Source: Stutzerimonas kunmingensis (GTDB lineage: Bacteria > Pseudomonadota > Gammaproteobacteria > Pseudomonadales > Pseudomonadaceae). From it: a stretch of 64,000 bases of DNA. Shown piece after piece: positions 1 through 64,000 of this stretch. The notes under the pieces were generated by a model. The model had not been told where the DNA came from and ran no database searches. It saw only the letters and a list, made by a program, of their open reading frames with translations. How positions within the stretch are numbered: the first letter of the stretch is position 1; each line of letters opens with the position of its first letter. The translations under genes and the position numbers were made by a program. The DNA lies in NCBI RefSeq assembly GCF_002929225.1, contig NZ_PISM01000018.1:1-64000 (forward strand), read 5' to 3'.

Positions 1-293
1 CACCAATCTGCAAGGGCCTATCCTACGAAAAGAATGATTGGAAGATTACAATTTTGTCATCCTCGGATTGACGCCGTATCATCTATCATTAGCGAGCAAC
101 GTCGTTTAACGTTTGAGAGGGATCGGCCAGTTATCGGCAAGTTTCAGACGATAATGCACGAACTCGCTTGAGAGTGGTCCCATTTCTGTCAGTGTGGTTT
201 GGAAGGCCAGATGGTATTGGTGCTAGTATTATCTATTACTTTTTTTGGGCTCCCTATCCTTGACTTATGTTATTTAAGGACGGTTAAAAACCA

Positions 294-1214
294 ATGGCTC
301 ACGAACATAACCATAACACCGAAGCCATAGGCGATAAGCGTTTAATCGCTGCCATTGGCGTTAATACTGTGCTAACTCTGGCACAAGTTGTTGGAGGAAT
401 ACTTTCTGGCAGTTTATCGCTCATAGCTGACGCGCTACATAACTTGAGCGATGCCGCATCACTGGTTATTGCGCTCATCGCACGTAAAATCGGTCGCAAA
501 CCGCCAGATGCTTTTAAAACCTTCGGCTACCGACGCAGTGAAACCATAGCGGCTTTGATTAACTTGGTCACGCTGATTATCGTTGGTCTCTACCTCATCT
601 ACGAAGCTATAGGTCGGTTTTTTGCCCCACAGCCCATTGAAGGATGGACAGTGGTCGTGGTGGCGGGAATAGCCTTGATTGTAGATGTCGTCACGGCCTT
701 GCTCACCTACACAATGTCTAAGAATAGCATGAATATAAAGGCGGCATTCCTGCACAATGTGTCGGATGCGCTGGCCTCCGTCGGGGTTATTATTGCCGGA
801 ACATTGATTCTTCTGTATGGCTGGTACTGGACGGATACTGTCCTGACACTGATGATTGCTGGGTACGTGCTCTGGCAGGGCTTTAGCATGCTGCCTAAAA
901 CCATTCACTTGTTAATGGAGGGCGCACCAGAAGGAGTTTCCATCACTGATATAATCAATGTCATGGAGCAAGTGGACGACGTTGTGAGTGTTCACCACGT
1001 ACATGTCTGGGAAATTGCCGAACATTCAACTGCATTGGAAGCTCACGTTGTCATCAAGAAGGCTAGCCTGCCCGAAATTGAACGAGTAAAGACTGATTTA
1101 AAACGAGTACTTCATGAGCAATTCAAAGTCAGCCACTCGACACTTGAAATGGAACTAGACGGCAGTGTTTGTATCGACACCAGGCAGGCCGACAGTCATC
1201 GCAGCGAAGCATAA
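294..1214 (+). CDS. CDF-family divalent cation exporter (CzcD/ZitB-like)
   Basis: Inner-membrane antiporter that moves Zn2+ or similar divalent metals out of the cytoplasm. The 306-residue product has a His-rich start (HEHNHN), six hydrophobic segments and both family metal-site motifs: HNLSD in the second TM helix (about residue 49) and HNVSD in the fifth (about residue 154). The C-terminal cytoplasmic domain (about 210-295, with HHVHVWEIAEHSTALEAHVV) is the usual regulatory metal-binding fold. Length is normal for the family. The start is an ATG with AAGGA about 13 bases upstream, slightly long spacing. It stands alone, followed by an IS5-type transposase. Whether the metal is Zn, Cd or Co cannot be read from the sequence. 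Confidence 0.9.
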   Translation: MAHEHNHNTEAIGDKRLIAAIGVNTVLTLAQVVGGILSGSLSLIADALHNLSDAASLVIALIARKIGRKPPDAFKTFGYRRSETIAALINLVTLIIVGLYLIYEAIGRFFAPQPIEGWTVVVVAGIALIVDVVTALLTYTMSKNSMNIKAAFLHNVSDALASVGVIIAGTLILLYGWYWTDTVLTLMIAGYVLWQGFSMLPKTIHLLMEGAPEGVSITDIINVMEQVDDVVSVHHVHVWEIAEHSTALEAHVVIKKASLPEIERVKTDLKRVLHEQFKVSHSTLEMELDGSVCIDTRQADSHRSEA

Positions 1215-1386
1215 GCCTGCTTTGCGCTCAACGCTGTTGCTAGACAGTTAGCTCGATATCAACCGGAGTGAACTTGTGACATCACTCGTTGCCGCTATGT
1301 CATCGACCAGAGACATGCTAGGGACAGTCTGAAAAAGACTTTCTGATTTTGGCAAAATAGCCGAACGCCACCCACCGAGTTTTCTG

Positions 1387-2274
1387 ATGAAGCAGATGAC
1401 CTTCGCCGATGCCGAGTACGCCGGCAAGCGCAAGCAGACCCGCAAAGAGCTGTTCCTGATCGAGATGGATCGGGTGGTGCCGTGGAAGGGGTTGATTGCC
1501 CTGATCGAGCCGCATTACCCCAAGGGTGAAGGTGGCCGTCCGGCGTACCCGTTGATGGCAATGCTGCGGGTTCATCTAATGCAAAACTGGTTCGGTTATA
1601 GCGATCCAGCGATGGAGGAGGCACTGTACGAGACCACCATCCTGCGGCAGTTCGCGGGGCTGAGCCTGGAGCGTATCCCCGACGAAACCACCATCCTCAA
1701 CTTCCGTCGCCTGCTGGAGAAACACGAACTGGCTGCTGGCATCCTGGCCGTGATCAATGGCTACCTGGGTGACCGTGGCCTGTCGCTGCGCCAAGGCACC
1801 ATCGTCGATGCCACGCTGATCAATGCGCCGAGTTCGACCAAGAACAAAGACGGCAAGCGCGACCCAGAGATGCACCAGACCAAGAAGGGCAACCAGTATT
1901 ACTTTGGCATGAAGGCCCACATCGGCGTCGATGACGAATCGGGCCTGGTACATAGCGTGGTAGGTACGGCGGCTAACGTGGCGGACGTCACCCAGGTCGA
2001 CAAGTTGCTGCATGGCGAGGAAAACGTGGTCTGCGCCGATGCGGGTTATACCGGCGTCGAGAAGCGTGCCGAGCATGATGGCCGCGAAGTGATTTGGCAG
2101 GTGGCAGCACGGCGCAGCACTTACAAAAAGCTGGGCAAGAGCAGCGCGCTGTACAAAGCCAGACGCAAGATCGAGAAAGCCAAGGCTCAGGTACGGGCCA
2201 AGGTTGAGCACCCGTTTCGGGTGATCAAGCGGCAGTTGGGGTTTGGGGAGCAATGGAACCAAAAACCAACGTAA
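1387..2274 (+). pseudogene. IS5-family transposase, 3' end cut off
   Basis: DDE transposase of the IS5 type. Recognisable landmarks are TFADAEYAGKRKQTRKELFL at the start, IVDATLINAPSSTKNKDGKRDPEMHQTKKG in the catalytic core, ADAGYTGVEKR, and the VEHPFRVIKRQLGFG segment near the C-terminus. IS5 proteins normally continue for about 30 more residues after RQFGF. Here similarity stops at base 2244 and the frame runs into foreign DNA, giving EQWNQKPT before a stop. The break coincides with a Tn3-like terminal repeat starting at 2245, so the element was probably interrupted by transposition. The left end of the IS probably lies near 1309-1330. No right end was found in the window. Confidence 0.9.
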
Positions 2275-2275
2275 G
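2245..2275 (+). repeat. Probable Tn3-type terminal inverted repeat (left end of mer transposon)
   Basis: The segment begins GGGGAGCAATGGAACC, continues through an A-run and ACGTAAG, and follows the same plan as the Tn3 terminal repeat (GGGG, then TGGAAC, then AAAA, then ACGTTAAG). It starts exactly where IS5 transposase similarity ends, which supports a transposon boundary. I could not find a convincing inverted partner before the tyrosine recombinase gene or in the gap after it, so the right end is not placed. Confidence 0.5.
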
Positions 2276-2328
2276 CTCTGAATCCCACCGTAAAGGGGCT
2301 TTCCGATCTCCAGCTCACCCGCCAGGCA

Positions 2329-2727
2329 TTACTCTCTGATCAGTGCCTCGATGATCGGGCAGATCGTTCCGCCGTCTCCCGCATCACATTGCTGCACCAG
2401 TTCGCCTAACAGTTGCTGCATGACGACCAAGTCGGCCATCTTCTGCTCGATCAACGCGAGCTTGCGTGCAGCCCGTGCTCGCGTTTCGGCACAGGCGCAC
2501 GACTCATCCAGCGTCAGCAGTCCACCGACTTCCGAGAGCGTGAAACCCAGCGCCTGAGCCCGCTTGATGAAACGCAGTCGCTTCACCATGTCCACCGGAT
2601 AGCGCCGATGGCCACCCAAGGGTTTGGCTGGTTCATCCAGCAGCCCGCGTCGCTGGTAGTAGCGGATCGTCTCGACGTTCACCCCGGCGGCGTCTGCCAG
2701 CTTGCCAATGGTCAGCTCTGTGGCCAT
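2329..2727 (-). CDS. merR: MerR mercury-responsive regulator
   Basis: Hg(II)-sensing repressor/activator of the divergent mer genes. The 132-residue protein has the N-terminal MerR helix-turn-helix (TIGKLADAAGVNVETIRYYQRRGLL), a coiled-coil dimer helix, and cysteines at the three metal-binding positions: one in DESCACAE, and a pair spaced as C-x8-C in QQCDAGDGGTICPII. An ATG at 2727 is preferred; a GTG one codon earlier is also in frame. It is transcribed away from merT, and its operator lies in the 75-base gap between them. An intact sensor suggests the promoter is still regulated, although no mercuric reductase is encoded nearby. Confidence 0.92.
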   Translation of the reverse strand: MATELTIGKLADAAGVNVETIRYYQRRGLLDEPAKPLGGHRRYPVDMVKRLRFIKRAQALGFTLSEVGGLLTLDESCACAETRARAARKLALIEQKMADLVVMQQLLGELVQQCDAGDGGTICPIIEALIRE

Positions 2728-2737
2728 CACTTTCTCC

Positions 2738-2769
2738 TTGATTCCGTACTTTGGTACGGAGTTTAGAAT
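2738..2769 (+). promoter_or_regulatory. mer operator-promoter
   Basis: A perfect 7-4-7 palindrome, TCCGTAC-TTTG-GTACGGA (2743-2760), sits between a plausible -35 TTGATT (2738-2743) and -10 TAGAAT (2764-2769). The spacer of about 20 bases is longer than usual. This is the hallmark of MerR-type promoters, where metal-loaded MerR underwinds the DNA to bring the boxes into register. The divergent merR start is just upstream. Confidence 0.85.
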
Positions 2770-2801
2770 AGCACCTAGGCAATCAGGCTCAGGAGATGGG
2801 A

Positions 2802-3152
2802 ATGGGGATGCAACTCACCGGGAAAGGCTCGCTGGTCGCGAGTTCGCTGACCGCCATCGGTGCGTCGGTGTGCTGTGTCGGGCCACTGGTGCTGTTGGCA
2901 CTCGGTGTCGGCGGTACGTGGGTGGGCGCTCTGACCATGATGGAGCCACTACGCCCCCTCTTCATCGGGTTGACTCTACTGTTCCTGGGATTGGCATTCC
3001 GCAAGCTCTACCTGGTGCCACAGGTTTGTACGCCAGGTACACCCTGCGCCGATCCGCGCACGCTCGTGCGACAGCGACTCGTGTTCTGGATCGTCAGCGT
3101 GCTGCTGCTCGGCCTATTGGCCGTGCCGTGGCTCGCCCCGCTGTTCTACTGA
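2802..3152 (+). CDS. merT: MerT mercuric ion transporter
   Basis: Inner-membrane protein that takes Hg(II) from MerP and carries it into the cytoplasm. Three hydrophobic segments are visible. A vicinal Cys-Cys pair lies in the first (SVCCVGPLVLLALGVGG), and a second Cys pair lies in the loop between helices 2 and 3 (CTPGTPC). The start at 2802 gives 116 residues, the usual MerT size, and places AGGAG six bases upstream; an ATG at 2796 would abut the ribosome site directly. It is followed 12 bases later by merP in the standard order. Confidence 0.93.
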   Translation: MGMQLTGKGSLVASSLTAIGASVCCVGPLVLLALGVGGTWVGALTMMEPLRPLFIGLTLLFLGLAFRKLYLVPQVCTPGTPCADPRTLVRQRLVFWIVSVLLLGLLAVPWLAPLFY

Positions 3153-3164
3153 AGGAGATTAACC

Positions 3165-3440
3165 ATGCGCAAACTGCTGATCGCCGTGCTTTTCGCCTTG
3201 CCCTTCGTGGCGCTGGCGGCTCCCCCGAAAACCGTCACGCTCGACGTGCAGAACATGACGTGCGGACTCTGTCCGATCACGGTCAAGAAGTCGCTGGAGA
3301 AGGTGTCCGGCGTGAGTGACGTCCAGGTCAATTTCGACCAGAAGACGGCGACCGTCACCTACGATCCCGATAAGGCCCAGCCCGAGGCACTGACTGAGGC
3401 GACCGCGAACGCGGGATACCCCTCCACAGTGCAGAAGTGA
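3165..3440 (+). CDS. merP: MerP periplasmic mercury-binding protein
   Basis: A 91-residue exported Hg(II) carrier that hands the metal to MerT. It has an N-terminal signal peptide (LLIAVLFALPFVALA followed by a cleavage-like A-A-P) and an HMA domain with the binding motif MTCGLCPITVKKSLEKVSGV. Size and motif match MerP. A good ribosome site (AAGGAG) precedes the ATG. It is co-transcribed with merT and the following GDCC gene. Confidence 0.95.
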   Translation: MRKLLIAVLFALPFVALAAPPKTVTLDVQNMTCGLCPITVKKSLEKVSGVSDVQVNFDQKTATVTYDPDKAQPEALTEATANAGYPSTVQK

Positions 3441-3447
3441 GGTCACG

Positions 3448-3660
3448 ATGAGCGCCATTGTCCTTGAGTCCGTGCTGACTTGCCCGCGCTGCGGCTTCGC
3501 CAAGCCGGAAACCATGCCCACGGACGCCTGCCAGTTCTATTACGAGTGCAGCAACTGCAAGGCGCTGCTGCGCCCCAACCCAGGGGATTGCTGCGTTTTC
3601 TGTTCGTTCGGCTCGGTGAAGTGCCCGCCGATCCAGCAGCAGCTTGGGTGTTGCTCATAG
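3448..3660 (+). CDS. GDCCVxC-motif small cysteine protein
   Basis: A 70-residue cysteine-rich protein with two CxxC-like pairs (CPRC, CSNC) and the diagnostic block GDCCVFCSFGSVKCPPIQ. It belongs to the family annotated as GDCCVxC-domain (seleno)protein, which is repeatedly found in mer and other metal cassettes. The Cys-Cys pair is in the position sometimes occupied by selenocysteine, but here both are ordinary TGC codons. Its reaction is unknown; soft-metal binding or transfer is an inference from cysteine content and position after merP. It ends 12 bases before the convergent transposase gene. Confidence 0.8.
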   Translation: MSAIVLESVLTCPRCGFAKPETMPTDACQFYYECSNCKALLRPNPGDCCVFCSFGSVKCPPIQQQLGCCS

Positions 3661-3672
3661 CGTTTAGGGGGA

Positions 3673-6666
3673 TCACAGGTCGTCGTCTGGATTACGCAGT
3701 GGCCGCAGCTCGCCGCGCGCAACTTCTTCCGGTACCGCAAAGGAATACCGCCCGAGCATGTTGATGTGCTCGTAGATCAGCGGCGATAGCCGGGCCAAAT
3801 CCTCTTCCAGCACTGGATAGCCGTGCTGCTTGAGCCGTTCCACGGCCGCCGTCATGTAGAGGGTGTTCCACAGCACGATGATGTTCACCACCAGGCCCAG
3901 AGCACCGAGCTGGTCTTCCTGGCCTTCGCGGTAGCGCTGGCGGAGCTCGCCGCGTTTGCCGTGGAACACGGCGCGGGCCAGGCTGTGCCGGCCTTCGCCT
4001 CGGTTCAACTGGGTCAGGGTGGCGCGGCGCTTGGACTCGTCGTCGATATAGGTCAACGTGTGCAGAGTCTTTTCGATCCGCCCGAATTCGGCCAGCGCCT
4101 GGGCCAGCCGGGTGGGTCTATCTCCCGTTTGCAGCGTGCGCATGATGCCAGTCGCCGGCACCCGGCCGAGTTTGAGCGAGCCGGCCAGGCGCAGCAGGTC
4201 GTCCCAGTGCTCGGCGATCAGGTCGAGTTTGACCGACTGGCGGGCCAGCCCGTTGAGCTTGCCGTAGTCCGCGTCCGGGCGCGTGCGCCAGAAGCGGGTA
4301 CCGCCGACATCGGCCAGCCGCGGACTGAAGTGGTAGCCAAGTAGGCGGAAGAGCCCGAACACCACATCGCTGTAGGCCCCGGTGTCGGTCATGATTTGCG
4401 TCGGCTGCAACTCGGTCTGCTGTTCCAGCACGACCGCCAGCAACACCAGGCTGTCGCGCAGCGTGCCGGGCACGGTGATGGCGTTGAGGCCGGAGAATTG
4501 GTCGGAAATCAGGTTGTACCAGGTGACACCCCGGCCGGTGCCGAAATACTTCGGATTGGGGCCGGCATGCACGGTGCGCACCGGTACGACGAAGCGCATG
4601 CCATCGGCGGAGGCGACCTCGCCGCCACCCCAGACTTGGGCCAGTTCCAGTTGGCTTTGCGCTCCGACCAGGATGGCGTTAGCCGCTGACAGGGTGTCGT
4701 CGCGGATATAATTCTGGCTGACCCAGGACAGCCGGTCACGGCGCAGCGCCGGGTTGTCGGTGCGGATCAAGGGCTCCAGGCCGGTGTTGCAGGCCCCGCC
4801 CAACAGCACCGCGCAGAGGCTGGTGACCAGGTTGTCGGCGCGTGCATTGCGTTCGGAGACATGGGTGAAGGCCTCGGAAAAGCCAGTGCGGGCGGCGATT
4901 TCCAAGAGGATTTCCGGCAGATCGACACGCGGCATCAGGTCAGACACGGCCGCCCGCAGTTGCAGCAACGAGCAGGGCTCGTCCAGCTTGTCCAGCGCCC
5001 CGAGCGACAGTTCGGTCTTGCCCTCGGTGTTCTCGCTCAGTTGAATCGCCGGGTTGTCGGGCAGGCGCGCGGCTACTGCCAGCCAGGTTGCATCCAGCTC
5101 GACGGACAAGGCGTCCAGGGTGGTTTTGGCGTCGATGGTCAGGCCCAGTGACCGGCAGATGATCGGTCGCGCCGCCAGCCATTCGGCACCGTCGAGCAGG
5201 CCAAGGCGCGGGTCGGCATAGCGCCAACTGGGCGAGACGAAGACATCGCGGCGGCGCAGGGCCGTGCGCAGCGCATCGAGCGTGCAGAACACATAGGCAC
5301 CCATGTCGAGGGAGCCATCTTCGCGGGTGATGTGCTTCTGCCAAGCCTTGGCCACGATCTCCTGCGGCGCGTCATCCTCTGGCTTCCGGCGCGGCAGGTT
5401 CAGTTGCAGCCACTCCAGACTAGCCGCCACGCCCTTGCCGGCCGGGCTGAAGCCGAAGCGGATGTGCTTGAGCAGGTCGGGCAGGAAGCGGCGCACGCTG
5501 CGGTAGCGCGCTTCCAATGCAAGAAAATAGACGTCATCTACCGGGCGGATCAGCGCGTTGACCTCTTCCAGGGCCTTTTCCAGGGTGGTCCTCGGCAGGT
5601 CGTTGAACAGCCGGGCGCGCACGTTGTCATCGCTGATCGAGCTGTCCAGCACGACCTTGCACGCGGCGGCGAGCGTCGCGGCCGACCGATCCAGGTCTTT
5701 CAGGCTGCGCATGCGGGCTTTCTTGTCGGCCTTCTCCGCGTTGCTGAACAGGTCGCGCAGCAAGGCCTCCAGGACTTCCAGTGCGTCGTCGTGCGCAGTC
5801 GCCTCCAGGCAGAGTGCGAAGGCCACCAGTGTCGCCATCCGCCGCGACGCCGGCAGCCGATTAATCGCGGTGACCTTGGCCGTGTTGGCGAAGCGGGCCA
5901 GGGCGGCGATACGGCTGGGAGGGATGTGCGCCGCCGCCGGCAAGGTGATGCCGATGCCGCGCACGTCATCGAGCCGGCGCAGTGCCCGAATCAACGCGGG
6001 GCCACTGACCATGACCGGGCCGGAGCGCAATTGATCCAGCCGGGAGCTGCGGTTGCCTTCGGCCACCGTCAGCAAGTCTTGCAGTTGCAATCGCTGTTCC
6101 TCAGTCACGCTGCGGCCCAGCGTAAACCAGAGGCGTTCTTCGACCCGACTGCGCAACTGGGCGATAAAGCGCTCTAGTTGAGACACACCAGGCAGGAGGA
6201 CTTTCTGTGTGAACAGCCACGAGGTGGCTCGCTCAAACAGCACTCCCGGCCGGTCGGTGCCCGTCCAGCAGAGGGCATACAGCCAGCGGCTCAAGCGAAA
6301 GCCGATGCCCGGATCGGTGAAATGACGATAGCCAAAGCGGTTCTGAATATCGGTGGCATGTATCCAGCGGCGATGATCGCTATAGCGCTGGAGGCAGTCG
6401 GGGTCTGGAATCGCCAGTTGTCGGCAAAGCACCTGCAGGACTTCCACCGGCACGGCGGCGGGCTTGTCCGGCAGAACGCCAACGAAGCGGACGGTGGTCA
6501 GCAGAACGGCATAACCCAGACGGTTATGGTTACCCCGCAGCACCTGGATGGCTTCACGGTCTTCATCGCTCAGGTGGAAGTAACGTTCCAGCTCTTCACG
6601 GCTGGGCGAATCAACATAGCGGCCAAAACCGTCGCGTTGCTCTTGAGTCAGAAAACCGACCGGCAT
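3673..6666 (-). CDS. tnpA: Tn3-family transposase TnpA
   Basis: A large 997-residue cointegrate transposase. The N-terminal part (about 1-170) matches the DUF4158-type DNA-binding region of Tn3 enzymes. The C-terminal half carries the Tn3 catalytic domain with DDE positions around ADGMRF (about 687), TDTGAYSD (about 758) and the Glu-containing RYREGQEDQ region (about 913), followed by LGLVVNIIVLWNTLYM, typical of the family. It is full length with no frameshift. The gene starts three bases after the stop of the PIN toxin gene, so the two are probably co-transcribed. Its 3' end converges on the mer cassette. Confidence 0.95.
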   Translation of the reverse strand: MPVGFLTQEQRDGFGRYVDSPSREELERYFHLSDEDREAIQVLRGNHNRLGYAVLLTTVRFVGVLPDKPAAVPVEVLQVLCRQLAIPDPDCLQRYSDHRRWIHATDIQNRFGYRHFTDPGIGFRLSRWLYALCWTGTDRPGVLFERATSWLFTQKVLLPGVSQLERFIAQLRSRVEERLWFTLGRSVTEEQRLQLQDLLTVAEGNRSSRLDQLRSGPVMVSGPALIRALRRLDDVRGIGITLPAAAHIPPSRIAALARFANTAKVTAINRLPASRRMATLVAFALCLEATAHDDALEVLEALLRDLFSNAEKADKKARMRSLKDLDRSAATLAAACKVVLDSSISDDNVRARLFNDLPRTTLEKALEEVNALIRPVDDVYFLALEARYRSVRRFLPDLLKHIRFGFSPAGKGVAASLEWLQLNLPRRKPEDDAPQEIVAKAWQKHITREDGSLDMGAYVFCTLDALRTALRRRDVFVSPSWRYADPRLGLLDGAEWLAARPIICRSLGLTIDAKTTLDALSVELDATWLAVAARLPDNPAIQLSENTEGKTELSLGALDKLDEPCSLLQLRAAVSDLMPRVDLPEILLEIAARTGFSEAFTHVSERNARADNLVTSLCAVLLGGACNTGLEPLIRTDNPALRRDRLSWVSQNYIRDDTLSAANAILVGAQSQLELAQVWGGGEVASADGMRFVVPVRTVHAGPNPKYFGTGRGVTWYNLISDQFSGLNAITVPGTLRDSLVLLAVVLEQQTELQPTQIMTDTGAYSDVVFGLFRLLGYHFSPRLADVGGTRFWRTRPDADYGKLNGLARQSVKLDLIAEHWDDLLRLAGSLKLGRVPATGIMRTLQTGDRPTRLAQALAEFGRIEKTLHTLTYIDDESKRRATLTQLNRGEGRHSLARAVFHGKRGELRQRYREGQEDQLGALGLVVNIIVLWNTLYMTAAVERLKQHGYPVLEEDLARLSPLIYEHINMLGRYSFAVPEEVARGELRPLRNPDDDL

Positions 6667-6669
6667 TGA

Positions 6670-7080
6670 TCACAGCACCTCGACGCAGAACACGGCGGGC
6701 GTGACGATCCGCGTGTGTTCGATGTGCCCGCGTTGCAGCAGGCCGGCGCGGCGATCACCGGTTACCAGGTAGTCCGCATCGCCCGCCAAGGCCATGGCCA
6801 GCAAAAACGAGTCATCCGGATCATCGGCTTCGACCTCGATGGTCAGGCGCTCCAGTACCACAGCCCGTTGCAGGTTATTGATCATGGCGCCCACCTTGGC
6901 GGGCTGTAGGATGGCCTGAAGCTTGGGATAGCGGCTGGCTCGACGAATTTCATCGAGTTGCATCCGCGAGGTCACCACCTCGAAACGCGCCGCCCGCCAG
7001 GCACGGTAGATCGCATCGGGCGCGCCATGTGGCGAGATCAGGGCGCTGAACAGGATGTTGGTATCCAACACGACCCGCAT
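6670..7080 (-). CDS. PIN-domain toxin (type II toxin-antitoxin)
   Basis: A 136-residue predicted endoribonuclease. It begins MRVVLDTNILFSALISPHGAP, with the first PIN aspartate in VLDTN, and has later acidic residues in EADDPDDSFLLAMALAGDADYLVTGDR, the typical active-site arrangement of the COG1569 type. The start codon overlaps the stop of the preceding antitoxin gene (ATGA), indicating translational coupling. The gene leads directly into tnpA. Several Tn3-family transposons carry toxin-antitoxin pairs beside tnpA; the role is probably stabilisation of the element or feedback on transposition (inference). Confidence 0.88.
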   Translation of the reverse strand: MRVVLDTNILFSALISPHGAPDAIYRAWRAARFEVVTSRMQLDEIRRASRYPKLQAILQPAKVGAMINNLQRAVVLERLTIEVEADDPDDSFLLAMALAGDADYLVTGDRRAGLLQRGHIEHTRIVTPAVFCVEVL

Positions 7081-7319
7081 CAGCGCTTACGTGCCCAGTC
7101 GAGCGCTTCGTCAACCGCGTTGGTCAATTCTGCCTCACTCAGATGGGCGTTAGCGGCCTTGGCCTGCTCAGCGCTCAGCTCCAGGATGTGTGCCCGTACC
7201 ACTTCTTCGATGAAGCGCGACAGGTCGCCCTTACGGCCGCCGCCCTGGCTGGCCAGAAACATCCGAAGCGACTGGTCGGTGTCGGCCGAGACGGCGACAT
7301 TCCAGCGAATGGTATTCAT
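7080..7319 (-). CDS. Ribbon-helix-helix antitoxin of the PIN pair
   Basis: A 79-residue protein beginning MNTIRWNVAVSADTDQSLRMFLASQGGGRKGDLSRFIEEVV, a beta strand followed by two helices as in ribbon-helix-helix repressors. The C-terminal acidic helix (AEQAKAANAHLSEAELTNAVDEALDWARKR) would wrap the toxin. It is first in an RHH-PIN-tnpA operon and would be expected to repress the promoter in the AT-richer DNA just upstream (about 7320-7360), so it may also tune transposase expression. Confidence 0.85.
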   Translation of the reverse strand: MNTIRWNVAVSADTDQSLRMFLASQGGGRKGDLSRFIEEVVRAHILELSAEQAKAANAHLSEAELTNAVDEALDWARKR

Positions 7320-7511
7320 AGCGTTCTCCGCTAATAGGTGTTTGTGTGTTTATACGCCAATCACAAAGGGCGATGCAATGGTTCGACAAAACGAACAGAT
7401 ACCTGAGCGTTGACGACGTAAAGGTGGAAACCGCTATCAAAACCAGAGCTAGATACAAACGCTCTATAGCCTAAGGAATTCATGATTGTCCGCTGAAATG
7501 ACCACATCACC

Positions 7512-8405
7512 TCAGCCGTCAGCGACCTCAGTCCTACGATCCAAGTCTCGCTGATCATTAAGAGCCACGGCGTCCGCACGCATTCGAGCAGGCACTGTAT
7601 CTCTCACCTTTGAAAAGTCAGCATCGCTTGCAGGCTTAACCTTAACCGCTTCTGCACGTCCAAATCTTTTATCGCCATAGCGGCTAATCGAATCGGTAGC
7701 CTGGTGCCCCATGACGTATGCCATTTCTATTGCGGACATGCCTGAGGCTTTCAGATTTGAGCCGAACTGGTGACGAAGTGTGTACATACTCGGCACCTTC
7801 CTCCTACCGAATAGCTCAGTAGCGACTTGGTGAAGCGCAACGCGTATTGAATCCATACTGCGCGGCTGACATTTAAAAGCAGCGAGAGCGTTTCTCAAGA
7901 TATTGCAGACGTCTCCATCAGCCTCAAGCGTTCGGCTAGCGCCGCGTAAACCGTTGTGGCTAAGCTTTGCACCGGATATATGGATGCGCCGGCCATCGAT
8001 AGAAATTCCGTTAAGCTCGCATGGTCGCGCTCCGGTAAGAGATATCACCATTAAAGCTCCCGCTTCGACAGGCATATCTCGTTCAGCCAGACACCGTAGC
8101 CACGCTTCGAAATCAGCGGTAGAAAGCTTCTGCGGACGTCGCTGCTTTTTCTTTCGCGGCAGATTTAACACAGTGACCGGATTGAGCGTACGATTGATTT
8201 CTTGGGCAGCCCAGAAATTTCCTCGATGCTTTTGATCAAACGCCAAAGCGTTACGTAGGCGCCGATAATAATCCGGGCGGTAATCAGGGGCCGCCCGTAG
8301 TAAAGCACCAATAATATTGAGCTCATCAAGCTCAACGCCCTGCATCCGAGTCGCATAAAAATTACTGGCCAAACTAATATAGGCGCTTTGAGTCTCTGCA
8401 TTCAT
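7512..8405 (-). CDS. Tyrosine recombinase / integrase
   Basis: A 297-residue site-specific recombinase. The catalytic domain starts near residue 90. Visible key residues are Arg127 (TGARPCEL), a beta-hairpin Lys near 147, Arg211 within YTLRHQF (the first position of the usual HxLR box is Tyr208 here), His234 (VMGHQ) and nucleophile Tyr243 (SRYGDKRF). The last 50 residues form an unusual charged tail. It could resolve cointegrates of the neighbouring Tn3-family element, as TnpI/TnpS-type recombinases do, or be the integrase of a separate island; the sequence does not decide. It ends 192 bases from the antitoxin start on the same strand. Confidence 0.85.
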   Translation of the reverse strand: MNAETQSAYISLASNFYATRMQGVELDELNIIGALLRAAPDYRPDYYRRLRNALAFDQKHRGNFWAAQEINRTLNPVTVLNLPRKKKQRRPQKLSTADFEAWLRCLAERDMPVEAGALMVISLTGARPCELNGISIDGRRIHISGAKLSHNGLRGASRTLEADGDVCNILRNALAAFKCQPRSMDSIRVALHQVATELFGRRKVPSMYTLRHQFGSNLKASGMSAIEMAYVMGHQATDSISRYGDKRFGRAEAVKVKPASDADFSKVRDTVPARMRADAVALNDQRDLDRRTEVADG

Positions 8406-8725
8406 ATTATTCTTCTAATTATTATTTGCGTGACACATGCCACACAATCAATTATTGCAAATACGAAAACAAAAAAACAACAACCAGAGCATTATTTTTT
8501 ATATAACCCCAAAAGCCAAACATTGCAAAGGTGCAAAAATTCTATCCTTTCTATATCGCATTCCGGACTTTGGTTCGTTGGCCAAGGACGAACCACTTAC
8601 CGGTAATTGCCCATCACAGCTCCGAGCATTCATACTAAAAGCTTAACGAATCGCTAGAGGAAGTTGAAAATCCGGCGGATAAGCTCAGCAGAGGAAACGC
8701 CTTGCCAGTTTTTTTGCATGTTCGC
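8406..8725. other. Gene-free gap between integrase and restriction operon
   Basis: The segment next to the integrase (8406-8520) is markedly AT-rich with A-runs and probably holds the integrase promoter. The rest has no credible open frame, no tRNA-like fold and no clear inverted repeat. An attachment site could lie here but none could be identified. Confidence 0.5.
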
Positions 8726-9871
8726 TCACGAGCTCGTCATCGTCACGTGGTCTGGCACGCAGAGCCGCAGCAGCTGTGCTCGGATCTCCTCAGGAGCTGC
8801 CGTCAAGTCCACAGTGGCAAATCGAATGCTGTGCCCCTGGATTACTACTGTCTCGTCGACCATCTCGCCGATCGCAGGATGCAACAACAATCCGCTCGCG
8901 CGATCTGCAAGCGCATTGCCGCGCCCAACCTGAGAGCGCAGATAGGCGTAGATCTGGTACACGTATCCGCTGCGCAGAGTTTCCTCACGGTACCAACCGC
9001 TCGTAACAATCGAGGTGAACTTAGTATCGATGACGATCCGCTGCCCGGTTGACGGGTGGTCGAGCACGACGTCAGTTCGCATAGTCGGCAGAATTTTGTC
9101 GATTCCCGTCGTCTTCTGCTCGATTTGCCAGTTCATCTTGCCGCCGCACAGCACCTTCCAGCCGATCGGGCTCAACACAACCTCGTAGAAGCCGCCCACC
9201 GCCTGCTCAAACAAGCGGCGCACCCAAGTTACTTCTCGGTCTGGCAGAGAGAGCACATTCGTACCCGAGGCCTCCGTAGGTAGCACTAAATCGAATGCCA
9301 GCTTTGCGGCCGCCACCATGAACCGGTCGTCCGCATCGTTACGGCTAAAGCGATCGGTGCTCATCTGGGCGCGGGTCGGCGCGTCACCCGATACACCCAT
9401 CGCCTTCATGCCAGCCGCAAGTGCACGACACCGATGTGCAATATCCTTCCTGCTGACGATCCTGGAGATAGATTCCAATGCTGAGCGCACGAAACGATTA
9501 CGTGCAGTATTGATGGTGAGTTCATCGAATCGACACGCCACAAGCCCCCTGTCCATCAACTGATGGCGCTCGGTAGCCAGCACATCGATCCGGCCACGCA
9601 CACGATTGATCACCGCGTCACGAGATCGATATCCAAGACTCAAGCGGCGCCGCTGTCGCTCCTCAACCGCATGAGCAAGAATCTCCGCAACTAAATCCGG
9701 TAACTCGTCTGGGCTATCTTCCAAGCCGACCTTGCCGATGCCGCTGGTGCGAAACAGGTCAGAGGCATAGAGCATCAGCAGCCAGAGGTTGCGCACCGGA
9801 ATACGCCCGATGAACCCCTCAGGGGTTATAGGTAAGTTTTCTACCTGCTCTGCAAAGGCAGTCATCACCAT
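8726..9871 (-). CDS. mcrC: McrC-type nuclease subunit of a modification-dependent restriction system
   Basis: A 381-residue partner of the McrB-type GTPase. The N-terminal part has IGRIPVRNLWLLMLYASDLF and the family RGRID segment. The C-terminal nuclease core shows a PD-(D/E)xK arrangement around RTDVVLDHP and IVIDTKFTS (about residue 278), followed by YQIYAYLRS. Both an ATG at 9871 and one at 9865 are possible; the second overlaps the mcrB stop as ATGA. It is the last gene of the six-gene restriction operon. It would cleave invading DNA carrying modified bases that the McrB reader recognises. Confidence 0.85.
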   Translation of the reverse strand: MVMTAFAEQVENLPITPEGFIGRIPVRNLWLLMLYASDLFRTSGIGKVGLEDSPDELPDLVAEILAHAVEERQRRRLSLGYRSRDAVINRVRGRIDVLATERHQLMDRGLVACRFDELTINTARNRFVRSALESISRIVSRKDIAHRCRALAAGMKAMGVSGDAPTRAQMSTDRFSRNDADDRFMVAAAKLAFDLVLPTEASGTNVLSLPDREVTWVRRLFEQAVGGFYEVVLSPIGWKVLCGGKMNWQIEQKTTGIDKILPTMRTDVVLDHPSTGQRIVIDTKFTSIVTSGWYREETLRSGYVYQIYAYLRSQVGRGNALADRASGLLLHPAIGEMVDETVVIQGHSIRFATVDLTAAPEEIRAQLLRLCVPDHVTMTSS

Positions 9872-12087
9872 CCCTGTATCAGCTGCGCAGTCGCCTTATG
9901 TGCTTCATCGGGCGCGTCGAACCAATACTCTTCCAGCAGCGGACCAATCTCCGTTTCCACTACTTGCCGGAACCATTTTTTGGTATCCCCGGCTTCAACA
10001 CGATGTACCGGTGTTACATAGCTGTGGCCGATACGGAACTGCTTGCCAAGCCGAGCATCTGACGCGATACGCTCATTCAGGTCGGCGATACGTTGTTCGA
10101 TTTCGGTTACCAGTGCTTCATCTATGCCGCACGACTTGACCACCCACTGTCGCCAAACCGAGCCCAGTCTTGGCTCCAGTCCGACGAATGCAAAACGACG
10201 GCGCAGCGCTAAATCCACCAGTGCCAGCGAACGGTCTGCAATGTTCATCGTACCGATTACGTATAGGTTCTCAGGGATATGAACCGGTCGTCGCACGCCA
10301 TCAGCGTCCGGGTAACACAACTCAAGCGCCTCGCTGGGTGTGCGTTTCCCAGCCTCCAACAGTGTCAGCAATTCGCCGAAGATCTGGGCAGGGTTGCCAC
10401 GGTTGATCTCCTCGATCACGACGAGGAACTTAGATGACGGCTCCTTTCGAGCAGCCTTGATGGCTTCCATGAACACCCCATCAGCAAGGGACAATTTGCC
10501 CTGACCAGTTGGGCGCCAGCCACGCACAAAATCTTCGTAGGACAGATTCGGGTGGAATTGCACTGCCCGGACTTTGCTGTCGTCCTTCTGCCCCATCAAC
10601 GCAAACGCCAGCCGCTTGGCCAGCCAAGTCTTACCGGTACCCGGAGGCCCCTGCAGGATTAGATTTTTCTTGGTGCGCAGGCGGTCGAGCAGAAGATCGA
10701 TTTCGGCCCGATCAAGGAAGCAGCCCTCGTTGAGAATATCTTCCACTGAGTAAGGAACGATGGGCGCGGCCACCTGGAAGGCTTCATGAACGCCCCCCTC
10801 AGCTTGCTGCTCTTCCGTGGCGCTGCTACCGCCATCGCCAGTAGATACAGACTCGTCGACCGGATCCTTGTACATCCAGGACGCCAGCGAGAGGTCCGGG
10901 AAACTGTGGACGGGATAGTCGTCCTCGCTGAAGCGCGAACGCAAGTTGTCGAGTAGCTTCAGATAAGCCTGCCCATCGCAGGGACCTTGTTGGGCAGTGA
11001 TCTCGATACTCAATCCAAGCCGCTTATTGATGTAGTGACGAGACTGACTATCAAGAGTCAAGAAATCCCAGGGATGCGCCCAGTACAAGCCAGTTGAAAG
11101 ATTCCATGCCACGCCCCACACCTGAGTAGCAGCATCATAGGCTTGGATGAATGGGTCTCTATCTTCCGATTGATCGCTCTCCTCCAACTTACTGGCGGCA
11201 GCGAAGACATGCCACAAGGCATCAATGTCGCCCGCGCCACGCTTGTCGGCATAGGAAAAAAACCAAGAGCGCTGGTTGTTCAGAACAGGAATGCCTTCGA
11301 ATGAAGGCGGCACTGGCACCGTCACACCCAGAAACTTGGCAAGTTCACCCGCGATGCTCTTGCGGTTGGCATCGGTCATGGACCGGTTAAAGATACCCAT
11401 CGCAGTGAACGGACAAATATCCTGAAGCGGGCCACTGGTTCCATCGGGAAATTTGTCTTGCAGATAGGTCAAACCCGGCACACGGGAGGCGATCTCGTGG
11501 ATGCCCTCTATGAGTGGAGTACGATTCTCGTTGTAGGACAGCAGTTTTTCTGCCACTGCCTCGTAGAAGTCCGTCCACGCGAAGCGCTGCTTTTCCGGAG
11601 AAATCGTACCGTAACGCTCTCGCCAAAAAGGCTCATTGCGAAAGCGATCCATATCCTGCGGGACACCGTCAAACGCGAATGCGATAAGCGCATCGTTCAT
11701 CCAGTCACCAGGCTGAACGCCCCAGACTGTTCCCCGATGAGTGTAAAAGTACCACTCACGAACGGGACCGGCTTGAGTCCAATCCACTTTCACCCGTTTG
11801 CCGTCATTCAGATTTTTGGTGATCGTGCCAATCGCCTTGATGCCCATCACTGAGACGGTACGGCCCCGATTATCGAAGGGCAGACCATGCTTGCGCGTGT
11901 AGGCCGCCTTGATGGCGATCCGCTCACCCGGCTGCATGGCACGGACCATGTCGAGCAGTTTATCGTCGTAGCCATTCTCCCAGATGCCGTTCTCCAGGAA
12001 CCGTGGCATCTGGTCATCTTTGCCGCCGTAGCTCGCGCCGACGAACCAGGTAGTACTGGTAGACGGGCCGTTCTTCTTGTCGTCCAT
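9865..12087 (-). CDS. mcrB: McrB-type AAA+ NTPase with N-terminal reader
   Basis: A 740-residue AAA+ motor of an McrBC-like system. The C-terminal third has Walker A GPPGTGKTWLAKRLA (about 480), Walker B FLVVIEEINRGNPAQIFGELL (about 560) and the sensor GTMNIADRSLALVDLALRRRF, all typical of McrB. The first 150 residues (TWFVGASYGGKDD, then a small beta-rich block with GERIAIKAAYTRK and GIKAIGTITK) resemble an EVE/PUA-like modified-base reader, and the central part (about 150-420) is unassigned. The gene follows hsdR by 12 bases and overlaps mcrC, so both restriction systems share an operon. The modification it reads cannot be told from sequence. Confidence 0.87.
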   Translation of the reverse strand: MDDKKNGPSTSTTWFVGASYGGKDDQMPRFLENGIWENGYDDKLLDMVRAMQPGERIAIKAAYTRKHGLPFDNRGRTVSVMGIKAIGTITKNLNDGKRVKVDWTQAGPVREWYFYTHRGTVWGVQPGDWMNDALIAFAFDGVPQDMDRFRNEPFWRERYGTISPEKQRFAWTDFYEAVAEKLLSYNENRTPLIEGIHEIASRVPGLTYLQDKFPDGTSGPLQDICPFTAMGIFNRSMTDANRKSIAGELAKFLGVTVPVPPSFEGIPVLNNQRSWFFSYADKRGAGDIDALWHVFAAASKLEESDQSEDRDPFIQAYDAATQVWGVAWNLSTGLYWAHPWDFLTLDSQSRHYINKRLGLSIEITAQQGPCDGQAYLKLLDNLRSRFSEDDYPVHSFPDLSLASWMYKDPVDESVSTGDGGSSATEEQQAEGGVHEAFQVAAPIVPYSVEDILNEGCFLDRAEIDLLLDRLRTKKNLILQGPPGTGKTWLAKRLAFALMGQKDDSKVRAVQFHPNLSYEDFVRGWRPTGQGKLSLADGVFMEAIKAARKEPSSKFLVVIEEINRGNPAQIFGELLTLLEAGKRTPSEALELCYPDADGVRRPVHIPENLYVIGTMNIADRSLALVDLALRRRFAFVGLEPRLGSVWRQWVVKSCGIDEALVTEIEQRIADLNERIASDARLGKQFRIGHSYVTPVHRVEAGDTKKWFRQVVETEIGPLLEEYWFDAPDEAHKATAQLIQGW

Positions 12088-12099
12088 GCCTACTCTCTC

Positions 12100-15090
12100 T
12101 TAGTAATACTGGCGGATATAGCTGTAAGCCTTTTCGAACAGCTCTTCATCCGCATGCAGCTTGTATTTGAAGAGAGCCTTTCGTAACGCTTTTTTGACCT
12201 CGCGCTCCCCAGACTGCGTGCTCTGCCAGCCGGGGAAGCGCACCAAGCGCACGATCTCGTCGATATCCGCGACGACACGCTCAACCAAGATCGGCGTCTC
12301 GTCGGTCTTCACCTCGTTGAACAGCTCAGTCAACGCTGCTTTGCCCCGATCTTCATCCTCATCGGGCGGCACTTCCTTTTCGGCCTGTAGCGTATCCTTG
12401 GCGATCTCCAGCAACTGCTTCAGAAATTCGACGCTGTTAACCTGACCAGATTCGAAGCGGTCCTTCAGCGCCTCAAGCCGCTCAGAAAGTTTCTTGAACT
12501 TCGGATTGCCCAGGTGTCCACGCAAACGGCGATTGAGCTTGATCTCAATCTCCTTGGCCTTCTTCGGATCCGGGTTCGAGAGCACAGCTTCCAGCAAGTC
12601 GGCATCCAACACCAAGGTATCCAAGTCGTCCCGTACAGCATCGACATGTACGTTTTGGTGGATCAGCTCAATAGTCTTGGCCCCCAGCGAATGCCAGATC
12701 AACTTGCCGTGGCCACTGGAGGGCTGCACCGACTGGTACACCTGCGACAACCACTTGTAGTCCTTTTCGAAGGGGCCCAGAACGGTGTCCGGTGACAGCG
12801 CCTCCCAGATCTTGTTGAGCACACTGTACTCAGCGGCAAAATTGTCCCGCACCATGTTGTTGGGCAGGCACTGCTGCGCGGCGATCAGCCCCTCATAGCC
12901 CTCCACCGTACGGTCACAGCCGGTGAAGAAGGCCAGACATTTCTGCATGGCTTCAGGCAGCTTGTCCTTCAGCTCCTGGATGTTGCTCACCACCTGTTTG
13001 ACGCTTTGGTCGTCGAATTCCAGTGCGGCCGCCACGTCATCAAAGATGCCGAGGTAGTCCACGATCAGGCCGTGCGTCTTCTGCTCAGAGTAGGTGCGGT
13101 TAACCCGGCAAATAGCCTGCAGCAGTGTGTGGTCACGCAGCGGCTTATCCAGATACATGGCCTGCAGAATGGGAGCATCGAACCCCGTCAGCAGTTTGGC
13201 CGTAACGATGATCAGCTTCAGCGGATCGGCCGGGTCGCGGAAGCGATCCAGCAGTCGCTCCTCCTCGTCGCGGCTTCGGTCGTAGGGCGCGTACTCCGGG
13301 TGTTCCTTCTTGTCCGCCGCCTGCACCGACATGACGATATCCGTAGCCTCGGGCGGTAGTAGCTTGTCCAACTCGGCCTTGAATAGCAGGCAGGACTCCC
13401 GGTCGAAGGTGACGATCTGCCCCTTAAACCCGTTGGGTTCCACCTTGGTCTGATAGTGCTGGACGATGTCCTCGCAGACCTTACGGATGCGCTCGGGCGT
13501 CTTGACCAGCACAGCCATCTTGGCAGCGGTCTTGGCGAGGTTGTCCTTATCCAGATCTGACAGGCCGCCGGTCAGGTCTTTGTAGGCGGCGTCCAGCGCG
13601 GCCTTGTCGATATGCAGATCGATCAAGCGCGGTTCGAAGTGCAATTTTAGCGTGGCACCATCGCGGATTGACTCCTCGAAGCCGTACCGGCTCATGTAGC
13701 CTTTCTCATCCTCGTCGGCGCCGAAGGCGTAAAAAGTGTTGCGGTCGGCACGGTTGATCGGCGTGCCAGTCAGGCCGAACAGAAACGCATTGGGCAGGGC
13801 CTCACGCATCTTGCGACCGAGGTCGCCTTCCTGGGTGCGGTGGGCCTCGTCCACCAACGCGATGATGTTGCTGCGGTCGTTCAAGCTGCCTGTGGCCTCC
13901 CCAAACTTGAAGATCGTGGTGATGATGATCTTGCGCACGTCCTGTGCCAGCAGCAGCTGCAACTTCTCGCGGCTATCTGCTTTTTCCAGATTGGGAATAT
14001 CCGCCCCGGTGAATGTGCCCGTGATCTGGCTGTCCAGATCAATCCGGTCCACAACGATCAGCACCGTGGGATTCTTCAATCCCGCATGCATGCGCAACTT
14101 CTGCGCGGCAAACACCATCAGCAGTGATTTGCCTGAGCCCTGGAAGTGCCAGATCAGGCCTTTCCTGGGGTAACCCGCCAGCACGCGCTCGACAATTTTG
14201 TTGGCCGCTTCAAACTGCTGGTAGCGGCAAATGATCTTGATGCGCTGCTTTTTCTTGTTGGTGGCGAATAGAGTGAAGCTGCTGAGGATGTCCAGCACTA
14301 CATGCGGACGCAACATGCTCTCCGCTGACAGCTTGAGCGACTTCAGCGGGTGGTGCTGGCCATCGTTGCCGTCACCATCCAGATGCCACGGGCCCCAACC
14401 TTTTACCGGCAGGCCGATGGAGCCGTAGCGGTAAGCCTTGCCCTCAGTGGCCACCGAGAACACGTTGCAAACGAACAGCTCCGGCACGAACTTCTCATAG
14501 TCGTCGTGCACCTGCACCGCGCCATCGACCCAGCTGATGCACTTCTTAACTGGGGTCTTGGCCTCGATCAGTACCAGCGGTAGACCATTCACCAAGAGCA
14601 CCAGATCGGCACGGCGCTCGGTGGGGCCGGCGCGGTAGGTGTACTGCTGGGTGACGATGTACTGGTTCTGCGCGAGGTCATCCAGGTCGATCAACTGCAC
14701 CGGCACATGCTCGTTGTTGGTGCCGAAGGGCATCGAGCGCTCACCGCGCATCCAGGCAGTCATCTCCTCGTTGGCGCGGATTAGCCCATCCGAGCGCACC
14801 GAGAGCACGATGGCGCGCAGCTTGTAGAGCACCTCGTCGGCGCGGTCGGGCTGGGCGGCAATCTCCGGATTCAAGCGAAGAAGGGCATCGCGTAGCCAGG
14901 GTTCGACCAGCACTTCCTGGATCTGGCGCGGCACCTCAGCCGGGGCGGCGTAGCGCCAGCCGATGCCTTTGGGGCTGGGGCCGTAGCTGGCTTGCGGCTC
15001 CTGTACGGTGTTGGCAGGCACAGCTTTGATCGGGCCAGCGAGCAGATCGCGGACGTAGGCTTCGACGGTGTTTGATTCGTTGAAGCTCAT
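12100..15090 (-). CDS. hsdR: Type I restriction enzyme R subunit (HsdR)
   Basis: A 996-residue translocase-nuclease. The N-terminal PD-(D/E)xK nuclease shows RADLVLLVNGLPLVLIEAKTP (about 160-180). Helicase motifs follow: Walker A HFQGSGKSLLMVFAAQKLR (about 315), DEAHR (about 413), GLTGTPI, and the C-terminal RecA-like domain with LLTGFDAPILQAMYLDKPL and QAICRVNR. A helical C-terminal region (about 840-990) would dock on the methylase. The start overlaps the hsdS stop as ATGA. It cuts unmodified DNA after ATP-driven translocation. Confidence 0.95.
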   Translation of the reverse strand: MSFNESNTVEAYVRDLLAGPIKAVPANTVQEPQASYGPSPKGIGWRYAAPAEVPRQIQEVLVEPWLRDALLRLNPEIAAQPDRADEVLYKLRAIVLSVRSDGLIRANEEMTAWMRGERSMPFGTNNEHVPVQLIDLDDLAQNQYIVTQQYTYRAGPTERRADLVLLVNGLPLVLIEAKTPVKKCISWVDGAVQVHDDYEKFVPELFVCNVFSVATEGKAYRYGSIGLPVKGWGPWHLDGDGNDGQHHPLKSLKLSAESMLRPHVVLDILSSFTLFATNKKKQRIKIICRYQQFEAANKIVERVLAGYPRKGLIWHFQGSGKSLLMVFAAQKLRMHAGLKNPTVLIVVDRIDLDSQITGTFTGADIPNLEKADSREKLQLLLAQDVRKIIITTIFKFGEATGSLNDRSNIIALVDEAHRTQEGDLGRKMREALPNAFLFGLTGTPINRADRNTFYAFGADEDEKGYMSRYGFEESIRDGATLKLHFEPRLIDLHIDKAALDAAYKDLTGGLSDLDKDNLAKTAAKMAVLVKTPERIRKVCEDIVQHYQTKVEPNGFKGQIVTFDRESCLLFKAELDKLLPPEATDIVMSVQAADKKEHPEYAPYDRSRDEEERLLDRFRDPADPLKLIIVTAKLLTGFDAPILQAMYLDKPLRDHTLLQAICRVNRTYSEQKTHGLIVDYLGIFDDVAAALEFDDQSVKQVVSNIQELKDKLPEAMQKCLAFFTGCDRTVEGYEGLIAAQQCLPNNMVRDNFAAEYSVLNKIWEALSPDTVLGPFEKDYKWLSQVYQSVQPSSGHGKLIWHSLGAKTIELIHQNVHVDAVRDDLDTLVLDADLLEAVLSNPDPKKAKEIEIKLNRRLRGHLGNPKFKKLSERLEALKDRFESGQVNSVEFLKQLLEIAKDTLQAEKEVPPDEDEDRGKAALTELFNEVKTDETPILVERVVADIDEIVRLVRFPGWQSTQSGEREVKKALRKALFKYKLHADEELFEKAYSYIRQYY

Positions 15091-16280
15091 TGCATCCCCC
15101 CTAGCTGGGCTCCGAGAGCTTGTGCGGCTTTGAATCGGCCCTGTAGCTCGATTGCTGACTGATTGAGCGTCTCGACCACACTCGCAATTTGTCGCTGCTC
15201 ATCCAGCGGCGGGACGGGCATCTGCATGGCAGAGAATCTGACAGCGGTCAGGTGCGCCATCGAGGTTGTTTGTACGCACATCGACGCGAACTGCCCTGTG
15301 TAAAGGCGATGCTGGAAATAGGCTTGTGCGAACTCTGGCAACAACCGTTCACTGCATCGAAACCGAATCAACGTCTTCTGACAGCACAGACCCGGGACAC
15401 CGCCACGGTAGATGGCGCTCCGCCCTACCAAGTCGAAACTCTGCCCCTCGTTGAGCAAAACATCGCCGGGTAGCAACTCGAATTTCTGCACATCCTTCTC
15501 TGGGAAGTGCATCTGGTTGACGTCCGAGAAATCAATCCAACCATCCAAGACATTGGCGACGCGGAGATAGGGGCGCATGTTGCTACCTGAGTCGTATTTG
15601 GGGTGGCGTTGCTGACCCAATTGAACGTCACCCAGCTCGCCGACTGGCGCAGTAGCCCAATGGCTCGGAAACATGTCGGCTGAGCCTCGATCAGGCCTGA
15701 AGGCGTCAAGCAATGCCGCTCGCCGCGCCCGCTCAGCCAAGGCCGCTGCGTTTTCCAGGCTGCCTGCGAGCTCCTGATGCCTTCCAAGCAAATCGACGCG
15801 CTGCATCTGGACCTCAAGTGTTGGCAGCACAAACTCAAAATTGGCCAAACTTGTCCAATTGGTGCGCGGACTCAACGACCCCGCCGAAGTCCCCACCGCA
15901 TGCTCGAAAAACGCATCGGTCTGGCAAATGAACGGCAGCAGCTGCGGCAGCAAAACCTGTGCGTCCTTGGTCTCCAGCACATAGATGTCACCGGAGCACA
16001 CCCCAGAGAAATCCGCCACAGCCACCTTGCGCTGGTAAGCGCGTCGCTTGCCGAACAGCACCTGTCCAGGTTGAAACACACTGGTAAAGGTCACGCCATC
16101 AGCGACGTTGCCCCAACTACGGATGCGCAAGTCACCTGGTTCGAGATGTTCCAGACCGACGTAGCGCTCAATGCCATCCGCCAGCGGATCTTGGCTGCGG
16201 GCTTTCGAGAGGCGCACCACGTCGCCGAATTTCACCCGACGCCAGCCGGGCTTCAGGGCTTTATCGTTCTTCTCAGACAC
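15087..16280 (-). CDS. hsdS: Type I restriction specificity subunit (HsdS)
   Basis: A 397-residue specificity subunit with two target-recognition domains (about 12-165 and 205-360), each followed by a helical spacer (LEVQMQRVDLLGRHQELAGSL and LDEQRQIASVVETLNQSAIELQ). Each half would read one part of a bipartite target. It starts at a GTG and overlaps the end of hsdM by eight bases. Because two different HsdM subunits are encoded upstream, each half-site may be methylated by a different one (inference). The recognised sequence cannot be predicted. Confidence 0.92.
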   Translation of the reverse strand: MSEKNDKALKPGWRRVKFGDVVRLSKARSQDPLADGIERYVGLEHLEPGDLRIRSWGNVADGVTFTSVFQPGQVLFGKRRAYQRKVAVADFSGVCSGDIYVLETKDAQVLLPQLLPFICQTDAFFEHAVGTSAGSLSPRTNWTSLANFEFVLPTLEVQMQRVDLLGRHQELAGSLENAAALAERARRAALLDAFRPDRGSADMFPSHWATAPVGELGDVQLGQQRHPKYDSGSNMRPYLRVANVLDGWIDFSDVNQMHFPEKDVQKFELLPGDVLLNEGQSFDLVGRSAIYRGGVPGLCCQKTLIRFRCSERLLPEFAQAYFQHRLYTGQFASMCVQTTSMAHLTAVRFSAMQMPVPPLDEQRQIASVVETLNQSAIELQGRFKAAQALGAQLGGMQ

Positions 16281-17913
16281 GCTCGATGTCCTCCGTAATC
16301 AGTCCATCCAGCGTTTCCACCAGCGCGTCCATCTGTTGCCAGAAGGTGCGTCCATCGGTTTGCCATTGATCCCAGACCGAGCGCAGCGTTACCGCGTCGC
16401 CATTGATGTCGGTGGCGATGACTGCGGCAATGCGCTTCACGTACAACGGAATCGAGAGGTTGCCCGCATTGGTTCCAATTTCGGCCAGGGTGGCGACCTT
16501 GGCGAAACCGGGCACATCTACAAAAGTCTTGTAAGCACTCAGGATGCGCTGCTGGTGCTCAGGCTTCAGAAAGCTCTGCGCCCGTTCGCGGGCTACCTCA
16601 CTCACCGCATCGATGAAGATCACCTTGCCCTTGCGAGCAGCCGCCTTCTTGCGGTTGCAGATGACGATGCACGACTCCATCGGGGAGTTGTAGAACAGGT
16701 TGGGACCCAGGCCGATGACAGCCTCGACCCAGTCCTGCTCAACCATCTTGGCGCGCATGGCCTGTTCTTCATTACGGAACAGCACACCGTGGGGCCAGAG
16801 CACGGCACTACGCCCCTTGGCGGTGAGGCTGGTCAGGATGTGCTGCTGGAAGGCGTAATCGGCGCGGCCCTGCGGCGGCGTACCCAGCGAGTTTCGGCCC
16901 CACTTGTCACTACTCCAGGCCTCGCGACTCCACTGCTTAATGGAGTAAGGAGGGTTAGCCAGGATCACATCGAACTGGCGCAGGCGGTCGCCTTCGATGT
17001 GCTTGGGTTCAGCCAGGGTGTCACCCCGGATGATCTCGAAGTCCTCCACGCCATGCAGGAACAGATTCATGCGAGCGATGGATGAGGTAATGAGGTTGCG
17101 CTCCTGCCCGTAGAGCTTGAGCGTGCGGTACTCGCCGCCCGAGCGCTTCACTTCGTCCAGCGCCGAGATCAACATGCCACCGGTACCGCAGGTGGGGTCG
17201 TAGATCGACTCGCCTGCCTGTGGCGCCAGGAGTTGCGTCATCAGGTGCACAACGGTGCGGTTGGTATAGAACTCGGCAGCGGTGTGGCCTGAGTCGTCCG
17301 CAAACTTTTTGATCAGGTACTCATAGGCGTTGCCGAGCTCGTCCTCGGGTACGTTGGCCACTGACAGCGTCTGCGTCGAGAAGTGCTCGATCAGGTTCTT
17401 CAGCGTTTCATCGGGCAGGCGCTCCCGATTGGTCCAGGGCGCATCGCCGAAGATGCCGTCGAGCATGTCGGGGTTGGCAGATTCGATGGCGCGCATCGCT
17501 TTCTGAATGGCCGCGCCGACGCTCTTCGGGGTCTGCCTAACATCGTTCCAGTGCGCCCCCTCAGGGATCTGGAAACGATGATTTTCGGCAAACTGCGCAT
17601 AGGAAAGATCGCCGTTAGAATCGGCCAGTGCCGCCTGGTACTCCTCATCCCAGACATCCGAAACGCGCTTATAGAACAACAGCGGGAAAATGAACTGTTT
17701 GTAGTCGCCGGCGTCAATCAGGCCGCGCAGCAGGACGGCGGCGCCCCAAAGGTAGCTTTCGAGTTCTTGTTGAGTGATGCGCTTGCTGCTCCGAGCTTTC
17801 TCTTCTTCCATCTGGGCAAACTTTTCCTTCAATTGAGCGCGCGCAGCATTCGCCATTTCTTCAGTAAAGATCTTGTTGTCTTTGAATGGGCGGTCCGAAC
17901 TCATTTCAGCCAT
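16273..17913 (-). CDS. hsdM: Type I methyltransferase subunit, second HsdM
   Basis: A 546-residue N6-adenine methylase. It has the HsdM N-terminal domain, the SAM-binding motif DPTCGTGG (239-246) and catalytic NPPY (320-323). It is about 45 residues longer than its neighbour at the N-terminus (charged, coiled-coil-like, about 15-45). It is clearly a diverged paralogue of the upstream hsdM: the catalytic block differs (NPPYSIKQWSREAW against NPPFSLEKWGEDLW). A second in-frame ATG at 17904 overlaps the upstream stop as ATGA and may be the true start. It stands between the first hsdM and hsdS. Confidence 0.93.
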   Translation of the reverse strand: MAEMSSDRPFKDNKIFTEEMANAARAQLKEKFAQMEEEKARSSKRITQQELESYLWGAAVLLRGLIDAGDYKQFIFPLLFYKRVSDVWDEEYQAALADSNGDLSYAQFAENHRFQIPEGAHWNDVRQTPKSVGAAIQKAMRAIESANPDMLDGIFGDAPWTNRERLPDETLKNLIEHFSTQTLSVANVPEDELGNAYEYLIKKFADDSGHTAAEFYTNRTVVHLMTQLLAPQAGESIYDPTCGTGGMLISALDEVKRSGGEYRTLKLYGQERNLITSSIARMNLFLHGVEDFEIIRGDTLAEPKHIEGDRLRQFDVILANPPYSIKQWSREAWSSDKWGRNSLGTPPQGRADYAFQQHILTSLTAKGRSAVLWPHGVLFRNEEQAMRAKMVEQDWVEAVIGLGPNLFYNSPMESCIVICNRKKAAARKGKVIFIDAVSEVARERAQSFLKPEHQQRILSAYKTFVDVPGFAKVATLAEIGTNAGNLSIPLYVKRIAAVIATDINGDAVTLRSVWDQWQTDGRTFWQQMDALVETLDGLITEDIERV

Positions 17914-19403
17914 CCCCCTTCAGTCATGACCTGCGCAAGCCGTTCTTCGGTTTCACGGCAGCGGGTGAGCGCATCCTTAAATGCCGCAATGGCGTCGGGC
18001 AGTGGTGGGATGTCTTCTTGCAATGGCGGCAGGACATAGCGCGAAATGTTCAGCGTCCAGTCCTCGGCTTTGATCTCGTCGAGGCTGACCACGCGGACCG
18101 CGTCCTGCACATCGGCAAAGCCGCGATACCAACCGAGGATCTCGGCGGCGTGCTCTAGCTCCAGATAGTTTTGCGCGCGGCCCCGGCGGAACAGGCGTGA
18201 CGCGTCGGCGATCAGCACCTTCTTCTTGTGCTTGGCCGGCTTGCGCTTGCGCAGAACCAGGATGCACGCGGCCAGGCCGGTGCCGTAAAACAGATTGGGC
18301 GCCAACCCGATTACGGCCTCGACCAGATCCATCTCCAGCAGCTTCTGGCGGATGCTGCCTTCCACACCTTTGCGGAACAGGGCGCCCTGGGGCAGCACCA
18401 CGGCCATCCGGCCGCCGACGTCAGCCATTGACTTGACCATGTGCTGCACCCAGGCAAAGTCACCGCTGGATGAGGGCGGCAGGCCGGCAAAGTTGCGGCC
18501 GAAGGGATCGTTCAGCCACAAGTCCTCACCCCACTTTTCCAGCGAGAACGGGGGGTTGGCGATCACGCAGTCGAACGTGGCCAGCCTATCAACCTCGAAG
18601 AAGGCCGGGTTACGCAGCGTGTCGCCGCGCACCACCTGGAAGTCCTCGATCCCGTGAAGAAACAGGTTCATCCGCGCGATGGATGAGGTGGTGAGGTTTT
18701 TCTCCTGCCCGTAGAGCTTGCCCCAAAGTCGCTTCACGTCGCCGTGCATCTCTTTTACGTGCTGCACGGACGCTAGCAACATGCCACCAGTACCGCAGGC
18801 CGGATCGTAGATGGTCTCGGCCTCCTTGGGATCGAGCATGTCGATCATCAGCCGCACGACGCTGCGTGGGGTGTAGAACTCGCCGGCCTTCTTGTTGGTG
18901 GCGTCGGCGAACTTCTTGATCAGGTATTCGTAGGCGTCGCCAAGCAAATCCGAGTTGACGTTCTTGTTGCCCAACGGCAGCTTGGAGAAGTGCTCGATCA
19001 GGTCCTTGAGCAAGGCATCGGACAACCGCTCCTTATTCGACCACTGGGCATCGCCGAACACGCCATAAAGGGTGTCAGGGTTGGCCTTCTCGATCTCTCG
19101 CATAGCCCACTGCAATGCAGCCCCTACGTTGATCGATTTTTCACGCACGTGCTCCCAGTGGCAGTAATTCGGGATCTGGAATCGATGCGACTCAGGGAAC
19201 CAGCCGAGCTGGTCATCGCCGGTCTCGTCGACGATCTCCTGGTACTCCTCATCCCAAACGTCGCAGACACGCTTGAAGAACAGCAGCGGGAAGATGTAGG
19301 TCTTGAAGTCAGCCGCATCCACCGGGCCGCGAAGGATATTGGCGGACTCCCATAGGTGATTTTCGAGCTGACTAAGGGTTATTTTTTGGGTGCTCAAACG
19401 CAT
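17901..19403 (-). CDS. hsdM: Type I methyltransferase subunit, first HsdM
   Basis: A 500-residue N6-adenine methylase and first gene of the restriction operon. It has the N-terminal helical domain, SAM motif DPACGTGG (200-207) and catalytic NPPF (283-286). A phenylalanine in the fourth position is tolerated in the family, so there is no sign that it is inactive. Canonical type I systems use two copies of one HsdM; here two different ones are encoded in tandem and both are intact, which points to a heterodimeric M1-M2-S methylase. The start ATG follows an AT-rich stretch. Confidence 0.93.
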   Translation of the reverse strand: MRLSTQKITLSQLENHLWESANILRGPVDAADFKTYIFPLLFFKRVCDVWDEEYQEIVDETGDDQLGWFPESHRFQIPNYCHWEHVREKSINVGAALQWAMREIEKANPDTLYGVFGDAQWSNKERLSDALLKDLIEHFSKLPLGNKNVNSDLLGDAYEYLIKKFADATNKKAGEFYTPRSVVRLMIDMLDPKEAETIYDPACGTGGMLLASVQHVKEMHGDVKRLWGKLYGQEKNLTTSSIARMNLFLHGIEDFQVVRGDTLRNPAFFEVDRLATFDCVIANPPFSLEKWGEDLWLNDPFGRNFAGLPPSSSGDFAWVQHMVKSMADVGGRMAVVLPQGALFRKGVEGSIRQKLLEMDLVEAVIGLAPNLFYGTGLAACILVLRKRKPAKHKKKVLIADASRLFRRGRAQNYLELEHAAEILGWYRGFADVQDAVRVVSLDEIKAEDWTLNISRYVLPPLQEDIPPLPDAIAAFKDALTRCRETEERLAQVMTEGGWLK

Positions 19404-20141
19404 GGCTCTTCTATATCGATGCCGTCACACTGCGGCTTGTGTTCTTGCCTGGTATTCATCAATTTCTCGAACAGCAGCGCTGCTACATGTAGCCCGTGTG
19501 GGCGTCTGTTTCTCAATAGCCGGCGTGACGGCCCACTCCTATCTGCGAAAGCTGCAGACTTAGGGCGAGCGCTCGGGCAGCGATACCGACCTGGACACTA
19601 ATTAGCCCAGCAGGCTATTTCAGCATCACCAGCTGTACAGCGGTCGCGCGCCAGACGACGCTGGCTACCAGTTTCGGGCATCAAATTTGGCCGTGCCGGG
19701 ATTATGCACTAGCGGGGGGTTGAGGCGGAGGAGACATAGGTTCATTTAGATCGGGCGAACCGTTGTCCGCTATCAGCCTAGGGCACATCGTTCTGCTTCA
19801 CGCCCCACCCCATGGCTATGCATTAACAATGGCCGCGGACAGGCGGTTTTTGATGCCACCAACCTCTAAACTTTTGGCTTACTCGGGCGATAAAGCCCAC
19901 ATGATTAGGTGAAAAACACCGGCCAAAGAAACGGGTGGATTTTCTCCCCCGCCAGATCGAGGGGCCGCAATCGACAAGCCGCCGGGCTTTCAGAGATCAA
20001 GCGGCCCGCAAATTTCGGCGACGTGCACACTTCGCAAAAATCGCTCTTTCACGGACGGGCGCGAATGGAATCAACAAGACATGACCACTAAAAAGCTATG
20101 TGCTAGCAAGCAAGTCCTAAACCTTAACGTTTGGGATTGCT
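19404..20141. other. 738-base gene-free gap between two divergent defence operons
   Basis: No credible reading frame is present on either strand. The DNA separates the minus-strand restriction operon from the plus-strand CHAT/SLOG/TIR operon, so promoters for both must lie here; the run AAAAAGCTATGTGCTAGC around 20090 is the most promoter-like part near the plus-strand operon. No tRNA, terminator or repeat was identified. Confidence 0.5.
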
Positions 20142-20810
20142 ATGTCTGACTGCTTCGCTCTGCTGCTTTTGGAATCCCCTTGGTGGAACCCGAACATCAA
20201 CCCTACGCGAGCGTCTGCCCTCCCTTTTTTTCAAGGGCTAGAGCGGCTGCATGATTATTTCAACATTTACTATTCGACGTTTTACGACACAAGGGGCTTC
20301 GAGGTCGCACTCTCGCAGGACCTGATTCATACCCATGAAAAACGCCAGATTCTTTATATAGGTGCCCATGGCAACGAGACCAGCATTGCCAATGGCCGGG
20401 CCAGCACGCTTTTAGAGAAGGTTGCGCTTTACGGCGACAAGATCGAAGGGGTCATCGTCAGCAGTTGCTTGGTTGGCGCCCGGGAATCCAACCTCTGGGC
20501 ACCCATCCTGATCAACAAGACTCGCTGGATATTTGCCTACCGCCATGAGGTCGGTTGGCTTGATTCACTGTTCATCGAATTGGCATTGCTGGAGGCTTTG
20601 GCCCTAGCAGAAGAACACTACGCCGATGACCGAGAAATCCTCCTGCACACCTTTGCCGAGGCCCTAGCCAAGTTCAATCCAAAGATGCCATTAGGCAGCG
20701 CTGGGGAGCCACTGTCCGAGTGCATTTGCCTGATGCAACGGGCGAAGTACAAGCGCAATCCGGAAAACCTGACATCAGCTCTGATTGACCTTGCCTGGAG
20801 AGATCAATGA
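20142..20810 (+). CDS. Caspase/CHAT-like cysteine protease, first gene of candidate defence operon
   Basis: A 222-residue protein with the clan CD protease dyad. A hydrophobic strand ending in HG (ILYIGAHGNETS, His76) and a second strand ending in the nucleophile (GVIVSSCLVGA, Cys109) are placed as in caspases and CHAT proteases. There is no signal peptide or TM helix, so it should be cytosolic. Such proteases in bacterial conflict systems act as effectors that cleave host proteins once a sensor is triggered; the substrate here is unknown. It overlaps the SLOG gene by ATGA, so translation of the two is coupled. The fold call rests on two motifs only. Confidence 0.7.
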   Translation: MSDCFALLLLESPWWNPNINPTRASALPFFQGLERLHDYFNIYYSTFYDTRGFEVALSQDLIHTHEKRQILYIGAHGNETSIANGRASTLLEKVALYGDKIEGVIVSSCLVGARESNLWAPILINKTRWIFAYRHEVGWLDSLFIELALLEALALAEEHYADDREILLHTFAEALAKFNPKMPLGSAGEPLSECICLMQRAKYKRNPENLTSALIDLAWRDQ

Positions 20811-22465
20811 CATTCGGCCCAATTCCTGTCGTACTAGCCACCAGTGGCCATCGCGATTTATTGGATACAGAAATCACCTCGATTCGCGAGGCGCTGCATG
20901 CAGAGTTCACAGCACTACGCAAGCAATACCCTGGCACACGCTTTCAATTATTGAACGGCCTTGCCGAGGGTGCCGATTGGCTAATCGCTGAGATAGCACT
21001 GGAGCATCGCATCGAGCTGATGGCCGTATTGCCCATGCCCCAAGCGGAGTACGAACGGGATTTCTCTACACCCGAAACACTTGCGAAATTTCGACTACTT
21101 CTGAGCAAAGCTGCCGAAGTACAGGTAGCCCCCATGCCGAGATATCTCGCTTGCGATTCATCACGTGATGCGAGTTACCAGGCTCTGGGAATATGCCTAG
21201 CTCAGCAAGCACAGCGTCTCTATGCGTTGTGGGACGGTAGTACGGAAAATTCCTTGCCCGGTGGAACCGCCGATGTTGTACGGCTTTGTCGTGAAGGCAT
21301 CGAGAGCGAAGACAATCCGCTGGCACAGCCGGAAACCTGCCAAGTTCGGCATCTGCGCTGCAATAGAAAAAAGAATCCACTGGCCTATACGGCCGAAGAT
21401 GCCAGCAGCTGGGCCCCCACAATTACTGATGCCGCTATCGGCACACGCAAGTGCTGGAGTGAAATATTCCAGTCCATAGAAGATTTCAACCAGGCAGCAA
21501 TAAAGATTCAGGAAGCAGCACCTCACGAGATAGTCGAAAGCCGTCAGTGGTTGACTGGTGAAGCAAATTACCCTTCTGTCATCGAATCCAGTTTACAGAC
21601 GTTCGCCATTGCCGATGCTCTGTCCCGTAGCAAGCAAAAGCAACGCAGTACCACCCTGTGGCTGCTCAGTCTGCTTGTTTTTCTGTCTATTTTTTTCCAG
21701 CAATTGCATCTGGGACCAGACATGCAATGGTACTGGCTGACCTTACATATTGGTTTTGGCCTTATTGCCTTCGCCAGCTACCGCGCATTTTTCAGCGGCA
21801 CACGTAACAGCGAAGCTCAATACATGGACTGGCGCGCACTAGCGGAGGGATTACGCGTACAAGCCTGTTGGCAGGCTGCTGGCATAGACGAGTGCGCAAG
21901 CAAATATTACCTGAGTAGTCAAAACGATGAGCTAGGCTGGATTCGTTATGCTATTCAAAATATTACCAAAACAGGGAATACCGCCTTAACAGACTGCGAT
22001 TTCCCATGGGTAAAATCGCATTGGCTGGAGGATCAGAAAAAGTTCTTTTTGAGCGGAGGAAGCAGCGCAGCTAGTAAACAGCAGAAAGTTATAAAGTGGA
22101 TGCTATATAGCCGCTTTCTGTTCTTTGCAGGCGGCACTACCACTCTGCTACTCCTGCTTAAATCAATTGCCAGCGTCCCATCTCAACTCCTACCCTGGCT
22201 AACGCTATTTGCCGCCATCCTTTTCGTTCTGGCTGCAATCTGCCGCAACCATTCAAACCTGATGGCTTATGAAGAAGATGCCAACAGATATCAAAAAATG
22301 GGAAACTTGTTCGACCGCGCGATCATCGTGCTGAATCAGCATATTGAAGCAGGAAACTCCGAATCAGCCAGAAGCATTCTGAAACTCATAGGTAAAGAGG
22401 CACTTGCCGAGAACGGCGAATGGCTACTGCTACACCGCCAACGTAAGTTTGAGCTACCCACTTAA
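20807..22465 (+). CDS. SLOG-domain nucleotide sensor fused to four TM helices
   Basis: A 552-residue protein. The N-terminal Rossmann-like region has SGHRDL (13-18) and the LNGLAEGADWLIAE loop (49-62), plus a C-terminal extension with a PGGTADVVRL block (about 151-160), as in SLOG/LOG-type nucleotide-binding sensors. After a linker come four hydrophobic helices (about 283-300, 308-328, 434-452, 460-480). Between the pairs is YMDWRALAEGLRVQACW (339-355), which resembles SLATT/DUF4231 effector proteins. The layout suggests a receptor that binds a nucleotide signal and acts on the membrane. It overlaps the protease gene and precedes the TIR gene by 11 bases. Confidence 0.75.
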   Translation: MTFGPIPVVLATSGHRDLLDTEITSIREALHAEFTALRKQYPGTRFQLLNGLAEGADWLIAEIALEHRIELMAVLPMPQAEYERDFSTPETLAKFRLLLSKAAEVQVAPMPRYLACDSSRDASYQALGICLAQQAQRLYALWDGSTENSLPGGTADVVRLCREGIESEDNPLAQPETCQVRHLRCNRKKNPLAYTAEDASSWAPTITDAAIGTRKCWSEIFQSIEDFNQAAIKIQEAAPHEIVESRQWLTGEANYPSVIESSLQTFAIADALSRSKQKQRSTTLWLLSLLVFLSIFFQQLHLGPDMQWYWLTLHIGFGLIAFASYRAFFSGTRNSEAQYMDWRALAEGLRVQACWQAAGIDECASKYYLSSQNDELGWIRYAIQNITKTGNTALTDCDFPWVKSHWLEDQKKFFLSGGSSAASKQQKVIKWMLYSRFLFFAGGTTTLLLLLKSIASVPSQLLPWLTLFAAILFVLAAICRNHSNLMAYEEDANRYQKMGNLFDRAIIVLNQHIEAGNSESARSILKLIGKEALAENGEWLLLHRQRKFELPT

Positions 22466-22476
22466 GGGACTAAACA

Positions 22477-23505
22477 GTGAACGACATTTTTATCAGCTAT
22501 CGCCGAGAAGGGGGCGCCACCACGGCGAGACTAATATGCAAAGCACTTGAAGAAAAAAAATTCAGGTGTTTTTTCGATAGCGAGTCTTTGAGCTTCGGAA
22601 GTTTCGCAGATAACATCAAGGATAACCTAAGAAACTCACCCAACTTTATACTTATTGTGACTCCCGGATCGTTAGACCGCTGTATCTCTAAGGATGACTG
22701 GGTGCGCCAAGAAATTGCTATGGCGCTTGAACTCTACAAATCTCAGAAAATCCGGAGAATCATTCCCATCTTTGCCAACGGCGTGACTGGTTTTCCAGCA
22801 AACCTGCCATCCGACATAAGCGCTATTGCAGAGCAAAATGCAATCGAGCTTAACCACAAAGACTTTGAGGCGAACTTTTCTCGCCTAATAGAACGTATCT
22901 ATCACGAAAAACGCGACCAGTTACTTAACTATTTTCTTGACCAGCATGGGGAAATGGATTCTCAAGACCTAGAATTACTCCATGACACATTCAAAAACTG
23001 CCTATCACCAACCCAACAAATGCAAGCACTTAAAAGCAGTATAAAAATGCATTGGGATGGAAACCCTAGGATCCTGCTCGATGATTACTACGATAGTTTT
23101 CTTCGAGAACTATGCCGGATGCTGAACCTTAACCAAGAGGGAGGCAAAGAGACCATCTTAAATCGCATTGAGCAGTGGCTTATTAACGAGCAGCACGAAG
23201 ACTCCCACGCGACAGTAAGCCAGAAGATATTGGAATGTTATATCAATGAAGCTTCTTGGAAATTAGGAAGCCTTTGCGAGCAGCTAGATATTAAGGTTGA
23301 CAGGCGCTCCCCCTCCAAGATGAGGCAAACATTATCCAATAGATTGAAACTAGAATTAGACTTCGCCTCACTACCCATTCAGCACTTGAAAGCTATAGCA
23401 GGTGCAGCCTTAGGCGAAGACAGAATAGAAATGTGTAGAAAGCAAGAACTCGTAGATCTACTTACTGATACTTATCAGCGTGGTCGCAGTGAAACGGATT
23501 GTTAA
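22477..23505 (+). CDS. TIR-domain protein (predicted NADase or nucleotide-signal enzyme)
   Basis: A 342-residue protein with an N-terminal TIR domain (about 1-140): IFISYRREGGATTARLIC, RCFFDSESLSFG, FILIVTPGSL, and WVRQEIAMAL with the catalytic-type Glu79. The C-terminal 200 residues are helical and look like repeated small association domains, with no clear enzyme motif. It starts at a GTG. The DNA is visibly richer in A and T than the neighbouring genes, so it may have a different history from the rest of the operon. In defence systems TIR domains degrade NAD+ or make signalling nucleotides; here the adjacent SLOG protein is a natural receiver (inference). Confidence 0.85.
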   Translation: MNDIFISYRREGGATTARLICKALEEKKFRCFFDSESLSFGSFADNIKDNLRNSPNFILIVTPGSLDRCISKDDWVRQEIAMALELYKSQKIRRIIPIFANGVTGFPANLPSDISAIAEQNAIELNHKDFEANFSRLIERIYHEKRDQLLNYFLDQHGEMDSQDLELLHDTFKNCLSPTQQMQALKSSIKMHWDGNPRILLDDYYDSFLRELCRMLNLNQEGGKETILNRIEQWLINEQHEDSHATVSQKILECYINEASWKLGSLCEQLDIKVDRRSPSKMRQTLSNRLKLELDFASLPIQHLKAIAGAALGEDRIEMCRKQELVDLLTDTYQRGRSETDC

Positions 23506-23508
23506 GCG

Positions 23509-24816
23509 ATGCATCTAGACCAAGCCAAAATCGCCCTGATGCACCTGCTCGATCTGCTGATAACCGGCGGGCTGGACGAACGATTCACTCGGGCCAACCC
23601 CAAACTGCCGCATTCACTGGTGCGGCTAACGCTGGGTTGGCTGTTTCCTATGCTCGACTTCGTGATGACCGGCGACCGGCAGATACGCTCGCGGCACCAG
23701 GAGTTCATCAACACCATCCTGGCTAATGACCTCACCGTGAAGGAGCTGAATCTGGCTGATGGCGCACTGCGCGACCAGCAGCTCCCATTCGACCCGCAGG
23801 TGTTGCCGGCTTTTTTGCTGATCGCTGAGCGCTTGCAGCCGAGGTTCTGCGAGGAGGCTTACAGCTGCTTGGACGATCTGATCCAGGCAGCAGTGGCCTG
23901 GGATGGTGACAAGACGCCCCAGGACATGGATAGGGCGGAGCAGGTGCTGGAGCCGATTCGCAAACACTTCGAGCTGGAAGCCGAGCCAAGCTCCAGCCAC
24001 TCACCGATGGCGCCCGGCGAAGCCCTAAAAGAGCTGGAGAGCCTAGTTGGCCTGGAGGGAGTGAAGCGCGAGGTGCGCAACAGCGTGAATTTCGCCCGCT
24101 ACATCCTCAACCGCAAGGAGAACGGCCTGCCGGTGCCGCCGGTTTCCATGCATATGGTGTTCACCGGCAATCCAGGCACAGGCAAAACCACGGTGGCCCG
24201 GTTGATAGCTGACATCTACCGCGACATCGGCTTACTACGCAAAGGCCATCTGGTGGAAACCGACCGCTCGGGATTGATCGGGCAGTACCTTGGCCAGACG
24301 CCCGGGCTTGTCCGCGGGGTAGTAGAAAGCGCCTTCGGTGGCGTGCTTTTCATCGACGAAGCCTATGCGTTGGTCAAGAACGCCCACGAGACTGATTACG
24401 GGCACGAAGCAATCGCCACCCTGCTCAAACTGATGGAAGACCACCGCGACGACCTTATCGTGATTGTGGCGGGATATACCGAGGAAATGCGGACGTTCAT
24501 CGACTCGAACCCCGGTCTGAAGTCGCGCTTTACCCGTTACATCCAGTTCGACGATTACGAACCCGCGGACTTGCTGCAAGTCTTCCGTCGCCTATGCGAC
24601 AGACACGAACTGCGCTTTCGTGCTGAGGCCTGGCACAAGAGCCGCCAGACCATAAAGAACCGCTGGGAATCGCGCGGCGACCATTACGGCAACGCACGGG
24701 AAATGAGGACGTTCTTCGAGGAGGTGATGCAAGCCCACGCTAACCGGCTGTCCCAAATCGATAACCCCAGCCGCGATCAACTTCGCACCCTGACGCCGGA
24801 GGACATTCCCGGATGA
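23509..24816 (+). CDS. CbxX/CfqX-type AAA+ ATPase
   Basis: A 435-residue protein. Residues 1-165 form a helical domain with no recognised fold (a TerB-like helical bundle is possible). Residues 170-430 are an AAA+ module of the CbxX/CfqX/SpoVK type: Walker A GNPGTGKT (220-227), Walker B VLFIDEAYAL (279-288), pore-like QYLGQT and the sensor LKSRFTR. Relatives remodel protein complexes (rubisco activase CbbX, EccA of type VII secretion), so this one may assemble or activate the protease and membrane proteins encoded beside it. It starts three bases after the TIR stop and overlaps the next gene by ATGA. Confidence 0.88.
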   Translation: MHLDQAKIALMHLLDLLITGGLDERFTRANPKLPHSLVRLTLGWLFPMLDFVMTGDRQIRSRHQEFINTILANDLTVKELNLADGALRDQQLPFDPQVLPAFLLIAERLQPRFCEEAYSCLDDLIQAAVAWDGDKTPQDMDRAEQVLEPIRKHFELEAEPSSSHSPMAPGEALKELESLVGLEGVKREVRNSVNFARYILNRKENGLPVPPVSMHMVFTGNPGTGKTTVARLIADIYRDIGLLRKGHLVETDRSGLIGQYLGQTPGLVRGVVESAFGGVLFIDEAYALVKNAHETDYGHEAIATLLKLMEDHRDDLIVIVAGYTEEMRTFIDSNPGLKSRFTRYIQFDDYEPADLLQVFRRLCDRHELRFRAEAWHKSRQTIKNRWESRGDHYGNAREMRTFFEEVMQAHANRLSQIDNPSRDQLRTLTPEDIPG

Positions 24817-25181
24817 GCCGCGAGCTACTGAAAACGAGCCTGCGGCACACGCATGCCTATATCGATGCCTATGGCGTCAATCTGCTGCAACACGTAGAAG
24901 TGCTTTTCCGGCAGGCGCTGGAAAAGCTCGAAGACACTGATGAAACGGACGAAGACGACGAGCAAGACGGTCTATCGGTCCACTTCGAGGCTGTCGCTGA
25001 ACCCGCCGTGGCGGTAGCGCGGCCGATAGCTCCAAATCCGACCAGTACACCAGTACCCAAGCAAGAGCCAACCTTACCAGAGCAAATATTCATACCTGTT
25101 GCCGGATGGCATTTCTACCTACCAGCTACAGTCGCTGCCGTGGCAGTCGCCGTCTTTTTGGTGTGGGTTTTACTGTCATGA
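24813..25181 (+). CDS. Small tail-anchored membrane protein of the candidate system
   Basis: A 122-residue protein of unknown family. It has a helical N-terminus (about 1-40), a strongly acidic stretch (EDTDETDEDDEQD, about 40-52), a Pro/Ala-rich linker and one C-terminal TM helix (FYLPATVAAVAVAVFLVWVLLS). The body would face the cytoplasm with the tail in the membrane. Its start overlaps the AAA+ gene and its stop overlaps the next start (both ATGA), so it is a fixed part of the operon. It may be the adaptor that brings the ATPase to the membrane (inference). Confidence 0.7.
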   Translation: MSRELLKTSLRHTHAYIDAYGVNLLQHVEVLFRQALEKLEDTDETDEDDEQDGLSVHFEAVAEPAVAVARPIAPNPTSTPVPKQEPTLPEQIFIPVAGWHFYLPATVAAVAVAVFLVWVLLS

Positions 25182-25771
25182 ATCGAAGGCATCGTCGTTC
25201 CGTATATGGCAAAACCTATACGGTTGTGGATATCTGGCATGCTATTCGGACGACCTTCGGTTGCTGGCTGGCCATGCTGATCGGCCTGTGCCTGACCGGT
25301 ACATTACTGGTTCTGCTCCTGCTGAGCGATTTCAGACCAGCACTCTGGGTCGGTATCTGGTTCTGCGGCAGCGTCATTGCGGCCAGCGTATTTGGCTGGC
25401 GAGTCTGGCAGGCCCAGTCAGCTGGCATCCGCATCGACCCGGTATCCGCGGCGCTAAGTTTCAGCGCCGACGATCTGGAAAACAGCCTGCATGACATTCT
25501 CAGCCTACGGCGTTTCTTCGACCACGCCAATCGCATTCAGATTGCCATCGACGATATCCAACGGCTGGACAACGATACACAGCGAGTAGGACAAGGACGC
25601 AACCGCCGCAGACGCTACGGGCTGAATCTGTCCGGCGACTTCGGTTCCTACCAATTGATGTTCAGCCACAAGCAAAAAAGGGATGAATGTCGGGCCTTGC
25701 TCGTACAGGTCATCCGCCGTGCCAAGGGGCGGGCTCCATCGTTTGATCCCAACATCGCGTTTCCTGAGTGA
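25178..25771 (+). CDS. Two-TM membrane protein of the candidate system
   Basis: A 197-residue protein of unknown family. The start is taken at the ATG overlapping the preceding stop (MNRRHRRSVYGKTYTVVDIW), not at the upstream in-frame ATG at 25106. A basic N-terminus is followed by two close hydrophobic segments (about 28-45 and 50-66), then a soluble domain of about 125 residues containing SFSADDLENSLHDILSLRRFFDH. The gene lies between two other membrane-protein genes in the same operon. No catalytic motif is visible. Confidence 0.7.
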   Translation: MNRRHRRSVYGKTYTVVDIWHAIRTTFGCWLAMLIGLCLTGTLLVLLLLSDFRPALWVGIWFCGSVIAASVFGWRVWQAQSAGIRIDPVSAALSFSADDLENSLHDILSLRRFFDHANRIQIAIDDIQRLDNDTQRVGQGRNRRRRYGLNLSGDFGSYQLMFSHKQKRDECRALLVQVIRRAKGRAPSFDPNIAFPE

Positions 25772-25780
25772 CATCCATTC

Positions 25781-26479
25781 ATGAGTAGAAAGAAGAAACA
25801 AGAAAGCAATCCTGCTGGCCTAGTCATTATGCTCGTCGGATGGTTGGTTTTCCTTTTCACCCTTCTGGCCACATCCTTCATATGGCTGGGCTGGCTCATC
25901 AGCGAACTGCTTTACGCCAGACACCCACGTGTCCCTGATGAATCGGACGTCCTCCTGGATATGGAGGAAGAGCACGAATTTTCCGAGAACCTGGAGCGCA
26001 CCCAAGCAATAGAAGCTCGACTGGAGCAGATCGACTCCGAAGGTCAGCAACTGCGTCGCCGCAAAGACGGACTTTTTCACGCTGGAAGCGCACTGGGTGC
26101 CACACTAAATGCAGAAATTGCCGAACTGGTAGAGGAGCGTAGCGGTTGTCAGGCTATTTGCCATGAACTGTTGCAACTGCCTGCCGAGCGCATACGGCAA
26201 TGGTCCGCCCCCCTTGGCCGCCTGCTTGGCTTTCGCTGGGCCATCTCGACTTACGTTAGCTGCTTGGCTTATGGGGTCATCCTGGCTCCCTCCTCCGCCG
26301 TCGCCCTGCATGATGTAGTCCTTCGCAACTTGGGCGAATACCTGCCGGCACTGTCCTTCCCCCTTTACGGTGCCATGGCGCTGTCCAGCATCGTAGCGGT
26401 ATGCGCAGGCGGTGCGGCCTACCTATTTTATAACCGCTATTTCTACAATCACTATGCGGCTCAATTCGAGGCGCACTAA
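25781..26479 (+). CDS. Multi-TM membrane protein, last gene of the candidate system
   Basis: A 232-residue protein of unknown family. It has an N-terminal TM helix (AGLVIMLVGWLVFLFTLLATSFIWLGWLI), a coiled-coil-like region (about 55-135, with ARLEQIDSEGQQLRRRKDGLF), and two or three C-terminal hydrophobic segments (about 155-175, 185-225). It starts nine bases after the previous stop. The arrangement of membrane helix, coiled coil and C-terminal membrane bundle would suit a regulated pore or a scaffold. It is the last gene before a duplicated block whose left edge lies about 130 bases downstream. Confidence 0.7.
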   Translation: MSRKKKQESNPAGLVIMLVGWLVFLFTLLATSFIWLGWLISELLYARHPRVPDESDVLLDMEEEHEFSENLERTQAIEARLEQIDSEGQQLRRRKDGLFHAGSALGATLNAEIAELVEERSGCQAICHELLQLPAERIRQWSAPLGRLLGFRWAISTYVSCLAYGVILAPSSAVALHDVVLRNLGEYLPALSFPLYGAMALSSIVAVCAGGAAYLFYNRYFYNHYAAQFEAH

Positions 26480-26492
26480 CAGACCGATAATA

Positions 26493-26650
26493 TGGCTGAG
26501 TTAGTAAGGCTCTCGCAAATGCCGAAGCCAGCTCAAGTCAATGCGCTACTCATCCCCCTTCTAACCGCGTTGGACGTACCGGGATTTAGGTTCGTTTACA
26601 GCAGACGAACCGGCAGGCGCAGGGTTGGGCTTCAGCCTCAGACCATTTAG
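26493..26650 (+). pseudogene. Possible truncated eighth gene of the candidate operon
   Basis: A 52-codon frame begins 14 bases after the previous stop (MAELVRLSQMPKPAQVNALL). Its first 40 codons read like a genuine protein start, then from about 26611 it runs into antisense DNA of the duplicated Sel1-like gene and stops. This is what would be seen if a downstream gene had been cut by the arrival of the repeat block. The ribosome site is weak and the evidence is modest. Confidence 0.3.
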
Positions 26651-26947
26651 CCAAAACCACCCTAGATCCATTGATCGCATCCGCATCGCCCAACAGAGCC
26701 TGTTCACGCAGCTCCACATAGCGATTTCGAATTATGATCGGATCAACCAATCCAAGAAGCGGGTTTGCTTCCCTGATCTCGTAATAGTTGACACCCCGCG
26801 CCTGCCCGCTCAGCTCCATCACTCTCAGCGATGGCATACCGATTCCAGCATAAAGGCGTTGCAACTCGTCAGGCTCACCATCTCGACGCAGTCAGCCCGG
26901 GGAAGAAGGTTGTCCATAAGATTGAAGATGTCTGCAGAGTTGCTCAT
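26611..26947 (-). pseudogene. Sel1-like protein gene remnant (copy 1)
   Basis: The minus strand encodes the first part of a protein nearly identical to the intact gene at 40126-40998 (MSNSADIFNLMDNLLP, then MPSLRVMELSGQA, then NRYVELREQALLGDADAI). Near base 26897 the frame shifts, and after about 110 codons similarity ends at 26611, where the gene is cut. It lacks the Sel1 repeats that make up most of the intact copy and cannot be functional. Its promoter region, including the palindrome at 26992, is preserved. Confidence 0.85.
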
Positions 26948-26991
26948 GCTGCTGCCCATCGATGATCGTGTCTGACCATTTTCAGCGGCCA

Positions 26992-27010
26992 TGCGACAAC
27001 CTGTGTCGCA
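26992..27010. promoter_or_regulatory. Palindrome TGCGACA-N5-TGTCGCA, probable WYL operator (site 1)
   Basis: A perfect 7-5-7 inverted repeat (spacer ACCTG) lies between the divergent Sel1 remnant (start 26947) and the WYL gene (start 27030). Its position next to a WYL start suggests autoregulation. The same palindrome occurs at 28018, 38447, 41044 and 41603. Confidence 0.8.
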
Positions 27011-27029
27011 CACAAACAAGGACGTAACT

Positions 27030-28016
27030 GTGGAACAGCTGCTTCGCCATGAACTCATTCTTGGCCTTCTCCCGAACAAGGAAAGCGCTCTCGATAGCAA
27101 TGCCATTCACCAACGAGTAGCCAACCAGGGTGTCCAGGTTGATAAGCGCACCATTCAGCGTGACCTAAGCGAGCTAGAACAGAAATTCCCCCATGTGCAT
27201 AGCAGGCCAAAGGGAAAAGCCAAGTTGTGGTGGGCAGAAAAGTCGCTGTCGCGACTGAGCATGCTGCCAACAGATGCAATGAACCTCGTCATGATCATGG
27301 ATCACGCGGCTAGATTCGGAATGGCGGCACAGGTTGAGAATCTGGCGCCCCTTCGGAACTACGCAATATCACTGTTGAAAGGAAACCGGCCCAGCCAGGA
27401 CTGTTCAGGCAAGATCATCAGCAATACCCGCTTCGTTGTTCTGGAACCAGGCCAAGTGAAGCCGGAGGTCCTAGAGGCTGTCCAACAGGCACTTCTGGAT
27501 GATGCCTCTATCGAAGCGCTCTACCTGAAGCGCGGTGCCCGTGAGCCACGAACACTACATATCAAGCCACTAGGTCTTTCCTATCAAGATTCCAATATCT
27601 ACCTCGTATGTGTTTTCAAAGGCTTGCCCGAAGGCAAACTGGCCTCCCTTCCCCTGCATCGTTTTCAGTCTGCCAAGGCTACATGGGAAGACCTAAGAAC
27701 TCCTGACGGTTTTGAGATGAACTCGTTCGAGGTCAAGCGCAGCCTGATATCCCAGAAATCTGAGCACCCAACTCAACTGAAGCTCCGCATTTCTCAGACG
27801 CTCTACGAACGCCTGGACGAGAACGCGCTCACTGCCGATCAACAGCTACAGCCCACCGCTGATGGCTGGTGGTTGATGACAGGCAGTCTGCCTCTTAGCC
27901 AAGGTCTCGAGCTATGGCTTTTGAGCCAAGGGGAGGAGCTGGAGGTTCTAGAGCCGGCTGAACTGAGGCAGCAAATCGCCTCGTCGGCACGTCGGATGGC
28001 CAGACTGTACGGTTGA
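27030..28016 (+). CDS. WYL-domain transcriptional regulator (intact copy)
   Basis: A 328-residue regulator. It has an N-terminal winged helix (RHELILGLLPNKESALDSNAIHQRVANQGVQVDKRTIQRDLSELEQKFP), a central WYL domain (about 120-240, with IEALYLKRGAREPRTLHIKPLGLSYQDSNIYLVCVF and LPLHRFQSA) and the WCX C-terminal extension. WYL proteins sense ligands such as nucleic acid fragments and control defence genes (BrxR, CapW). A GTG at 27030 is chosen because AAGGA lies about eight bases upstream; an ATG at 26991 would put the operator palindrome inside the coding region. The palindromes flanking the gene and near recC suggest its regulon. Confidence 0.9.
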   Translation: MEQLLRHELILGLLPNKESALDSNAIHQRVANQGVQVDKRTIQRDLSELEQKFPHVHSRPKGKAKLWWAEKSLSRLSMLPTDAMNLVMIMDHAARFGMAAQVENLAPLRNYAISLLKGNRPSQDCSGKIISNTRFVVLEPGQVKPEVLEAVQQALLDDASIEALYLKRGAREPRTLHIKPLGLSYQDSNIYLVCVFKGLPEGKLASLPLHRFQSAKATWEDLRTPDGFEMNSFEVKRSLISQKSEHPTQLKLRISQTLYERLDENALTADQQLQPTADGWWLMTGSLPLSQGLELWLLSQGEELEVLEPAELRQQIASSARRMARLYG

Positions 28017-28017
28017 A

Positions 28018-28036
28018 TGCGACACAGGCTGTCGCA
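28018..28036. promoter_or_regulatory. Palindrome TGCGACA-N5-TGTCGCA (site 2)
   Basis: A perfect 7-5-7 inverted repeat (spacer CAGGC) starting two bases after the WYL stop and 48 bases before the 54-residue gene. It probably controls a promoter for that small gene. The same sequence is conserved at the equivalent place in copy 2 (41603). Confidence 0.75.
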
Positions 28037-28083
28037 TGCTGGGAGCATTCTGTCTCCGATTACCTGACCATGGAGACTCAGCT

Positions 28084-28248
28084 ATGAAGACCTATTCCGC
28101 TTTCCTTCAGCGCGTAATCCCTAATGCGGGACCTCGCGCCAATTTCAAGACCACAGTGCAGGCCGTGAGTTCCGAAATGGCTCGCATCACAGCCGAAGCC
28201 CAATACCCGGGCTACAAATGCGCCAACGCCCCCGTGCCGGTACGCTGA
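28084..28248 (+). CDS. 54-residue conserved small protein (copy 1)
   Basis: Begins MKTYSAFLQRVIPNAGPRAN and ends in PGYKC followed by a Pro/Val/Arg tail. A good ribosome site (GGAGA) precedes the ATG. The protein is polar with no TM helix or known motif. An equally long relative at 41669-41833 is highly similar, and a decayed third copy lies at about 29062-29195. Repeated retention next to the WYL gene and the palindrome suggests a function in the same circuit, for example a small inducer, inhibitor or antitoxin; this is inference. I do not recognise the family. Confidence 0.75.
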   Translation: MKTYSAFLQRVIPNAGPRANFKTTVQAVSSEMARITAEAQYPGYKCANAPVPVR

Positions 28249-28249
28249 A

Positions 28250-28667
28250 GTGTCCAAGCCACACTTCGGCAAATTGGGGCCTGGAGACCATCTTTATTAC
28301 CAGTACCATTTGGTAAAGACGACCCAAACGATCAACATCATCCCAATCTCAGCCTACGACTACACCGAGCACTCAGTTAGCTGCACCGAGCAAAACAAGC
28401 CGAAGACACTAAATGGCCGTTTCTTTTTTCTGTGGATCGCATTCAACGCTGCCTACGCCACCGATATCGTCGAGCAGCAGCGATTATCCGAGCGGGAAAC
28501 CTTCAAAGCCTTTCTCGAAAAACCGTGTTCCTTGGTAGCAACAAAAACATCGAGACTTCGTCTGGTCGGAGTTTCCCGGCAGCATTCGCGTACTACTGGA
28601 CAACCCGTACACCCTGCGCAACCCAGCTCATTCATGGTGGAGCAACCTGGAATGGCAGAGTGAGTAG
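28250..28667 (+). pseudogene. Frameshifted HEPN-like protein remnant
   Basis: Pieces of one protein are spread over three frames. Frame 1 gives NGRFFFLWIAFNAAYA and RETFKAFLEK, a second frame gives SNKNIE, and the third gives DFVWSEFPGSIRVLLDNPYT up to a stop at 28667. Joined, they resemble the uncharacterised HEPN-like family in which a WxAFNAAYA block precedes an IRxLLDN block. At least two frameshifts (near 28535 and 28553) make it nonfunctional as written. It begins two bases after the 54-residue gene, so it was once part of the same operon. The HEPN assignment is from memory of the motif pattern and is tentative. Confidence 0.6.
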
Positions 28668-29061
28668 GGATTAGCTACGAGACTGCTGCTACCTGCTAGG
28701 AAAACTGATGCCCTTGATCATCTAGATCACGCTGGACAGCCCGGACACCTTATGGGGCGATGCCAAATACCCAGTGGTTGGCTGAGGATGGACACAGGTT
28801 CATGTGATTGAGATGAACATCAATATGAGTGCAGCATGGGCACGGCTGCCAAAGGCTCGCATGCTGGCTCGTCGACTTACCTCTTGATTTTGTCTACCCC
28901 CTCTTAAGCAGGCGTCCACTGATGCAGCAAACCGGTTCCTACAGGTTGGACTTGCCTGGGAGCTGGCTTGTCGGGGCGACGAACCGCAACGATTGTGTCT
29001 ATTCAGGCCCTAGCGGCGGTATTCGCCATCCACCAGCCGCGATACCCCCAGCGGGTTGGCC
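28668..29061. other. Decayed intergenic DNA
   Basis: No credible gene on either strand. Short frames are broken and lack ribosome sites. The segment sits between a pseudogene and the remnant of a third 54-residue gene, and is best read as degraded accessory DNA. Confidence 0.5.
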
Positions 29062-29195
29062 TCCTGCAGCGCCGCCGGCCCTCAGGTCAACTTCACCATC
29101 ACCGTCCAGGCCGTAAGCTCTGACATGGCAAAGGTCACGGCCCAGGCCAGTAACCCGGCTACAAATGCCTGAATTCGCCCACTCAGATGCGTTGA
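29062..29195 (+). pseudogene. Degenerate third copy of the 54-residue gene
   Basis: Broken frames give LLQRRRP, then VNFTITVQAVSSDMAKVTAQ, then PGYKCLNSPTQMR and a stop at 29193-29195. This follows the whole length of the 54-residue proteins at 28084 and 41669, with frameshifts and an internal stop. The remnant overlaps the last codons of recD on the opposite strand. It shows that the small gene was present downstream of recD as well as next to the WYL genes. Confidence 0.75.
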
Positions 29196-31270
29196 GCCAG
29201 CGCCTCATGCAGTTGCAACGCCAAGCCGCTGGTGCGCTGCACGTTGCGGCCCACCGCGCCTTCGAACACACCCGGGTGAGTCTCGGCCAGGCTGAACCAT
29301 TCCCTGGCGCGGGTGATGGCGGTGTACAGCAGCTCCTTGGTCAACACCGGGTTCAGCGCATCAGGCAACACCAGCGCGGTGTGGTTGAACTCCGAGCCCT
29401 GGGACTTGTGCACCGTCATGGCGAACACCGTCTCCACCTCCACCAACCGGCTCGGCATCACGAAGCGCACGCCGCCACTGCCGTCGTTGCGCGGGAAGGC
29501 CACGCGCAGGGCCAGCGCACCGTCCGGCCCCGGCACCCATAGCGCGATGCCGATATCGCCGTTCATCAGGTTCAAGCTGTAGTCATTGCGCGTCACCAGC
29601 ACCGGACGCCCTTCGTACCAGCCGTGGTCGCTGTCCAGCAAGCCGCGGCGACGCAATTGCATAGCCACACGCTGGTTAAGCCCTTCGACGCCCCAAGGCC
29701 CCCGGCGCAATGCGCAGAGCAGGCGGAACTGGTCGAATGCAGACAACACCTTGCCTGCCCAACCGGCCCATAGCTCGCTGTCCCACTGTGTATCAGCCAC
29801 AGGGCGCAAGTCGCGCAGTTGCACCAGGTAATGCCGGTAGCCGGGCGCATTGCGGTTGCCATCGATGGCCAGGTCGCTAAGCGCCGCATCCTGCTCGCCA
29901 CGCACCAGCAGGTTGAAAAGTTGCTCCGAGGGCTGTTCGAGCGCACGCCGTGCTTCGCCCGCCTGCTTGTTGTTGATCAGCTTGGCCAGGCGCCCGATAC
30001 CCTTCTGCGGGTCGAAACGCCAAGAGCGGCGCAACATCACGGTCTGCTGCGCCAGCGGGGCGCCCGCGCCTTCGGCCATCTGCAACTCAGGGTCAACCAG
30101 CGCCTCACCGCTGTGGGTGCTCAGCCACTGGGCGGTTTGCGCGTTGTAGTCGCCTTTTTCAGCCTCGCGGCACAAGTCGCCCATCACCGAACCGGCTTCC
30201 ACCGAGGCCAACTGGTCCTTGTCGCCTAGCAGAATCAAGCGCGCTGCCTGGGGCAAGGCATCCAGCACGCAGGCCATCATTTCCAGGTCGATCATCGAGG
30301 CTTCATCGACCACCAGTACATCCAGCTCCAGCGGTTTATCGCGCTGGTGAATGAAGTTACGCGAGTTCGGTCGGCTGCCCAGCAAGCGGTGCAAGGTGGA
30401 CACATCCGTCGGGATCTCGGCGCGCACCGCATCACTCACCGGCAACACCCGAACCTCCTTGCCAATGGACTCGGACAACCGCGCCGCCGCCTTGCCGGTC
30501 GGCGCCGCCAGGCGGATGCGCAGCGGCTTGCCGCTCTCGACCGCCGGGGTTTGCAGCAACCCCAGCAGGCGCACCACCGAGGTGGTCTTGCCGGTGCCCG
30601 GGCCGCCAGTGATGACGCTGAAGTTGCCACGGGCCGCCAGCGCGCAGGCAATTTTCTGCCAGTTGCTGCCTTGCGCGCGCTCGGCTTCGGAACGGGCGGG
30701 AAACAGTTCATCGAGACGGCTAGCGAAGTTATCTGGTGTGACCGGCGCCACGCTCAAGCGTGCGCTTAAGGCTTGGGCGATGCTGCACTCGTAGTTCCAG
30801 TAGCGGCGCAAGTAAAGGCGCAGCCCCACCAGCACCAAGGGCCGCTCGGGGGCGTCCTGGCGGGCGTCACGGTCCTCGACCAGGGTGCTGGCGGCCAGAG
30901 CCTGGCGCCACTGCGTAGCGTCCAGGCCCTGCAACCATTGCGACGGCAGCGTACTGCCCTCCTCGCCTTCTGGTGGCAACGACAGCACGAAATCCGGCGC
31001 TGCCAGGGTGGCGGTAAGGTCCAGGCAGGCATGGCCACGGCCCAGTTGGTGGCTGGTCATCGCGGCGGCCAGCAGCACGCTGGCCTGGGCCTGAGGGTCT
31101 TGTTCAAGAATGAATTTCGCCAAGGCACGATCCAGCGCGCGCAACCAGCCACGCGCCACCCAGGTATCGACTTGCTGCAAGAGCTCGCTGTTGCTGGCGG
31201 CGCCAATGAACACCGCCACCTGCTCGGTATCGCCCTGGCTGCTGCTCAGTTGCTTGAGGGTCTGGCTCAT
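29183..31270 (-). CDS. recD: RecD, alpha subunit of exonuclease V
   Basis: A 695-residue 5'-3' SF1 helicase subunit of RecBCD. Landmarks are Walker A TGGPGTGKTTSVVRLL (about 221), DEASMIDLEMM, the GDKDQLASVEAG motif, and the C-terminal TVHKSQGSEFNHTALVLP and YTAITRARE motifs. Length is normal for pseudomonads. It is the last gene of recC-recB-recD, with its start overlapping the recB stop as ATGA. Its 3' end overlaps the remnant of a small gene on the other strand. Confidence 0.96.
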   Translation of the reverse strand: MSQTLKQLSSSQGDTEQVAVFIGAASNSELLQQVDTWVARGWLRALDRALAKFILEQDPQAQASVLLAAAMTSHQLGRGHACLDLTATLAAPDFVLSLPPEGEEGSTLPSQWLQGLDATQWRQALAASTLVEDRDARQDAPERPLVLVGLRLYLRRYWNYECSIAQALSARLSVAPVTPDNFASRLDELFPARSEAERAQGSNWQKIACALAARGNFSVITGGPGTGKTTSVVRLLGLLQTPAVESGKPLRIRLAAPTGKAAARLSESIGKEVRVLPVSDAVRAEIPTDVSTLHRLLGSRPNSRNFIHQRDKPLELDVLVVDEASMIDLEMMACVLDALPQAARLILLGDKDQLASVEAGSVMGDLCREAEKGDYNAQTAQWLSTHSGEALVDPELQMAEGAGAPLAQQTVMLRRSWRFDPQKGIGRLAKLINNKQAGEARRALEQPSEQLFNLLVRGEQDAALSDLAIDGNRNAPGYRHYLVQLRDLRPVADTQWDSELWAGWAGKVLSAFDQFRLLCALRRGPWGVEGLNQRVAMQLRRRGLLDSDHGWYEGRPVLVTRNDYSLNLMNGDIGIALWVPGPDGALALRVAFPRNDGSGGVRFVMPSRLVEVETVFAMTVHKSQGSEFNHTALVLPDALNPVLTKELLYTAITRAREWFSLAETHPGVFEGAVGRNVQRTSGLALQLHEALAQRI

Positions 31271-34200
31271 GCGCTGGCCTCCTCGAACTGGCCCATGAAG
31301 AGTTGGTCAAGCTGCTCGATCAGTTGCTGCGGTGGCCGCTCGAAGTGCAGGCCATGGGTGGGCGCCTGGTGCCCACGAATGAACAGGTACAGCGCCCCGC
31401 CCATGTGCTGCTCGTAGTCGTAGCCGGGCAGGCGCAGCTTGAGCTGGCGATGCAGGGCCAACAGGTACAGGCACAGCTGCAGATCGTAGCGTTTGTCCAG
31501 CATGGTTTCGGCCATGGCCTCAGCGACATAGGCGCTATCGGTGCTGCCCAGCCAGTTGGATTTGTAGTCCGCCACGTAGTAGCGGCCCTCGTGCTCGAAG
31601 GTCAGGTCGATGAAGCCTTTGAACATGCCGTTCAACCGGTTGGGCGCCAGTATCAGTCGCGGCGTACCGCCGAGGGTGTGTTCGCGTACCAAGGCATCGA
31701 GGCGTTCGACGTTCACGTTGCGGCTGGAGAACCAGAACTCCATCTCGACCTGATAGGTGCTCAACCCGGCTAGCGTGCACTGGGTGCCGTTGAAGCGCAG
31801 TGGGGCCTTGAGGTAATGGCTCAACCAAGCCGACAGCGGGTCGATCCAGCGCTCCCAGCCGCGCAGGTTGCAGCGCCGGGCCACGGCGTCGTGCAGGGCT
31901 TGCTCGTCGCTGGCAGCGTTGCCGAAGCCCTCATCGCCGGCCCACTCGAACAGCCCGTGCAGGAAAGTGCCCGGCCCCGCCCCTCGGGGGAAGGCGTGAA
32001 TACCAACGCCGGCAGGCGGGTTCTGCTCGTCGTCCTGCTCTTGCAGGTTGGCTTCCAGCGCGGTGGCAGGCTCAGGGGCAACCGGCGACTCGGCGCCCAT
32101 CCGCGCACGGTCGTCGGCGATGGCCAAGGCAGAGTAGCTGGCGATCCACCAGTTGGTCGCCAGCGCATGCAGCGGGCGCAAGGCCTCGCTTACCGTCGGG
32201 CGCGCAGGTGCCACATGGACACCCTCGGTTTGCGCAGGGGCCTTGCACACCGCGATGTCGTCGCAGCCCTTCGCGAAGGCGTCCACCACTTCAGCCAACC
32301 AATCAGGGGCAACCGTGCCTTCGCCTGCAAGCAAGTAGCCCAAGCCCGACTTGTGCAGGTCTATCGACGAGCCTCCGGTCTTGAACCCCTGGGGCGCCAC
32401 GCAGATCCAGGTGGCGTAGCGGGCGCGGGTCAGGGCGACATACAGCAGGCGCATTTCCTCGCCCATGCGCTCATCGTCAGCGCGTTTCTGCGCAGGCTTT
32501 GCCGGGTCGCCCTTGGCCAGTTCAAGCACCAGGCTGTAATGCTCATCCTGTCGTTCATGGAACATCGGCGGCGCCTTGCTACGGCCATCCACCGCCCTGG
32601 CGCTGCACGCGAACGGCAACATCACCAAGGGGTACTCCAGGCCCTTGGACTTGTGCACGGTCACCACTTTGATCAGGTCCGAGTCGCTTTCCAGGCGCAG
32701 AATTTCTTCCTCGCTCTGCTCCTTGATCTGCTCGGCCAGATGGCGAATCAGCGCGTGCTCGCCATCGAGTTCGGCGGCGCTGCGCTGCAGCCATTCGGCC
32801 AGGTGCAGCAGGTTGGTCAGGCGGCGCTCGCCCTGTTCTTCAGCCAGCAAACGGGCCGGCACCTTGAAGGTTGCAAGCAGCCTGCGCAGCATGGGCAGCA
32901 CGCCTTGTTGCTGCCACAGCACACGGAAGTCGCGGAACCACTGCACATGCGCTTCCCAGCACAGCTCGTTCTGGTTCAACTGCTCCAGGTCCTGCCAGGA
33001 AATGCCCACGCTGCGGGTGGCCAATGCCGCACGCAGCAAGCGGTCGCTGGTGGGCTGGGCGCAGGCCCGCAGGATGCACAGCAGGTCGGTGGCTTCTTCG
33101 CTTTCGAATACTGAGTCGCGGTCAGACAGATAAACGCTGGCCAGTTTGCGACGCGCAAGGGCCTTGCGAATAGCTTCGGCTTCCTTGCGGCTGCGTACCA
33201 GAATGGCGATATCGGCAGGCTTGAGTGCAGTGAGTTGGCCATCGCTGTTGCGCAGGCCCGAGGGTTTTTCTGCACTGCGGTCGAGCCAGGCCTGAATCGC
33301 CGAGGCGCATACCTCGGAGGCCTCGCGCAGGTAAGTGGCGTTGTTGATTACTCCGTTGGTTTGCAGCTGCCAGAGGGTCAGGGCCTTCTGCTTTTCACCC
33401 TCGATCTCCAACGTATCGCTGCGGCCTTTGGCATCAACACCTTCGAACGGCACCGGGTTCTCCTTCCCCTCCTCGGCAAACCGGAACGCTGCTCGGGGGT
33501 GGGCTTCGGCGAACTTGAAACAATGGTTGGCGGCATCGACCATCGCTTGAGTGGAGCGGTAGTTGGTGCCCAGGGTGTAATGCCGGCCCTTGGTAGCCTC
33601 ACGCGCCTTGAGGTAGGTGTAGATGTCGGCGCCACGGAACGAATAGATTGCCTGTTTCGGGTCGCCGATCATGAACAGGCCGCAGTCGGGCAGGTTTTCT
33701 CCAATGCAGTAGATTTTGTCGAAGATGCCGTACTGAACCGGGTCGGTGTCCTGGAACTCGTCGATCAGGGCCACCGGGTACTGCTGGCGAATGGTCTGCG
33801 CCAGGCGCGGGCCAGAGGGGCCTTCCAGGGCACGACCAAGGCGGTTGAGCAAGTCGTCGAAACCGATCTGCGCCCGGCGCAGCTTTTCTTCCTCGAAGGC
33901 GCCCTGCACTTCACGCAGAGCATGCAGCAGCAACTGCGCGCGGATGTCCTGCTTCGACTCCTCATGGTCGACCCAAGCATCGATGGCTCGAAACGCTGGG
34001 TGCGTACCGATGGCACCGCCTTTGTTCAGCTTGAAGCGGGCTTGCCCGCATTTGCGAACGTGGCTACTGGCTTCGCCTCCCTGGCTCCAGGCGGCGATAT
34101 CGCCAAGCATTTGATCAAAAGTTTCGGGGGTTTTGGTGGGGTAGGACTTGCCGTTCAGTGCGCTGCGCGCGCTGTGCAGCAACGCCTCCAGAGCCACGAT

Positions 34201-34950
34201 GTCGTTGGCCCAGGCCGCCCTTGCCTGCGCTTCGAGCGCGACGCACTGCGCAGCCCAGTCAGCAGGCCCCTGAAGCAAAGCATCCAGGTGCGCGGGCGCT
34301 GTGATCGACATCCCTGCCTGCTGAAACTCGGCATCGCTACGCGACAGCAGCGGCGTCAGCGCTTCGCGTAGCTCGGTGGGGCTTTTGAAGCTATCCGTCA
34401 CCACCCTGGCAACCTCAGGCGGCAGGCCATAGAACTGCTGGCGCCAGTAGTCCCTGACCACTTCATCGAGCAACTCGCGCTGGTCGGTTTCCAGTGTCTG
34501 GGTAAACAGGCTGCCGCTGTCGAAGGCGTGCTCGCGCAGCATCCGGTAGCACCAGCCATGAATGGTCGAAACCGCGGCTTCGTCCATCCACTCGCTGGCC
34601 AACTGCAACCGACGAGCACAGGCCGGCCACTGATCGGCGGGGTAACCGTTGCGCAGTTTCACCAGCAGCGGGTCGTGACGCTCATCAGGTGCCTGAAAGC
34701 ACTGGGCAGCCTCGTTCAACCGTGCGCGAATGCGGTCGCGCAGCTCTTGGGTGGCGGCGTCGGTGAAGGTCACCACCAGAATTTGCGGCGGCGTCAGCGC
34801 TTGCTTGAACGCAGCATCGCCCCCATGGCCCAGTACCAGCCGCACGTACAGCAAGGCGATGGTGAAGGTTTTGCCGGTGCCGGCACTCGCTTCGATCAAG
34901 CGGCTGCCATGCAGTGGGAAATCGAGGGGGTTGAGGTTAACCGCTGTCAT
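31267..34950 (-). CDS. recB: RecB, helicase-nuclease subunit of exonuclease V
   Basis: A 1227-residue 3'-5' SF1 helicase and nuclease. Walker A is at EASAGTGKT (20-28); later motifs include DEFQDTDPVQYGIF, GDPKQAIYSFRGAD, VHKSKGLEYPLVMLPF and the C-terminal RecB nuclease with YYVADYKSNWLG (about 1127). The start at 34950 begins MTAVNLNPLDFPLHGSRLIE and overlaps the recC stop as ATGA. An upstream in-frame start would add 30 residues that do not look like RecB. It works with RecC and RecD in double-strand break repair and degradation of linear foreign DNA. Confidence 0.96.
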   Translation of the reverse strand: MTAVNLNPLDFPLHGSRLIEASAGTGKTFTIALLYVRLVLGHGGDAAFKQALTPPQILVVTFTDAATQELRDRIRARLNEAAQCFQAPDERHDPLLVKLRNGYPADQWPACARRLQLASEWMDEAAVSTIHGWCYRMLREHAFDSGSLFTQTLETDQRELLDEVVRDYWRQQFYGLPPEVARVVTDSFKSPTELREALTPLLSRSDAEFQQAGMSITAPAHLDALLQGPADWAAQCVALEAQARAAWANDIVALEALLHSARSALNGKSYPTKTPETFDQMLGDIAAWSQGGEASSHVRKCGQARFKLNKGGAIGTHPAFRAIDAWVDHEESKQDIRAQLLLHALREVQGAFEEEKLRRAQIGFDDLLNRLGRALEGPSGPRLAQTIRQQYPVALIDEFQDTDPVQYGIFDKIYCIGENLPDCGLFMIGDPKQAIYSFRGADIYTYLKAREATKGRHYTLGTNYRSTQAMVDAANHCFKFAEAHPRAAFRFAEEGKENPVPFEGVDAKGRSDTLEIEGEKQKALTLWQLQTNGVINNATYLREASEVCASAIQAWLDRSAEKPSGLRNSDGQLTALKPADIAILVRSRKEAEAIRKALARRKLASVYLSDRDSVFESEEATDLLCILRACAQPTSDRLLRAALATRSVGISWQDLEQLNQNELCWEAHVQWFRDFRVLWQQQGVLPMLRRLLATFKVPARLLAEEQGERRLTNLLHLAEWLQRSAAELDGEHALIRHLAEQIKEQSEEEILRLESDSDLIKVVTVHKSKGLEYPLVMLPFACSARAVDGRSKAPPMFHERQDEHYSLVLELAKGDPAKPAQKRADDERMGEEMRLLYVALTRARYATWICVAPQGFKTGGSSIDLHKSGLGYLLAGEGTVAPDWLAEVVDAFAKGCDDIAVCKAPAQTEGVHVAPARPTVSEALRPLHALATNWWIASYSALAIADDRARMGAESPVAPEPATALEANLQEQDDEQNPPAGVGIHAFPRGAGPGTFLHGLFEWAGDEGFGNAASDEQALHDAVARRCNLRGWERWIDPLSAWLSHYLKAPLRFNGTQCTLAGLSTYQVEMEFWFSSRNVNVERLDALVREHTLGGTPRLILAPNRLNGMFKGFIDLTFEHEGRYYVADYKSNWLGSTDSAYVAEAMAETMLDKRYDLQLCLYLLALHRQLKLRLPGYDYEQHMGGALYLFIRGHQAPTHGLHFERPPQQLIEQLDQLFMGQFEEASA

Positions 34951-37900
34951 TGGGCGCTTCCTGCGTCGGTCGAGGTGAAGTGGCCGAACAAGCCGCCATA
35001 CAGGCGCTGGGCCCAGGCCACGAACTGGCCGCTCGCGCACAGTTGGTCGAAGTCCTCGTAGGCACGCCGTTGGGCGAACGAGCGCTCCACTTCACCCTTT
35101 TTCATGTAGCCGCCTTCATAGATATCGCGCGCTTTGTCGTAGGCCGAATCGCTGCTTTCCCCACCCGCTGCCAACCAGGCGAAGGCGCTTTCGCAGGCCA
35201 CCGGCAGCGGCTCTTGCATGCCCGCCACCCAGGCCTGGAGCAGCGCTTGCAGCTGCTCCCGGGCCTGGGTTTCAGGCACTGGCCGGAACACCACATCGCC
35301 ATTCAAACCCACCAGAATGGTCGTGCAGGCAGGCCCGTTCAACTGCAACGCCAAGTGCCGCAACCAAGGCCGCACCAGGTGCTGCCAACGCAGGCTGTCG
35401 TCGCTGCACAGCTTCTTGCTGTCCAGTTGCAGGTAGGCTCGCTCATCCAACGCATTGCGGCGAATGCCACCCAGCCAATCCTTGAGGCCGGGACGCTCGT
35501 CAGTGGCTTCGATGGTTGCGGCGCTCTGGCCCTCTTCAAGCTCAGGCCAGGCTTGCAGTTGGGCGTGGTAGCGCGCCAGCAGGCCCGGCATCGGCTCCAC
35601 CAGCGCCGAGGCGCTCAAGGTGCCGAAGCCGCCCAGTGGCAAGGCGCCCTCGCGTTGCAGGCGTTGCACTTGCAGGCCCAGTTCGGTCACGGCCTGTTCG
35701 GGGTCGTAAGCCTCCTCGACCCAGCGCTTCAGCGCCTGGGTAAGCCTGTCCTGGTGCTGCCAGTTTTCCAGGCCATCGAGCTGGAAGGCTTCGTCATCGC
35801 GGTTTACCAACTCGTCGTCGTCGAATTTGACCTTCAACCGCTGGCTGAAGAAAGCGCCCACCGGGTCGCGCACGAACTCGGAAAGTTGCCGCAGGCTCAA
35901 TGGCGTGTCCTGCACCAGCGCGGGCAGGCGCTCCCCTGCTGGCTGCGAGCTGTATTCGTCATGCACCTCGCGCCACTCGCTGGAGTAGGTGAACAAGCCA
36001 TCAGGCCCCGGCTCGTTGGCGAAGTAGGCGGCGCTGAAGGGTTGCAACGGGTGCTCCTGGGTCAGCGCTGGCAGCAATGGCTGGCCGTTGGCCGAGCGCC
36101 AGCCGCTGGCCAGGTGGTCGCGCAATTGGCCAATCAGCACCGAGGGCACACGCTCGCTGTTGTCGCGGATGTTGCGGCCCACCCAGCTCACATACAGTTG
36201 TTTTCGCGCCGACAGCACGGCCTCCAGCAACAGGTAGCGGTCATCTTCACGTCGCGACCTATCGCCAGGGCGGTAGTCGTTGCGCATCAGGTCGAAATCG
36301 ACCGGTGATTGCTGGCGCGGGTAATCGCCATCATTCATGCCCAGAAGGCACACCACCTTGAACGGAATCGCCCGCATAGGCATCAGGGTGCAGAAGTTCA
36401 CCGCGCCGGCCAGGAAGCGCTGCGACAGGCCGCTATCTTCGATACCGCTGAGCCAGGCCTCGTGCACCACGCTCAGCGGCAGTGGCTGCGCGAACTGCGC
36501 CACCTCGCAGGTGCGCAGCCAACCTTCGAGCAGCTTGAGCAATTGGTTGACCAGCAGTTCCTCTGTATCGTTTACCGGGCGGAAGAACACCTTCAACAAG
36601 GCTTGCAGGCGCTCTGCCCATTGCACCGGCGTGGCCGGTTGCTGGAGTTCCTGAAGGGCCACTTCCAGGTGGTCGAGCAAGGCCAGCAGCGGCCCGGCCA
36701 GGGCAGCTTCCAGCCCCGACACTTCGTCGTAGGGTTCGATGCCGTTGAGCTGAGGCGCTCGCCCAGCAGCGTAGCCCAGCAGCATGCGTCGCATTCCGAA
36801 GCGCCAGGTGTTCTGCTCGAGGCCCGCCGGCATGCCCAGGCTTTCGCGCTGCTCGGCATCGAGCCCCCAGCGCACACCGGCACCGTCGATCCAGCGTTGC
36901 AGTGTGGGTACGTCGGCTTCGTTGATCGTGAAACGCGCGCGCAAGGCCGGTACGTCCAGCAGGTCAAGAATGTCGCTGGCAGCGAAGCGGCTATGGGGCA
37001 GCTTGAGCAGGTGTTCCAGGGCAATCAGCAGCGGCTGGCGGCCGCGCTGGCCTTGGTCGGCCACGGTAAACGGCAGGTAGCGCGAATCACTCCTTGGCAC
37101 CTGGCCGAACACTGCCTCGATGTGAGGGGTGTAGGCGTTGATGTCCGGCACCATCACGATCACATCCCGTGGGCTCAACTGCTTGTCGGCGCTGAAGCGG
37201 GCGAGCAGTTGGTCGTGCAGCACCTCCACTTCGCGCTGCATGCTGTGCACCACGTGAAAACGCAGCGAGCGGTCGGCGGTAGCGTCTACCGCCCCCCAGG
37301 CTTCGCGGGTTTCCGGCAACGGGCGCAGCTCAAGAATATCGCTTTGCAGCTGGCCTAGCAGGGTTGCCGTATCCGGCTCGGTGAACAGGTCGATACGCCC
37401 GCCATTGAGGCCATCGAGCAGGTGGCGATAGCTGCCGGGCTCGTCGTGGTAGTCGAGCAGGTTGATGTAGTCGCGCCCCTGCTTACCCCAGGCGGCGAGC
37501 AAGGGTTGGCCGTGCTCATTCGCAGCTGCGGCAACCTCACGGGCAGGTTGGCGGCGGTAGTGGTGCGCCAGCAAGTCTTTGTCGGCAACGATATCGCCCC
37601 AGTGGTGCCGGCAAGGGTTGTGCACGCACAGCAGCACCTGGCTGTAGCGGGAAAGCTCTTTCAGGGCTTCGAGCACCTGCGCAGGCATCGAGGAAATGCC
37701 GAACACCACAACCCTGCGTGGCAGCCCCTTTGGCGCCTGGGCAGCGCTGCGCAGGTGGGCGACGAAGCGTTTGTGAACCCCGGCGCGGCTTTGCTCGAGC
37801 GCGCCCTCGCCAACGTCGGCCAATACCTCGCGCCATAGCTGCGCCTGCCACAGGTTCGGCGCATCCAATGGCTGCACAGTGCCCTTGATGTGTTGAAGTT

Positions 37901-38399
37901 GATCCCGCCCGGCAGCCCAGTCTTCGAGCCAATCGGCGCGGTACACCTGGTATTGGTCGAACAAGTCCGCCAACCGCTCGCACAGTTGGTGCAGCTTGCG
38001 CTGTTCATCGTCCTTTTCCAAAAAGCGCTGCAGGCTTGCGAAAACCGGGTTCGTGAGCAAGCTGGGCAGCAGGCGCATCAGCCGCCAGCTCAGCGCTGCC
38101 TTGTCCAGCGGCGAGGACTGCGGCGTGGTCTGCGCCCCCAGCACCCCGCGATACACCTGCCACAGAAAGCGCGCAGGCAACTGCACATCCAGCGCCGCAG
38201 CAATGCCGCAGCCACCCTTGTGCGGGTCTTCGGCCAGCGCCAGTTTCAGCCACTGGGCGATACCGTTGCTTTGCACCAGCAGCACCTCGTTCTCCAGCGG
38301 ATGTAGCGGGTGGCTGCGCATCCACTGCACTGCAAGGGCTCGCAGTTCTTCTAGATGATTGCCATGGATGACAACAAGACCAGGCTGATGCTCCTGCAT
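34947..38399 (-). CDS. recC: RecC, Chi-recognition subunit of exonuclease V
   Basis: A 1150-residue subunit with inactive helicase and nuclease folds, which splits DNA strands and reads Chi. Recognisable blocks are GLVVIHGNHLEELRALAVQW, VLLVQSNGIAQWLKLALA, RVVVFGISSMPAQVLEAL, VIVMVPDINAYTPHIEAVFG, VVCLLGMNDGDYPRQ and DPVGAFFSQRLKV. The ATG at 38399 is preferred, with GAGGG about ten bases upstream; a GTG two codons earlier is also possible. It is first in recC-recB-recD. A palindrome identical in plan to those at the WYL gene lies 48-66 bases upstream of the start, so the whole operon may be under WYL control. Confidence 0.95.
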   Translation of the reverse strand: MQEHQPGLVVIHGNHLEELRALAVQWMRSHPLHPLENEVLLVQSNGIAQWLKLALAEDPHKGGCGIAAALDVQLPARFLWQVYRGVLGAQTTPQSSPLDKAALSWRLMRLLPSLLTNPVFASLQRFLEKDDEQRKLHQLCERLADLFDQYQVYRADWLEDWAAGRDQLQHIKGTVQPLDAPNLWQAQLWREVLADVGEGALEQSRAGVHKRFVAHLRSAAQAPKGLPRRVVVFGISSMPAQVLEALKELSRYSQVLLCVHNPCRHHWGDIVADKDLLAHHYRRQPAREVAAAANEHGQPLLAAWGKQGRDYINLLDYHDEPGSYRHLLDGLNGGRIDLFTEPDTATLLGQLQSDILELRPLPETREAWGAVDATADRSLRFHVVHSMQREVEVLHDQLLARFSADKQLSPRDVIVMVPDINAYTPHIEAVFGQVPRSDSRYLPFTVADQGQRGRQPLLIALEHLLKLPHSRFAASDILDLLDVPALRARFTINEADVPTLQRWIDGAGVRWGLDAEQRESLGMPAGLEQNTWRFGMRRMLLGYAAGRAPQLNGIEPYDEVSGLEAALAGPLLALLDHLEVALQELQQPATPVQWAERLQALLKVFFRPVNDTEELLVNQLLKLLEGWLRTCEVAQFAQPLPLSVVHEAWLSGIEDSGLSQRFLAGAVNFCTLMPMRAIPFKVVCLLGMNDGDYPRQQSPVDFDLMRNDYRPGDRSRREDDRYLLLEAVLSARKQLYVSWVGRNIRDNSERVPSVLIGQLRDHLASGWRSANGQPLLPALTQEHPLQPFSAAYFANEPGPDGLFTYSSEWREVHDEYSSQPAGERLPALVQDTPLSLRQLSEFVRDPVGAFFSQRLKVKFDDDELVNRDDEAFQLDGLENWQHQDRLTQALKRWVEEAYDPEQAVTELGLQVQRLQREGALPLGGFGTLSASALVEPMPGLLARYHAQLQAWPELEEGQSAATIEATDERPGLKDWLGGIRRNALDERAYLQLDSKKLCSDDSLRWQHLVRPWLRHLALQLNGPACTTILVGLNGDVVFRPVPETQAREQLQALLQAWVAGMQEPLPVACESAFAWLAAGGESSDSAYDKARDIYEGGYMKKGEVERSFAQRRAYEDFDQLCASGQFVAWAQRLYGGLFGHFTSTDAGSAQ

Positions 38400-38446
38400 A
38401 GACACACATCCCTCTAGGTACGCTGGAGTGAAAGCTAATCAACGCA

Positions 38447-38465
38447 TGCGACACCCTGTGTCGCA
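38447..38465. promoter_or_regulatory. Palindrome TGCGACA-N5-TGTCGCA upstream of recC (site 3)
   Basis: A perfect 7-5-7 inverted repeat (spacer CCCTG) centred about 57 bases before the recC start codon, where a promoter would be expected. The arms are the same as at the two WYL promoters (26992 and 41044). A repressor bound here would control recC-recB-recD. Confidence 0.75.
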
Positions 38466-38538
38466 CGGGATCTTTCACGGAAGAAGCAAAATGACGTCGT
38501 TGAACTGAGGCAGCGATTGGAGAAACGCTCAGGCAACT

Positions 38539-39132
38539 TCAAATGACTTCAAGCCGGTAGGTATCGGCGTCATCGACCAACTCAAAGAACAGCTCGCCAT
38601 CCGAAGACCGAGGGCTGTCAGATGCGGAGGACCAGAACGAAGAGTGCTGCGTCGCATAGGTACAAAGCGCGGCCACCAACGGATGAGCCTTCCACAGCTC
38701 GGTCAGCTCACGTCGATGCAGGCCCGGCATAAAGAGCGGTGCAAGCTTCTGCTTTTGATCCAACGAAAGCTCAGCCAACTCCTGCCCATGCTGACTGATC
38801 CACTTGCTAATCAAGCGAATGTCGCTGTGGTAGCGCGCATCGGTCACCTGAAGCTGAGCAATACGGATTTTCTGTGGTTCTACAACAACCCTGCAGGCAA
38901 CGTATTCATCACCATCAGCCAGCGGAGCACTGGCATTCAGCAAAGCGAGTTCAGGGGTTGGGCTGGCGTAAATTGCATGCCGGCGGGACGGCATATTTCT
39001 CGGCCGAAGAGACTCCCAGAGGTTGTCGACCACGTAGGGAACATTGCTGGGTATTCGCATCGTTGAGTGACGACGAAGATCTTTTTCCGCCCTCCCCACT
39101 TGGCTGGCAGGAATCGCCCGATAAAGCTCCAT
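38539..39132 (-). CDS. Possible ADP-ribosyltransferase-like protein (toxin-like)
   Basis: A 197-residue protein of uncertain family. It starts MELYRAIPASQVGRAEKDL, and a conserved-looking core VPYVVDNLWESLRPRNMPSRRHAIYASPTPELALLNA follows. An N-terminal YR, a middle YASPT strand and later acidic residues recall ADP-ribosyltransferase or RES-type toxin folds, but the RES signature GGRWN is absent and no catalytic glutamate could be fixed. It follows the 305-residue gene by ten bases with a strong ribosome site (AAGGAG), so the pair forms an operon that may be a toxin-antitoxin or abortive-infection unit (inference). Confidence 0.55.
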   Translation of the reverse strand: MELYRAIPASQVGRAEKDLRRHSTMRIPSNVPYVVDNLWESLRPRNMPSRRHAIYASPTPELALLNASAPLADGDEYVACRVVVEPQKIRIAQLQVTDARYHSDIRLISKWISQHGQELAELSLDQKQKLAPLFMPGLHRRELTELWKAHPLVAALCTYATQHSSFWSSASDSPRSSDGELFFELVDDADTYRLEVI

Positions 39133-39142
39133 TTAAATCTCC

Positions 39143-40060
39143 TTATGGGGAAACCCGGGGAAGCGGCAGAGGGGGGAGATCTGTATCTACGTTGTAACCG
39201 ATCATGAAGAGGGCTTTCTCAAGCTCTGCAATGGAGCCAATGCTTGGGTTGTAGGCCATCACCTGCTGCAGCAACTCTCCTGCAAGCAACACCTGTCCCG
39301 CCCATAGCTGGCACTGAGCGGCATTGAGCTTGCGAAACTTGAACGCCCCCAGCGATGGATCTCTATTCGTCGTGTCGCCTTGTCCGGCCCCCCACCGAAA
39401 GGATAAATCAGCAGGGACGCTAGGTACGCCAGAACGCATGAGTGAATAACGGGCGAGCAATCCAAGTGCAGCACCAACGCGGCCGTCGTAGATAATGATG
39501 TGGTCAGGGTCGGCAGCCGCGTAGACCTTTGTCATAGCGGAATTCATCAGGAGTTCCTTGCCATCGAATGCAGCAAGCCCTTGAGCAGATCCAGGTTGAA
39601 GCAGTTGGACTGCATGCATGATTGATTGGCATAGCGTTTTTTTTAGGTACTGATCCTCGACCCAAGCCAGAGATTTATCACCAGGGCGACGCGCGACGCC
39701 CCCCCAGTGGAATATAGCCAGGCATGCATCGCGGGCAGTTGCTTGATCACGCACAGCTAGCGCTTGCCGTAAACGGGCAGCAATGCATTGGGACGAATTA
39801 GGCTTAGGGCTATCAGGCCAGGAGTAATGGAGAAAGGCCTCCTGAAGCGAATGACACCACCAATGATGAACCGCTGAGGCAATACGCCCTTTCCAAGGCT
39901 TCCAGCTCTGATGTTTGCTAATGCGAAAGCTATGCAGCAGCCCTGCCTCCGAAGCATCTCCCACTGGGAACAAACCACGCATCTCCCCCAGTGCCTCTGG
40001 CCTGCCCCATAAATCAGCCAGGTACCGTGCAAAGGCCTTTTGATTCCCAGTCAGACTCAT
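39143..40060 (-). CDS. Unknown 305-residue protein, partner of the ART-like gene
   Basis: I do not recognise the family. The start at 40060 has a clear ribosome site (GAGGAAGG), unlike the longer frame starting at 40186. The protein is helical and soluble; notable blocks are RISKHQSWKPWKGRIASAVHHWW and AMTKVYAAADPDHIIIYDGRVGAALGLLAR. The second block resembles helix-hairpin-helix glycosylase-like proteins, but that is only an impression. It is the first gene of a two-gene operon next to recC and downstream of the Sel1-like gene on the same strand. Confidence 0.6.
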   Translation of the reverse strand: MSLTGNQKAFARYLADLWGRPEALGEMRGLFPVGDASEAGLLHSFRISKHQSWKPWKGRIASAVHHWWCHSLQEAFLHYSWPDSPKPNSSQCIAARLRQALAVRDQATARDACLAIFHWGGVARRPGDKSLAWVEDQYLKKTLCQSIMHAVQLLQPGSAQGLAAFDGKELLMNSAMTKVYAAADPDHIIIYDGRVGAALGLLARYSLMRSGVPSVPADLSFRWGAGQGDTTNRDPSLGAFKFRKLNAAQCQLWAGQVLLAGELLQQVMAYNPSIGSIAELEKALFMIGYNVDTDLPPLPLPRVSP

Positions 40061-40125
40061 TCCCTTCCTCTTAGTCCTAACCCCAGCACCTATTGATATC
40101 GCTGCAGGGGCATAAAGCCAGCATG

Positions 40126-40998
40126 CTATGAGCTTTTGCATACTTGTTGAATAGCAACATCCGATGCATGCAACTCTCTGGCCCACAAGCTTCCCTGGCT
40201 GATCGCCAGATCCCGCCAGAAACGAAACAGCAGCCCATCTGGATCCGGTGGAGACTCGAAGGTAGAAAAGTAAAATTCAGCAAGTCGCTCAGTCGCCAGC
40301 ACCAGCCCCCTCATGGCCGCCCACTGCAGCCAATACAAGCCAAGTGCTGGATCATACTCGGGTGATGTCTCATCCAGAGCCAACCTGCCAAGTGAGAAGC
40401 ACGCCATCAAGTCCTGCTCGGCCGCTCCACGCTTGTACCAACTGATGGCTTTGCCATGATCGACGATGACACCCTCGTCCCCACGCTCATACAAGCTCCC
40501 TAATGCTTGCGCAGCACAGGGAATCCCTGCTTCGAAAGCCTGCTCGTAATAGTCGATGGCCAAGCCCGGATTGACCACCAGCCCCTTGCCATAAAAGGCC
40601 AGCTCGGCGAGGTTGAATAGAGCCTCTGAGGCTCCCATCACTGCCGCAACCTTGAATAACCGCCTGGCCAGCGCAGGGTTCGGCTTCAGCCGCAGACCAT
40701 TGAGCCAAAACCACCCTAGATCATTGAGCGCATCCGCATCGCCCAACAGAGCCTGCTCACGCAGCTCCACATAGCGATTTCGAATCCTGATCGGATCAAC
40801 CAATCCAAGAAGCGGATTGGCTGCTTTTATCTCGTGATAGGTAACACCCGCCTGCCCGCTTAGCTCCTTCGCTCTCAGCGATGGCATTCCAATGCCAGCG
40901 TAAAGGCGTTGCAACTCGTCAGGCCCAGCTAGATCGACGTCTTCAGCCAGCGGAAGAAGGTTATCCATGAGATTGAAGACATCCGCAGATTTGCTCAT
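40126..40998 (-). CDS. Sel1-like repeat protein (intact copy)
   Basis: A 290-residue protein. Residues 1-80 are a helical N-terminal domain (MSKSADVFNLMDNLLPLAED). From about residue 85 come five or so Sel1/TPR-like repeats: LGDADALNDLGWFWLNGLRL, GASEALFNLAELAFYGKGLV, IPCAAQALGSLYERGDEGV, DLMACFSLGRLALDETSP, and LVLATERLAEFYFS. Such repeats bind proteins. The start has its own promoter region shared with a divergent, broken WYL gene, with the operator palindrome 46-64 bases upstream. It is the intact version of the remnant at 26611-26947. Confidence 0.85.
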   Translation of the reverse strand: MSKSADVFNLMDNLLPLAEDVDLAGPDELQRLYAGIGMPSLRAKELSGQAGVTYHEIKAANPLLGLVDPIRIRNRYVELREQALLGDADALNDLGWFWLNGLRLKPNPALARRLFKVAAVMGASEALFNLAELAFYGKGLVVNPGLAIDYYEQAFEAGIPCAAQALGSLYERGDEGVIVDHGKAISWYKRGAAEQDLMACFSLGRLALDETSPEYDPALGLYWLQWAAMRGLVLATERLAEFYFSTFESPPDPDGLLFRFWRDLAISQGSLWARELHASDVAIQQVCKSS

Positions 40999-41043
40999 GC
41001 TGCTGCCTCATCGATGATCGTGTCTGACCATTTTCAACAGCCA

Positions 41044-41062
41044 TGCGACAGCCTGTGTCGCA
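41044..41062. promoter_or_regulatory. Palindrome TGCGACA-N5-TGTCGCA (site 4)
   Basis: A perfect 7-5-7 inverted repeat (spacer GCCTG) between the intact Sel1-like gene (start 40998) and the broken WYL gene. It is kept although the WYL gene beside it is dead, which suggests the Sel1-like gene is still regulated through it, presumably by the intact WYL protein from copy 1. Confidence 0.75.
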
Positions 41063-41081
41063 CACAAGTAGGGATGGAATT

Positions 41082-41601
41082 GTGGAACAGCTACTCCGCC
41101 ATGAGCTCATCCTTGGCCTTCTCCCTAGCAAGGACAGCGCTCTCGATAGCAATGCCATTCACCAACGAGTAGCCAACCAAGGCGTCCAGGTTGATAAACG
41201 CACCATTCAACGTGACCTCAGCGAACTCGAATAGAAATTCCCCCATGTGCACAGCAGGCCCAAGGGCAAAGCAAAACTGTGGTGGGCAGAGAAATCGCTA
41301 TCGCGACTGAGCATGCTGCCAACAGATGCGATGAACCTCGTCATGATCATGGAGCACGCTGCTAGATTCGGAATGGCGGCGCAGGTAGAAAATCTGGCGC
41401 CCCTTCGGGATTACGCGACATCACTGTTGAAAGGAAACCGGCCTAGCCAAGACTGCTCAGGCAAGGTCATCAGCAACACCCGCTTCGTTGTCCTGGAACC
41501 AGGTCAGGTGAAGCCAGAGGTACTGGAGGTTGTCCAACAAGCACTTCTGCATGATGGCCTTATCGGCGCATCGGATGGCGGCACTGTACGAACAAGGTTG
41601 A
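41082..41601 (+). pseudogene. WYL regulator pseudogene (copy 2)
   Basis: Nearly identical to the intact WYL gene at 27030-28016 but broken twice. A CAG codon has become TAG at 41232-41234, and about 470 bases covering most of the WYL domain and C-terminus are deleted (joined near 41560). The last few bases before the stop match the end of the intact gene again. No functional product is expected. Confidence 0.92.
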
Positions 41602-41602
41602 A

Positions 41603-41621
41603 TGCGACACAGGCTGTCGCA
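41603..41621. promoter_or_regulatory. Palindrome TGCGACA-N5-TGTCGCA (site 5)
   Basis: Same sequence, including the CAGGC spacer, as the site at 28018, and at the same place: just after the WYL stop and 47 bases before a 54-residue gene. It may drive that gene and the pPIWI-RE operon downstream. Confidence 0.75.
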
Positions 41622-41668
41622 TACCCAACCCATTCTGTCTCCTGTCATCTGACCATGGAGACTCAGCT

Positions 41669-41833
41669 ATGACGACTTACTTTGCCTTCCTGCAACGCAG
41701 GACACCCAATGCGGGCCCACGCGCTAACTTTACAATCACGGTACAGGCCGTCAGCTCCGAGATGGCTCGCGTCACGGCAGAAGCCCAATACCCCGGTTAC
41801 AAGTGCGCAAACGGCCCCGTGCAGGTGCGCTAA
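41669..41833 (+). CDS. 54-residue conserved small protein (copy 2)
   Basis: Begins MTTYFAFLQRRTPNAGPRAN and ends PGYKCANGPVQVR; it has the same length as copy 1 at 28084 with about a dozen substitutions. The frame is intact although the neighbouring WYL gene has decayed, and most visible changes keep similar residues. It is followed two bases later by the 277-residue gene at the head of the pPIWI-RE region. Function unknown. Confidence 0.75.
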   Translation: MTTYFAFLQRRTPNAGPRANFTITVQAVSSEMARVTAEAQYPGYKCANGPVQVR

Positions 41834-41835
41834 AG

Positions 41836-42669
41836 ATGAACAACGCGCATCGCAAGCGCATGCAGCCTAGCGACTATCTGTACCACCTTTTAAACCAAGG
41901 TGACGATACCGAAAGCGCTAAGACAGAAACGCACCAGAAAGCTCTCAATCTACGGGAACAATACTCGGTAAGCTTCGATATCGCCTTGATCGCAGAAACA
42001 CAAGCCGAAGCTCAGCGACTAGCAGACCAAATACTTGAACTGCCCAAGGCTTATTTCCCCGAAAGCATCACCTGTCTCGACAGGCATCGTTTTTCTGCTC
42101 ACGGACTAGACGAACCTTGGCCTGAACAGCAATTTGATGAGCTTCATTTTTTCTGCTCATCTCCAGACCAGCTACCTCCCGCGAGTCACCTAGATCGACT
42201 AGCAGCCATCATCCACGTCCATCATTTAGCCCCATGCATGGCACAAGCATATCCGGGTTATCGCAGCTATCTATGGTGCACTGAGCAAGCTCTGTGTGAC
42301 TTCTGGGCAAGCATGTACTTAGCAAGAGAGATGCAAAGCATCCCAGGGTTGAACTGGAATAGTTACCCCACATGGCAGCTGCCTGAACACTGCATTGGTC
42401 AAGCAGCAACTAGCTGGGGCTCAACACCAAATGCAGCTATAGATTCATTACTAGCGCAGGCTGGGCATACAAGACTCACTACTACGGTCGATGCAATCCT
42501 CGTAATAGAAGGCAATTGCGATATGTCGATAAGCGACTATTTCGACCTATTGATCCTGCTAGAGGCCAAAATCAAATGCGATATCGCACCCACTGGATGG
42601 GTAGCCCCTGAATACTCAGGTTATGGCCTAAAGCTGCTCACATTCGGCCCACTTAAAGACCAAAGTTGA
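41836..42669 (+). CDS. Unknown 277-residue protein preceding the pPIWI-RE module
   Basis: I do not recognise the family. The start is taken at ATG 41836, directly after the small gene; ATG 41860 is an alternative. The protein is soluble, rich in Trp, His and Leu, with blocks FDELHFFCSSPDQLPPASHLDRLA, HHLAPCMAQAYPGYRSYLWC and AQAGHTRLTTTVDAILVIEG. No TM helices, Walker motifs or zinc sites are evident. It is 18 bases upstream of the REase gene of the pPIWI-RE module on the same strand, so it is probably transcribed with it and may be an accessory factor. Confidence 0.6.
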   Translation: MNNAHRKRMQPSDYLYHLLNQGDDTESAKTETHQKALNLREQYSVSFDIALIAETQAEAQRLADQILELPKAYFPESITCLDRHRFSAHGLDEPWPEQQFDELHFFCSSPDQLPPASHLDRLAAIIHVHHLAPCMAQAYPGYRSYLWCTEQALCDFWASMYLAREMQSIPGLNWNSYPTWQLPEHCIGQAATSWGSTPNAAIDSLLAQAGHTRLTTTVDAILVIEGNCDMSISDYFDLLILLEAKIKCDIAPTGWVAPEYSGYGLKLLTFGPLKDQS

Positions 42670-42687
42670 CGCAGTGGAGAACAGTGC

Positions 42688-43725
42688 ATGGATAAACAAC
42701 AACCTGAGCATTTGCTGCAACTCCTCGCTCAAGGCGCATCACTCAGCAGTAAGAACAGGGCACTGGCGTTTCCCTTGCTGCAGCGGGCTTGCGCCCTGCT
42801 CTGGCGTCTTGAGCCTGTTGGCTACCCAATGTCAGCCATAGAATTGGAGCGCAAGCTAAGCGTTCCCCTTGAGGACTGGCTGTCTTCGGCTATCAGGGCC
42901 GACTACTCAGGCCCCTTACTGTATTCCAACATCGCCACGCAAACCTGCAATGAGATGCTGCTTGAGCTCGACGTAAGGGAGCTGTGGGAGCAAGTCCAGG
43001 CCAGCGTAAACCGGGTCAAGCAAGCGTGCCGCCTTCGGGCTGACGGTGAGACACACTATCGAAACTTCCGGTTGTTTCTGATTGAGCATGGCGTGATCGT
43101 GCCCTTCCAGGCCCAAGAATCCTTCGTTTCACTCAATCTTTCTCTAAGCGAGTTCTACGAGCCCATCCCCCCTCACCTGCACCATAACGGGCTTCTGTAT
43201 CTATGTCCCGAATGCAAATGGCCGATGAATGCTCAGCGGCACCAGGTCAGTTGCGACTCTGCTTGGTGCCAGGACAAAAAGAGTCTTTTTGTTCGTGATG
43301 GTTCGAGACTGATCAACCGTGTAGACAACAGCATCCTTCTGGGACACCCCGTCGAGGACCGGCTGATGCTCAAACCGCCATTATGGAAATTCACGCTCCA
43401 ACCTGGACTGCTTGAGGTTGCGCTCGCAAGCGCGCTCGTGGCGAAAGGTTTGGAGGTGCAGCTGTGGCCTGATGTGGATCGAACGGATCTGCGTATCCGT
43501 CTTGGCCACGCTTACCAGGATATTGATGCCAAGGTCTGGATATCGTCCTACGAGCTGGCCAAACACATCGAATCAATCCCTTCGAGCAAGCCTCGCTGGA
43601 TCGTAATCCCGGATTACCAGATGCAAAACATTCCCCTGCTCCGCCAACGCTGCCCTGCAGGGGTTGCGGTCTTCACGCAGAGCCAGTGCGTAAGGGAGGC
43701 ACAAAAACATGCAGCCCCTTTCTGA
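42688..43725 (+). CDS. pPIWI-RE module REase-fold protein with zinc ribbon
   Basis: A 345-residue protein. After a helical N-terminal region it has a four-cysteine zinc site (CPEC near 173, CDSAWC near 190) and a C-terminal restriction-endonuclease-like domain (about 225-330) with LEVQLWPDVDRTDLRIRLG and the catalytic-type DAKVW (about 280), then PRWIVIPDYQ. This matches the REase component described beside pPIWI-RE proteins. It overlaps the helicase gene by 17 bases. Predicted role: nicking or cleaving target DNA chosen by the pPIWI-RE protein. Some acidic residues of the nuclease core could not be assigned with certainty. Confidence 0.72.
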   Translation: MDKQQPEHLLQLLAQGASLSSKNRALAFPLLQRACALLWRLEPVGYPMSAIELERKLSVPLEDWLSSAIRADYSGPLLYSNIATQTCNEMLLELDVRELWEQVQASVNRVKQACRLRADGETHYRNFRLFLIEHGVIVPFQAQESFVSLNLSLSEFYEPIPPHLHHNGLLYLCPECKWPMNAQRHQVSCDSAWCQDKKSLFVRDGSRLINRVDNSILLGHPVEDRLMLKPPLWKFTLQPGLLEVALASALVAKGLEVQLWPDVDRTDLRIRLGHAYQDIDAKVWISSYELAKHIESIPSSKPRWIVIPDYQMQNIPLLRQRCPAGVAVFTQSQCVREAQKHAAPF

Positions 43726-46700
43726 CATTAGTACAACGCTTTTTCTCGCCCTGGCTGCGCGATATGTGGGCAGTGAACCCATGCTGGCCGATGCAGCAGC
43801 TCTCTGCGCGGGCCGAACACGCGGCTGGAGCACCTGGTGCGCGCTTCAGGACGCTGATCAGCTGCTGATAGCCGAGAGCTTGCGGCTCAGGCCCTCACTT
43901 GTAGCCCAACCCAAGCGTTTCCTGATGAGCGCCGAGGCGATTATCAAAGGTGAACGCAGCCCCTTTGAGTTGATCGACGCGAGCAAGCTGAGTGACGAGC
44001 TCCACGAACAGGATTGCTATCGCATATCACCGCACCTGAATGCCGACCAGCTCATCAGGGAATACTTCGAGGCACTCAAGTATGGGCGTGCGACACCGGT
44101 CTATGCCCAGCTCCCAGAGTCTGGGGACGTAGTCCTCAAGCATATCGCTGGAGATCAGGTCAGGGTTTTCGTTGTACCTGAAAGCGAGCGGAGCGTCCTC
44201 GAAGTCGCTGACTGCCACATCCATATCCCCTCATCGCCCGCTGTGCAGGAAATCGAGTGGGAGCTTGGCTCACTACGCGAACTCGCCCAGCAACTCGATG
44301 CAACGCCCAATCTCCACAGCCAACACGAAGCCTCCCTGACCAACATTTGGGGATCAGAACCCAAACGCGCAGCAGACTCGGGCAATTTTTACCGCGTGAA
44401 TGCCCCCACTGGAACCGGCAAAAGCGTTGCCATGGTGATGATGTCGATTGACGCGGCTCGCAGAGGTCACAGAGTCGTGATTGCGGTACCGACGCTAGTC
44501 GAACTGGAAAACACCGTACGTATTCTCAGGCAGTCGCTAGCTGTGGCAGCGGCTGATCTGAAGGTTGCACCATTGCACTCAGCGACGCGGGTCTATGAGC
44601 GTGCACAGATCCAGTTCGCGCAGAGCAATACTGCGTCCGCGTACGACTATGCCTGCCTGCTGGATGCTTACGCGTCCGACCTCCTCGACGTCGAACCCGG
44701 TAAAGAGCCTTGCTTCAACGTTCGGGTATCGACCCAGGAGGAAGGCCGACTTGAGCATTCAAAACGGCTTAACCACTGTCCTTTTCTCTTCAAATGCGGT
44801 CGGACCAGAATGTTGTCAGAAGCTCTTGAAGCCGACATCGTGGTGATCAACCATCATGCCCTATTGTCGGGCACTACGCGCATTCCGCTGTCCGACGCCG
44901 ACCAGTTTCCTGGACCGCGCAGCCTGATCGAGTTGCTGCTCCGGACTGCCCCGGTGTTTCTCGTCGACGAAATCGACGGTCTGCTGAAGTCTGCCATAGA
45001 CAGCAGTGTCATCGAGCTGAAGCTTGGCAACCAGGGTGACAATAGCCCTCTCTTGCGCCTGTTCAATACCGTTGTTGGCCGGTCAAACATACTTGGGATT
45101 GATCGAAGCAGTCTGTACCGGGTGAACTGGGCGCTAACCTATTGCACGCTCAGTGTGAGCCAGCTCATGAACCTTCAGCAGGAAAAATATTTCGAGTGGC
45201 CAAAGAAGGAAACAACCTGGTCAGATGCCGACGACACCTTCATTACCGAAAAGCTGGGAATCAATCGCGAGGAGCTGGAACAGCTGTTCAACAACACGAA
45301 CCGCATACCACCCCACCTGGAAAGGCTAAGTCACCACCTTGCCTGCTGGCGTTCAAACGATGGCGAACACAAGCTTGAAACCCTGGCGGTCAACCTTGGT
45401 CATCTCATCAAGGCATTGTCCGACAGTGGTCTGCTTCCTGCACCGCTGAAAGAGCATGACCAGATCCGCCTAAAAGCATCGTTGATCTTGCGTGGCACGC
45501 TGCTGGTCATCGAAACACACCTGCGAAACCTCCAGGTTGAGCTTTCTGGCTTCGTCAACGCCGAGGTCCCAAACGCTTATGAGGTTCGAAGGAGCATTGC
45601 AGGGCCAGAGCCGTTGAGCCCTACCCCCAACGGCCCCTTGCAGCGGGCCGTGTTTGGCTTCAAGCGGAAAGACAGTAGCGACAATGACTCGACCCTGAAC
45701 GTCGTCGCCATGCGCGGTGATCCGCACAGCACCCTACTTTCATTTCCGGATGTCAGCGCTCTGGGCTATGCCGGTGTGAAACGGTTGTTCATAGGGTTCT
45801 CTGCCACTGCATATTTTCCCGGAGCCAGTGCTTACGACCTTCGAGCCAAAGACTTCATCGACGTTCCGGATGCAGCTGGCCAGATCACCTTCGAGAATGT
45901 CAACCAAACGACCGCCATCTCTGGTGCCGCCTTTGCGGAGCGCAAGTTCCTGGTATCGAAATTTGCCAAAGAAATATGGCCCTGGGCGAAAGCCCGTCTC
46001 CAGAGTCTGGCAAACGACCCAAAGACCCAAGAGCGCGCTCGCCTGCTCTTGGTCACCAACAGCGACACGGATGCTGAAGTGCTGGCCATGACCCTCGCGA
46101 AAATGCAGGGTGGCCCAGGCCAATTGGTAGGCTGGGTGCGAGGACGACAGAGCGAGTACAAGCCATCCTCACTCGAAGCACAGCAAACACTTGTCTACGA
46201 CGACCTGGCGGAATTCACCAGCGGCCGGCATAAGGACAAGACGTTGCTGGTCAGTGCGCTTGGCCCTATGGCGCGCGGCCACAACATCGTAAACGCCGAT
46301 GGTCTTTCGGCGATTGGCGCCGTAGTGATCTGCGTCCGTCCACTGCCCTCTTCGGACAGCCCAAACAACAACCTTGCCCATATCTGCTACGAGACGGGGA
46401 AAGCGGTTGCCTTCTACAGCAGCCCTGGCTTGCTGATGATGCAGGAGCGAAAGCATTCCAATGCTCTCCTACAAAGTATTCGTACCGCACGCCCGGCGTT
46501 TAGCCAGCAACCGGATAACATCCGTCATTACACCATCATGAACATCCTGGTGAGCCTCACTCAACTCATCGGACGGGGGCGTCGAGGAGGTACTCCGGTA
46601 ACTTGTTACTTCGCTGATGCCGCGTTTCTGAATGGCCTCAAGCCTTGGCACGAGATGCTCAACGAGAGCGTCCATCAACTCAAGAAAGATGGGGATTGGG

Positions 46701-46780
46701 ATCAGTTCGAACGTCACCATGCCGGCGTCGCATCAGCACTTCTGAAATACATCAATGAATCCAGAAAGGACGCGAGATGA
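43709..46780 (+). CDS. DinG-type SF2 helicase of the pPIWI-RE module
   Basis: A 1023-residue helicase. An N-terminal domain of about 210 residues is followed by Walker A NAPTGTGKSVAMVMM (about 231), the motif VIAVPTLVELENTVRI, a DinG-like VVINHHALLSG segment, DEID at about 417, and the C-terminal motif VI with LIGRGRRGGTPVTCYFADA (about 955). Four cysteines for the iron-sulfur cluster of true DinG are not obvious (C-x8-C near CPFLFKC). This protein is the standard helicase partner of pPIWI-RE proteins and would unwind target DNA or nucleic acid hybrids. It overlaps the next gene by ATGA. Confidence 0.82.
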   Translation: MQPLSDISTTLFLALAARYVGSEPMLADAAALCAGRTRGWSTWCALQDADQLLIAESLRLRPSLVAQPKRFLMSAEAIIKGERSPFELIDASKLSDELHEQDCYRISPHLNADQLIREYFEALKYGRATPVYAQLPESGDVVLKHIAGDQVRVFVVPESERSVLEVADCHIHIPSSPAVQEIEWELGSLRELAQQLDATPNLHSQHEASLTNIWGSEPKRAADSGNFYRVNAPTGTGKSVAMVMMSIDAARRGHRVVIAVPTLVELENTVRILRQSLAVAAADLKVAPLHSATRVYERAQIQFAQSNTASAYDYACLLDAYASDLLDVEPGKEPCFNVRVSTQEEGRLEHSKRLNHCPFLFKCGRTRMLSEALEADIVVINHHALLSGTTRIPLSDADQFPGPRSLIELLLRTAPVFLVDEIDGLLKSAIDSSVIELKLGNQGDNSPLLRLFNTVVGRSNILGIDRSSLYRVNWALTYCTLSVSQLMNLQQEKYFEWPKKETTWSDADDTFITEKLGINREELEQLFNNTNRIPPHLERLSHHLACWRSNDGEHKLETLAVNLGHLIKALSDSGLLPAPLKEHDQIRLKASLILRGTLLVIETHLRNLQVELSGFVNAEVPNAYEVRRSIAGPEPLSPTPNGPLQRAVFGFKRKDSSDNDSTLNVVAMRGDPHSTLLSFPDVSALGYAGVKRLFIGFSATAYFPGASAYDLRAKDFIDVPDAAGQITFENVNQTTAISGAAFAERKFLVSKFAKEIWPWAKARLQSLANDPKTQERARLLLVTNSDTDAEVLAMTLAKMQGGPGQLVGWVRGRQSEYKPSSLEAQQTLVYDDLAEFTSGRHKDKTLLVSALGPMARGHNIVNADGLSAIGAVVICVRPLPSSDSPNNNLAHICYETGKAVAFYSSPGLLMMQERKHSNALLQSIRTARPAFSQQPDNIRHYTIMNILVSLTQLIGRGRRGGTPVTCYFADAAFLNGLKPWHEMLNESVHQLKKDGDWDQFERHHAGVASALLKYINESRKDAR

Positions 46781-49128
46781 AGGCTCTTGAGCTACGCACC
46801 AGCCTATTCAAATTTGATGCGACCCAATTGGGGCAAGCCTACCGTGTGGTAATCGGCCCCCAGTATCTCGACGCGTGGCAAGCGCTTCAGGGGCTGGTTA
46901 AAAAGCCACATCCGGGCCTGCCTACGACAGGATTGGAGGAGATGCTTGCGGTTCTTTCCCGGGGCCCCGTAAAGGTGGACCTATTCCCCCAAAAAGAGGG
47001 CGGTGTCTCGGCGATTATCATGCTCTATCCGCTGTCAGTCGACACTATCAACGAGGTACTCCACCTATGGTCGATGGACGTCCTTAGGATTTGGAACGAG
47101 CAACTGGTCGGCATTGAAGGAAAGTTGATCGTCACCGACGTGGTGCCGCTGGATACAAGTCACCTAGTCACGCCTGGAGACATTTCATCGCTCGCGTATA
47201 CGGTCATTCCTTGGCTGGTGGGGCAAGCCCTCATACAAAAGCCCATGCAGGCGGCGATGCCCATCAAGCTGTACCAGGCAGCTGATTCCAGCTTGCTTGC
47301 ATGGGATGACCCTATCGTTTCCGAAAATGATGTCCGATATGCCAGTGCACTGCATGCTATCGAACCGACTCTTGTCTTGCTGCACGGTCGGCCGCAGCCC
47401 TACATCCAGCTACGTGTGAAACTGACCCAGGTGATGCCCAACCTTGTAGGCAAGAAAAAACATGCCTGGGTCAAAACCGGCGACCTGATCGTCAAAGCGA
47501 AGCTCAAAACCAAGAAGACGGTCGAAGGCTGGGAAACTACGTACGAGCACCCTGTCGAGAAGCTGCTGACCTTCATGGGCGTACAGTCGTTTCCTCCAAT
47601 GGTCGACGGCGACATCCCCGTCGACAGCGACGTGAGACCCATCTACGCCATCCCACCGTCGAATCCAATGATTGCGTCAGGCCCTGGCCCGCTGTTCCTC
47701 GACCAAGCCGGCTTTCACCTCCTTACAAGTCTGCCTGGAACGGCTCCGCTTCTGGTCAAGAAGGCGGTGGCTAGCTTACGAGAGGAGAAGGTTGTCACCA
47801 CGGGAGAGGCCGCCAATCTGAACGCGATGGTACTCGCAGCACACGCTGACGTGATGCTGCGGCTACATGCAGCCAGTACCACCCTGGCCCAGGACAGCAA
47901 GTTCTTCGATAAGGTGATGCCTCCTCTCGTGGCACTGACACGCCTGGATGTACCGGACGCGCAGCGAATGCTTGAAGGAAAACATGACAGCAACAGCCTA
48001 AACGACTGGCTAATGAACCATGTGGTGCCCGCGAGCAAGCAGGCTTCTGAAAATGGCGCAAAGGTAATGATCGTTGAGACCAGTACGTCCGCTGCCTCTC
48101 AGGAAGCAGGGCTAGACCCCAAGCACGTCATTCGGAGGGTACTGGCAAAGCACGGCATCGCGACCCAGTTCATCATGCATATCGACCCTGATGCACAAGC
48201 TAAGAGGCGGAAGACCAAAGCGGATGATCGTGATTTCAAAGCTACCAACTCGATCATCGAAGCGATTCGACTAAGCGGGCACCTCCCCGTTCCGACGCCC
48301 AAAGTAAAATCGATGCCGGCGAGCACAACGGTGCTGTCGATTTTGCTGGATAGAATTCAGGATAAAGGCCCGGCCATCTATCTGCCGGTTATCACCCGGA
48401 CGGTGTTGGGCGGGAATAAACCAGAGGTTTTCTGGTTCGAATCTAGCCTAGACTCCAATGGCAAATGGTTCAGCTACGGCGAGGGCTTGGCCGCCATCCA
48501 CGGGACGGACACTCTGCTCAAGCCTGACCAATTGAAGACATTGGTCACCCAATCCTTGCTGGACTGCAAGATCAATTCGAACGACTCGTTGATCGTTTGC
48601 CTCGATGCCAATCTAAGAACCTTCTATGGAGCATTGAAAGATGGCCCCGGGGAGGGTCTTCCTCCCGTCCCATCAGATGCCGCTGTCGTCCGCATTCGAG
48701 CCGATCACCAGGTAGCACAGATCAGCGGCAACCACACCTTGTCTCCCAACTCGGCTCACTACATCGGGACGAAGGTGGGAGCTTTTCAATCTTGCGAGAG
48801 CGCCTCGGTATTTTATTTCGTGTCACCGTCTAAGCAGTACGGCAGCGTTCGCTCACAGCGCGAGAACACAAGATACGACGTATCAGAACGAGACCTGCGA
48901 GATCCATGGCAGCAGTTGGGCGTAACAGAAATCACGATCATAACGCCCGGGGCATTTAGCACTGCGACAGTGATCGCTGAACAGGTCGCCTTGCTGTGCA
49001 GGAACCCTTCACTGTGGGACGGCTACCTGCGTCTGCCTGGGCCCATGCACTTGGGCAAACAAGTAGCGGCAGACCATCCAATTTTGGAAATGCGACGCAA
49101 GTCTGAAGCGAACCGGTATGGAAATTAG
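46777..49128 (+). CDS. pPIWI-RE family Argonaute-like protein
   Basis: A 783-residue protein with an N-terminal X-type domain (MKALELRTSLFKFDATQLGQAY), a middle region (about 330-480) probably equal to MID, and a C-terminal RNase H-fold PIWI-like domain (about 500-783) including NDSLIVCLDANLRTFYGAL, PWQQLGVTEITIITPGAF and the terminal LRLPGPMHLGKQVAADHP. Gene order with REase and DinG-type helicase supports the family call strongly. It is thought to bind guide and target strands. It ends 158 bases before the convergent TerB-type module. Confidence 0.78.
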   Translation: MKALELRTSLFKFDATQLGQAYRVVIGPQYLDAWQALQGLVKKPHPGLPTTGLEEMLAVLSRGPVKVDLFPQKEGGVSAIIMLYPLSVDTINEVLHLWSMDVLRIWNEQLVGIEGKLIVTDVVPLDTSHLVTPGDISSLAYTVIPWLVGQALIQKPMQAAMPIKLYQAADSSLLAWDDPIVSENDVRYASALHAIEPTLVLLHGRPQPYIQLRVKLTQVMPNLVGKKKHAWVKTGDLIVKAKLKTKKTVEGWETTYEHPVEKLLTFMGVQSFPPMVDGDIPVDSDVRPIYAIPPSNPMIASGPGPLFLDQAGFHLLTSLPGTAPLLVKKAVASLREEKVVTTGEAANLNAMVLAAHADVMLRLHAASTTLAQDSKFFDKVMPPLVALTRLDVPDAQRMLEGKHDSNSLNDWLMNHVVPASKQASENGAKVMIVETSTSAASQEAGLDPKHVIRRVLAKHGIATQFIMHIDPDAQAKRRKTKADDRDFKATNSIIEAIRLSGHLPVPTPKVKSMPASTTVLSILLDRIQDKGPAIYLPVITRTVLGGNKPEVFWFESSLDSNGKWFSYGEGLAAIHGTDTLLKPDQLKTLVTQSLLDCKINSNDSLIVCLDANLRTFYGALKDGPGEGLPPVPSDAAVVRIRADHQVAQISGNHTLSPNSAHYIGTKVGAFQSCESASVFYFVSPSKQYGSVRSQRENTRYDVSERDLRDPWQQLGVTEITIITPGAFSTATVIAEQVALLCRNPSLWDGYLRLPGPMHLGKQVAADHPILEMRRKSEANRYGN

Positions 49129-49285
49129 GGAATCTAATGTGTGGAGGCAATGAAGCCGGTCAAATAGTCACCTGTTAGCACTCGGTATTAAGTTGTGCTC
49201 CATATGCACTGGATTTTGGTTCATATTGACCAGATGAACCAAAGTCGGCTTTCAACAAAGCAGGCACCACACAAATAAGCTAGAT

Positions 49286-51505
49286 TCAGGCCGTCTCCGC
49301 AGGCTGGCTCACTAGAGCCAATGCCAAGGCCTTTGCTCCACCCAAGTCCAAATGCATCGTGGCGTAAGACTGCATGAGTAATGCTGGCGGAAGCACCCAA
49401 TCCCATTTTTCTTGAGCCATGTTCTGTACGTCCGCCAGAACAGCGGATTCATCAATACCGTCCCACTCGGCGATCTCACGCAGCTTGCTTTCAAGCGACG
49501 TCCGATCTCCCTCAACCTCGATGACCAACCCGCTGTTCTCACTGGCTAGTCCGGTGTGCGTCAACAAGATGGCTAGGGCATCGTTTGTCCAATCGCCTCG
49601 CCAGCTGAAAAGGTAAGTCTTACCTCCGCTTTCGGTCATGCTCGAATGTACCAATCCAAGGTCCGAGAAAGCGCTACGTGCCTGAGCTAGTAGCTCTTGT
49701 GCCGTAGTATCAAGATAGGGGTAGACGTCCGCCTCCAACAAGACGCTCCTCATCTCTTGCCGAACCCGATCATGTACACGGGCTCCAAGCCCGTCAAAGG
49801 ACGGGGGAGCACCACCGGGATCGGATCTCACGACAACGACCCTGGCCTCAGTGTCCACGCTCGTTACCCGCCAGCGGCGCCCAGCAAAGATAATTCGCTG
49901 ATCGACGGTCAATGGCCTGGAGACGGGCAATGCGCCAAGTAGTTTGCCATCGCATACCAGGCGGAACTCTTCATTACTGACAAATGCACTGTAGAAGTCG
50001 TAGTGGTTGATCAGGCGTTCCCCCACTACGCCGGGCAGCAGGAGCCCCGATGTTTCCTGGGTTATCAAATCGCGCTCACCGAGGGCACGAAGCAAACTGA
50101 GGAAGCTGCCCTGCTCCACCCCAGTGAACGGACCACTGCGTATCAAGGTGCTCCACAGCTCTGCAGCTGTAGCTCCTCCCCGCTGGGCTATCACCGAGAG
50201 GCACTGCTGTACCAGCGTCGATAAATGAAGGCCATGAACACGAGGAGGCTCGAACCAGCCCTGCATCAACAACCGGATCATCGCGATGCTTTGCAGCAAA
50301 CCCTGGCGAAGTCGATCTGACAGGGGCGAGCCATCGTCTAGCTGACGCTCCTTGCAGTAACTTCGGAGAATGGCTGCCTCTCCCGGACGGCGTCCGGATC
50401 GCCCCAAGCGTTGACGCAAGCTAGCTACCGATGGCGGAGCCCCGATCTGCACTACCGTCTTGATGCTGCCGATATCGACCCCAAGCTCCAGCGTGGTAGT
50501 GCAGACTGCGGTGGCAGGCCGGTCACCGTCTTTCAGCGCTTTCTCAGTTTCCTCTCGAATGTCCTTCGCCAAACTGCCGTGATGCGGCCAGAACTCGTTC
50601 GGTACACCATCCTGCTCGCAACGGCGCCGCAGATTGTCAGCGAACCACTCAACCTGAGTTCGACTGTTGGGGAAGATCAGGTTATTGCTGCCGCGTAGCA
50701 CCTGAAAGAGATGCTCTGCGATGGCATGGTCCGGAGAAAAAACATCGTCACCTTCAGGCTGTACCGGGAGCGCCTTCTTGGACTCCACATACCCTCTGAT
50801 CTGAACCTTAAGTATCTGGCCACTACCCTTGGATTCGATCACCGACACATGATGAGGGGCATTGGGACGCAAGAAGGCAGCAGCCAACGTCATGTCGCCC
50901 AACGTGGCGGAAAGACCAACCCTGGGCAGGGGGCGATCAATGATTGTTTCAACACGATGCATGAGTGACTGCAGCTGCTTGCCTCGCTCACTGCCGATAA
51001 AGGCATGGAGCTCATCCACCACCAGGTACCGCAGGTTGGCAAACAATCCCGCCAGGCTGGTTCCCTTGTTCACGAACAGAGCTTCGAGCGACTCCGGCGT
51101 GATCAGCAGAATGCCTTCCGGGGACTTGAGGAAGCGATGCTTGCGGCTCGCTGAGATATCCCCATGCCAAGCAATGACAGGAAGCTCAAGCTCATCGCAA
51201 AGCCTCGCCAAACGATCCCACTGGTCATTGATGAGAGCCTTCAGCGGGCTGATGTAAAGCACCGCCCCAGGCTTTTCCGTGTCCTGCAGGAGATTGGTAA
51301 GGATGGGCAGAAACGCGGCTTCGGTTTTGCCTGCAGCTGTAGCCGCCGCGATGATGACATCCTGGTCGGCCCCCAAGAGCGCAGGGATAGCACGCTCCTG
51401 GGCATCGCGTAGGGAGGTCCAGCCCTCGGCCCATATCCAGCGCTGGATTCGCGGTTCAAGGAGATCGAAGCCAACCGATTCAGAGCTGGAAGGTGGCAAG
51501 CTCAT
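49286..51505 (-). CDS. Lhr-like SF2 helicase of a BrxD/TerB module
   Basis: A 739-residue DEAD/DEAH-type helicase. It has Q-motif-like WTSLRDAQERAIPALL, Walker A AAATAAGKTEAAFLP (about 52), DELHAF (about 162), GLSATLGD and motif VI RQRLGRSGRRPGEAAI (about 370), followed by a winged-helix/Lhr-like region. The start at 51505 (MSLPPSSSESVGFDLL) overlaps the end of the ATPase gene by 26 bases; a longer frame to 51565 is less likely. It is the last gene of a three-gene operon. BrxD-like ATPases are commonly paired with such helicases in BREX-related systems. Confidence 0.85.
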   Translation of the reverse strand: MSLPPSSSESVGFDLLEPRIQRWIWAEGWTSLRDAQERAIPALLGADQDVIIAAATAAGKTEAAFLPILTNLLQDTEKPGAVLYISPLKALINDQWDRLARLCDELELPVIAWHGDISASRKHRFLKSPEGILLITPESLEALFVNKGTSLAGLFANLRYLVVDELHAFIGSERGKQLQSLMHRVETIIDRPLPRVGLSATLGDMTLAAAFLRPNAPHHVSVIESKGSGQILKVQIRGYVESKKALPVQPEGDDVFSPDHAIAEHLFQVLRGSNNLIFPNSRTQVEWFADNLRRRCEQDGVPNEFWPHHGSLAKDIREETEKALKDGDRPATAVCTTTLELGVDIGSIKTVVQIGAPPSVASLRQRLGRSGRRPGEAAILRSYCKERQLDDGSPLSDRLRQGLLQSIAMIRLLMQGWFEPPRVHGLHLSTLVQQCLSVIAQRGGATAAELWSTLIRSGPFTGVEQGSFLSLLRALGERDLITQETSGLLLPGVVGERLINHYDFYSAFVSNEEFRLVCDGKLLGALPVSRPLTVDQRIIFAGRRWRVTSVDTEARVVVVRSDPGGAPPSFDGLGARVHDRVRQEMRSVLLEADVYPYLDTTAQELLAQARSAFSDLGLVHSSMTESGGKTYLFSWRGDWTNDALAILLTHTGLASENSGLVIEVEGDRTSLESKLREIAEWDGIDESAVLADVQNMAQEKWDWVLPPALLMQSYATMHLDLGGAKALALALVSQPAETA

Positions 51506-52775
51506 CGTCCGCATCCACTTGGGTATCGGCCTCACCGCCTCGATCCGGTGCAATCTCCACGGCACCCAACAGCGTCCGCCAATCAGCGTCAGGATTCTGC
51601 TCCAACACCGCTAGCAGGCTGATGAATGCGGTAATGGTCGTCCGCGGGGTACGGAAGTAGGCCTCACCCATCCGCTGGTTGCAGTGGGCCATAAACAGCG
51701 GCAATGCTTCGTCGGGTAGCAGATAGCGCTCGCTCACGCCTGCCGCGTATACATGACGCAGTTTCTGCAGCAGCACGTAGAAATCCTCAGGCGTCAGACT
51801 AGTGAGGCGTATGACAGGGCCGGACAGATCTACCAGCCCGGACTTGGCGAAGTTATTTTCAGCCAGACGCGACTGCAGCGCCGGATAGCTGTAGAGGCCG
51901 CGGCGAGTATCCATGAGAAATTCGGGTGTACCGCCCAACACAAAACCAAGCCCCTCAGCAGAGCCCTGCAGGGAGTCATTGAGGATACGAAGAATCTGCT
52001 CGTAGTTAGCGTTACGAGCTTGGGTGTTGGAAAGTTTGTACAGGTTCACCAGCTCATCGAGACATACCATCAACCCGCTAAAGCCGGCCAACCGAACGAA
52101 TCGCGCAAGCAGCTTGAGCTGATCGTAGACCGAAGCATCGTCGACGATGGTTCGCACCCCCAGTGCGGTGCGGGCATCTGTCTTGGTAGTGAACTCGCCA
52201 CGCAACCAGCGGATAGCATCAGCCTTGAGCTGCTCGTTACCCTCTTCGAAGCCTTTGCAATAGGCCGCGATTACATCAGCAAAGTCATAGCCGTTGACCA
52301 TCTCTGCCAGTTGGTCGAGATGCTCGCGAATCACGGCCTCACTGTCTTTGCCGGACGCTTTGGCTTCCGTTTTGGCCTGCGCCACGAATTTCTCGACTAT
52401 TCCTTGCAGAGCGCCGCCATCAGGCTTAGTTCGGGTGGACATATTCTTGGCCAATTCGGCATACAGCGAGCGAGCCTGGCCACCAGTAGCATGGAGACGA
52501 CGATCCGGGTTCAGATCGGCATGCATGGTGACGAGCTTGCGCTCCATCGCGATAGAGCGAACCAGGTTGAGGAAGAATGTCTTGCCTGCACCATACTCAC
52601 CGATCACTACGCGGAACGCGGAACCGCTTTCCGCGAGGCGCTCCACATCACGGATGAGTGCTTCCAGCTCCCCGACACGCCCCACTTGAATCAGGTGCTG
52701 GCCTGCACGGGGGACGACGCCGGCGCGCAGGGACTGGATGACCGCATCGCGGTCCTTGGCTCTGATGCTGCTCAT
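51480..52775 (-). CDS. BrxD-like P-loop ATPase (DUF2791 type)
   Basis: A 431-residue ATPase. It has Walker A GEYGAGKTFFLNLVR (about 58-72), the following LVTMHADLNPDRRLHATGGQARSLYAEL typical of BREX-type BrxD/DUF2791 proteins, and Walker B GLMVCLDELVNLYKL (about 236). The C-terminal part (about 300-420) is helical. Its start overlaps the TerB-protein stop as ATGA. It probably forms the motor of a DNA-targeting complex with the helicase and TerB-domain protein. No PglX, PglZ or BrxC genes are nearby, so it is not a complete BREX system. Confidence 0.85.
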   Translation of the reverse strand: MSSIRAKDRDAVIQSLRAGVVPRAGQHLIQVGRVGELEALIRDVERLAESGSAFRVVIGEYGAGKTFFLNLVRSIAMERKLVTMHADLNPDRRLHATGGQARSLYAELAKNMSTRTKPDGGALQGIVEKFVAQAKTEAKASGKDSEAVIREHLDQLAEMVNGYDFADVIAAYCKGFEEGNEQLKADAIRWLRGEFTTKTDARTALGVRTIVDDASVYDQLKLLARFVRLAGFSGLMVCLDELVNLYKLSNTQARNANYEQILRILNDSLQGSAEGLGFVLGGTPEFLMDTRRGLYSYPALQSRLAENNFAKSGLVDLSGPVIRLTSLTPEDFYVLLQKLRHVYAAGVSERYLLPDEALPLFMAHCNQRMGEAYFRTPRTTITAFISLLAVLEQNPDADWRTLLGAVEIAPDRGGEADTQVDADDELATFQL

Positions 52776-55255
52776 AGCGGTAGTTTGTCCATAATGTCAG
52801 GGTTAACTTCGAAGGGGTCTTCCCCTTCGGTGACTGGCATATCGAAATGCTCAAATGCCATGTCGTTGATCTGCTCCAATGCTCCGTCGAGCATGAGTTC
52901 CATATCGCTTGCTACGGCCCCCAACTCGTCACGAGACCACTCGGTACGGGATACGAGTACACGCAGGAAGGCTGAGTGATCGGCGTCTAAGCCACAAACG
53001 GAGGAAGTATCCTCAACAGTCTCTTCCACAACTACGTCATCTGGCTCAGCAGTCTTGTCGTCAACGAAAACCTGAGCCAGCAGCGCAGATACCTGTTCCG
53101 TTTCACGCTGCAACTGAGCGATGCGCTCTTTGTCCAGAGCAAATTCGCCAACAGGCTTGGACGGAGTTGCTCCGGGAATGGAAGGCGTTGTCTGCGATGA
53201 GCCTACGGCGCTGCCACTGGCGGCCACATGAAGGTCGCTGTAGAGCGATTGCGGATCCAGCTGCAGGGTCTTGTAGACGCGCTCCAGCAACTTCACCTCT
53301 GCGGGGCTAACCTCGCCGTCGACCTGCGCCAAGTGAGCGAGAAAAGCCGCCACAACCCTCTTCGCCGGCTCGGCCAGGGGTTCCAGTTTCTTCTTCAGGC
53401 TTTGCAGGGTTGGTGGCTGGTTAAGCTGCAGACGCAGGTGGGCCTTCAGGCGTTTCCGATGAGCACCGCTCAGGTGACACCAGGAGTCGATATGCTGGGA
53501 TAGCAGCATAATTTCCTGCGGCGACGTGTCACCATCGGCCGCCGCCACAGCACAAGCAAGGTCCAACGTAACAGAGGCGGCGCTATACGCCGGCGAAGAA
53601 CGCAGATCACCATCTTCAGCCTGGGTCGCAAAGAGCGCCACATTGTCCTCTGCCTTGGGTGTTCGGCTGCCTGTCAGCACATCCGGCTCGATACCGATGT
53701 GTAAAGACTCCAGAGCGCGGGCGAGCGTCAGAACCTTGTCTCGCGACAGGCTACCTGCACTCTGCAGTCGCCCTGCCAGCTCACCGAAGCTCATGACCAC
53801 CATGCCATCGCCGATGCGTTGCTTTAGCTCGGCGAGCGCTGTTCGAGCTGCTGGCGGCCACAGGTTTACGGGCAGCTGTAACAGCCCTTCTAGTGCATCA
53901 GGAGTGCCGGGGTTGCGGCCGAGATAACGACTGTAGGGCTCCAACTGCACTGTGCATTCGTCAACCAACTGCTGCAGCTTCTTCCGAGCTGCGCTAGTCG
54001 CAGTGACATCAGGGATACCGGATAGGCCATCCAGCTCTTGGGGTGGTAGACCCGCAGAAGCGGTGTTGTATTGGAGTCTCAGACGGGTCTTGTTCTGAGG
54101 GAGCACCATACCGGCGCCATAACGTTCCTCGTAGCGCATGCAGAACAACTGGGCGAACGCTTCTTTACAGCGGGTTACGGGTGTCCGCTTCCCGATGCTG
54201 TGATCAGACAGCACCCAGGCCAACGCCCAGTCAGCCGGCATTGGTTGCTTGTCAGCCGCCAACTGACCCAGGCCAATACGCAGCTCTACAGGCATTTCGT
54301 AGCCGTAAGGTAACGGTGCCGGCGGCGCCTTTTGATAGCGCCTGGCGAGTATTTGGCCTTGGCGGAGGAAGTCTACGAAGCGACTGGCGTAGTTATTGAA
54401 GGAGTTATTCTTGCCATAGATCGAGAGCAACCGCTCCACCTCGGCAATTATGATAGGTATGTCGGCCGCCGCAGCCTGATCCGTCTTGGCGTCGACAAAA
54501 ACCCTACGCTCAAGACCGTAGAAGAATAAGAACACGTAGCCGATGTTGGCATGCGGAGCCTTTCGACCACTGGATAGCCATTGCAAATATGCGCGGCGGG
54601 CCTCAGGAGAGATGCTGTCGTAACTGGGCCAGTAAGGGGTGAGACGCTCAGATATATCGACGATGCCCCGTGCGACCTTCAGTTTCGGGTTGATCAGTGA
54701 CGGTTCCGAAGGTCCATTGCGCCTGTTTTTATCTTCGCCGACGTAGATCAGACCAATAGTGATATTTTCGCCCGCCACTTCGATGGTTTCGCCAGCAGAA
54801 AGCCACCGCACGTTGGCACTATTCAGGTTCGCCGGCGCGCTCGGAATTCGGTGGGAAGACCGCTCAGTGGCCTCCAAAGTTACGGTAAAAAAGCCAGAGT
54901 CGTCTCGCTTTGCCGAAACCTGCCGGGGCGACGCCGAGACTTGCGCAGGAGCAGAGGGCTCATTTAGTGGCGAGACCTCATCCAATGAAAACGTCAGGCC
55001 GGTGCTTATGCCGAGGTCCGAGGAACTTGAACGAGTTCCCCCTTGAGGTGGCCGCATAGTTGTTGCCGAAGACATGACTGACGGTTTGCTGAAGGCCTTT
55101 ATTACTAGCCACCCGCCTATGCCGACAATGAGTGCTCCGCCCAAGAAAACCCAAACACCCTTGGGAACGGAAGCTAGCCCCCCAATCACTAGGGCACACA
55201 GAACCATCGCTCCAGATACGCCAGACTTGCTGCTGCGCTTACGCTTCCCTGCCAT
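52772..55255 (-). CDS. TerB-N / TerB / TerB-C membrane-anchored protein
   Basis: An 827-residue protein. A basic N-terminus is followed by two TM helices (about 13-30 and 35-52). The TerB-N domain (about 140-250) is clear from RRAYLQWLSSGRKAPHANIGYVFLFFYGLERRVF. A TerB helical bundle follows (about 575-650, with ACAVAAADGDTSPQEIMLLS), and a TerB-C region ends the protein (SAFLRVLVSRTEWSRDELGAVASDMELM onward). TerB proteins are membrane-associated metal-binding sensors linked to phage and stress defence. It is first in the operon and may be the membrane scaffold for the ATPase and helicase. Confidence 0.87.
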   Translation of the reverse strand: MAGKRKRSSKSGVSGAMVLCALVIGGLASVPKGVWVFLGGALIVGIGGWLVIKAFSKPSVMSSATTMRPPQGGTRSSSSDLGISTGLTFSLDEVSPLNEPSAPAQVSASPRQVSAKRDDSGFFTVTLEATERSSHRIPSAPANLNSANVRWLSAGETIEVAGENITIGLIYVGEDKNRRNGPSEPSLINPKLKVARGIVDISERLTPYWPSYDSISPEARRAYLQWLSSGRKAPHANIGYVFLFFYGLERRVFVDAKTDQAAAADIPIIIAEVERLLSIYGKNNSFNNYASRFVDFLRQGQILARRYQKAPPAPLPYGYEMPVELRIGLGQLAADKQPMPADWALAWVLSDHSIGKRTPVTRCKEAFAQLFCMRYEERYGAGMVLPQNKTRLRLQYNTASAGLPPQELDGLSGIPDVTATSAARKKLQQLVDECTVQLEPYSRYLGRNPGTPDALEGLLQLPVNLWPPAARTALAELKQRIGDGMVVMSFGELAGRLQSAGSLSRDKVLTLARALESLHIGIEPDVLTGSRTPKAEDNVALFATQAEDGDLRSSPAYSAASVTLDLACAVAAADGDTSPQEIMLLSQHIDSWCHLSGAHRKRLKAHLRLQLNQPPTLQSLKKKLEPLAEPAKRVVAAFLAHLAQVDGEVSPAEVKLLERVYKTLQLDPQSLYSDLHVAASGSAVGSSQTTPSIPGATPSKPVGEFALDKERIAQLQRETEQVSALLAQVFVDDKTAEPDDVVVEETVEDTSSVCGLDADHSAFLRVLVSRTEWSRDELGAVASDMELMLDGALEQINDMAFEHFDMPVTEGEDPFEVNPDIMDKLPL

Positions 55256-55463
55256 CGCTTCGACTCCCTATACAAGCATGCTGGCCATTTAGCAGTATCG
55301 GCAATTCGGGTGCATCAGCCAATACCTCACGCCAAGCTACATGTTGAATCTCTTTATGATGTTATCCAAATGTGTTCCGTATGCACTGGTGAGATGGCGG
55401 CTCGATGCGAGCCGGGCGGCCACGGGGTAGAATTGATGAGCAGGCACAGCGCCGTCCGCCCTA

Positions 55464-56117
55464 CTACGTCGGTTGCCTCGCGCTGAGCAGTAACTGCGCT
55501 AACCGTGCCAGATTACGCGCATCGTCGATGGCCCTGTGATGCTCACCCTCCCAGGAAAGGCCTATGTTTTCCACTGCACACTTCAGCCCTAGCGCACGGC
55601 AAGCGAAAATCTTCCAAAAGCACTTCTTTAGATTGATATGACGCGCCGGATCCAGCAATACATCTACCCCTGCTCTGAAAGCGTCCTCCTTCAGCTGGTT
55701 TCGGTCGTAATCGCCCCAAGAGCACCAGCGCCAGCCTTCTGTATTTCGCGGCGTCAGCCAGTCACCAAGCTGATCTTGTACCTCCGCGAAACGCTTTGCA
55801 GTATCGACGTCAGATTGAGATATGCCGGTCAGCCCCGTGCAAAACTCAGTTAGCGTGGGGCGAAGTAGCGGTCGGACAAACTGTCCGAAATGATCGACAA
55901 TCCTGTACTCCAACTGAACATCCAACAGCGCGATGCCAATTTCGATCGTCTCCATCTCGTCGCGCTGGACCTTCAATACGTGAGCGTTCCGGGCCGCCTC
56001 GTTTAGGCCGGCAGGGTATTCATCGCAAGTCGCTTCCAGATCCACGCAAAGTAACCAGCGACTTTCTCCAAGTTGTTGACGAAGCGCATCAAGCTGCCCC
56101 CAACGCTTTACCTGCAT
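55464..56117 (-). CDS. DEDDh-type 3'-5' exonuclease
   Basis: A 217-residue exonuclease of the RNase T/ERI1-like group. The Exo I motif is CVDLEATCDE with the following EIGIALLD, Exo II includes WCSWGDYDRNQLKEDA, and Exo III is HHRAIDDARNLARLAQLL, giving the DEDDh set. It may act on RNA or DNA 3' ends. It lies 208 bases from the TerB-protein start on the same strand, so it may be an accessory of that module or independent. The start is the first ATG with normal spacing to the next gene. Confidence 0.88.
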   Translation of the reverse strand: MQVKRWGQLDALRQQLGESRWLLCVDLEATCDEYPAGLNEAARNAHVLKVQRDEMETIEIGIALLDVQLEYRIVDHFGQFVRPLLRPTLTEFCTGLTGISQSDVDTAKRFAEVQDQLGDWLTPRNTEGWRWCSWGDYDRNQLKEDAFRAGVDVLLDPARHINLKKCFWKIFACRALGLKCAVENIGLSWEGEHHRAIDDARNLARLAQLLLSARQPT

Positions 56118-56211
56118 GACACCCCGCCCTTCTTTTCCTCAGAGGATATAAACTTACGAGCATCAGCACGGACCGTGGGCTCAGTTTTATAGTAGTGACA
56201 CGAGAAACGGA

Positions 56212-56583
56212 TCACTGAATCGTTACCGGGGTTGCGTGTATGCCTTTTGCCCTCTGTGCCAACAGCCAATCCAGTGACAGGCGCCCGTCTTCTTTGAAAG
56301 TCACAATAACGTACAAGCTGCCCGTGGCGGTAAACAGCGCCCAAAAACCGCCTTGCTCATGAGCTTTCAGTACATCTGAGGTCCGAACCCGGTGACCGTC
56401 CTGGAACCTTCCATACACATCCGCCCGCACGTGACGATGAACCACGCCGATACAACAGCCTGCGATTAAATAAGCGTCCGTGAGATACGCCGTAACTTCC
56501 CTACCAAAACACATATCCATTGCTCGCGACAACGCGTCAGATACATCACGTGTTTGGTCGATACTTCGTTTAGTTGAACTCAT
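56212..56583 (-). CDS. Small protein of the DUF6957-like type (123 residues)
   Basis: A soluble protein with the block DGHRVRTSDVLKAHEQGGFWALFTATGSLYVIVTF. This parallels GDWVRTTQLIEFADGCIFRTRNTRYVLAG in the product of 56947-57351, so the two look like distant paralogues. The ATG at 56583 is chosen over a TTG five codons upstream. The family is common in Pseudomonas accessory regions and has no known function. It is second to last in a short minus-strand series. Confidence 0.55.
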   Translation of the reverse strand: MSSTKRSIDQTRDVSDALSRAMDMCFGREVTAYLTDAYLIAGCCIGVVHRHVRADVYGRFQDGHRVRTSDVLKAHEQGGFWALFTATGSLYVIVTFKEDGRLSLDWLLAQRAKGIHATPVTIQ

Positions 56584-56632
56584 CACGTCAGCACCCAAAT
56601 TCGGATCAAAACTCGTTGCCCCCCACTAACGG

Positions 56633-56947
56633 CTAGCTGTCCAACCAATAATCGTCTCGAGCAATACGCCCAAACTTGTAGTCTTCATGCTGCGGGGCGT
56701 CGCCAAACAAATGATGTATGCGTCGCTCCTGTCGCAGGTACGCCAAGGTCATGAAGAAGCAGGTTTCACACATCCGTACGCGATAACGCTCACCGTCATG
56801 TCGCGCGCCGTATCCCCAGTGCGCTTGCAGCACACCGAACTGTTCGCCGTACCCAGGCACTCGCATGGAGGTACCACAGACGTCGCAAGGCACATCGGGG
56901 TGTCGGTTGTCTGGTACGTCCATGCCCGCCAATATCTGACGACGCAT
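56633..56947 (-). CDS. Small zinc-binding-like protein (104 residues)
   Basis: Starts MRRQILAGMDVPDNRHPDVP and contains two cysteine pairs, CDVC (about 22) and CETC (about 61), with spacing suited to one zinc ribbon. The start codon overlaps the stop of the upstream gene (ATGA), showing translational coupling. A longer upstream frame is a shadow of that gene. Function unknown; a nucleic-acid-binding role is possible from the zinc ribbon. Confidence 0.6.
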   Translation of the reverse strand: MRRQILAGMDVPDNRHPDVPCDVCGTSMRVPGYGEQFGVLQAHWGYGARHDGERYRVRMCETCFFMTLAYLRQERRIHHLFGDAPQHEDYKFGRIARDDYWLDS

Positions 56948-57351
56948 CAAAAAATCTTCAACACAGTAGTGAACTCGGCGCTTTTGCGAGCCCCTGGGCC
57001 AGCAAGCACATATCGCGTATTGCGCGTTCTGAAAATGCACCCATCGGCAAACTCAATCAGTTGTGTTGTACGCACCCAGTCACCCTCTTGGAAACGGTTG
57101 GCACTGTCGTACAACACGCGGCCGGCATACACCATCGCGGGCTGTTGCCCGGCCGCCTGTAACGTTTCTCGTATCGCGTCAGGCACGATGAGATCGATCC
57201 AGATCCAGTCACGCACAACACAGAAAGGCACCTCGTCAAGCAACGCAGCCGCTGAACCACGCGCGCACGCCTCTGCTAACGACATCTCGATACCAGGCAT
57301 TACCTCACCCGGGGCGTATAACAAATGAGATACTTTCTTTAAATCGTCCAT
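56947..57351 (-). CDS. DUF6957-family small protein (134 residues)
   Basis: A soluble protein with the conserved-looking core QEGDWVRTTQLIEFADGCIFRTRNTRYVLAGPGARKSAEF. I associate this pattern with the DUF6957 proteins of pseudomonads; no function is known. It heads a series of three or four small minus-strand genes ending near the DEDDh exonuclease, with coupled translation to the next gene. The ribosome site is a purine run (GAGAGAT) a few bases before the ATG. Confidence 0.6.
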   Translation of the reverse strand: MDDLKKVSHLLYAPGEVMPGIEMSLAEACARGSAAALLDEVPFCVVRDWIWIDLIVPDAIRETLQAAGQQPAMVYAGRVLYDSANRFQEGDWVRTTQLIEFADGCIFRTRNTRYVLAGPGARKSAEFTTVLKIF

Positions 57352-58259
57352 ACCATCTCTCTATCTGAGCCATAGATGTCTAGAGGCAGAATCTGGGCAA
57401 AACGTCCCTACCTTGACAAACCTACCAAGTATGAAAAGCTTGTTTCCCAATGAGCGTCAGTTCTGACTATTAATATATGGCCTGAGTCTAAAAGGCGAGC
57501 AGCGCAACCCCATCAACCTCCATTATTAAACTAAGTACCTTATTCATCGATGCAAGCCTATGGCATCGCCCCACTACGCTCAGTATTGGACAAAAAACAG
57601 CAACCTGAAACCAATGCAATAAAATAATCCAGCTCCAACCACTGCTCGTCAAGCACTTTTAGAAAAGAAAAAGCCAACCACTGACCATCGGTATTTGTAA
57701 TACGTATATATTGACAAGGATTGCCAGAACTCACGCACCAGAAGAGCAAGAAAGATAATCCTTATCGGACTTACCCTAGGCGCGGCCAATGACTATTTGA
57801 GATCAAGACATATCTCCACGGACGATGCGAGGCTGATCCAACCGGCTCGGAGTCGTCTTTTCGAATTTTGAAATTTCGCACCGTTGGTAATCACCACAAG
57901 CGAGGCGCGTCTGTGACGCGGAAGGGTACCGCGACTCCTCGCGACTGCTTAAATTGCAAACGAAAGCGGATGACCTGAGTAATTTGTAGCGAGGGGCAGG
58001 TTCGAGAAAGTCTGCGTACGCTGAGATCTGCTCACTAACATCTAGCTGCCTATCTAGTGCACGCACGAAGCGCGTCACGCGTCGAGCTGTACGGCGGGGC
58101 CACAAAATGATGGAAATTATGGCTCAGCAATAATTATGGCTGAGCCATAATTCCATATAACCGCAGCGTCACGGAAAAACCGCAATTATTTACAGCCTGC
58201 AATTGACCATGACAGCTGCCCCTCCAACGAGGGGATAGACTAAGTAGGTTAGCTAACTC
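57352..58259. other. Decayed region without a clear gene
   Basis: The largest frame that could be real is a 63-codon one on the minus strand (57558-57749), with CQYIRITNTDGQWLAFSFLKVLDEQWLELDY. Its composition looks protein-like, but no start signal or relative is evident. The rest shows stop codons in all frames. A strong hairpin is present at 58115-58152. Confidence 0.45.
58115..58152. repeat. Long hairpin with 14-bp arms
   Basis: The arms AATTATGGCTCAGC (58115-58128) and GCTGAGCCATAATT (58139-58152) are perfectly complementary with a ten-base loop, and pairing can extend a few bases outward with one bulge. There is no T-run typical of a terminator. It lies about 110 bases upstream of a broken PIN-toxin gene, so it may be the old operator of that toxin-antitoxin locus or the end of a lost element. 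Confidence 0.7.
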
Positions 58260-58265
58260 GGGGCT

Positions 58266-58579
58266 GTGGAGATGATCGAGGATCGCGCCAATGAGCTGTT
58301 CATCAGCGCCGCTAGCATCTGGGAAATCGGCCAAAACGCGATGGGCAAAGCCAGCTTTCAGTTCGATACAGGAGTACTAAGAAGGTCTCTTCTGGACGGC
58401 GACTACAAGGAGCTGTCCATGACCAGCCGACACGCCATTACGGCTGCGGCCTCGCCTCTCCTTCACAGCGCCCATTTGATCGGATGCTCATCGGACAAGC
58501 CGCTTCGGAAGGCTTCATCCTAGTAACCAATAATCATGCTATAGCGAAGTATTCGGGGCCAATCAAGCACGTCGGTTGA
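58266..58579 (+). pseudogene. PIN-domain (VapC-like) toxin remnant
   Basis: The first frame gives NELFISAASIWEIGQNAMGKASFQFD, then LRRSLLDGDYKELSMTSRHA, the middle of a VapC-like PIN protein. Near 58478 one base appears lost; the next frame gives FDRMLIGQAASEGFILVTNN and IAKYSGPIKHVG with a stop at 58577-58579. The N-terminus with the first catalytic aspartate is missing, because stops lie in frame upstream of 58260. So the gene is 5'-truncated and frameshifted. No antitoxin gene remains. Confidence 0.8.
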
Positions 58580-58651
58580 ATGCGCCAGCCTTCGATACCC
58601 TGTCGTAACGGGATGTCTAATGACCATACAAGCCGTCTGCCTGCCTGAAAA

Positions 58652-58766
58652 GTGTCCGGATGGCCGTGGAATCGGTGTCCGGATGCTCGTGGAATGAGTG
58701 TCCGGGTCAGCGTGGAATCACTGTCCGGATGTGCGTGGAATGGGTGTCCGAGTCAGCGTGGAATCC
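58652..58766. repeat. Five tandem 23-bp repeats
   Basis: Units start at 58652, 58675, 58698, 58721 and 58744, exactly 23 bases apart. Each begins (g/c)TGTCCG and carries CGTGGAAT near the end. Positions 9-14 vary between units. Arrays like this occur as transposase-binding repeats at the ends of some IS21-type elements, and this may be such a relic; no istA or istB gene is nearby. There are no spacers, so it is not CRISPR. Confidence 0.8.
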
Positions 58767-58906
58767 GCAATCAAACGCTCCGGCTACGGGCGCGAGCTAA
58801 TCGGCTTGGGCATCAAGGAATTCGTCAATCACAAGCTGATTAGCGTCATCGATATTGACGCGCCGTTCTAACTTCATCTGCACATCAACGCAAACATCAA
58901 TACCTG

Positions 58907-58952
58907 ATGCAGCCAGCCTCCATGATGAAAAGCTCAAGGGAGCTGGCTGCAT
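58907..58952. repeat. Hairpin with 11-bp arms upstream of the aldehyde dehydrogenase gene
   Basis: ATGCAGCCAGC (58907-58917) pairs perfectly with GCTGGCTGCAT (58942-58952) around a 24-base loop. No T-run follows. It lies 170 bases before the aldehyde dehydrogenase start and could be a regulator site or a relic of the decayed region. Confidence 0.55.
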
Positions 58953-59121
58953 AGGCAACCCTGGCGCGAAGCACGGCGCGTTCCCAGCTGATCCAGAAGT
59001 GAGCTGCAAGGGCGTGGAATATGCACACGTGCCGGAACCAATAGCGTTATATTGACATATATGAATATTGCGAATAGCCTGGACTCGTAACCCGCGCTAG
59101 AAACCTCAGGAGGCACCCCCC

Positions 59122-60621
59122 ATGAAAGATTCCAGCGATACCCATCCGAATCACCTTCCCGACAGCAGCTACGGCCTGTTTATTGACAACCAGTGGGTTT
59201 CGGACGAATACGGTGAAACCCTCGACATTATCAACCCCGCCAACGGAAAAATTCTCACCAACATCCCAAACGCCACAGCTGCCGACGTCGACCGCGCGGT
59301 GCAGGCCGCACAGCGCGCCTTCATGACCTGGCGTACCACCTCACCTGCGGAACGCGCCAATGCGTTGTTGAAGATCGCCGACCTGCTGGAAGCCGATGCC
59401 GATCGGTTCGCCGTTCTGGAAACCCTTGATGTAGGTAAACCCATTCGTGAAAGTCGCTCCGTCGACATCCCGCTGGCAATTGATCACTTCCGCTACTTCG
59501 CCGGCGTAATCCGCAGCCAATCGGATGAGGCGGTCATGCTGGATGAGCAAACACTCAGCATCGCTCTCAGTGAACCCCTCGGAGTTGTGGGCCAAGTGAT
59601 TCCGTGGAACTTCCCGCTGCTTATGGCCGCCTGGAAGATCGCTCCGGCCATCGCAGCGGGTAACACCGTAGTCATCAAACCTTCCGAGCTGACCCCGGTA
59701 ACCATCCTCGAACTGGCGAAGATCTTCGCTAAGGTACTTCCAGCCGGCGTGGTCAACATCGTCACAGGCTTAGGCACCACAGTTGGGCAGGCGTTACTGG
59801 ATCATCCGGACCTGCGCAAGCTTGCCTTTACCGGCTCGACGCGTGTCGGCGAACTCGTCGCCAATGCGGCAGCGAAGAAAATCATTCCCGCCACCCTTGA
59901 ACTGGGCGGCAAGTCGGCCAACATCGTTTTCCCCGATGCGAACTGGGACAAGGCCGTGGAAGGCGCAGTCCTCGCCATCCTGTGGAACCAAGGCCAAGTC
60001 TGCGAATCCGGCGCACGGCTGTTCGTTCACGAATCCATCTACGAACGATTCCTAGCTGAGCTCAAGCATAAGTTCGAAGCTGTGCGTGTGGGTGACCCAC
60101 TGAACCCGGACACCATGATGGGTGCACAGGTCAGCAAGTCCCAGATGGAACGGATCCTCGGCTACGTCGATATCGCTAAACAGGAAGGCGCTGAGGTACT
60201 GATCGGCGGCGGTCGTCTCACAGGTGCCAATTACGATGCCGGCTTCTTCATCCAGCCAACGATTCTGGTCGGTGTTCGCAACGATATGCGCGTCGCCTAC
60301 GAGGAAATTTTCGGCCCTGTTCTGTGCGTCATTCCTTTCAAGGATGAAGCGGAGGTCATCGCCATGGCCAACGACTCCGAGTACGGCCTAGCCGGTGCAG
60401 TCTGGACCCAAGACATCAACCGGGCGTTACGTGTGGCACGCGCGGTGGAAACCGGACGTATGTGGGTAAATACCTACCATGAGATCCCTGCCCATGCCCC
60501 CTTTGGTGGCTATAAGAAATCTGGCCTAGGACGGGAAACTCACAAGTCAATGCTGGAAGCCTACAGCCAGAAGAAGAACATCTACGTCAGCCTCAACGAA
60601 GCACCGCTCGGGCTCTTCTGA
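59122..60621 (+). CDS. NAD(P)-dependent aldehyde dehydrogenase
   Basis: A 499-residue ALDH-superfamily enzyme that oxidises an aldehyde to the carboxylate. It has the cofactor-site PWNFPLLMAAWKIAPAIAAGN block, the general base Glu260 in LELGGKSANIVFPDA and nucleophile Cys294 in NQGQVCESGARLFVHE, where Glu replaces the more usual Ser/Ala after the Cys. The end SGLGRETHKSMLEAYSQKKNIYVSL is typical of the YdcW/ExaC/acetaldehyde-type group. A ribosome site (AGGAGG) precedes the ATG closely. It is first in a plus-strand cluster with an ene-reductase and a luciferase-like protein, suggesting removal of reactive aldehydes; the true substrate is not known. Confidence 0.93.
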   Translation: MKDSSDTHPNHLPDSSYGLFIDNQWVSDEYGETLDIINPANGKILTNIPNATAADVDRAVQAAQRAFMTWRTTSPAERANALLKIADLLEADADRFAVLETLDVGKPIRESRSVDIPLAIDHFRYFAGVIRSQSDEAVMLDEQTLSIALSEPLGVVGQVIPWNFPLLMAAWKIAPAIAAGNTVVIKPSELTPVTILELAKIFAKVLPAGVVNIVTGLGTTVGQALLDHPDLRKLAFTGSTRVGELVANAAAKKIIPATLELGGKSANIVFPDANWDKAVEGAVLAILWNQGQVCESGARLFVHESIYERFLAELKHKFEAVRVGDPLNPDTMMGAQVSKSQMERILGYVDIAKQEGAEVLIGGGRLTGANYDAGFFIQPTILVGVRNDMRVAYEEIFGPVLCVIPFKDEAEVIAMANDSEYGLAGAVWTQDINRALRVARAVETGRMWVNTYHEIPAHAPFGGYKKSGLGRETHKSMLEAYSQKKNIYVSLNEAPLGLF

Positions 60622-60684
60622 CCTCCTTGAACCATGTTTTTTTGACTTATAACATCGAATATTTTAGATATGCAGGTAAGCAAA

Positions 60685-61809
60685 ATGACACACTCAGAAC
60701 TTTTTAAAACCACTCAGCTGGGCCCATACACCCTCAAGAACCGTATCGTTCTGCCGCCACTGACGCGTTCACGCAGCTCCCAACCCGGCAATATTGCGAA
60801 CGACCTAATGGCCACATATTACCGTCAGCGCAGCGGTGCTGGCTTCATGGTGACCGAGGGCACACAGATCGAACCCCGAGGACAGGGTTATGCCTGGACA
60901 CCTGGCATTCATAGCCCGGAACAGATACAAGGCTGGCGTAAGGTCACCGACGCTGTTCACGCCGAAGGGGGGGTGATCTTTGCTCAACTTTGGCATGTGG
61001 GCCGCGTGTCGCACACGTCGCTGCAACCCGGTGGTGAAGCGCCCGTCGCGCCATCAGCCATCCGCGCGGACAACGTCAAGGTGTTCATCGAAACTGGCCC
61101 CGGCACGGGTACACTGGCCGACCCTTCGACCCCACGAGCCCTGTCCACCAAGGAGGTAAAGGAACTGGTTGAGCTCTACGCCCAAGCAGCCCGAAATGCT
61201 TTGGACGCAGGTTTTGACGGGGTGGAGCTTCACTGCGCGAATGGGTACCTGGTAAACCAGTTCATTTCGGCGCATACCAACCAGCGTGATGATGAATATG
61301 GCGGTTCGCTGCAGAACCGTCTTCGCTTCCTGCGCGAAATCACCCTCGCCGTTGCTGGTGTCGTCGGCAAGGAGCGCGTTGGCGTTCGCTTCGCCCCGCT
61401 GTTCGCGACCACAGACGAAGACCGCGTCTACCTTGGCCTGGTCGAAGAAGATCCTCACCAAACCTACATCGAGGCAGTGAAGATCCTCGAGGAAGTAGGC
61501 ATTGCCTACCTGTCGCTCGCCGAAGCCGATTGGGAAAACGCACCCGAGCTGCCTGAGACGTTCCGGGAAGCTGTTCGTAAGACCTTCAGCGGCAAGATTA
61601 TCTATGCCGGCAAGTACACCGCTGAACGAGGAAATCGCGTGATAAAAGCTGGCTGGGGCGACCTGATCGCTTTTGGCCGCCCCTTCATTGCGAACCCCGA
61701 CCTGCCCGCTCGTATCGCCAACAACTGGCCGCTTAACCCAGTTGATCCAAGCAGCATGTACGGCGGTACCGATAAGGGCTACACCGACTACCCGACTTAC
61801 AAATCCTAA
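60685..61809 (+). CDS. Old Yellow Enzyme family ene-reductase (NemA-like)
   Basis: A 374-residue FMN enzyme that reduces activated alkenes, N-ethylmaleimide or nitro-esters with NAD(P)H. Landmarks are FKTTQLGPYTLKNRIVLPPLTRSRS, GGVIFAQLWHVGRVSH, the substrate-binding HCANGYLVNQF (His and Asn near 182-185), DEYGGSLQNRLRFL and DLIAFGRPFIANPDLP. The second ATG (60685) is preferred because AGGTAAG lies just upstream of it. It is 63 bases after the aldehyde dehydrogenase and is followed by a strong terminator. Confidence 0.93.
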   Translation: MTHSELFKTTQLGPYTLKNRIVLPPLTRSRSSQPGNIANDLMATYYRQRSGAGFMVTEGTQIEPRGQGYAWTPGIHSPEQIQGWRKVTDAVHAEGGVIFAQLWHVGRVSHTSLQPGGEAPVAPSAIRADNVKVFIETGPGTGTLADPSTPRALSTKEVKELVELYAQAARNALDAGFDGVELHCANGYLVNQFISAHTNQRDDEYGGSLQNRLRFLREITLAVAGVVGKERVGVRFAPLFATTDEDRVYLGLVEEDPHQTYIEAVKILEEVGIAYLSLAEADWENAPELPETFREAVRKTFSGKIIYAGKYTAERGNRVIKAGWGDLIAFGRPFIANPDLPARIANNWPLNPVDPSSMYGGTDKGYTDYPTYKS

Positions 61810-61817
61810 ACGCTCAG

Positions 61818-61850
61818 AGCCACGCCCCATAACTCAGGGGCGTGGCTTTG
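61818..61850 (+). terminator. Rho-independent terminator after the ene-reductase gene
   Basis: AGCCACGCCCC (61818-61828) and GGGGCGTGGCT (61837-61847) form a perfect 11-bp GC-rich stem with an eight-base loop, followed by a short T-run. It begins nine bases after the ene-reductase stop. Confidence 0.88.
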
Positions 61851-61875
61851 CGTTTGCTGACCGAGGAAGTTAAGC

Positions 61876-62859
61876 ATGTACCAACCGAGCACGATCCCCT
61901 ACCAAGAGCATAGGGGATTCAAACGAACCTTCAGGCAGGGTCATCTAAGCCTTGGGCTGTTCTTTCCCCTGGAGGCTTTCGAAGGTGATACACCGAGCAT
62001 GTTAGATCAGGTCGCGCTGGCCAAACGTGCAGAGGCACTTGGTTTTTCGGCGCTCTGGTTTCGCGACGTGCCGCTCAGGGACCCAAGCTTCGGCGATGTC
62101 GGCCAGGTTTTCGACCCTTGGGTGTATCTGGGCTACATGGCAGCCCATACAACAAAAATCGCACTAGGCACCGCCTCCATCGCCCTTACTTTGCGTAATC
62201 CCTTGCACACGGCAAAGGCCGCAGCGAGCATTGATCAGTTGAGCGGAGGTCGCTTGCTCCTGGGAGTAGCCTCTGGCGATCGTCCCGTGGAGTTTCCCGC
62301 ATTCAGCGTTGATCCAGAACAGCGTGGCGAGACCTTTCAAGAAAACCTCAATGTGATACGCCAAGCCCATCGAACACACTTCGAGCCCATTCGCTGGAGT
62401 CACGGCGAGTTACTGGGGGCCGATCTCGTTCCCAAACCTACGACTCGGGAAATACCGCTATTCGTAACCGGACACAGCCGCCAGCCGCTCGATTGGATCG
62501 CGCGTGAAAGCCATGGATGGATCAACTATCCACGTCCGCCAAAAATGCAGCAACTCATCGTGGAAGATTGGCGACAGGAAACGGCTAAACAATGTGGCAC
62601 TATCTACAAGCCGTTCTTGCAATCGCTGTATATCGACCTGGACGAACACCCATCCACGCCGCCCTCGCCTATCCATCTAGGATTCCGACTGGGACGTAAC
62701 CACCTGCGGGCCTTGCTGGATACACTTCAGGAAATCGGTGTAGATCACGTCATCCTGAACCTCAAGTATGGTAAACGCCCCGCAGCAGAGGTTATCGAGG
62801 AACTTGGCAAACATATCGTCCCGCAATTCGGCGCACAGGTGCCCGATAGTCCTACCTGA
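61876..62859 (+). CDS. Luciferase-like (LLM class) flavin oxidoreductase
   Basis: A 327-residue TIM-barrel flavoprotein of the bacterial luciferase-like monooxygenase superfamily. Visible family blocks are LSLGLFFPLEAF at the start, AEALGFSALWFRDVPLRDPSFGDVGQVFDPW, IALGTASIALTLRNPLHTAKAAASIDQLSGGRLLLGVASGD and PLFVTGHSRQPLDWIARESHGW. The group uses FMN or F420; in pseudomonads FMN is expected. It starts just after the terminator of the ene-reductase gene and may be transcribed by read-through or its own promoter. Substrate unknown. Confidence 0.88.
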   Translation: MYQPSTIPYQEHRGFKRTFRQGHLSLGLFFPLEAFEGDTPSMLDQVALAKRAEALGFSALWFRDVPLRDPSFGDVGQVFDPWVYLGYMAAHTTKIALGTASIALTLRNPLHTAKAAASIDQLSGGRLLLGVASGDRPVEFPAFSVDPEQRGETFQENLNVIRQAHRTHFEPIRWSHGELLGADLVPKPTTREIPLFVTGHSRQPLDWIARESHGWINYPRPPKMQQLIVEDWRQETAKQCGTIYKPFLQSLYIDLDEHPSTPPSPIHLGFRLGRNHLRALLDTLQEIGVDHVILNLKYGKRPAAEVIEELGKHIVPQFGAQVPDSPT

Positions 62860-62884
62860 CAGGACAATAGGATTCCAGTCCAAA

Positions 62885-62909
62885 CCAGCCCGTCATTGCG
62901 ACGGGCTGG
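62885..62909. repeat. GC-rich hairpin after the luciferase-like gene
   Basis: CCAGCCCGTC and GACGGGCTGG form a perfect ten-base stem with a five-base loop, 25 bases after the stop. No T-run follows, so it may be a weak terminator or an mRNA-stabilising element. Confidence 0.6.
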
Positions 62910-62958
62910 CGCGCAGAGATCATGGCGAAGCCTTCCAATTTGATGCGCGAATCAGGAA

Positions 62959-62972
62959 GATATCTAGATATC
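62959..62972. promoter_or_regulatory. Perfect 14-bp palindrome before the ArsR-type gene
   Basis: GATATCTAGATATC reads the same on both strands and lies 26 bases upstream of the ArsR-type start, within AT-rich DNA likely to be its promoter. It is a good candidate for an autoregulatory operator. Confidence 0.55.
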
Positions 62973-62997
62973 GAAAAAAACAGGTCTCAAAAAATTC

Positions 62998-63303
62998 ATG
63001 ATTATTGACGTCAACGAAGCCCTGAAAGCATTGGCGAACCCGACGCGCCTTGCCATCCTCAATTGGCTCAAGGATCCCAGGACAGTCTTTCCCGAGCAGG
63101 AAGTCGACCCAGAAACGGTAGGCGTGTGCGTCAGTATCATCCAAGAGCGCACGGGCCTCTCGCAGTCAACGACATCGCTTTATCTCGCAGCTCTACAGCG
63201 CGCGCAATTGGTGACATCGCAGCGGATCGGCCCCTGGACCTACTACAAACGCCACGATGAGAATATCGATGCCTTCTTCAAGGCGCTGCAAGAAAGAATC
63301 TAG
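62998..63303 (+). CDS. ArsR-type winged-helix regulator
   Basis: A 101-residue repressor-like protein. It has EALKALANPTRLAILNWLKDP at the start, a recognition helix LSQSTTSLYLAALQRAQLV and the wing TSQRIGPWTYYKRHDENIDAFF. No ArsR-type metal cysteine pair is present in the DNA-binding helix (the single Cys lies in VGVCVSIIQ), so a redox or organic signal is more likely than arsenic. The insertion FPEQEVDPETVG is seen in regulators of the BigR/YgaV-unlike group found beside reductases. It probably controls the neighbouring detoxification genes and itself via the palindrome at 62959. Confidence 0.88.
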   Translation: MIIDVNEALKALANPTRLAILNWLKDPRTVFPEQEVDPETVGVCVSIIQERTGLSQSTTSLYLAALQRAQLVTSQRIGPWTYYKRHDENIDAFFKALQERI

Positions 63304-63540
63304 GGCTGCACACCCTTGTATTTCTGACTGATTTCAGTCTTTGCCGATGTCAAAAACAGCAATGTGACCAAATAACGATCAGATCATCCGAAGCTTCGAG
63401 TGATCGAACAGCATTACCAGTGATGCGGTGCGCGGAAAAAACGCTCCTATAGCAAAACTGCCACTTGACAACGCTGAAACCAGGGGCTGTACACGCAAAA
63501 GACAGCACACTCCAGAGAGGGACGCGAAGCCCTTCAAGTG

Positions 63541-64000
63541 CTCTTCTACGGCCAACCTTCTTTAGGGGGCAGCCGCCACGGCGTCGACATCCCACGCCAG
63601 CCCCTGGCGCGTTGGGTGATCCAAAGTGGCGAGCAACTGCAACCGTTGCTCAACCTGATGCGCGACAAGCTGCTGGACTACCCCGTGTTGCACTGCGACG
63701 AAACGCGCTTGCAGGTGCTGCATGAACCGGGACGCGACCCCTCGGCACAATCCTGGATGTGGGTGCAAAGCGGTGGGCCGCCGGACAAGCCGGTGATCCT
63801 TTTCGACTACACAGCCAGCCGCGCGCAGGAGGTGCCGCTACGCCTGCTCGATGGCTACCGCGGCTACCTGATGACCGACGACTACGCCGGTTACAACGCC
63901 GTGGCTGCACGCGACGGCATCGAACGCCTGGGCTGCTGGGCGCATGCGCGACGCAAGTTCGTCGAAGCCCAAAAGGTGCAGCCCAAGGGCAAGACTGGGC
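63541..64000 (+). pseudogene. IS66-family transposase fragment, runs off the window
   Basis: The frame gives VDIPRQPLARWVIQSGEQLQPLLNLMRDKLLDYPVLHCDETRLQVL, then FDYTASRAQEVPLRLLDGYRGYLMTDDYAGYNAVA and CWAHARRKFVEAQK, the central catalytic part of IS66 TnpC with its first two acidic residues. Similarity begins near 63580 and the N-terminal half is missing, so the copy is 5'-truncated unless the window hides a rearrangement. The 3' end lies outside the window. The 240 bases before it, after the ArsR-type gene, hold no clear gene. Confidence 0.88.

Follow-up and report, generated by a model that had tools for sequence, protein, structure and literature searches.

Does a gene that adjoins a pPIWI-RE cluster form part of it? 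We asked this of f277, a 277-aa gene in a 64,000-nt stretch of Stutzerimonas kunmingensis DNA (the window), which the original prediction had put forward as a new pPIWI-RE component. The same prediction had described a 54-aa gene (p54), f277 and a full pPIWI-RE triad of overlapping genes in this order, with 18 bases before the triad, and the coordinates bear it out on each of these points:

41669..41833, plus strand: p54, 54-aa gene under strong purifying selection (genus survey, dN/dS)
41836..42669, plus strand: f277, conserved uncharacterised gene, third of the WYL-p54-f277 unit (21 loci)
42688..43725, plus strand: PprRE (Y domain, zinc ribbon by eye, REase; Pfam, PADLOC)
43709..46780, plus strand: PprDinG helicase (PADLOC)
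46777..49128, plus strand: PprPIWI (X, MID, RNaseH; Pfam, PADLOC)

Two nucleotides separate the p54 stop from the f277 start, 18 nt separate f277 from PprRE on the same strand, and the triad genes overlap by 17 nt (PprRE/PprDinG) and 4 nt (PprDinG/PprPIWI).

With its strict order, overlapping ends and recognised REase, DinG and pPIWI-RE, the segment 42688-49128 resembles the three-gene system (REase, DinG, pPIWI-RE) set out in the available text of Burroughs 2013 (PMC3702460), but differs in standing behind WYL-p54-f277, a context of one haplotype only. Among the profiles proposed for checking the prediction, REase (PF18154, 64.2 bits, cut-off 26.1) and RNaseH_pPIWI_RE (PF13032, 64.6 bits, cut-off 25) scored above threshold in the Pfam scan, whereas pPIWI_RE_X (PF13111) stayed below it (26.8 bits, cut-off 30.5). 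The MID domain (PF18157) reached 44.2 bits (cut-off 26.6), the Y domain (PF18156) was sub-threshold at 22.7 (cut-off 26.7), and PADLOC called PprDinG (885 bits), PprPIWI (466 bits) and also PprRE. In the open PMC literature we found only the 2013 genomic description of pPIWI-RE, and from 2014 on no paper joining pPIWI-RE, Argonaute and defense. A convergent neighbour at 49286-55255, Shango (SngABC, named by PADLOC), lies outside the WYL-p54-f277 unit.

The PF18154 profile matched only the window's own genome among 369 genomes of the class, and the survey was therefore run with PF13032 inside the family. pPIWI-RE was present in 11 of 398 Pseudomonadaceae genomes and f277 in 17, the latter found with a profile built from two sequences, which very distant relatives could escape. 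Both occurred together in 4 near-identical loci only: f277 was found in 0/7 other pPIWI-RE genomes, and pPIWI-RE was missing from 13/13 other f277 genomes. f277 is thus not associated with other pPIWI-RE loci in this sample, does not co-occur with pPIWI-RE as a member of the cluster should, and the claim that it is a new component is not supported by the neighbourhood survey that the prediction itself had proposed. The seven other loci include one with only a PIWI fragment (G107) and one whose PIWI gene has no REase or DinG recognised beside it (G300). All five loci bearing f277 and the triad are near-identical copies of one haplotype (f277 97-100%). In a class sample (n=229) f277 matched the window's own genome only, and further genus searches (2/149 and 4/37) gave none new. 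One f277 contig comes from a MAG labelled Flavobacteriaceae, whose gene order and near-identity to P. mendocina f277 suggest a mislabelled bin.

If f277 does not travel with pPIWI-RE, what are its partners? p54 lies immediately 5' of f277 in 21/21 loci, and a WYL gene (whole, split or broken) lies within 1.2 kb in 16/21; in L060 and L061 it is several kb away, and in L063 none was found within 9 kb. A Sel1 gene, usually divergent from the unit, occurs in 18/21 loci and recCBD or AddAB-type genes in 12/21, the remaining 9/21 having no RecBCD/AddAB gene within the flanks examined. In the window, these partners run divergently from the WYL gene:

29183..31270, minus strand: recD, accessory RecBCD (RecD_N)
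31267..35040, minus strand: recB, accessory RecBCD (UvrD helicase, PDDEXK_1)
34947..38405, minus strand: recC, accessory (second) RecBCD (Pfam Exonuc_V_gamma, RecC_C)
38539..39132, minus strand: ART197, 197 aa, ADP-ribosyltransferase/RES-like by eye only (12/21 f277 loci)
39143..40186, minus strand: u347, uncharacterised module gene, no Pfam match (14/21 f277 loci)
40126..40998, minus strand: Sel1-repeat protein, 290 aa, divergent from WYL (Pfam Sel1, E 2.6e-18; 18/21 f277 loci)

Pfam recognises RecC, the RecB helicase-nuclease (UvrD and PDDEXK) and RecD, as in a RecBCD enzyme, and four other module loci carry an AddAB-like pair. The window copy differs in being a second, diverged one linked to the WYL module: the genome has another recC on contig C15, and the two RecC proteins are identical at 408 of 1189 aligned columns. 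Among 56 genus genomes, window-type recC (at least 95% identity, N-terminal 169 aa) occurs in all 5 that carry f277 and in no other, and each of the 5 also shows a second recC match. ART197 had no match in Pfam or PDB. No open PMC title that we found concerns WYL control of an accessory RecBCD, and the open PMC literature joining WYL, Sel1 and defence yielded unrelated papers only.

The WYL palindrome that the original prediction had noted proved real. It reads TGCGAC-N7-GTCGCA (also writable as TGCGACA-N5-TGTCGCA), and a search of the window allowing one mismatch returned five sites, all exact, against 0.01 expected; the exact box occurs five times in the 4.9-Mb genome, always inside the window (reversed control, 0). 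The boxes mark two modules:

26991..28016, plus strand: WYL, first copy, intact, DriD-like, 341 aa (Pfam WYL, WCX; PDB sequence search)
26992..27010, unstranded: DriD-type box at the first WYL copy
28018..28036, unstranded: DriD-type box 5' of the first p54 copy
28084..28248, plus strand: p54, first copy (89% identity to the query copy)
38447..38465, unstranded: DriD-type box 41 nt 5' of accessory recC
41043..41672, plus strand: WYL, second copy, pseudogene (in-frame stop and internal deletion)
41044..41062, unstranded: DriD-type box between Sel1 and WYL
41603..41621, unstranded: DriD-type box 47 nt 5' of p54 (p54-f277-pPIWI-RE)

The core CGAC-N7-GTCG precedes p54 in 25/25 distinct upstream regions (about 0.003 expected in each by base shuffling) and recC, at the same place, in 8/8 recC-bearing module loci; 5/8 of these are the window haplotype, the others including a diverged P. 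citronellolis locus. Core and spacing are those of the consensus ATACGAC(X)7GTCGTAT given for DriD in the available text of PMC12340889, and such boxes stand at the promoters of both the regulator and its putative targets. The core is also found in palindromes before housekeeping-type recC at 12 of 21 such loci examined; 10 of the 12 belong to genomes lacking p54, and the site may therefore serve another regulator. Beside Shango, no DriD-type box was found within the window.

The intact WYL protein scored 31.8 bits for WYL (cut-off 21.8) and 59.2 for WCX (cut-off 23.9), its N-terminal wHTH being recognised weakly (Arg_repressor, E 0.039). In PDB it lies closest to WYL proteins (E 1.8e-7; 7tzv at 1.3e-5), and against plasmids it gave 3 distant matches (<36% identity). 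In the text of PMC12340889 available to us, 7tzv is DriD, a Caulobacter WYL transcription activator with an ssDNA effector, to which the window protein bears a modest resemblance (best 34 bits). Both have WYL and WCX domains, the core box and a box beside the regulator's own gene, and DNA-processing targets (recJ, dnaG and the nuclease gene bapE in Caulobacter, putatively recCBD here). They differ in that the window regulator is strain-variable, lies among defence genes, and has boxes before accessory RecBCD, Sel1, p54, f277 and, in one lineage, pPIWI-RE.

By analogy, we consider it rather probable that p54-f277 and the accessory RecBCD are expressed as part of a DriD-type regulon that senses ssDNA, joined in one lineage by a pPIWI-RE cargo. 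WYL-p54-f277 would be a mobile regulatory unit with f277 as its third gene. Its WYL factor would bind the boxes 5' of p54, of Sel1-u347-ART197 and of accessory recCBD; ssDNA, arising from phage attack or a blocked host RecBCD, would load the WYL domain and, as in DriD, activate p54-f277 together with the second RecBCD. The triad, 18 nt 3' of f277 in the window lineage, would be co-induced as cargo. f277 thus belongs not to the PIWI cluster but to a conserved gene set, probably DNA-damage-controlled, that includes the second RecBCD and to which the PIWI genes have become joined in the window lineage.

The prediction had also placed the module under a WYL circuit. The anatomy (the box, the 2- and 18-nt spacings) is in favour, yet the cis WYL gene is broken, so the intact copy at 26991-28016, a paralogue 14 kb away, would have to act in trans. 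That the gene adjoining the palindrome is a pseudogene was absent from the earlier account. Its intact orthologue is found in G054 (L009 4931-5962) and matches the first window copy at 316 of 343 aligned columns. We dropped reciprocal loss (one intact copy left per genome) as an argument: G006, G054 and the window genome fit it, but G010 does not visibly do so, no intact second copy having been found there within the 8 kb examined.

Could the regulator act the other way, as a BrxR/CapW-like repressor that keeps the operons off until a signal releases it? In the available text of PMC9122601, BrxR controls a defence island through two sites, inverted repeats with a 5-bp spacer, and our boxes can be written so; as there, the WYL gene heads a defence locus with palindromes 5' of itself and of the cargo. 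The unit is indeed located among defence genes. Against this, the closest solved sequences include DriD, none of the seven PDB sequences at E ≤0.01 carries an entry code that we take to be BrxR, and the box core CGAC-N7-GTCG is that of the DriD consensus. The presence of recCBD among the putative targets is a further difference. We find repression somewhat unlikely.

A DriD-like activator still leaves the triad's own control to be considered. No CGACA-N5-TGTCG box was found at the 7 other pPIWI-RE loci; the triad is therefore not generally box-dependent, and DriD-type control of pPIWI-RE is suggested for the window haplotype only. The triad might then have its own promoter and be a neighbour by chance, inserted neutrally 3' of f277 and sharing no regulation with it. 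However, the gap between f277 and PprRE is only 18 nt, and a scan of the plus strand from p54 to PprRE, which covers Pseudomonas promoters poorly, returned no promoter-like site. The region holds no more terminator-like sites than chance would give, and the single one in that interval (42071-42084, plus strand) is a weak 5-pair stem within f277. We regard chance neighbourhood as unlikely.

Decay offers another reading, in which the cis WYL is dead and f277-p54 persist only as the leader of other genes. Broken WYL genes occur in the window, G006, G010 and the MAG locus L067, and in the first module most of Sel1 is gone and f277 is not recognisable. (By eye, 28250-28663 resembles the start of f277; the profile gave no match there.) Several observations speak against decay: p54, found in 9/56 genus genomes at 17 places (4 of them stop-bearing fragments), has a dN/dS of 0.05-0.11 in 10 computable diverged comparisons (0.64 against the nearly identical G054 copy), f277 frames are free of internal stops in the 17 genomes of the family survey, box positions are conserved, and an intact WYL persists as the first copy in G006 and the window genome and as the second in G054. 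A decaying remnant is thus very doubtful. Least of all can f277 be a functional pPIWI-RE component: the 18-nt gap on the same strand is kept in five triad loci, but these are one haplotype, and the distribution across genomes largely refutes this extremely improbable reading.

Returning to the DriD-type regulon, what might f277 do within it? Neither f277 nor p54 matched Pfam, NCBIfam or PHROGs, and f277 had no match in PADLOC. Fourteen f277 family members (alignment A2) gave no relative in Pfam (one stray match in one member), and the f277 profile found none among PDB sequences (best E 0.015). In plasmids neither gene had a relative, and four queries found none in viral contigs. Two AlphaFold2 models were both of low confidence. 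For model 1 (pLDDT 48.8), Foldseek placed methyltransferases at ranks 1-3 and FtsZ chains at ranks 4, 6, 8, 9 and 10 (prob 0.44-0.77), and VIA matched FtsZ over the C-terminal half at Z 4.1-4.7 in seven entries, a level that the tool rates as common. For model 2 (pLDDT 50.6), FtsZ was absent from the Foldseek top 50, methyltransferases appearing instead, and VIA gave mostly methyltransferases. Against 30 FtsZ proteins the f277 profile scored 21.8 (P 0.056; 10 control families ≤19.1). Because 1 of 60 column shuffles did as well and an unrelated pair, FtsZ and inositol monophosphatase, scored 22.9, the likeness is a lead only. The GTP-binding loop of the FtsZ/tubulin superfamily, GGGTGTG, is missing from all 14 aligned f277 sequences.

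A bolder extension, which we deem quite unlikely as a whole, would be inducible back-up immunity: when a phage blocks or overloads the housekeeping RecBCD, the ssDNA-loaded WYL factor might turn on a foreign, inhibitor-insensitive RecBCD/AddAB, an ART-like effector, a swappable nuclease cargo (pPIWI-RE in the window) and a p54-f277 division or replication checkpoint, with f277 perhaps a degenerate FtsZ-like protein (compare DidA, the division inhibitor of DriD).

As to the question we started from, f277, though adjoining, is not a pPIWI-RE subunit. If the regulon is real, three elements known separately would meet in one circuit, namely a WYL regulator that senses ssDNA, a duplicated RecBCD and the pPIWI-RE nuclease, and the pPIWI-RE locus would be induced by ssDNA or by RecBCD-blocking phages. 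The box sequence provides a handle for finding the rest of the regulon, and p54 and f277 are two conserved uncharacterised families worth testing.

The genes of the original prediction were all found where it had placed them, and Pfam and PADLOC agree that the three recognised ones form a pPIWI-RE system. The locus reads:

41669-41833, p54, a 54-aa gene with no family match in Pfam, NCBIfam or PHROGs
41836-42669, f277, a 277-aa gene with no family match in Pfam, PADLOC, NCBIfam or PHROGs
42688-49128, the pPIWI-RE triad (PprRE, PprDinG and PprPIWI), recognised by Pfam and PADLOC
49286-55255, a Shango system (SngC, SngB and SngA), downstream of the triad and convergent with it

The triad matches the gene order that Burroughs et al., 2013 (PMC3702460) give for pPIWI-RE systems and, taken as a pPIWI-RE locus, the window locus is ordinary.

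We searched 398 Pseudomonadaceae genomes for f277 and 398 for pPIWI-RE (apparently a single sample, judging from the genome handles), and found them in 17 and 11 genomes, respectively. Within this sample they occur together only in the window genome, G006, G010 and G054, whose f277 genes are 97-100% identical; a MAG contig (L067) carries a fifth copy of this window haplotype. The proposal that f277 is a new pPIWI-RE component fails in both directions: f277 was not found in any of the seven remaining pPIWI-RE genomes, and pPIWI-RE (PF13032) was not found genome-wide in any of the 13 other f277 genomes. f277 is hence not a pPIWI-RE gene, nor a new subunit. In the seven other pPIWI-RE loci (15.5-19.5 kb each) we saw no p54, WYL or Sel1 gene and no CGACA-N5-TGTCG. 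The triad is intact in four of these genomes (G050, G179, G187 and G387) and has a split PprRE in G223; G107 is reduced to a PIWI fragment, and in G300 the PIWI gene has neither a recognised REase nor a DinG beside it.

Several neighbouring features deserve mention. The islands are in decay in some strains: sngC is split in G006 by inserted genes, transposase-like by eye (L007 13210-18139), and the PIWI gene of G010 is broken into two pieces (L008 6352-8272). An association between Shango and pPIWI-RE is possible; G223 bears a SngA-like 370-aa frame upstream of its split PprRE (L122 2607-5641), which aligns with roughly the first half of the SngA profile, and G036 (L034) has Shango without pPIWI-RE. 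In G300, a homologue of the module gene u347 lies ~0.8 kb upstream of the pPIWI-RE gene, with a single 239-aa gene between them (L120 7079-8068). Elsewhere in the window, 20142-26479 holds a candidate defence operon: besides an unrecognised 222-aa gene and other small genes, it encodes a TIR-SAP protein, an AAA ATPase and a 552-aa protein that weakly matches SLOG. A type I restriction-modification locus at 9865-19403 has two distinct HsdM-like genes and is adjoined by a type II-like restriction gene.

What f277 does accompany is a different set of genes. Using profiles built from the window genes, we annotated 21 f277 loci (17 genomes and four further contigs), five of them the window haplotype; gene counts cover the available flanks, which are short in some loci (946 nt downstream of f277 in L053). 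p54 lies directly upstream of f277 in all 21, and a WYL regulator gene, whole, split or broken, within 1.2 kb in 16; in L062 and L068, two of the other five, the contig is truncated. Sel1 occurs in 18 loci, u347 in 14 and ART197 in 12. Twelve loci also carry recC or recB-like helicase-nuclease genes, eight of recCBD type and four AddAB-like; domains were checked for both AddAB-like genes in L070 (= L053) and for one in L063, and the calls in L054 and L069 come from the recB profile alone. The cargo behind f277 varies, pPIWI-RE following it in 5/21 loci. In L006 it is a pair of 1334 and 692 aa with no Pfam or PADLOC match (8646-14725), which recurs in L054 (11439-12362, start of the first gene only). 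Inositol-monophosphatase-like genes are often near Sel1/p54 (L006, L035-L038, L060, L061, L068 and L071), and L063 has an ADP-ribosylglycohydrolase-like gene, identified by eye.

The recCBD of the window is a second copy. Another recC of this genome lies on contig C15; what aligns of the N-terminal 169 aa is 38% identical, and the two RecC proteins are identical in 408 of 1189 aligned columns. Among 56 genomes of the genus, window-type recC (95% or more) is found in exactly the five with f277, all of which have a second recC match too. G026, G009, G024 and G013 have a recC at 73-77% to the window copy, with no module and no box within the stretches examined. RecBCD types may replace each other within the genus, because G009, G024 and G013 (L163, L164 and L165) gave only the second recC type (73-75% to the window copy), housekeeping-type recC not being found there at E 1e-20.

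A palindromic box recurs among these genes. TGCGACA-N5-TGTCGCA (that is, TGCGAC-N7-GTCGCA) has five exact matches in the 4.9-Mb genome, all within the window: one at either WYL copy, one ahead of either p54, and one 41 nt before the accessory recC. A reversed-sequence control gave none. The core of the box, CGAC-N7-GTCG, begins 56-67 nt before p54 in all 25 distinct upstream sequences, and two of these contain another site at 117 nt; by base shuffling, the chance of a core is ~0.003 per sequence. The core also precedes recC in 8/8 recC-type module loci, five being the window haplotype and one a diverged P. citronellolis locus. Same-core palindromes are not confined to the module, which speaks against a module-only reading: they precede housekeeping-type recC in 12 of 21 loci (L141-L161; see also L166 6837 and L167 6469), at a distance of 95-108 nt from the recC profile start in 11 of the 12, and likewise in the window genome and G028. 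Since 10 of the 12 loci are in genomes without p54, the recC box is older or wider than the module and may serve another regulator.

Core and spacing were derived from the loci prior to comparison with the published consensus of the Caulobacter factor DriD, ATACGAC(X)7GTCGTAT (PMC12340889). According to the same source, DriD activates the targets didA, bapE, recJ and dnaG under stimulation by ssDNA, and 7tzv is its complex with ssDNA and target DNA. Both a WYL and a WCX domain are recognised in the intact WYL protein. The solved structures closest to it in sequence are also WYL proteins (8tp8 and 9pfq, E 1.8e-7; 7tzv, E 1.3e-5), the best match reaching only 34 bits. In cis, the WYL gene has become a pseudogene in the window, G006 and G010, and L067 has a truncated copy. 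The first copy is intact in the window genome and G006; in G054 it is split and the second intact, and for G010 the stretch examined showed no intact copy.

Across the 10 diverged comparisons for which dN/dS could be calculated, p54 shows strong purifying selection (0.05-0.11); it gives 0.64 against the nearly identical G054 copy, and the other comparisons were saturated, too close or, in three cases, not comparable by length. Its leader (41637-41662) can form a hairpin in which GUCUCC pairs with GGAGAC and would cover the Shine-Dalgarno sequence. Such a stem can be made out in 10 of the 18 distinct leaders, L058 keeping it with GCCUCC/GGAGGC, and translational control of p54 is possible. For f277, two shallow AlphaFold2 models did not settle the fold: the first repeatedly matched FtsZ, which was absent from the top 50 matches of the second; profile comparison with FtsZ was not significant and the FtsZ GTP-binding loop was not found.

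From these data we infer a circuit in which the DriD-like WYL protein, acting in trans in the window genome, would sense ssDNA and activate three gene sets: Sel1-u347-ART197, recCBD, and p54-f277 with pPIWI-RE behind. Gene spacing is compatible with co-transcription of the latter. The region has about as many terminator-like sites as chance predicts (12 vs 10.9 expected), among them one weak + strand site inside f277, and fewer promoter-like sites than expected (2 vs 5.5), in a scan that suits Pseudomonas promoters poorly. A natural trigger would be a phage blocking housekeeping RecBCD; related ideas appear for Gabija in PMC12407980. The interest of the locus would lie in a putative DriD-type regulon around an accessory RecBCD or AddAB, which carries two conserved uncharacterised genes and to which a nuclease system, pPIWI-RE, is attached in one lineage.
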